Virus record (IMG/VR): IMGVR_UViG_3300025759_000892
Coordinates: 1-20,694 of that record
Length of the DNA stretch: 20,694 bases
Direction: 5' to 3' (one strand)
Source of the DNA: a virus
In this document: positions 1 to 20,694 of the stretch, one piece after another
Numbering within the stretch: position 1 is the first letter of the stretch
Layout of the letters: each line of letters begins with the position of its first letter
The notes under the pieces: generated by a model
Database searches by the model: none
What the model was told of the DNA's origin: nothing
The model's input: only the letters and a program-made list of their open reading frames with translations
Translations under genes and position numbers: made by a program

Positions 1-1
1 C

Positions 2-3000
2 GGAAACACCTACTTCGGTTCCACTTACGCCCTACGCAACTTTGCGCAGACAACCAGAACAACGGTTCACCTAGACAAGAAGATCGGCGGTGGCTACAAC
101 TACCCACCAGGGCACAGGCCAGACGCTCTATTCTCTATTACAAAGCGTGGAACAGCCGGCGCAGATCTACTAACAGTATCTAAAGGCAACTTCCAAGACC
201 TTGACATTGCTGAAACTGGCGAGCCCATCGTCACCATCAAACGCCGCTTTGACGATCCTCTCGGAACCGACAACCAGAACCAAAACGGCTACTCAACCGG
301 CAAAAACAGCCTACCGGCTGTCCTTTACAGTTCCTCAGCCGGAACAACCGGTTACAGATCCGAGACTACTGGAATCGAGTTTGCCGGCTTCCACAACGAC
401 TCTTACGGACCAGAATACGATGTTCCGATGCAGGGTCCGTTCTCCGACGCCCATGTCGGCGGTTACAGGCATCGCCACGAAGATCTTACCGGAGATCCTA
501 CTCTAACCTCCTCTACAACCAGAGCCGAGGCTTGGTACAGAAACGGCGCGAACTACTCATCTGCTGACTACAACTTTACAAGACCCTCTGCTTCTCCACA
601 GTACCGCAGAGGCGAAGGTGTCAAGCGCCCACTAAACATCGAAAACATCCAGCACAGGACCGGCTCCAACACGATCCGCATGGGCAACTTCGACAAGCGT
701 TACGAAGTTGTTATGACAAACTCTCGCAGAACAAATAACTCCCAGTTTGTTAAGAACGAGGGCTTCTCTACCGCCTCTGTGACCTCCGATGTTCTCGGCT
801 ATGTCGAAGCCCTTGTGGACTATGCAAAGCCCGTCAGAGCACGCACAGAGCACGTCATCGTCAACCGTTTCTCTGCTCCCGGCGGCCCAGAGACTGCTGG
901 TGACGCACAGGGTGGTGCGGGACTTGATTACGTTTCTTCCGAGTTGAGCCCTTACAACAACCTAAACTACAGAAATCTAACGATCCGCCAGCCTCTCCGC
1001 ACACTCCTTACCGAGCGCTCCGAGCAGTTTGGTCTTCGTTCTGGTTCAGCGGTTTCAGCCCTGGACTACACAAACGTCACGGCAAGTTTCCACAAAATCA
1101 ACAGAAACGGCATAAAGCAGTTGGAGTCAAGTTCTGCCGGCGGCATTGTGACTTCTTCGGTGTTCGACAACTACTATGTCCAGCACATGATCCCGCAGTC
1201 CGACTTCCAATACACTTGGATCACAGCGTCTTATGTCTCCACAGTCGGCGACATCTACGGCTACCTTCCTTACGACGGCTTGGCATCCTCCTCAACGGGG
1301 CTCATTAGCGCAATCAACTTTGTTAGTGGTAGTGAGATCACTATTGCTGGGAGTTTTGTTGATTTTGTCAATACCAACACAATAATTGTCGATCCAATAA
1401 ATACCTCTGATTTTACAACAGGCTATTCACTTCCTACTGATGTTGATGAATATGTTCCTGGGACATCGCTCGGAGCCCAGCGGAGTAAAGTCTTGAATGG
1501 ACTTGTTGCTCACCGTGGAGGAGTATACGGCTACAACACTTGGAAGCAACAGAGGGTTGGCGAAGGCAGGCTCCCACGCTACTTCCGCGAAAACAACATC
1601 TACACCCACACGCCAAAGGTCGGTGAACCAATAACAGTGACGACTCCTGGCGGAACAACAACGGTTCCAGTCAGAAATAGAGCAACCTTGGCTGTCACAC
1701 AGTCCTCTGTCGACGTTGCATTTAGGCCACTTTCCTACAAACTCGTCGTCAAAACGGGCGAAAACGACAGAGGCGAAGACATAAACTCGATCGCAGTTGT
1801 CAAAGCAAGTTTCGGAAACAACCTTGCGTTCTTCGAAGACTCCGACTTCAACGAGGCGATCGGGGCACAAATAGATTTCAGAGACACGCCTTACAGAACT
1901 CTCCTAAACCTCTACGGCAGAAAGAACAACCAAAACTCTTCACTTCCGATCAAGCGTCTTTCAGAACTCCGCTACTCAGAAGTTGTTTACCCATCCAGGG
2001 CAAACATCTACAGAGACATCATCCGAGGTAGAACAAGTTTTGAAAACAACTTCTGGCGTGATGCTCGTGCAGATCGTGTTACCAAGGGTGAGGCGAAGAA
2101 GCCAACAAACGTTGCGCAAGTTACAGTAAGCCAAAGCGCATGGGCATTAGATGCGCACATCAATTTTGTTTCTATTGCAGACACAGTTTTTTCTGGCGGT
2201 TTAGCAAGAAACAACGAAGACGGTTACAAGCCAGGAGAATTGCAAAACCTTTATGTGCACTTCCACGCAGGCACTTCTTCAAACGCTCAGCCAGGCTTGC
2301 TTTATTCCAGAAAACAGATCTATCCCTTAACTAGTGCTGTGGCCCCTGTGTGGGGTATGGAGATTCCAGAGATTGCAGCGTCATCAGATCCAAACCTTTT
2401 GCAGCCGAAATCAATGTTCCGTGGTGAAGCCCTCTGGGAAGCTGCTGCACAAGCCGGTGCTTACGAAGGAACGTCAAGCACATTCGTTTCTTCCGCAGCC
2501 AACCCGTTCTACGACGACTACGAGGCTTACTTTGCCGACATCAGAAGCAAGGGCAAGGACTACTCCATCATTCCAGAGTTCAGGATCTCCGAGCACATTG
2601 ACTTCTACGATGCAAACTCCGACGACTTCCTCAAAGAAAACCAGAAACTATTCTCCATTTTCGGAACACCAACCGCTTCAACAGTTCCGCAGAACAGTTC
2701 AGAGGCTGACTTCTTCAAGGTCTTTACAAACTCAGACTTTATGAAGCATTTTGAACTCATAAAGAACGACCACGAAAGAATCGCAGATCCACACGCCATC
2801 ACCTTGAAGTGCAAGGCAATCAAGAAGTTTGTTCCTTACGACGGCTTCTACCCTGCTGAAAGAACAACGGAGATGGTAGAACAGTTTATTCAAGATTATT
2901 CTGGTTCTGTAAATAAGATCAGCGGCGAAAACTTAGGAGAGGATGCTTCATTGAGAACGGTCTTAAAGCCGCTCTTTGCACCGGGCATTCTTTACAACAC

Positions 3001-5593
3001 TATCAAGTCAGGAATCGCTGTTGATTATCCAATTTTGCAACAAGGGTTAACCCAACAGATCGGCACTAATACTCCAAAAAGAGGAGTGACTTATGATGCA
3101 ACTTCATTCACTGCACAGGTTAATGAATTTATCACATCTGCCTCTTTCGCCATTATGTCAAGCACAAAACCAGAAAGTAGAAATGCCGTTTCTAGAGTAG
3201 TCGACCACTCAAGAGGCTGGGATAAGAGAATCCCATTCGAAGCAATAATTGATCCAGACAACTACCTTGCAAGCGTAAGAGTTGCTGATGACGAACCAAG
3301 CAACTGGGCAAGAATAAGAAGTGTCGTGTCATTTGACGGAACTGGCGGTTCAAAATACAAAAAGATGATTAACAACTTCTTTGCTGAGAGTGTAAATTTC
3401 TTCTTACCAAACGGACAACTTACAACATTAGAGTCTCTACCGCAAAGAGAGTTCAAAACAGTGACTCCTGGAGTGCCATACGGAATGAGAATCAAGATGT
3501 GGCGCTCTATGGACCAGCCACGCCTATTCAGTGGTTCTTGGGGTGATTTTGAGGTTCCACAGAACACTCCAGAGTCTGGTTCTACCGAGTCAAGAGCAGC
3601 AAGAGAAACCTTCACGATGTATAGTCGACCAGGCGCATTTGGTGTTCCGTTGGCGCTCTATGCGAGCGGTAACCACAACTTATGGCCTGGTGCAGACACG
3701 GTTCCAGGCACAAAATATGACTTCTCACCAGCAAATGGAATTTATGGATCACACACACCGCCTTATTATGACGGTGAATGTTGGTTTGACATTATTTTCT
3801 GGCCCCGGGGCGTAGAAACAGCACTAGAGCCCTCTCCACCACAAGTCTTCCAGTTTAAGGCAGATGAAACTGGTGAACAATACAGACCAACTCTAGATGA
3901 GATATTCGCTTCTCCACACGAATCAATTTTTTATGTCAGCGGAACTCAAAACAACAATGTCCCACTCGCCGGCTCTTTTACAAGAAAATGGCGATATGAT
4001 CAGGAAGCTCTTAAAAACATCGCTGGCTCTTCTTACCACGTCAAGTCTTTCACAGGCGGCGCCGCGACGGTTCCATACGTTGGGCCAGCCTCTGGCCCGT
4101 TTATGAACGAGTGGGCAATGCAGCTTGATTCTTGCCTCAACATTTTCCGTAAGAATGCACGAGGAAACAAGTGGTCTATTCAGACAAAATTTGAGACACC
4201 AATGCTCAACTTTAATCACGTCAGTACGGGAAGTAACACGTTGACCGTAACCGATGATGCCGATGCGAATTCTTGTATCCCAAGAGGTATGTGGCACCAG
4301 TTTGGTCGCCTACCACTTGACGGCGAGGGTGTTTATCTACAAATTACTGACATTCCGACGCAATGGCTTGAAACTCACCCAAGCGCTACGCTAGTTCCCG
4401 ATCTGGCTGGAACTATTTCTTCACTAAATAAGAGCCCTTATGTGAACAATGAGTCTGATGTCGCAACATATTTCAACGGCTATACTCTTCCGATCGGAAC
4501 AGTTTCAGATGATGGTTCGTCTACTAGTTACATTAGACCAGAAGTCCAATCTCTTGTAGACATCTGCGGCTTTAGCACCGATCCGGTTAGAATTGGTGAG
4601 ATTCGCGATCGCAAGTTCCTGAGAGAAGCTGTTGTAGCCGTTCCATTCAAGATCGTTGACGGAGAAAGAAAATTCTACAGAACATTTGATCCGAGACGAC
4701 CAGAATCACGCATTTCCGGCAAGAGTTACAGAAACCTTGTTGATGCGATGCAAAGATATGTTTTCCCACCGACATTCGACTTCGTAAACAACCCAGAAGT
4801 CACACCGGTCTCAATGTATGTCTTTGAGTTCAAACACGAACTTACAAAGGACGATCTTTCCAAGATCTGGCAGAACGTCACGCCAAACATTGGCACAGAA
4901 GCACAGGCTTCTTTCGCAACAATAAGCCACGAACTTCTCGCAAACGAACTGCTTGGAGATATTGAAGAGGCCAATGCAGCAACCGCTGCAAACATTCCTT
5001 ACGACGATATGGATAACCAGATCCAGTGGATGGTTTTCAAGGTCAAGCAAAGAGCCCGCAGCGACTATTTTGAGGATGTTGAGAACAAGGGCCGCTCAAT
5101 GCCGTTCTACACCTACAACTGGCCTTACGACTTCTGCTCCCTTGTTGAACTTGCACAACTTGAAGTTTCCATGGACTTCAAGAAAATCCCAGACACAAGA
5201 AAGGTTCGCGCCAAGCGCGTCGATCTACCTGACGAGTTGGCTCTCCTTGACAGAGGCGCAGGAGCAGGCCGCGAAGGTACATTTGTTGGAGATGTAAGTG
5301 TATTCGCAGAAACAAGTCTTCGTCCAGACCTTGAAGGTACTGGTCGTTCTACCGCAACCTTCAACCAGGGCGGCGATGTTGTTGAACGAGGAGGCCCAAC
5401 AATTCTCGGACCAGGAGGCGTTGTGGACGCTGAAACTGCTGCCTCACAAACCGCCGGCGGGATTATGGATACTCTAGAAGGTGGCCGTTCTGGAATAGCA
5501 GGAGTTAGAAACGACACAGTTGGAGGACCACAAGGTCAAGCACCCGGCACAAACAACCTTGGTGGCATAGGCGACCAGGACATAGACGGATAA
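2..5593 (+). CDS. Giant virion structural protein (5'-partial, at least 1863 aa)
   Basis: The reading frame is open from base 2 with no in-frame ATG before 428, and residues before 428 are in the same compositional style, so the true start lies left of the window and the ATG at 428 is internal. The product is rich in Ser, Thr, Asn, Gly and aromatic residues, with few long hydrophobic or heptad-repeat stretches, which suggests a beta-rich surface or tail component and argues against a tape measure protein. Around residues 495-530 of the visible part is a segment HRGGVYGYNTWKQQR followed by RENNIYTHTP that I recall from giant proteins of uncultured phages. The last ~80 residues are Gly/Ala-rich and low in complexity, ending in an acidic tail. 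The gene ends 11 bp before the next structural gene. Exact position in the virion is unknown; virion assignment rests on size, composition and neighbours. Confidence 0.8.
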   Translation, partial: GNTYFGSTYALRNFAQTTRTTVHLDKKIGGGYNYPPGHRPDALFSITKRGTAGADLLTVSKGNFQDLDIAETGEPIVTIKRRFDDPLGTDNQNQNGYSTGKNSLPAVLYSSSAGTTGYRSETTGIEFAGFHNDSYGPEYDVPMQGPFSDAHVGGYRHRHEDLTGDPTLTSSTTRAEAWYRNGANYSSADYNFTRPSASPQYRRGEGVKRPLNIENIQHRTGSNTIRMGNFDKRYEVVMTNSRRTNNSQFVKNEGFSTASVTSDVLGYVEALVDYAKPVRARTEHVIVNRFSAPGGPETAGDAQGGAGLDYVSSELSPYNNLNYRNLTIRQPLRTLLTERSEQFGLRSGSAVSALDYTNVTASFHKINRNGIKQLESSSAGGIVTSSVFDNYYVQHMIPQSDFQYTWITASYVSTVGDIYGYLPYDGLASSSTGLISAINFVSGSEITIAGSFVDFVNTNTIIVDPINTSDFTTGYSLPTDVDEYVPGTSLGAQRSKVLNGLVAHRGGVYGYNTWKQQRVGEGRLPRYFRENNIYTHTPKVGEPITVTTPGGTTTVPVRNRATLAVTQSSVDVAFRPLSYKLVVKTGENDRGEDINSIAVVKASFGNNLAFFEDSDFNEAIGAQIDFRDTPYRTLLNLYGRKNNQNSSLPIKRLSELRYSEVVYPSRANIYRDIIRGRTSFENNFWRDARADRVTKGEAKKPTNVAQVTVSQSAWALDAHINFVSIADTVFSGGLARNNEDGYKPGELQNLYVHFHAGTSSNAQPGLLYSRKQIYPLTSAVAPVWGMEIPEIAASSDPNLLQPKSMFRGEALWEAAAQAGAYEGTSSTFVSSAANPFYDDYEAYFADIRSKGKDYSIIPEFRISEHIDFYDANSDDFLKENQKLFSIFGTPTASTVPQNSSEADFFKVFTNSDFMKHFELIKNDHERIADPHAITLKCKAIKKFVPYDGFYPAERTTEMVEQFIQDYSGSVNKISGENLGEDASLRTVLKPLFAPGILYNTIKSGIAVDYPILQQGLTQQIGTNTPKRGVTYDATSFTAQVNEFITSASFAIMSSTKPESRNAVSRVVDHSRGWDKRIPFEAIIDPDNYLASVRVADDEPSNWARIRSVVSFDGTGGSKYKKMINNFFAESVNFFLPNGQLTTLESLPQREFKTVTPGVPYGMRIKMWRSMDQPRLFSGSWGDFEVPQNTPESGSTESRAARETFTMYSRPGAFGVPLALYASGNHNLWPGADTVPGTKYDFSPANGIYGSHTPPYYDGECWFDIIFWPRGVETALEPSPPQVFQFKADETGEQYRPTLDEIFASPHESIFYVSGTQNNNVPLAGSFTRKWRYDQEALKNIAGSSYHVKSFTGGAATVPYVGPASGPFMNEWAMQLDSCLNIFRKNARGNKWSIQTKFETPMLNFNHVSTGSNTLTVTDDADANSCIPRGMWHQFGRLPLDGEGVYLQITDIPTQWLETHPSATLVPDLAGTISSLNKSPYVNNESDVATYFNGYTLPIGTVSDDGSSTSYIRPEVQSLVDICGFSTDPVRIGEIRDRKFLREAVVAVPFKIVDGERKFYRTFDPRRPESRISGKSYRNLVDAMQRYVFPPTFDFVNNPEVTPVSMYVFEFKHELTKDDLSKIWQNVTPNIGTEAQASFATISHELLANELLGDIEEANAATAANIPYDDMDNQIQWMVFKVKQRARSDYFEDVENKGRSMPFYTYNWPYDFCSLVELAQLEVSMDFKKIPDTRKVRAKRVDLPDELALLDRGAGAGREGTFVGDVSVFAETSLRPDLEGTGRSTATFNQGGDVVERGGPTILGPGGVVDAETAASQTAGGIMDTLEGGRSGIAGVRNDTVGGPQGQAPGTNNLGGIGDQDIDG

Positions 5594-5604
5594 AGGACTA
5601 AAAA

Positions 5605-6642
5605 ATGAAGTTTTTTGACTCAAAAGAAGAAGTTTTAGATGTCCAAATAACCAAGTATGGTCGTCATATGCTCTCACAGGGCAGGTGGAAGCCGACCTAC
5701 TATGCGTTTTTTGACGAAGGCGTTATGTATGACGCAAACTATGCCGGCATTACAACCGAAAATAAGAACTCCGCAGAGTCAAGAATCCAAGAGGACACTC
5801 CTTACCTAACCACGCAAACCAACTTTACGGGCCGTGAAGAATATTTGTTTGATGGTGTGGGCGATATCCAAGACAGGATGAGACTCGGTGTTTATGAAAA
5901 ACTAAATGTTATGCCACAAAGCCTCGGCACAACAACGCTCGAATCAACAAAGACACCCGCCTACAAGATCCGCTTCCTTGAAGGCAGGATCCAGAACCTT
6001 GAAAACTCCCTAACCGGCAATGTTCGCACGGCAAATACAGGTTCATCCACAATAACCAACTATTCCCAGCAACTTCTCAACATCCCACAGATCGATCTTG
6101 ACGTTGAGTTCAAGATCTCCACAGAGGAAGTCGGCTCAACTCCAAAGTTTGAGTTCGATCCAGCACTGACACAGGGCAGGACTTACCCAGACAACTACCA
6201 AGTTTTCGTTGGACCGGATCAACTTCTTTTCATCATCGAAGAAGAGAACGCCTCTTTTGACCACGAGAACTTTGAGATCGAGATCTTCGAAATAAAAGAC
6301 GAAACTGGCAACCTCGGCGAGCCAGTCCTCGAACAACTTTCTTTCATCAAGCCAGTTCAGACAGTTGTTGACAACAAACTTATTGACGAAAGAAGAGCAC
6401 AAATAATGGCAGGTCGTCCAAATGGTCAACTTCCAGAACTGGATCCTACTTACGTTGAATATTTCTTTGATGTCAATGTCGATTCCGAGATCGATCAAAA
6501 CATCATTTGTCGCTCTCTCAAGAAGGTCAAGTCCAAAGACCTATTCAACGACATTGAGGTTAACTGCCCAGACCTTAGAACAGTTATTAACACGAACATT
6601 TACGGCACCGATGCTCTATCCGATAACTGTCCAGATTATTAG
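5605..6642 (+). CDS. Virion structural protein, 345 aa, shares N-terminal domain with gene 12743
   Basis: ATG at 5605 is preceded by AAAGGA (5592-5597) at 7 bp spacing, overlapping the stop codon of the giant gene, so the two are probably co-translated. The N-terminus (residues 9-75) holds the pattern VLDVQITKYGRHMLSQG, then YYAFFDEGVMYD and later TPYLTTQTNF, which can be aligned with residues 10-75 of the protein encoded at 12743. The remainder is acidic and rich in Glu, Asp, Phe and Ile, including EEENASFDHENFEIEIFEIKD near residues 210-230. The last 45 residues carry three cysteines, two of them in NCPD motifs. I know of similar proteins among large uncultured phages but not their exact location. 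Likely a tail, neck or baseplate component; the specific function is not recognised. Confidence 0.75.
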   Translation: MKFFDSKEEVLDVQITKYGRHMLSQGRWKPTYYAFFDEGVMYDANYAGITTENKNSAESRIQEDTPYLTTQTNFTGREEYLFDGVGDIQDRMRLGVYEKLNVMPQSLGTTTLESTKTPAYKIRFLEGRIQNLENSLTGNVRTANTGSSTITNYSQQLLNIPQIDLDVEFKISTEEVGSTPKFEFDPALTQGRTYPDNYQVFVGPDQLLFIIEEENASFDHENFEIEIFEIKDETGNLGEPVLEQLSFIKPVQTVVDNKLIDERRAQIMAGRPNGQLPELDPTYVEYFFDVNVDSEIDQNIICRSLKKVKSKDLFNDIEVNCPDLRTVINTNIYGTDALSDNCPDY

Positions 6643-6648
6643 AAAGAA

Positions 6649-6656
6649 ACTATTTA
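6649..6656 (+). promoter_or_regulatory. Candidate late promoter element ACTATTTA upstream of gene 6676
   Basis: The octamer ACTATTTA lies in the 33-bp gap between genes 5605 and 6676, 27 bp before the ATG. The same octamer occurs in the gap before 12743, before the cluster at 17529 and before 19581. CTAT (6650-6653) could also pair with ATAG (6661-6664). No matching -35 box is apparent, which fits a phage-encoded late sigma factor. The role is inferred from recurrence and position only. Confidence 0.4.
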
Positions 6657-6675
6657 CACCATAGGACACTAATCG

Positions 6676-9600
6676 ATGGCAACAAGAGTAGATTTTTCAA
6701 GCGTATTTGACACTGTTCTCCCAAATGTTTACATTAGGAACGTGTCGCTTGCACACGCAAGTTTGGCCGATCCAAGGCGAGGTGTCGAATACGACGACGA
6801 TCAAAACTACGTCTTCGAAAAGAACGAGTTTGGTAAAAGGTTTTTTCCAAACTTGCCTCCACAAGATGTCCAACTCATAGCAGAGGGCAAGTTTTTAGAA
6901 GTCAAGGCACAGATCGTCATCAAGGACTACTACCGAGACAACCAGAAGAGCCTATGGTTTGAAAATGACGAGGTTCTAAACCTTCTAAAACTCCGCGTCC
7001 TCCTAAGCACCAAGGCACAACTAACAGACGATCTTCGAAATAGAGGTCTTACAGAGAAAAACATTGAAGACTCAAAGGCAGAAGGCGGCCTAAAAGAGCA
7101 GATCATCTCACTCAAAAAAGTCCATAAAACAAGCCTTATGGACTTTCAGAAGCAAGAAATAGACGGGAGAACGGTTTACACTCTTACTTACGATGTTTCT
7201 TTTAAGGTTTACCGTCCAAACCCAAGACATGTTGCTATGTTCGCAGGAACCTTTATGGATCTGAACGAATATGCCAGAACAAGAGAATCACTAGCACAGT
7301 CAAGGAGACGTTTCCTTTATGGCAACTTCGCTGGTCAACTGCTCGTAAATAAAGGCGAACGTCCACTAAACTCAAATGTTTTCATCCAACCTGACGGAAA
7401 AGCCTGGGCTGGACCGGTTCACTTCCAACAAGAAACAAACTCTTTTATGGCCGGTGCTTTCCACAGCAGTCAGCCACATCCCCGCCTCGAAAGAAAGGTT
7501 ATTGGGAACACAACAACGCTTGACTACCGCCTCCTAGACGGAGCAGAGGAAGCAACAACCCTCCTCCGACCCTACACACCACGCAGTCGTCGAAGAAGAA
7601 AGGCTATGTCGAGGCAAGAAGACTTCAAAAAGATTATGAAGTCCGCTTACATTTCAGAGCCAGAATACTCAACAAACCGTTTGGGCGAAGTCTTTATGAC
7701 TTTCCACATAAACTTTGACAAGATCATAAAAGAAAAGACACAGTTTGGCGCCATTGCAGTCAAAGCAGATCCAGATGCTCTAAATGATATTCGAGGTCTA
7801 ACTGAAATAAAAACAGTCAAGGTTTACAGAAACAGGGTAAAGAAAGGTTTCATACCAGGAACGTCAAACCTTGTGGATTTTGAAGACAGAACAGAGCTTA
7901 TTGCCGAAGCCACAGGCGCACAACTAGACGACGGTTTGAGTGTTCCGCTTGAAAAAACAGTCAACTCTTACGACGAAGAAGCAAGAAAGATCACAGTCGG
8001 CCAAATAAGAGAAATAGACTTGCAGTATCGAGGCGCAGTCGGCATTAGAACCTTTGGCGTTTCGGATCTCGAAATGGACAGAAAGACAGACGGCCTCTAT
8101 TCTTATTCAGTTGAGTTTGAGATGGTCGATGGAACAAAGGTCTTTGCGGTGCAAGAGTTGGACAAACTCATCCAGGCCAAGAACCTAATGATCGAATACC
8201 GCGATATGGCCTCCAAACCAGACAACACCGACGAAGAGACTGGTCTATTCACAGACGCTTTCCGCACCAGGGTCAACGAACTTTATGATGAACTCGCCCC
8301 AAGGGAAGCAACTGGCAGAAACAGAAGGGAACGACGCCAGGCAATCCGCCAGAGTTTCGTCAACCTTCCTTGGAATAATGCTGTCGCGGCCTACATTGAT
8401 GTTCTAGGCAACGCAACGGCTTTCAGCAACAGGAACATCGCCGGCCTCTCAACTCTTCTCTATTCGCTTGTCAGGCCCGACACGGGAAGTGTCGAAGGCA
8501 TCAACACAGTGATCGGTCTAATGGAAGCACTCGAAGCAAAAATGTCGAGCGCTCTTGGAAGAAAGGCTGTCCTTGTCAATGAGGTTGATTACGGCGACAG
8601 AACCAGGGCTTACAAAGGAAAACTGCCACAGAGAGATCTATTCATAGAAAAAAGGTTCCAAAAGATTTTCAACAGCAATGTTCAAAAAGATGTTGGTTTT
8701 GACTTCCTTGGAGACCTTGGATCCCGAGAGAACGCGGGACACCTCGAAATAACTGTCCAAGATATAAGAGGTCGTTTCGCAGACGAGAACAGAAAGTATT
8801 TCATCACCTCAGGTCTTGGTGGTGACTCACTCTTGCCAGAGGGACTAACCAAGGGTTTAGATCTGGAACCAAACTTCTTCTCTTTCCTAACACCAGCAAG
8901 AGCAAGGATGGGCAAGGGCGTCTCTCTTTCCACTCTACAAAAAGGAAACTCCATTTTAGACAAGGGCCAGTTTGACGTTATTTCTACAACTCGTCTCGCG
9001 ATGAACCCACGAGCAGCAGCACCGAACAAAAAACTTAACACACCAGCAGATCCGAGCAGCAACATAGGGGAACTCATGCCGCCTGTGAACTTCTCGGTTG
9101 GTTTCAACCCCACGCTTTCAAACTTGTCAGAGGAAGACTACACTATTTCCACAGCGATGTCTCCCATTATGGCTGCTGCCGGCATCTCTATTACGACACC
9201 TACTTTGGCAAATGCAGAGAGGCTTTCTTTCACTGCTCTAGACGGCCAGACAGAAGAAAAAGAAGATGGTGTTGATCCCAAGGAGATTCTAGGCGACAAC
9301 ACGAACTTCTCCATTGACCCCTTGCCCAAGAAGGATGTGGACGAAGAGGAAAATCTAACACCAGAACCAAAGCAGCAGTTCAACGAACTTGAAAAGATCT
9401 TTGTTGGTGCGATGGTCGATTCGGAAGACAGCCTTTTTGATGGCAAGAAGCGGGCAACTATTGAAAAAATCTCAAACCCAAGAAGGATCTTCTCCAAGGA
9501 TTTAGAAGTGGATGATGATTCTACTGCAAAGCAGGCAAGATTCTACAACGGACTTCCAAACCAAATCAAGTCACTTTTCCTAACACAGACACCATTGGCG

Positions 9601-10368
9601 AGAGTTAACTGGGTAGAAAGATACAGACAAACGGGTGAAGATATTCTAACAAGCCCCTCTTTGGCCAACTTCCTCTATTACAACTACAAGCACATAAACC
9701 GCATAGAAGTTCTTGTAGGTTTTGAAAAGGACGATCGAGGCGAACTACAAATCTCCAGACCAAAATATGAAAGACTAACAAGAAGACTTCTACAAGCATC
9801 ACGGACTTTTGCAAGACCTTTATTGTGTCGTATGACACCATATTCTAATGCGAGGCTTGGGATGAGAAAGAGCAAGAAGTTGAGTATGACGGAGTATGAT
9901 GAAAACTTTGTCATCATCCCAGACACCTCGCCGACTACAAACGTCGATGAAATCGCAGCAGAGACAGAGGCAGAAATAGAAGACTTTATTACGGAACTTC
10001 TTCCAGAAGATCCGACAACAACAGAACAGGGCGACGAACTATTTAGAAGTGTCCTTGTCGATCGTTTGACTGAATATTCAGAACTAAACTCAACAGGCAA
10101 GCGCTCCCTGAAGGTCGAGGTCGATAGAAGAATAATGATGGACGAGATCCCACCAGAGTTCCAAACAAACCTAGTTGTCTACCAGCCAAGAAACGTCACA
10201 AGAATCGGAACAAGTTTTGGTGATGATGGACAACCAAGAAGAACAGTCGTGGAAAGCAACGCAAGAGCGGCCTTGCAGCGCAGAGCAACAGGCACACCAG
10301 CAAGAACACAGACAGCACGAACCACGAGAACACCAAGTACAGGCGGAACTAGCGGAGGCGGTTACTGA
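6676..10368 (+). CDS. Large virion structural protein, 1230 aa
   Basis: ATG at 6676 follows an AGGA Shine-Dalgarno (6663-6666) and gives an N-terminus MATRVDFSSVFDTVLPNVYI. The protein is long, charged and without evident membrane segments or signal peptide. A basic cluster RPYTPRSRRRRKAM lies near residues 300-312. A region around residues 445-510 (REIDLQYRGAVGIRTFGVSDLEM, then DGLYSYSVEFEMVDGT) resembles, from memory, segments of giant uncharacterised virion proteins of environmental phages. The last ~40 residues are a low-complexity Arg/Thr/Gly/Ser tail ending in SGGGY, probably disordered. Its stop TGA shares one base with the start of the next gene (10368), so translation is probably coupled. 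Role in tail, baseplate or neck cannot be resolved from the sequence. Confidence 0.75.
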   Translation: MATRVDFSSVFDTVLPNVYIRNVSLAHASLADPRRGVEYDDDQNYVFEKNEFGKRFFPNLPPQDVQLIAEGKFLEVKAQIVIKDYYRDNQKSLWFENDEVLNLLKLRVLLSTKAQLTDDLRNRGLTEKNIEDSKAEGGLKEQIISLKKVHKTSLMDFQKQEIDGRTVYTLTYDVSFKVYRPNPRHVAMFAGTFMDLNEYARTRESLAQSRRRFLYGNFAGQLLVNKGERPLNSNVFIQPDGKAWAGPVHFQQETNSFMAGAFHSSQPHPRLERKVIGNTTTLDYRLLDGAEEATTLLRPYTPRSRRRRKAMSRQEDFKKIMKSAYISEPEYSTNRLGEVFMTFHINFDKIIKEKTQFGAIAVKADPDALNDIRGLTEIKTVKVYRNRVKKGFIPGTSNLVDFEDRTELIAEATGAQLDDGLSVPLEKTVNSYDEEARKITVGQIREIDLQYRGAVGIRTFGVSDLEMDRKTDGLYSYSVEFEMVDGTKVFAVQELDKLIQAKNLMIEYRDMASKPDNTDEETGLFTDAFRTRVNELYDELAPREATGRNRRERRQAIRQSFVNLPWNNAVAAYIDVLGNATAFSNRNIAGLSTLLYSLVRPDTGSVEGINTVIGLMEALEAKMSSALGRKAVLVNEVDYGDRTRAYKGKLPQRDLFIEKRFQKIFNSNVQKDVGFDFLGDLGSRENAGHLEITVQDIRGRFADENRKYFITSGLGGDSLLPEGLTKGLDLEPNFFSFLTPARARMGKGVSLSTLQKGNSILDKGQFDVISTTRLAMNPRAAAPNKKLNTPADPSSNIGELMPPVNFSVGFNPTLSNLSEEDYTISTAMSPIMAAAGISITTPTLANAERLSFTALDGQTEEKEDGVDPKEILGDNTNFSIDPLPKKDVDEEENLTPEPKQQFNELEKIFVGAMVDSEDSLFDGKKRATIEKISNPRRIFSKDLEVDDDSTAKQARFYNGLPNQIKSLFLTQTPLARVNWVERYRQTGEDILTSPSLANFLYYNYKHINRIEVLVGFEKDDRGELQISRPKYERLTRRLLQASRTFARPLLCRMTPYSNARLGMRKSKKLSMTEYDENFVIIPDTSPTTNVDEIAAETEAEIEDFITELLPEDPTTTEQGDELFRSVLVDRLTEYSELNSTGKRSLKVEVDRRIMMDEIPPEFQTNLVVYQPRNVTRIGTSFGDDGQPRRTVVESNARAALQRRATGTPARTQTARTTRTPSTGGTSGGGY

Positions 10369-12689
10369 TGTCGACAAAGAAGATCACTATTGTCAACGAA
10401 GAACTTTTAGCAAGAGACGCAAGTTCAGATTTAGTTCGCGACCTTCACGCAGGACGTTGGGGAGTTTTTACAGGTGAAGGCATCAAGTATTCCCCAATAA
10501 CAGACACTGACATCAAAATAGAAACTACGATCCTACCTCCATCAAGAGGACCAATAGACGACAGGCCGATTTCTCCAGGTACTTACCAAGCCTTACGAAA
10601 GCATACAGAAATGGTTGAGTTGGTTCAGAACTTACCATTGGACGAAAGAAGAACACCAGAGGACAATGCAAACTGGATCAGCCAAGTCGAGGGCCTTGTA
10701 GACATTGGCGTCCCCCATTATGACTTTGCAACCACAATGATCACAGAGCCAGTCGAAGAAGAAACCCAAAACTCAACAACTGACGAAGGCTCCCTAAAGC
10801 AAGGCGCAACTTTCCACTACAACTTCTTTGATAGAGAGTATGAAGACGAACTTGCAACGATCACGCAGCACTATTTCATACCAAACGTCTACCAAGATGT
10901 AGACCGCTTGGAAGCCAGAACAGAGCCAGGGGAAGAACCAGAATACGCCCTCCGTGCCCCGTTCAAGAGAAAACTAATAAGAAACAGACGACGCCCCGTC
11001 CAAAGTCTTTCAACAGTCAATCAAATAGTTCCAGCCGAGAACGGTGGAAAGTTTAGAGATTATTCACCAGATTTCTACCCAATGCACGCCCAAGTGGTCG
11101 TAAACACAAAGAGCGTCGGAGGCCGAAAGATTTCTTTGGCCCTCAAAGACTGTGCTGCCGAGATCAACCTAACAAGAGACCTTGAAGGCGTTGCAACCCC
11201 AGGTGCTCCAAGTTCTATTGCGAGAGAAAACATAACACTCTCAAGCACGATCATCAATGCCGATGGTGTCAGAGAAACCTTTTCTGAAGACATCGATGCA
11301 ATAAAGACTGTTAACCTTGCACTATGGGGAGACGAAGACGCTCCTGGTTGGGTCAACGCAAATCCGGTTCCACCAGAGTTTTCATTCATTGGACCAGAAA
11401 CCTACTCCTCAGCACAGTCATTATTTGGCTTGCCGTCTCTATTGGGCGCAAATGTTGCTCACCTTTACGATCGCCTAAGTGAGATCGCAACAGAGCACGG
11501 CAGAACGATGCAAGACATTATGAATGGTGTTCCTGCCTATTCAGAAACTGTCTTGTTCAAGGTCGAAAAGTTCCTCGGCCCAGTTAGTTCTATCACGACT
11601 TCCACACCAATAAAGACGTTCCATTTCTCAAACGCTGGCAGTATTGACATTGATAAGATTGAAAAAAGAATAAAAGTTGTTGACACGCAGGTCAAGTACG
11701 GCGAAACCTATTCTTATGTTGTTACGGCTTATCAGGCAGTTGTTGGATCAGCGTATCAATACGCCAACCTTACTATTTTAGAAGAGTCGCGCCCAAGAAG
11801 AGCATCGGTCACGACAGCGATTGAGACCATAATAAAACTTGTTGAAATCCCTCTTTATGTCTCTACTGGCGCGATTTACGATTACCCACCACTTGCCCCA
11901 CAGGTCGAGTTCCTACCACTAATCGGATCTCCAAGAAAGTTAAAACTACACTTCCAAATGTCTTCTGGTTTTGAGGACCAAGTTCCAATAGCACTTAACC
12001 AAGCAGATCAGGATATTTTTGATCAAATGGCGATCAACCAAGGGCGAACAGTTGGAGGTCCATTGACATTTGGTTCAGACAATGCACCGGTCGCTTATGA
12101 GATCTACAGGGTAAACGAACCACCAGTTAGTTATGATGACTTCAATCGCAGAAGAATAGCCAGAGTCTCCACTCTTTCAAGCGATGCAAAAACGACAAGA
12201 CAAGCATCCTCTGCTGCCTTTGTTTTAAACCAGGCTTTAAACCGCAAGTTCTACTACATGTTCAGAACTGTTGATTACCACGGCGGACTCTCAAACCCAA
12301 GCCCGGTTTTTGAAATCGAACTCCTTGGAGATACAGGAGTTAGTTTCCCAGTTATTCGTGAATATGAGTTTGGGCAAATAAGCCCCAAAACAGAGACAAA
12401 GATGGCAAGAAAGTTCGTTCAAATAACACCTCGAATCACACAAGCCATCGTAAACGAAGAGATTTCAGGACTACTTAATCCAGACGGAACTCTTGGAAAC
12501 GCAAGAAATAACAGAGAGATCGTTCTTGGAGTAGAAGACGAAGCTTTATTCGGGCAGGATGCCTCTACATCACACGCGATTCGCAGAGGCAAGAGATTCA
12601 AAATAAGATTTACCTCGAAGACGACAGGAAAGAAAGTCGATTTGAACGTTTCTTTCAAAACAAAACGAGTTCGAGGCGAGACAGAATAG
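10368..12689 (+). CDS. Virion structural protein with Fn3-like repeats, 773 aa
   Basis: The start ATG overlaps the previous stop codon by one base (tgATG), the classic arrangement for termination-reinitiation. Residues ~390-470 contain FKVEKF..., later VDTQVKYGETYSYVVTAYQA, and residues ~565-650 contain PVAYEIYRV followed by FYYMFRTVDYHGGLSNPSPV. Both have the alternating aromatic beta-strand pattern of fibronectin type III-like or related immunoglobulin-fold modules common in phage tail and baseplate proteins. The N-terminal ~370 residues match no fold that I recognise. Neighbouring genes are all structural and the same strand. Fn3 assignment is by eye and moderate; a virion surface or connector role is inferred. 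Confidence 0.7.
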   Translation: MSTKKITIVNEELLARDASSDLVRDLHAGRWGVFTGEGIKYSPITDTDIKIETTILPPSRGPIDDRPISPGTYQALRKHTEMVELVQNLPLDERRTPEDNANWISQVEGLVDIGVPHYDFATTMITEPVEEETQNSTTDEGSLKQGATFHYNFFDREYEDELATITQHYFIPNVYQDVDRLEARTEPGEEPEYALRAPFKRKLIRNRRRPVQSLSTVNQIVPAENGGKFRDYSPDFYPMHAQVVVNTKSVGGRKISLALKDCAAEINLTRDLEGVATPGAPSSIARENITLSSTIINADGVRETFSEDIDAIKTVNLALWGDEDAPGWVNANPVPPEFSFIGPETYSSAQSLFGLPSLLGANVAHLYDRLSEIATEHGRTMQDIMNGVPAYSETVLFKVEKFLGPVSSITTSTPIKTFHFSNAGSIDIDKIEKRIKVVDTQVKYGETYSYVVTAYQAVVGSAYQYANLTILEESRPRRASVTTAIETIIKLVEIPLYVSTGAIYDYPPLAPQVEFLPLIGSPRKLKLHFQMSSGFEDQVPIALNQADQDIFDQMAINQGRTVGGPLTFGSDNAPVAYEIYRVNEPPVSYDDFNRRRIARVSTLSSDAKTTRQASSAAFVLNQALNRKFYYMFRTVDYHGGLSNPSPVFEIELLGDTGVSFPVIREYEFGQISPKTETKMARKFVQITPRITQAIVNEEISGLLNPDGTLGNARNNREIVLGVEDEALFGQDASTSHAIRRGKRFKIRFTSKTTGKKVDLNVSFKTKRVRGETE

Positions 12690-12707
12690 CATAAAACATT
12701 TTCATTA

Positions 12708-12722
12708 CACTATTTATTAGTG
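12708..12722 (+). promoter_or_regulatory. Candidate late promoter ACTATTTA within a small inverted repeat before gene 12743
   Basis: In the 53-bp gap after gene 10368, ACTATTTA (12709-12716) sits 34 bp before the ATG at 12743. It is embedded in the perfect 5-bp inverted repeat CACTA-TTTAT-TAGTG. There is no T run after it, so it is not a convincing terminator. Because the octamer recurs ahead of other genes, I favour a promoter or operator element over an RNA hairpin. Confidence 0.4.
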
Positions 12723-12742
12723 AAACCTTCAGGAGACAACGA

Positions 12743-13681
12743 ATGGGATTCCTAGATAATTCAGGCGACATTATCTTAGACGCTGTTTTAACCGACACTG
12801 GTCGTATGAGATTAGCAAAGGGCGACGGAAGTTTTAAGATTGTAAAGTTTGCCCTTGGCGATGACGAGATCAACTACGAGATCTACAACAAGAACGATAG
12901 TAGAGGCTCGGCCTACTACGACCTAGAGGTGCTACAGACACCAGTCCTAGAGGCGTTCACCGATAACGCTGCTTCTATGAAGTCAAAGTTAATCTCTATT
13001 CCAAGAAACAACCTACTTTACCTTCCGATCGTCAAACTAAACACAACATTTGACTCTTCTACCGCGAAGCATTCTTCAGGCGACTTTCTCATTGCAGTCG
13101 ATACTGAGACCGAGGATGAATTGTTCACAGATGCTTCTGGTGTCTCTATCGACGGCGTTCTCATGGGTGAGACACCAACCCGCTCTGGCAACCGCATTCG
13201 CCTCGACCAAGGACTAGACACAACTGAGATTTCGCCTGCTCGTGCTCTAGACCCGCTTCTACTTGAGACACAGTACGCCATCGAAATCGACAACCGTCTT
13301 GGAAGCATCGTTGAACAAACAGATGGTGTTAAAGCTTCTGTCTCCTTTGTTGATGATGATTCAATCGCCACCTACTACCTCTCAAGGGGCACAGACAACG
13401 AGTTCGTAATGGATATTCAGGACACCAGCGAAAACACTTCTGCTGGTTCTATCAAGGGTCCGAGAGGTACAAAGCTTGTCTTCAAGGTTCAGTCTTCACT
13501 TGAATTAAACACAAGTGATTATCTTTTTGATACCATAGGAACAACAGATTCCACAATTGCAAGTAAGTCTGGTGTTGCGGGGACAGTAAGCTTTAAAACA
13601 ATCAAGTCCACTATTCGCGTAACCGGCGTGAATACTGGTTATCGTATCGACATTCCGGTCAAGTTCGTCAAGAAAGTATAA
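12743..13681 (+). CDS. Virion structural protein, 312 aa, shares N-terminal domain with gene 5605
   Basis: ATG at 12743 is preceded by AGGAG (12731-12735) at good spacing. The N-terminus MGFLDNSGDIILDAVLTDTG followed by RMRLAKGDGSFKIVKFALGDDEINY is a pattern I recall as frequent in structural proteins of environmental myoviruses. Residues 10-75 align with residues 9-75 of the protein from 5605: LDxxxT..GR.xL..G, then a (F/Y)A(F/L)xDxxxxY core and a TPxL motif. The rest is beta-rich, acidic, and ends in a strand-like segment GYRIDIPVKFVKKV. Cysteine-free. It lies upstream of two paralogous structural genes with a 16-bp gap, so the three probably form one transcription unit starting at the motif at 12709. 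Exact virion position unknown. Confidence 0.75.
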   Translation: MGFLDNSGDIILDAVLTDTGRMRLAKGDGSFKIVKFALGDDEINYEIYNKNDSRGSAYYDLEVLQTPVLEAFTDNAASMKSKLISIPRNNLLYLPIVKLNTTFDSSTAKHSSGDFLIAVDTETEDELFTDASGVSIDGVLMGETPTRSGNRIRLDQGLDTTEISPARALDPLLLETQYAIEIDNRLGSIVEQTDGVKASVSFVDDDSIATYYLSRGTDNEFVMDIQDTSENTSAGSIKGPRGTKLVFKVQSSLELNTSDYLFDTIGTTDSTIASKSGVAGTVSFKTIKSTIRVTGVNTGYRIDIPVKFVKKV

Positions 13682-13697
13682 AGGATAGGATAACATA

Positions 13698-14819
13698 ATG
13701 GCTACAACATTTAAGAATTTCTTAAGCAACGACCTAGCAAACACAAGAACGCTTCTTCACGAGGCTATTCCGATCACTGGTTCTATCGTTTCTGGAACTT
13801 ACGCAAGCGACGGAAACATCAAGACCTACGGTCACGGAATGTTCAAGAGTGTCTACGACTACCCTTACCTATCCTCTTCTGCTAACCACATCTTCGACAT
13901 CACCGCTGGATACGCCAACGCCTCTGCCCTTTCTGGCGCAAGCAACACGCAGAACGCCAAGAAGATCAATCTTTACAACCAGATGGCCCAGTATCTTGTC
14001 GGCTACGACGACACAGGCAGCATCAAACAGTTCACGATGCCAACTGACGGCACGGTAATGAACGACTGCTTCTTTGTTCCATTTGCTCGCCTCCTTTCCA
14101 AAGACGAGATTAAGAAGGGTTCTGTAACACTTGAGTTTGGTATGTCCTCTTCTTTCGCACAAGACGGCACAACGCACACTATTCGTGGACAACTTATTGA
14201 CTATTCCGGTTCTAACGGATATTATGTTGATTCACCAGCCGGCGAGTACGGCGTTCTTTATGGAACATCTTCTGCTCTCGGCACAGCAACAAGAGTGTTC
14301 GACGCCGAAACACTTGGCAATGCATCAACTATGCCAGCAATTGGGCTAGTCTATTATCAAGCAGGTATTGCTGTTGTATCGGCTTCTCTTCTAAATTCCA
14401 CCAACAGAGGGGGCGCCCTATTAGCTTTCGGAAGTGGTGGCCCCGGTGACTTGTCACTTGGGTCAACTTTTGGTCAAACTGGTTTTGATGCCATCACAGG
14501 CTCAACGCTTGACACCTTCTCGGCCGGCATTCTAAACCGAGTTTACAACGTCTCATTCAACAACACGACCGAACTAAACTCAACTATCTACTTCTGCCGC
14601 GCAAGCCACAGTGACTTCAATTACAGTTCCAACCCGACCTACCTAAGTGGAAGCAAGATCCGCGTCAAGACTCGTTCAGAGGACGCTCCTGTTTCTTACA
14701 TTACGACGGTTGGTCTTTATTCCGCAGACAACGAACTTCTTGCTGTTGCCAAACTTTCCGAGCCGCTTCGCAAGGATCCAACAAACGAGATTACACTTCG
14801 CGTAAGGCTAGACTACTAA
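13698..14819 (+). CDS. Virion structural protein, 373 aa, paralogue of the next gene
   Basis: ATG at 13698 follows an AGGA (13687-13690) Shine-Dalgarno. The body contains DEIKKGSVTLEF (near residue 138), and the C-terminus holds SNPTYLSGSKI, then ITTVGLYSADNELLAVAKLS and ends in EITLRVRLDY. The same elements in the same order occur in the 411-aa product of 14832, so the two are diverged tandem paralogues. It is rich in Ser, Thr, Gly, Tyr and Asn, lacks membrane segments, and looks like a beta-structured virion protein. The segment PAIGLVYYQAGIAVVSASLL parallels IAGVVLYNEGLILLTGSWAL of the next protein; I recall this type of motif from structural proteins of environmental T4-like phages. A repeated tail, baseplate or fibre component is likely but not proven. 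Confidence 0.75.
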   Translation: MATTFKNFLSNDLANTRTLLHEAIPITGSIVSGTYASDGNIKTYGHGMFKSVYDYPYLSSSANHIFDITAGYANASALSGASNTQNAKKINLYNQMAQYLVGYDDTGSIKQFTMPTDGTVMNDCFFVPFARLLSKDEIKKGSVTLEFGMSSSFAQDGTTHTIRGQLIDYSGSNGYYVDSPAGEYGVLYGTSSALGTATRVFDAETLGNASTMPAIGLVYYQAGIAVVSASLLNSTNRGGALLAFGSGGPGDLSLGSTFGQTGFDAITGSTLDTFSAGILNRVYNVSFNNTTELNSTIYFCRASHSDFNYSSNPTYLSGSKIRVKTRSEDAPVSYITTVGLYSADNELLAVAKLSEPLRKDPTNEITLRVRLDY

Positions 14820-14831
14820 GGGGGTGCTACG

Positions 14832-16067
14832 ATGCCTCTCTACAAGTTTGGGGCGGGTGATGTTTTTTACAACCAGATAAAGGCACACCCAAGTAGTTCC
14901 TTCTTCGTTTACAACGGCAAGATCTATTACAACGACAAGGCAACGGAACCCGGCGCTAATGTAAGCAATGTCGGCGGTGTTCCAACTGGCCACGTCAGTC
15001 TTTATGAAATGAACGTTGACCGTGTTGCTGCGTCAACTGGTCGCTTCATCGGCGGCTCGTCTTCCATCTCAGGCGAGAACGTAGACGACACAGGACTTAT
15101 TTACCCATTTGTCTACAAGGGCTTCGATAAGGTTGCTTTCAAAACCATAAAGCGAAGAAACTTCGTCCACGACTATTCAAACGGAGATGTGATAACAGGA
15201 AGTTATCAAATGTCTGCGTCCATCGTCCGCTCCTTCTACGACTCAGGAGACGGCTTCTTTGGCTCCAACCTAACAGGAAGCGCCATAAAGAACTCCCTTG
15301 ACTATGCTGCCCGTTTGGGCCAACATTACATCTTCGCCTCTGGTGCTACGGAAGTCGTCAACCTTATTGACATTCCTTCTATTTTCTATGGATCTGAAAT
15401 CAAAAAGGGCTCTGTTGTCCTTGACCTCTACATCACCGGCACACTTGCGGCAAGGCTAACGGACAAGTTCTACAATGGAGCCCTCGTCCAAGAGTCAGGC
15501 ACCTACGCCTCAGCAAACGACGGCCAGATCGCAGGCGTCGTCCTCTACAACGAGGGTCTTATTCTTCTAACTGGATCCTGGGCTTTGGATGCCACGCTTG
15601 AATTAGAAGACAGAAACTACTTGGGAACAGACATAGTGTCTGACATCTCTTGGAAACATTTTGCTCTTGGTGCAAACTCTTTTTACAGCGCGTCTGTTTC
15701 CAACTCTTCTGCCTCTTATTCACTCAACTTCGCAGGAACAAACAAGATCCCAACGGTCACGATGTTGGCAAATGCTAACCGAGGCGAACTAAATTTCACA
15801 AACAACCCGACCTACATTGAATACGGCCAGATCCCCTACCACCCAACCACAGGCTCCAACTTCTACAAAGAGCAGCCGCTAACCATCAAAAACATCCACT
15901 CCTCCTCTTACACAGATCCAACTGGCTCTCTCAAAAAAACAACATACATCACCAAGATCGGCATTTATGACGAAGACAAGAAGCTCATTGGCATCGCCTC
16001 TGTTGCAAAGCCAGTGAAGAAACTTGAAGACCGAGACTTGACATTTAAACTAAAACTTGATATGTGA
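14832..16067 (+). CDS. Virion structural protein, 411 aa, paralogue of the previous gene
   Basis: ATG at 14832 lies 12 bp after the previous stop, with an AAGGGGG Shine-Dalgarno (14818-14824) overlapping that stop codon. It shares with the 13698 product the core EIKKGSVVLDLYITG (near residue 195), GVVLYNEGLILLTGSW, the NNPTYIEYGQI segment and a C-terminal ITKIGIYDEDKKLIGIASVA followed by LTFKLKLDM. The N-terminal ~90 residues are unique to this copy and give it its extra length. No signal peptide or membrane segment is seen. A TGA stop at 16065-16067 is followed 4 bp later by the start of the resolvase gene, so the structural and DNA-processing genes appear to be in one transcript. Confidence 0.75.
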   Translation: MPLYKFGAGDVFYNQIKAHPSSSFFVYNGKIYYNDKATEPGANVSNVGGVPTGHVSLYEMNVDRVAASTGRFIGGSSSISGENVDDTGLIYPFVYKGFDKVAFKTIKRRNFVHDYSNGDVITGSYQMSASIVRSFYDSGDGFFGSNLTGSAIKNSLDYAARLGQHYIFASGATEVVNLIDIPSIFYGSEIKKGSVVLDLYITGTLAARLTDKFYNGALVQESGTYASANDGQIAGVVLYNEGLILLTGSWALDATLELEDRNYLGTDIVSDISWKHFALGANSFYSASVSNSSASYSLNFAGTNKIPTVTMLANANRGELNFTNNPTYIEYGQIPYHPTTGSNFYKEQPLTIKNIHSSSYTDPTGSLKKTTYITKIGIYDEDKKLIGIASVAKPVKKLEDRDLTFKLKLDM

Positions 16068-16071
16068 TAGT

Positions 16072-16602
16072 ATGCTTTTAGGTTTAGACATTTCAACAAG
16101 CATCACGGGCTACACTTTATTAAACGAAGACAAGATAGTCCTAAATGGTGCTTGGGACACAAGAAAGTTTAATGACTTTTTTGACAAAGCAAGATTCGTG
16201 CAAGAGGGTTTAGATGAGATTTTTAAGAAATATGGAAGCGAGATTGAATCAGTATATATTGAACAGTCGCTACAATCGTTCCGTTCAGGTTTCTCTTCTG
16301 CGAAAACAATTTCAACTCTTGCTCGTTTTAACGGCATCGTGTCTTGGCTTGTTTTTGATCAACTACAGATTAAGCCAGAATACATCGCGGCTACGTCTGC
16401 CAGGAAACTTTGTGGGATTAAAATACCCAAGGGCGAAAAGGCTAAACCAGTCGTCCTAAAATTTCTCCTTGACTCCGAGCCCCAGTTCAGCATAGAATAC
16501 ACTAGGCAGGGCAACCCAAAGCCAGAGTCCTACGACCGAGCGGACTCACTTGTTGTTGCCAAAGCGGGGGTTATATGCGAGAGGAAAAAGAGAAAATCAT
16601 AA
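16072..16602 (+). CDS. RuvC-like Holliday junction resolvase, 176 aa
   Basis: The RNase H-fold resolvase motifs are all in order: first strand MLLGLDISTSITGY with D6, VYIEQS with E64, and a C-terminal SYDRADSLVVAKAG with D155 and D158. These four acidic residues match the metal-binding set of the RuvC superfamily, and 176 aa is close to the usual length. I chose ATG 16072 rather than the upstream in-frame TTG 16057 because it places the conserved strand at the very N-terminus as in the family and avoids overlap with the previous gene; there is no clear Shine-Dalgarno, and translation may depend on reinitiation after the TGA 4 bp upstream. In phages such enzymes resolve branched replicating DNA before packaging, like T4 endonuclease VII (gp49). 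It overlaps the primase gene by 28 bp. Confidence 0.85.
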   Translation: MLLGLDISTSITGYTLLNEDKIVLNGAWDTRKFNDFFDKARFVQEGLDEIFKKYGSEIESVYIEQSLQSFRSGFSSAKTISTLARFNGIVSWLVFDQLQIKPEYIAATSARKLCGIKIPKGEKAKPVVLKFLLDSEPQFSIEYTRQGNPKPESYDRADSLVVAKAGVICERKKRKS

Positions 16603-17504
16603 AGTCGGTTCTTGGCCGGAACTATTCATCCGGTAAAGAACTGCTTTTTCATTGCCCTTTCTGCAACCACCACAAGAAAAAGCTGTCCGTCAATGTCGAC
16701 AAGGGTGTGTTCAAGTGTTGGATTTGTGACAAGTCCGGCTCCAGTCTTGGCTACCTTATTAATAAGTTTGGTTCAAGCAAGGACCGCGAGCATTGGAAGA
16801 AGTTTGAAACGTCTGTTGATGTATCTTCTTATGAAGACCTCTTCTCGCCCCCTGACGAGCCCGTGGAGCAACGCATCGACTTGCCCAAGGAGTTCGTCTC
16901 CCTAACAGGCAAGACGACCCACAAGGGCCATTTCCCCGCCCTACGCTACCTTAAAGAACGAGGCATCACCCGCGACGACATTATGCGGTGGAAGATCGGC
17001 TATTGCGCCGATGGCGAGTTTGCTGGAAGGATCATCATCCCATCTTTCAATAAGGACGGGTGGGTTGATTATTATGTTGCTCGCTCTTGGGGTTTTGAGT
17101 GGCCACGCTACAAGAACCCTCCCATCAGCCGAGACATTATTTTCAACGAACTTTACCTAAATTGGGACGAAGAAGTAGTTATTGTAGAAGGCGTTTTTGA
17201 CGCAATAAAGGCTGGTAATGCTATTCCTCTACTTGGATCCACGCTTCGTGAGGGTTCTGTTATTTTTGAGGCCCTTGTTAAGAATAATGCAAGGGTTCTA
17301 TTGGCTCTTGACGCTGACGCCCAAAGGAAGAGCCAATCGATCGCTCGCATCCTTTCTTTTTACGGAATAGAAACTTATGCTATTGATACGACTGGCTTTG
17401 AAGATGTTGGAGCGATGCCTAAAGACGAGTTCAAGGTTCGCAAGGAAAACGCTTCTTTTAATGGAAAAGACAACTATTTATTGGAGAAACTGCTTTCGAT
17501 CTAA
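16575..17504 (+). CDS. DnaG-type DNA primase with zinc ribbon and TOPRIM domain, 309 aa
   Basis: The N-terminal zinc ribbon has C27-x2-C30 and C48-x2-C51 in a CPFC...CWIC pattern. A polymerase-domain region follows with RYLKERGITRDDIMRWKIGY (residues ~124-143) and a GRIIIPSFNKDG strand. The TOPRIM domain contains VIVEGVFDA with E205 and LLALDADAQ with D246 and D248, the metal-binding residues. It therefore synthesises RNA primers for lagging-strand DNA synthesis. At 309 aa it ends soon after TOPRIM, without the C-terminal helicase-binding domain of bacterial DnaG and without a fused helicase as in T7, so a separate phage helicase is expected elsewhere. Size resembles T4 gp61 but the zinc ribbon and motifs are more DnaG-like. 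The start overlaps the resolvase gene by 28 bp. Confidence 0.9.
   Translation: MREEKEKIIKSVLGRNYSSGKELLFHCPFCNHHKKKLSVNVDKGVFKCWICDKSGSSLGYLINKFGSSKDREHWKKFETSVDVSSYEDLFSPPDEPVEQRIDLPKEFVSLTGKTTHKGHFPALRYLKERGITRDDIMRWKIGYCADGEFAGRIIIPSFNKDGWVDYYVARSWGFEWPRYKNPPISRDIIFNELYLNWDEEVVIVEGVFDAIKAGNAIPLLGSTLREGSVIFEALVKNNARVLLALDADAQRKSQSIARILSFYGIETYAIDTTGFEDVGAMPKDEFKVRKENASFNGKDNYLLEKLLSI
17473..17480 (+). promoter_or_regulatory. Candidate late promoter ACTATTTA at the end of the primase gene
   Basis: The octamer ACTATTTA recurs here inside the last codons of the primase gene, 56 bp upstream of the first leader-peptide gene (17529). It is the third copy just ahead of a gene start. It could give the downstream small-gene cluster its own late transcription. 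It is weaker evidence than the intergenic copies because it is also constrained as coding sequence (a Asn-Tyr-Leu-Leu stretch). Confidence 0.3.
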
Positions 17505-17528
17505 GGGAAGCGCAAAGGAGAAAGATTT

Positions 17529-17981
17529 ATGAAGATCACAAAGTCAGAACTCAGAAAGATCATCAAGGAAGAGTTGGCAAACACACTTTCTGAAGTGGGC
17601 ACCATTGAGCCTTATGTCGGCCCGCAACCGAAAAATAAGAGAAACTATGCAAAACTTCTAATGCGCATTGCTCCACTTGAGGGCTTGGGCGATCAGATCA
17701 GAAAGAAGCTTGGTTTTAACCAGAAAGAATATGAAAACTGCGCAGATCCGCGATACAAGACAAGATTCGTAGAAGGCGAACAGTGGGAATCCACCAAGGC
17801 AAAGGTTGGTCTTGCGCTTAGGCGTCTTCCTACTGCGGCCAAGCAGAGCATCATGTATGACGAGATCATGGGTCGTCTTGCCCAAGACAAGCTAGATCGT
17901 TGTGAAATCTATGATTTTACATCTGCTTTTGACGAACTATATGTTGAGTTAGAGGGCTTGGCAAAGGATGGAGATCTATGA
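17529..17981 (+). CDS. Leader-peptide protein 1: candidate packaged head protein, 150 aa
   Basis: ATG at 17529 follows a strong AAAGGAG (17514-17520). Residues 1-16 are MKITKSELRKIIKEEL, the leader shared by five consecutive genes, and L20-S21-E22 follows, a match to the (L/I)-x-E cleavage consensus of T4-type prohead proteases. The mature part would start at residue 23. The remaining ~128 residues are predicted mostly helical and charged, with two cysteines (C72 in YENCADP, and C126 in LDRCEIYDF) and no membrane segment. I do not recognise the body. The stop overlaps the next start by four bases (ATGA), so they are translationally coupled. Proposed as a protein packaged into the head; this rests on the leader only. 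Confidence 0.7.
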   Translation: MKITKSELRKIIKEELANTLSEVGTIEPYVGPQPKNKRNYAKLLMRIAPLEGLGDQIRKKLGFNQKEYENCADPRYKTRFVEGEQWESTKAKVGLALRRLPTAAKQSIMYDEIMGRLAQDKLDRCEIYDFTSAFDELYVELEGLAKDGDL

Positions 17982-18373
17982 AGATCACGAAGGCGCAACT
18001 TAGAAATTTTATCAAGGAAGAGTTAGCCTCCAATCTGTCAGAAGCCGATGTCCTTGACTTCCCAGGAGACAGGGTAAGTCCTGGTGCTTCCGGTGAAGGC
18101 GAAGGCGAGGTTGTCCCTCTTAAAAAGGACGAACCAGCCGGTCTTACTCTTACGGATAAAGAAATGGCAATAGGCGTCTATGGCATGGTTCTTGGCTTCC
18201 TTATTGGAACAAAGGCTCGTCGCGATGTTGATATTGAGGAGATCCAGGGTGGGAACCCAGAACTTTTCCAGGCGCTTATAAATGCCGTTGCGGCAGATCA
18301 GATCGCATTTGCACAAGACTGGATGAACATGCCCGAGGGCGAATTTAGAGCGAAGCATTTACCAGGCTTCTAA
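17978..18373 (+). CDS. Leader-peptide protein 2 with hydrophobic segment, 131 aa
   Basis: The leader is MKITKAQLRNFIKEEL with L20-S21-E22 after it. Residues 23-60 are a Gly/Glu/Pro-rich linker. Residues 63-79 (MAIGVYGMVLGFLIGTK) form a hydrophobic segment that could enter a membrane. From residue 81 (RRDVDIEEI) through QDWMNMPEGEF (113-123) the protein aligns with residues 61-110 of the next protein (RNDIDIKEL ... KDWTNSRMSKDEI), so the two are paralogues beyond the leader. ATG overlaps the previous stop by four bases. No known family recognised. A membrane-active protein delivered from the capsid, or a structural head protein, are both possible. Confidence 0.65.
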   Translation: MKITKAQLRNFIKEELASNLSEADVLDFPGDRVSPGASGEGEGEVVPLKKDEPAGLTLTDKEMAIGVYGMVLGFLIGTKARRDVDIEEIQGGNPELFQALINAVAADQIAFAQDWMNMPEGEFRAKHLPGF

Positions 18374-18385
18374 AGGAATAGAACT

Positions 18386-18745
18386 ATGAAGATTACAAAG
18401 ACACAACTCCGTCAGATCATCAAGGAAGAGCTTGACGCCACTATGGAAGAAGGAATGTTCGGAGATTTGGGTGCTAAAATCTCAGCCGGAATCAAAGAAA
18501 TTCTTATGTTCCCTACTAATCTAGTAGCTGCTGGCATGTTGGTTTACCTTGACACTGTGGCACCAAGAAACGACATTGACATAAAAGAACTAGCAAATGA
18601 TAACGCAGCGATGGACGCATTCCTTAAGAATCTCACTTCAGGTAATGGGAAAGCATTCGGCAGCCAGCTTGCAAAAGATTGGACAAACTCAAGAATGAGC
18701 AAAGATGAGATTATGTCTAAGTATTTCTCATCTAGTGAAGCTTGA
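18386..18745 (+). CDS. Leader-peptide protein 3, paralogue of protein 2, 119 aa
   Basis: ATG at 18386 is preceded by AAAGGA (18372-18377). The leader is MKITKTQLRQIIKEEL, followed by M20-E21-E22. Residues 39-59 (ILMFPTNLVAAGMLVYLDTVA) are hydrophobic, at the same place relative to the (R)xDIDIxEL motif as in protein 2. The C-terminal half aligns with protein 2 but with a different insertion (LTSGNGKAFG) before KDWTNSR. Its leader is identical over 38 bases with that of the next gene. No catalytic motif is visible. Function unknown; grouped with the candidate internal head proteins because of the leader and position. Confidence 0.65.
   Translation: MKITKTQLRQIIKEELDATMEEGMFGDLGAKISAGIKEILMFPTNLVAAGMLVYLDTVAPRNDIDIKELANDNAAMDAFLKNLTSGNGKAFGSQLAKDWTNSRMSKDEIMSKYFSSSEA
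18393..18430 (+). repeat. 38-bp direct repeat, copy 1 (leader of gene 18386)
   Basis: Bases 18393-18430 are identical to 18791-18828. They encode residues from T4 to E15 of the shared leader, including identical synonymous choices (for example CTC CGT CAG for Leu-Arg-Gln). The flanking codons differ. A shorter core, ATCATCAAGGAAGA, is also found in the leaders of the genes at 17529 and 19194. Confidence 0.85.
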
Positions 18746-18783
18746 TCTCAACTGATCTAACAGACTAGTAAGGAAACAAGACT

Positions 18784-19197
18784 ATGAAATTTACAAAGAC
18801 ACAACTCCGTCAGATCATCAAGGAAGAGTTAGAAACTCTACAAGAAGACGGACACGAAGATGTTTCTTCGGCAGTCAGAAAACTAAAGACCTCTATTGAG
18901 GACGCCACAGAGATCCTACAAGGTCTTCAAGCCCACCAGGGCGATCTTCCTTCTTGGTGGATGAGCAAGGTAACACTTGCTTCTGACTACCTAAACAAGT
19001 GCCGTGATTATTTTCTTGTTTCCGGCGAAGTGATGGAAGAAGAAGTCGTTGATGAAAAGATAGAAAAGGCTGACGGAGGTTATTTCGTGACCTCCAAGTC
19101 AGGGAAGCGTCTTTCAAAGAAGCCGCACGAAACAAAGAAAGCCGCCCTCGCTCAGTTGGGCGCTGTTGAAGCCAGCAAGGCAAGGAGAGGCAAATGA
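18784..19197 (+). CDS. Leader-peptide protein 4 with basic C-terminal motif, 137 aa
   Basis: ATG at 18784 follows TAAGGA (18769-18774). The leader is MKFTKTQLRQIIKEEL, followed by L19-Q20-E21. Residues 26-80 form a helical region DVSSAVRKLKTSIEDATEIL then GDLPSWWMSKVTLASDYLNK, a motif I recall from many marine phage proteins of unknown function. Residues 99-136 are a basic motif beginning GGYFVTSKSGKRLSKKP and ending AALAQLGAVEASKARRGK, also recurrent in environmental phages. An acidic linker (EVMEEEVVDEKIEK) separates the two. The strongly basic C-terminus would suit contact with packaged DNA, as for T4 internal proteins; that is inference. The stop overlaps the next start by four bases. Confidence 0.7.
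   Translation: MKFTKTQLRQIIKEELETLQEDGHEDVSSAVRKLKTSIEDATEILQGLQAHQGDLPSWWMSKVTLASDYLNKCRDYFLVSGEVMEEEVVDEKIEKADGGYFVTSKSGKRLSKKPHETKKAALAQLGAVEASKARRGK
18791..18828 (+). repeat. 38-bp direct repeat, copy 2 (leader of gene 18784)
   Basis: Identical to 18393-18430; see that entry. It lies at the same position in the coding frame of a gene whose body is unrelated to that of copy 1, so the leader has been moved or homogenised independently of the rest of the gene. Confidence 0.85.
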
Positions 19198-19451
19198 AAA
19201 TAACAAAGACTAGACTAAAAGAGATCATCAAGGAAGAACTTGATATGATGAGCGAGGGCAGCGAAGTTGATGCGATCCTTGCTATGCTCGATCCAGAGAC
19301 GCTTAGCGCCATTAAGATCGTCGCCCAGGCAGCAGGAAAGATGGCTCCTGGCGCTGCTGGTGTCGCTGCAACCACTTTTGCTGTGGATCAACTAAGGCAA
19401 GCGGTAAGCAAGATCAAGGGTGGCAAGCCCGAGGGTGAAGAAAACGCTTGA
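19194..19451 (+). CDS. Leader-peptide protein 5, small Ala/Gly-rich, 85 aa
   Basis: ATG at 19194 overlaps the previous stop (ATGA) and has AAGGAG (19182-19187) inside the previous gene. The leader is MKITKTRLKEIIKEEL followed by M19-S20-E21. The remaining ~64 residues contain an Ala/Gly-rich stretch (AQAAGKMAPGAAGVAATTFAVDQL, residues ~47-70) typical of tightly packed helices or a short membrane-inserting segment, and a Lys/Gly/Glu-rich tail. No family recognised. It is the last gene of the leader cluster; its stop codon TGA (19449-19451) is part of the -35 box of the promoter that follows. Confidence 0.65.
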   Translation: MKITKTRLKEIIKEELDMMSEGSEVDAILAMLDPETLSAIKIVAQAAGKMAPGAAGVAATTFAVDQLRQAVSKIKGGKPEGEENA

Positions 19452-19476
19452 CAAGCCCAGCCCCTTGTGCTACATT
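19448..19476 (+). promoter_or_regulatory. Sigma-70-like promoter, extended -10
   Basis: TTGACA (19448-19453), a perfect -35 box, is followed after 17 bp by TACATT (19471-19476) preceded by TG-n (19468-19470), an extended -10. A perfect TATAAT (19476-19481) also lies here but at 22 bp, too far from this -35 box. A host-polymerase promoter at this place would serve the homing endonuclease and the gp47-like gene. Start of transcription would fall at about 19483, right at the following hairpin. Confidence 0.5.
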
Positions 19477-19481
19477 ATAAT

Positions 19482-19502
19482 AGTCTGAGGGGTTAGACTT
19501 TT
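19482..19502 (+). terminator. Hairpin with T run, possible intrinsic terminator
   Basis: AGTCTGA - GGGG - TTAGACT (19482-19499) forms a 7-bp stem (one G-T pair) with a GGGG loop, followed by TTTT (19499-19502). It lies 31 bp after the end of the leader-gene cluster and could end the late transcript. The stem is short and only moderately GC-rich, so termination may be weak. Its overlap with the predicted start of the sigma-70-like transcript is odd. Confidence 0.45.
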
Positions 19503-19509
19503 GAAAATC

Positions 19510-19547
19510 GCGCATATCGCGGACAATAATAGGGCACATAGCGGACA
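19510..19547 (+). repeat. Imperfect direct repeats GCGCATATCGCGGACA / GCACATAGCGGACA
   Basis: Copy 1 is 19510-19525 and copy 2 is 19534-19547, spaced about one and a half helical turns plus. The first also contains the small inverted repeat CGCG-CATAT-CGCG (19509-19521). Such spaced repeats upstream of a gene are often protein-binding sites. No function known. Confidence 0.35.
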
Positions 19548-19551
19548 CAAA

Positions 19552-19559
19552 ACTATTTA
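19552..19559 (+). promoter_or_regulatory. Candidate late promoter ACTATTTA before the homing endonuclease
   Basis: Fourth upstream copy of the octamer, 29 bp before the ATG at 19581. It again forms a small inverted repeat, ACTAT-TTACT-ATAGT (19552-19566). Expression of free-standing homing endonucleases from late promoters is known in T4-like phages, which would fit. Confidence 0.4.
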
Positions 19560-19566
19560 CTATAGT

Positions 19567-19572
19567 AAGGAG
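19567..19572 (+). promoter_or_regulatory. Ribosome-binding site AAGGAG deciding the endonuclease start
   Basis: AAGGAG ends at 19572 and is 8 bp from ATG 19581. An in-frame GTG at 19572 overlaps this site and so cannot be the start used with it. The ATG also puts the IYMV strand right at the N-terminus, as in GIY-YIG enzymes. Confidence 0.75.
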
Positions 19573-19580
19573 TGTTTGCT

Positions 19581-20267
19581 ATGGCTTTAATTTATATGGT
19601 TCTCTTTCCAAACGGCAAGAAGTATATTGGAAAGACTGAACGCGAGTTATCCGATCGCATGAAAGAACATAAACACCATTCCAAGAATTCAAATCGGCCC
19701 CTTTATAACGCAATAAGAAAATATGGTTGGGACAATTTGGAATGGATAGTGCTTGACAAGGACGACAATTTTGATTACATTAACAGTAGAGAAAGGGCTC
19801 TAATAGACGAGCACGGCTGCCTTAAGCGAGAAAATGGGTACAACTTGCGAGAAGGTGGAGACGGAGGTCGCCACGCCCAAGACACAAAAGATAAAATTTC
19901 TATTTCTAATGCTGGTGAGAAGAATGGTATGTTTGGCCGAAAAGCGTGGAATAGTGGAAAGAATTTATCTAAACAACACATAGAGAGACTGCGTGAAGCA
20001 CACAAGGGGCAAATACCTTGGAACAAGGGAAAGAAGTTGCCACCAAAAGGCCCGCGAAACGAAGAAACAAAGAACAAAATAAGTAAAGCGAATAGTGGGG
20101 AGAATAACGGACAAGCAAAATTGACTTGTGAAAAAGTAATAGAGATAAGAGAAGCATATTCTAATGGCGGTTTAACTCAACGCCAATTGGCAGAAAAATA
20201 TAGAGTATCTCAATCCGTAATAAACGGCATAGTAAATAATAAAACCTGGAGGAACTGTGGGGATTAG
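19581..20267 (+). CDS. Free-standing GIY-YIG homing endonuclease with NUMOD3 and HTH, 228 aa
   Basis: The N-terminal nuclease domain (residues 3-95) contains IYMVLFPNGKKYIGKT, with likely catalytic R26 (SDRMKEH) and E71 (INSRERALI), and ends with GYNLREGGDGG, typical of phage GIY-YIG homing enzymes. Residues ~110-175 contain NUMOD3-like DNA-binding repeats (KNGMFGRKAWNSGK, then IPWNKGKKLP and NEETKNKISKANSG). Residues ~184-226 form a helix-turn-helix (LTQRQLAEKYRVSQSVINGI). It would nick or cut a specific phage DNA site and spread its own gene by recombination. There is no intron signature, so it appears free-standing, of the Seg type. Base use is more AT-rich (ATA, AAT, AGA codons) than its neighbours, consistent with acquisition. 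It overlaps the gp47-like gene by 11 bp. Confidence 0.9.
   Translation: MALIYMVLFPNGKKYIGKTERELSDRMKEHKHHSKNSNRPLYNAIRKYGWDNLEWIVLDKDDNFDYINSRERALIDEHGCLKRENGYNLREGGDGGRHAQDTKDKISISNAGEKNGMFGRKAWNSGKNLSKQHIERLREAHKGQIPWNKGKKLPPKGPRNEETKNKISKANSGENNGQAKLTCEKVIEIREAYSNGGLTQRQLAEKYRVSQSVINGIVNNKTWRNCGD
20248..20252 (+). promoter_or_regulatory. GGAGG ribosome-binding site inside the endonuclease gene, for the gp47-like gene
   Basis: GGAGG is followed after 4 bp by GTG at 20257. It lies in the last codons of the homing endonuclease gene, so the endonuclease insert has preserved or recreated the translation signal of the downstream recombination gene. Confidence 0.7.
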
Positions 20268-20694
20268 AGTTGCGCACCTGGCTGACACACATATACGGAA
20301 TTACAAGTATCACAAAGAGTACCGAGTCATTTTTGACCAGATCTTTGACCGCTTACGAGAAGAGCAGGTCGATCTGATCGTCCATTGCGGAGACTTGGCT
20401 CACACAAAGACACAGTTGTCGCCAGAGTATTTTGACCTTGCGACACACTTCCTTAAGAACCTTGCCGACATTGCCCCAACCTACATCATTTTGGGCAACC
20501 ACGACGGCAACCTTAAGAACGAGCACCGACAGGACGCCATCACGCCCATCGCAAATGCGTTGGCACATAACAACCTTCACCTTCTAAAGAACGCAGGCGA
20601 GGTTGTTGTTGGTGATGTTGCCCTAAATGTTCTTTCTGTCTTTGACGAAGACAACTGGGTGAAGCCATCCGATCCTTCCCGCATCAACATTGCC
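20257..20694 (+). CDS. SbcD/Mre11/T4 gp47-like recombination nuclease subunit (3'-partial)
   Basis: GTG at 20257 gives MGIRVAHLADTHI, and the frame runs open to the end of the window (146 codons). The calcineurin-like phosphoesterase motifs are in order: D10-x-H12 (LADTH), G45-D46 and H49 (HCGDLAH) and G80-N81-H82-D83 (LGNHD). This is the metal site of SbcD/Mre11 and of T4 gp47, which works with the ATPase gp46 (SbcC/Rad50-like) to resect DNA ends in recombination-dependent replication. A gp46/SbcC-like gene is expected just to the right. GTG was chosen since it places the first motif at the usual distance from the N-terminus and has GGAGG 4 bp upstream. The start overlaps the homing endonuclease gene. 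Confidence 0.9.
   Translation, partial: MGIRVAHLADTHIRNYKYHKEYRVIFDQIFDRLREEQVDLIVHCGDLAHTKTQLSPEYFDLATHFLKNLADIAPTYIILGNHDGNLKNEHRQDAITPIANALAHNNLHLLKNAGEVVVGDVALNVLSVFDEDNWVKPSDPSRINIA

What the first reader, a model, noticed from the sequence alone, without database searches (positions are those of the whole stretch)
17529..19451. Five consecutive genes carry one detachable leader: candidate capsid-targeting signal
Seen: five adjacent small proteins start with almost the same 16 residues (consensus MKITKTQLRQIIKEEL) and then differ. Each has hydrophobic-x-E at residues 19-22: LSE, LSE, MEE, LQE and MSE. Known: T4 internal proteins carry a short N-terminal capsid-targeting sequence beginning MKTYQEFI and cut by the prohead protease after (L/I)-x-E. 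Inference: the leader may be an address tag directing different cargo into the prohead and removed on maturation, so the cluster would be a cassette of packaged, probably ejected, proteins. Alternatives are docking to a common scaffold or localisation within the infected cell.
Basis: partly seen in the sequence, partly recalled or inferred. Interest (0 to 1): 0.75.

Follow-up and report, generated by a model that had tools for sequence, protein, structure and literature searches.

The report
Cleavable head-packaging tag on phage proteins
Five neighbouring genes of an uncultured T4-like phage make different small proteins that share one short N-terminal tag ending in a prohead-protease-type cut motif, and the same tag sits on hundreds of otherwise unrelated proteins in related phages, so it is most likely an address label that loads cargo into the phage head and is then cut off.

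Summary
Observation confirmed: five consecutive ORFs (17529-19451) share a 16-residue leader followed by hydrophobic-x-E at residues 19-22. The leader is widespread: 431 distinct proteins in 312 body clusters from viral contigs, typically 5-18 per long contig. [LIM]-x-E falls at residues 18-27 in 219/312 leaders against 314/1763 ordinary N-termini, with Glu strongly preferred over Asp (219:30; bodies 34:59); conservation stops after that Glu. A T4 gp21-type prohead protease (Peptidase_S77) is on 31/49 leader-bearing virus records (4/28 random contigs) and on all 31 leader-bearing records where a T4-like terminase was found. A near-identical relative of the window has terminase, portal and the start of S77 6-12 kb downstream of the cluster. 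Major capsid proteins of eight leader-bearing contigs keep LL[RK]E before the conserved shell region. In an ORF4 homologue the L-x-E stays with the domain despite a ~48-residue insertion after the leader. Best reading: a capsid-targeting propeptide that works like T4's CTS, with an unrelated sequence and on a much larger scale. Packaging and cleavage are inferred; ejection is only plausible. New variant of a known kind.

The parts
17529..17981 (+). leader protein ORF1, 150 aa: leader 1-16, LSE at 20-22, body from V23
   Evidence: leader-profile score 37.3 bits in the relatives' copy
17978..18373 (+). leader protein ORF2, 131 aa: LSE at 20-22, body from A23; resembles ORF3
   Evidence: start codon overlaps ORF1 stop (ATGA)
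18386..18745 (+). leader protein ORF3, 119 aa: MEE at 20-22, body from G23
   Evidence: 44.0 bits
18784..19197 (+). leader protein ORF4, 137 aa: LQE at 19-21; DGHEDV...LPSWW helical domain; C-terminal domain matching phrog_3684
   Evidence: model with helix 5-21 then separate domains (mean pLDDT 66)
19194..19451 (+). leader protein ORF5, 85 aa: MSE at 19-21, body from G22
   Evidence: start codon overlaps ORF4 stop
17529..17594 (+). leader (proposed capsid-targeting propeptide) of ORF1
17978..18043 (+). leader of ORF2
18386..18451 (+). leader of ORF3
18784..18846 (+). leader of ORF4
19194..19256 (+). leader of ORF5

Best explanation
The shared N-terminus is a capsid-targeting propeptide. It probably folds as a short helix that binds a prohead core or scaffold protein and so pulls whichever protein it is fused to into the assembling head. 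During head maturation the phage's gp21-type (S77) protease cuts after the hydrophobic-x-Glu at residues 18-27 and leaves the mature body inside the head. The five genes are one cassette in a repertoire of such cargo proteins; delivery into the next host cell is a likely further step. Shown by sequence: the shared leader, its spread, the L-x-E enrichment, Glu over Asp, the protease and T4-like head genes in the same records, L-x-E motifs at the capsid-protein junction. Inferred: core binding, the actual cut, retention in the head, ejection.
For: (1) One leader on 312 body clusters. (2) [LIM]xE at residues 18-27 in 219/312 against 314/1763 non-leader N-termini; with [LIVMF], 248/312 against 429/1763. 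(3) hxE:hxD is 219:30 at the leader end against 34:59 at residues 50-59; in T4 an Asp at that position inhibits processing (PMC9026906). (4) The residue after the Glu is A/G/S/N/T in 99/219 against 91/343 body sites. (5) S77 on 31/49 leader virus records against 4/28 random contigs; 16/31 against 1/23 at 35-100 kb; no S78-type protease in 20 records; S77 in all 31 leader-bearing records where a T4-like terminase was found. (6) G014, with the five leader genes, has a sixth leader gene, then terminase, portal and S77, itself with LTE near its N-terminus. (7) MCPs of eight leader contigs carry LL[RK]E before the conserved shell region, and the gene upstream carries SLNE and SLSE motifs in most of them. 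(8) An ORF4 homologue in L061 has about 48 extra residues after the leader yet keeps LNE directly before the domain. (9) The AAA_33 kinase domain of one leader protein starts at residue 28, just past the leader. (10) Propeptide length (18-22) is close to the 10-19 of T4 internal proteins.
Against: No virion proteomics and no leader-core complex. 93/312 leaders lack [LIM]xE at 18-27 (64 lack even [LIVMF]xE). The motif favours ends at residues 18, 19, 21 and 22, one face of a helix, so part of the enrichment could be helix design. G006 (147 kb) and G008 (101 kb) carry many leaders but no S77; they also lack a detectable T4-like terminase, so they may be fragments. S77 was found in 3 of 5 random contigs of 100 kb or more, so for large contigs the association adds little. 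Leader records are partly related, so counts are not independent. The leader shows no detectable similarity to T4's CTS.
Confidence: 0.82

Rival explanations
1. The leader is a permanent docking helix: it binds a scaffold, portal or other virion protein but is not cut, and the L-x-E is just part of the helix.
For: The leader is modelled as a helix; the L-x-E positions follow helical phase; 30% of leaders lack the motif.
Against: Strong Glu-over-Asp bias, conservation stopping right after Glu, small following residues, S77 in every leader record with a terminase, and L-x-E staying with the ORF4 domain when it is displaced from the leader.
Confidence: 0.1
2. The tagged proteins are core or scaffold components like T4 gp67/gp68 that are degraded or expelled during maturation, not delivered cargo. 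The leader is still a core-targeting, cleaved propeptide (compatible with the first half of the best explanation).
For: Many are small; in G003 a leader-bearing 138-aa protein lies in the head module two genes after the protease.
Against: Bodies include enzyme domains (kinase, L,D-transpeptidase, acetyltransferase, DnaJ) and form 312 clusters, unlike a conserved structural core.
Confidence: 0.2
3. The leader directs proteins to a place in the infected cell, such as the membrane or a replication compartment, unrelated to the head.
For: Only that an N-terminal helix could do this; no specific support found.
Against: The cut motif, the linkage to a gp21-type protease and T4-like head genes, and clustering near the head module (45/73 leader sites within 20 kb against 23 expected) are not predicted.
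Confidence: 0.05

Closest known systems
Phage T4 capsid-targeting sequence of internal proteins IPI, IPII, IPIII
   Same: Short N-terminal segment shared by otherwise different proteins, ending in [LI]-x-E (IAE|A at 10 in IPII and IPIII, ITE|A at 19 in IPI); gp21-type S77 protease; Glu, not Asp, at the cut
   Different: Sequence unrelated (leader profile gives no match to T4 IPs); longer, predicted helical leader; 5-18 tagged proteins per long contig against three IPs in T4; often clustered near the head module; enzyme domains among the cargo
Propeptides of giant phages SPN3US and phiKZ cut by their prohead proteases
   Same: Prohead protease removes N-terminal propeptides, two of them 20-24 residues long in SPN3US (PMC10052503)
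   Different: Most SPN3US propeptides are 111-254 residues; whether they share one leader was not tested here
Flavobacterium phage vB_FspM_immuto (cultured)
   Same: T4-like head module with S77 protease; leader-like N-termini MKKSQLRQIIKEAL, MKKSQLREIIRKEL and MKKSELVKLIKEEL; a second repeated leader of the form FDLKKFLVENKLTxNSxLLKE
   Different: Leader-like copies are few and weak by the profile; a second, different leader is used
Encapsulation peptides of bacterial microcompartments
   Same: From memory only: short terminal amphipathic helices that load cargo into a protein shell
   Different: Not removed by a prohead protease; not tested here; analogy only

Membership tests
T4-type capsid-targeting sequence (CTS) | N-terminal position, about 10-19 residues, shared by proteins with different bodies | tested here: met
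   Residues 1 to 18-22 on 312 body clusters; slightly longer than in T4
T4-type capsid-targeting sequence (CTS) | Ends in [LI]-x-E, Asp disfavoured at the last position | tested here: met
   [LI]xE 198/312 against 284/1763 at 18-27; hxE:hxD 219:30. In the window ORF3 and ORF5 have Met in place of Leu/Ile
T4-type capsid-targeting sequence (CTS) | gp21-type (S77) prohead protease in the same genome | tested here: met
   for the window's own phage seen at the contig end of a near-identical relative (G014), not in the window itself
T4-type capsid-targeting sequence (CTS) | Sequence homology to the T4 CTS (MKTYQEFIAE) | tested here: not met
   Leader profile gives no match to T4 IPI, IPII or IPIII
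T4-type capsid-targeting sequence (CTS) | Directs the protein into the prohead core | not testable with these tools
   Needs packaging assay or proteomics
T4-type capsid-targeting sequence (CTS) | Removed by the protease; mature body in the virion and ejected | not testable with these tools
   Needs virion mass spectrometry
Peptidase_S77 (gp21), for the relatives' protease | Match over the Pfam cut-off | tested here: met
   Up to 116.7 bits against a cut-off of 27; a relative's copy is 44.9% identical to an annotated prohead protease of phage Mel-JY01

The most novel reading that the evidence does not exclude
Uncultured T4-like phages use a general, sequence-defined loading code: one swappable propeptide puts a large and fast-changing set of proteins, including kinases, cell-wall enzymes, acetyltransferases and chaperone-like proteins, into the head and delivers them with the DNA. 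The leader profile would then be a genome-wide detector of injected phage proteins.
Probability: 0.5. Interest if true: 0.82.

Novelty: new variant of a known kind. Interest (0 to 1): 0.66.

Why it matters
If right, a 20-residue motif predicts from sequence which of the many unknown proteins of these phages are packed in the virion. That would give hundreds of candidate injected proteins at once, make the suggestion from T4 work that the CTS lets phages load varied proteins into their heads testable at scale, and offer a second, independent tag for loading cargo into phage heads.

Tried and rejected
Named phages searched for the leader: tblastn with a 22-aa consensus found nothing, ORF3 only weak hits, ORF4 nothing; the profile found weak matches only in immuto among five isolates tested. 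Papers searched for the leader sequence: none. Pfam and PHROGs on the five proteins: only ORF4's C-terminus matched, phrog_3684 of unknown function. Chance similarity rejected (312 body clusters). A bacterial origin is unlikely: the pattern occurred on only two contigs in a collection of 84,980 species genomes, and one of them has the same length (101,404 bases) as a leader-bearing IMG/VR contig. S78-type protease rejected. G006 and G008 looked like counter-examples because they lack S77; they also lack T4-like terminase, portal and MCP matches, and their ten largest proteins tested show no other head module, so they are uninformative. A simple hydrophobic-moment calculation of the leader was not distinctive against shuffles, so strong amphipathicity is not claimed.

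Full report
What is there. The five ORFs between 17529 and 19451 are tightly packed (two start/stop overlaps) and share a 16-residue N-terminus with ten invariant positions. Hydrophobic-x-E lies at residues 20-22, 20-22, 20-22, 19-21 and 19-21. The bodies then differ, except that ORF2 and ORF3 look related. DNA of the leaders is 67-92% identical among the five, so the protein sequence is what is kept.

How widespread. After a profile search of all loci I have 431 distinct leader proteins in 312 body clusters. Long contigs carry several each: for the contigs of 77 kb or more that I read in full, 5-18 with an ATG at the expected place. In 84,980 bacterial and archaeal species genomes the pattern occurs on two contigs only; one has exactly the length of a leader-bearing viral contig, and the genome behind the other also holds an S77 gene and a T4-like terminase on one contig. 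Among 28 random viral contigs only one, itself S77-positive, carried the leader.

The end of the leader. Over body clusters the consensus is MKITK[ST]QL[RK]QIIKEE[LI]xxVLxE, and conservation falls away after residue 22. [LIM]xE ends at residues 18-27 in 219/312 leader proteins but in 314/1763 other N-termini of the contigs read in full. At that place Glu outnumbers Asp 219:30, while at residues 50-59 the ratio is 34:59. The following residue is A, G, S, N or T in 99/219 against 91/343 at body sites. T4 gp21 cuts after L/I-x-E, and an Asp at the cut position inhibits processing but still allows targeting (PMC9026906). In an ORF4 homologue in L061 about 48 residues are inserted after the leader, yet L-N-E still stands directly before the shared DGHxDV domain. 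The AlphaFold model of ORF4 has a helix at 5-21, then separate domains, at modest confidence (mean pLDDT 66).

The protease and the head. Peptidase_S77, the T4 gp21 family, is over the curated cut-off in 13/20 and 19/30 leader-bearing records, against 4/28 random contigs; without the one bacterial bin this is 31/49 against 4/28, Fisher p = 4e-5. By size the contrast is 16/31 against 1/23 at 35-100 kb and 15/17 against 3/5 at 100 kb or more, so it rests mainly on the smaller contigs. All 31 leader-bearing records where a T4-like terminase was found also have S77, and the records without S77 lack that terminase too. G014, which carries the five window genes, continues with a sixth leader gene (31980), terminase (34115), portal (35704) and the start of S77 (39465 to the contig end). 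A related protease is 45% identical to an annotated prohead protease of a named phage. MCPs of eight leader contigs have LL[RK]E followed by A, S, T or Q before the conserved shell region, and the adjacent scaffold-like gene keeps SLNE and SLSE motifs in most of them. On eight long contigs 45 of 73 leader sites lie within 20 kb of the head module, against 23 expected if scattered and the contigs taken as circular, or 38 against 19.5 if linear.

The cargo. Most bodies match nothing. Those with a Pfam match include AAA_33 kinase, L,D-transpeptidase, GNAT acetyltransferase, DnaJ and pentapeptide repeats. The kinase domain starts at residue 28, just past the leader.

Mechanism. I think the leader works like the T4 CTS: it binds the prohead core, is cut by the S77 protease, and leaves the body in the head. 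Core binding, cutting, retention and ejection are inferred. The leader profile does not match the T4 internal proteins, whose own motifs (IAE|A, ITE|A) came out as expected in the control. So it is not shown to be a homologue of the T4 CTS, though it looks like a functional counterpart.

What is known and what is new. Reviews of T4 already say that T-even internal proteins are diverse with only a conserved CTS (PMC3012670) and that the CTS may be a way for T4-like phages to load various proteins (PMC9026906). New here are an unrelated leader sequence, its spread over hundreds of protein clusters in uncultured T4-like phages, and arrays of up to ten or more tagged genes.

Limits. Related contigs are not independent. 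Thirty per cent of leaders lack [LIM]xE at the expected place. The protease is seen in relatives, not in the 20.7 kb window. No experimental data on any leader-bearing virion were found.

Noticed in passing
window 19572-20267: A GIY-YIG-like homing endonuclease ORF (T4 has SegB of that family) sits between the leader cluster and an SbcD-like nuclease gene that runs off the window end.
   Followed up: no
window 428-16067: Seven large ORFs, probably virion proteins, give no convincing PHROG match (best E 0.024), and the six of them scanned against Pfam give none either, so these structures are poorly described.
   Followed up: partly
L428 28807-29355 and 42632-43932 (NC_055915.1 103806-104354, 117631-118931): The cultured phage immuto carries a second repeated leader, FDLKKFLVENKLTxNSxLLKE, on several proteins: possibly another capsid-targeting class.
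   Followed up: partly
L061 12318-13025 (-) and L428 36185-36655: A domain with a PSAYxSGA[IL]V[KR]CRK motif follows a leader-like N-terminus and L-x-E in both an uncultured phage and immuto.
   Followed up: no
L196 3966-4385, L180 12349-12750 and L198 11349-11765: A small protein beginning with a leader-like segment (MKKSEIKKIIKPIVKECI, or MKLTRAKLKDLIKECI in G003) lies directly after the prohead protease in G017 and G002 and two genes after it in G003: candidate partner or core protein.
   Followed up: no
window 18386-18433 and 18784-18831: ORF3 and ORF4 share 92% of leader DNA over 48 bases while their bodies show no clear similarity, suggesting the leader spreads as a DNA module.
   Followed up: no
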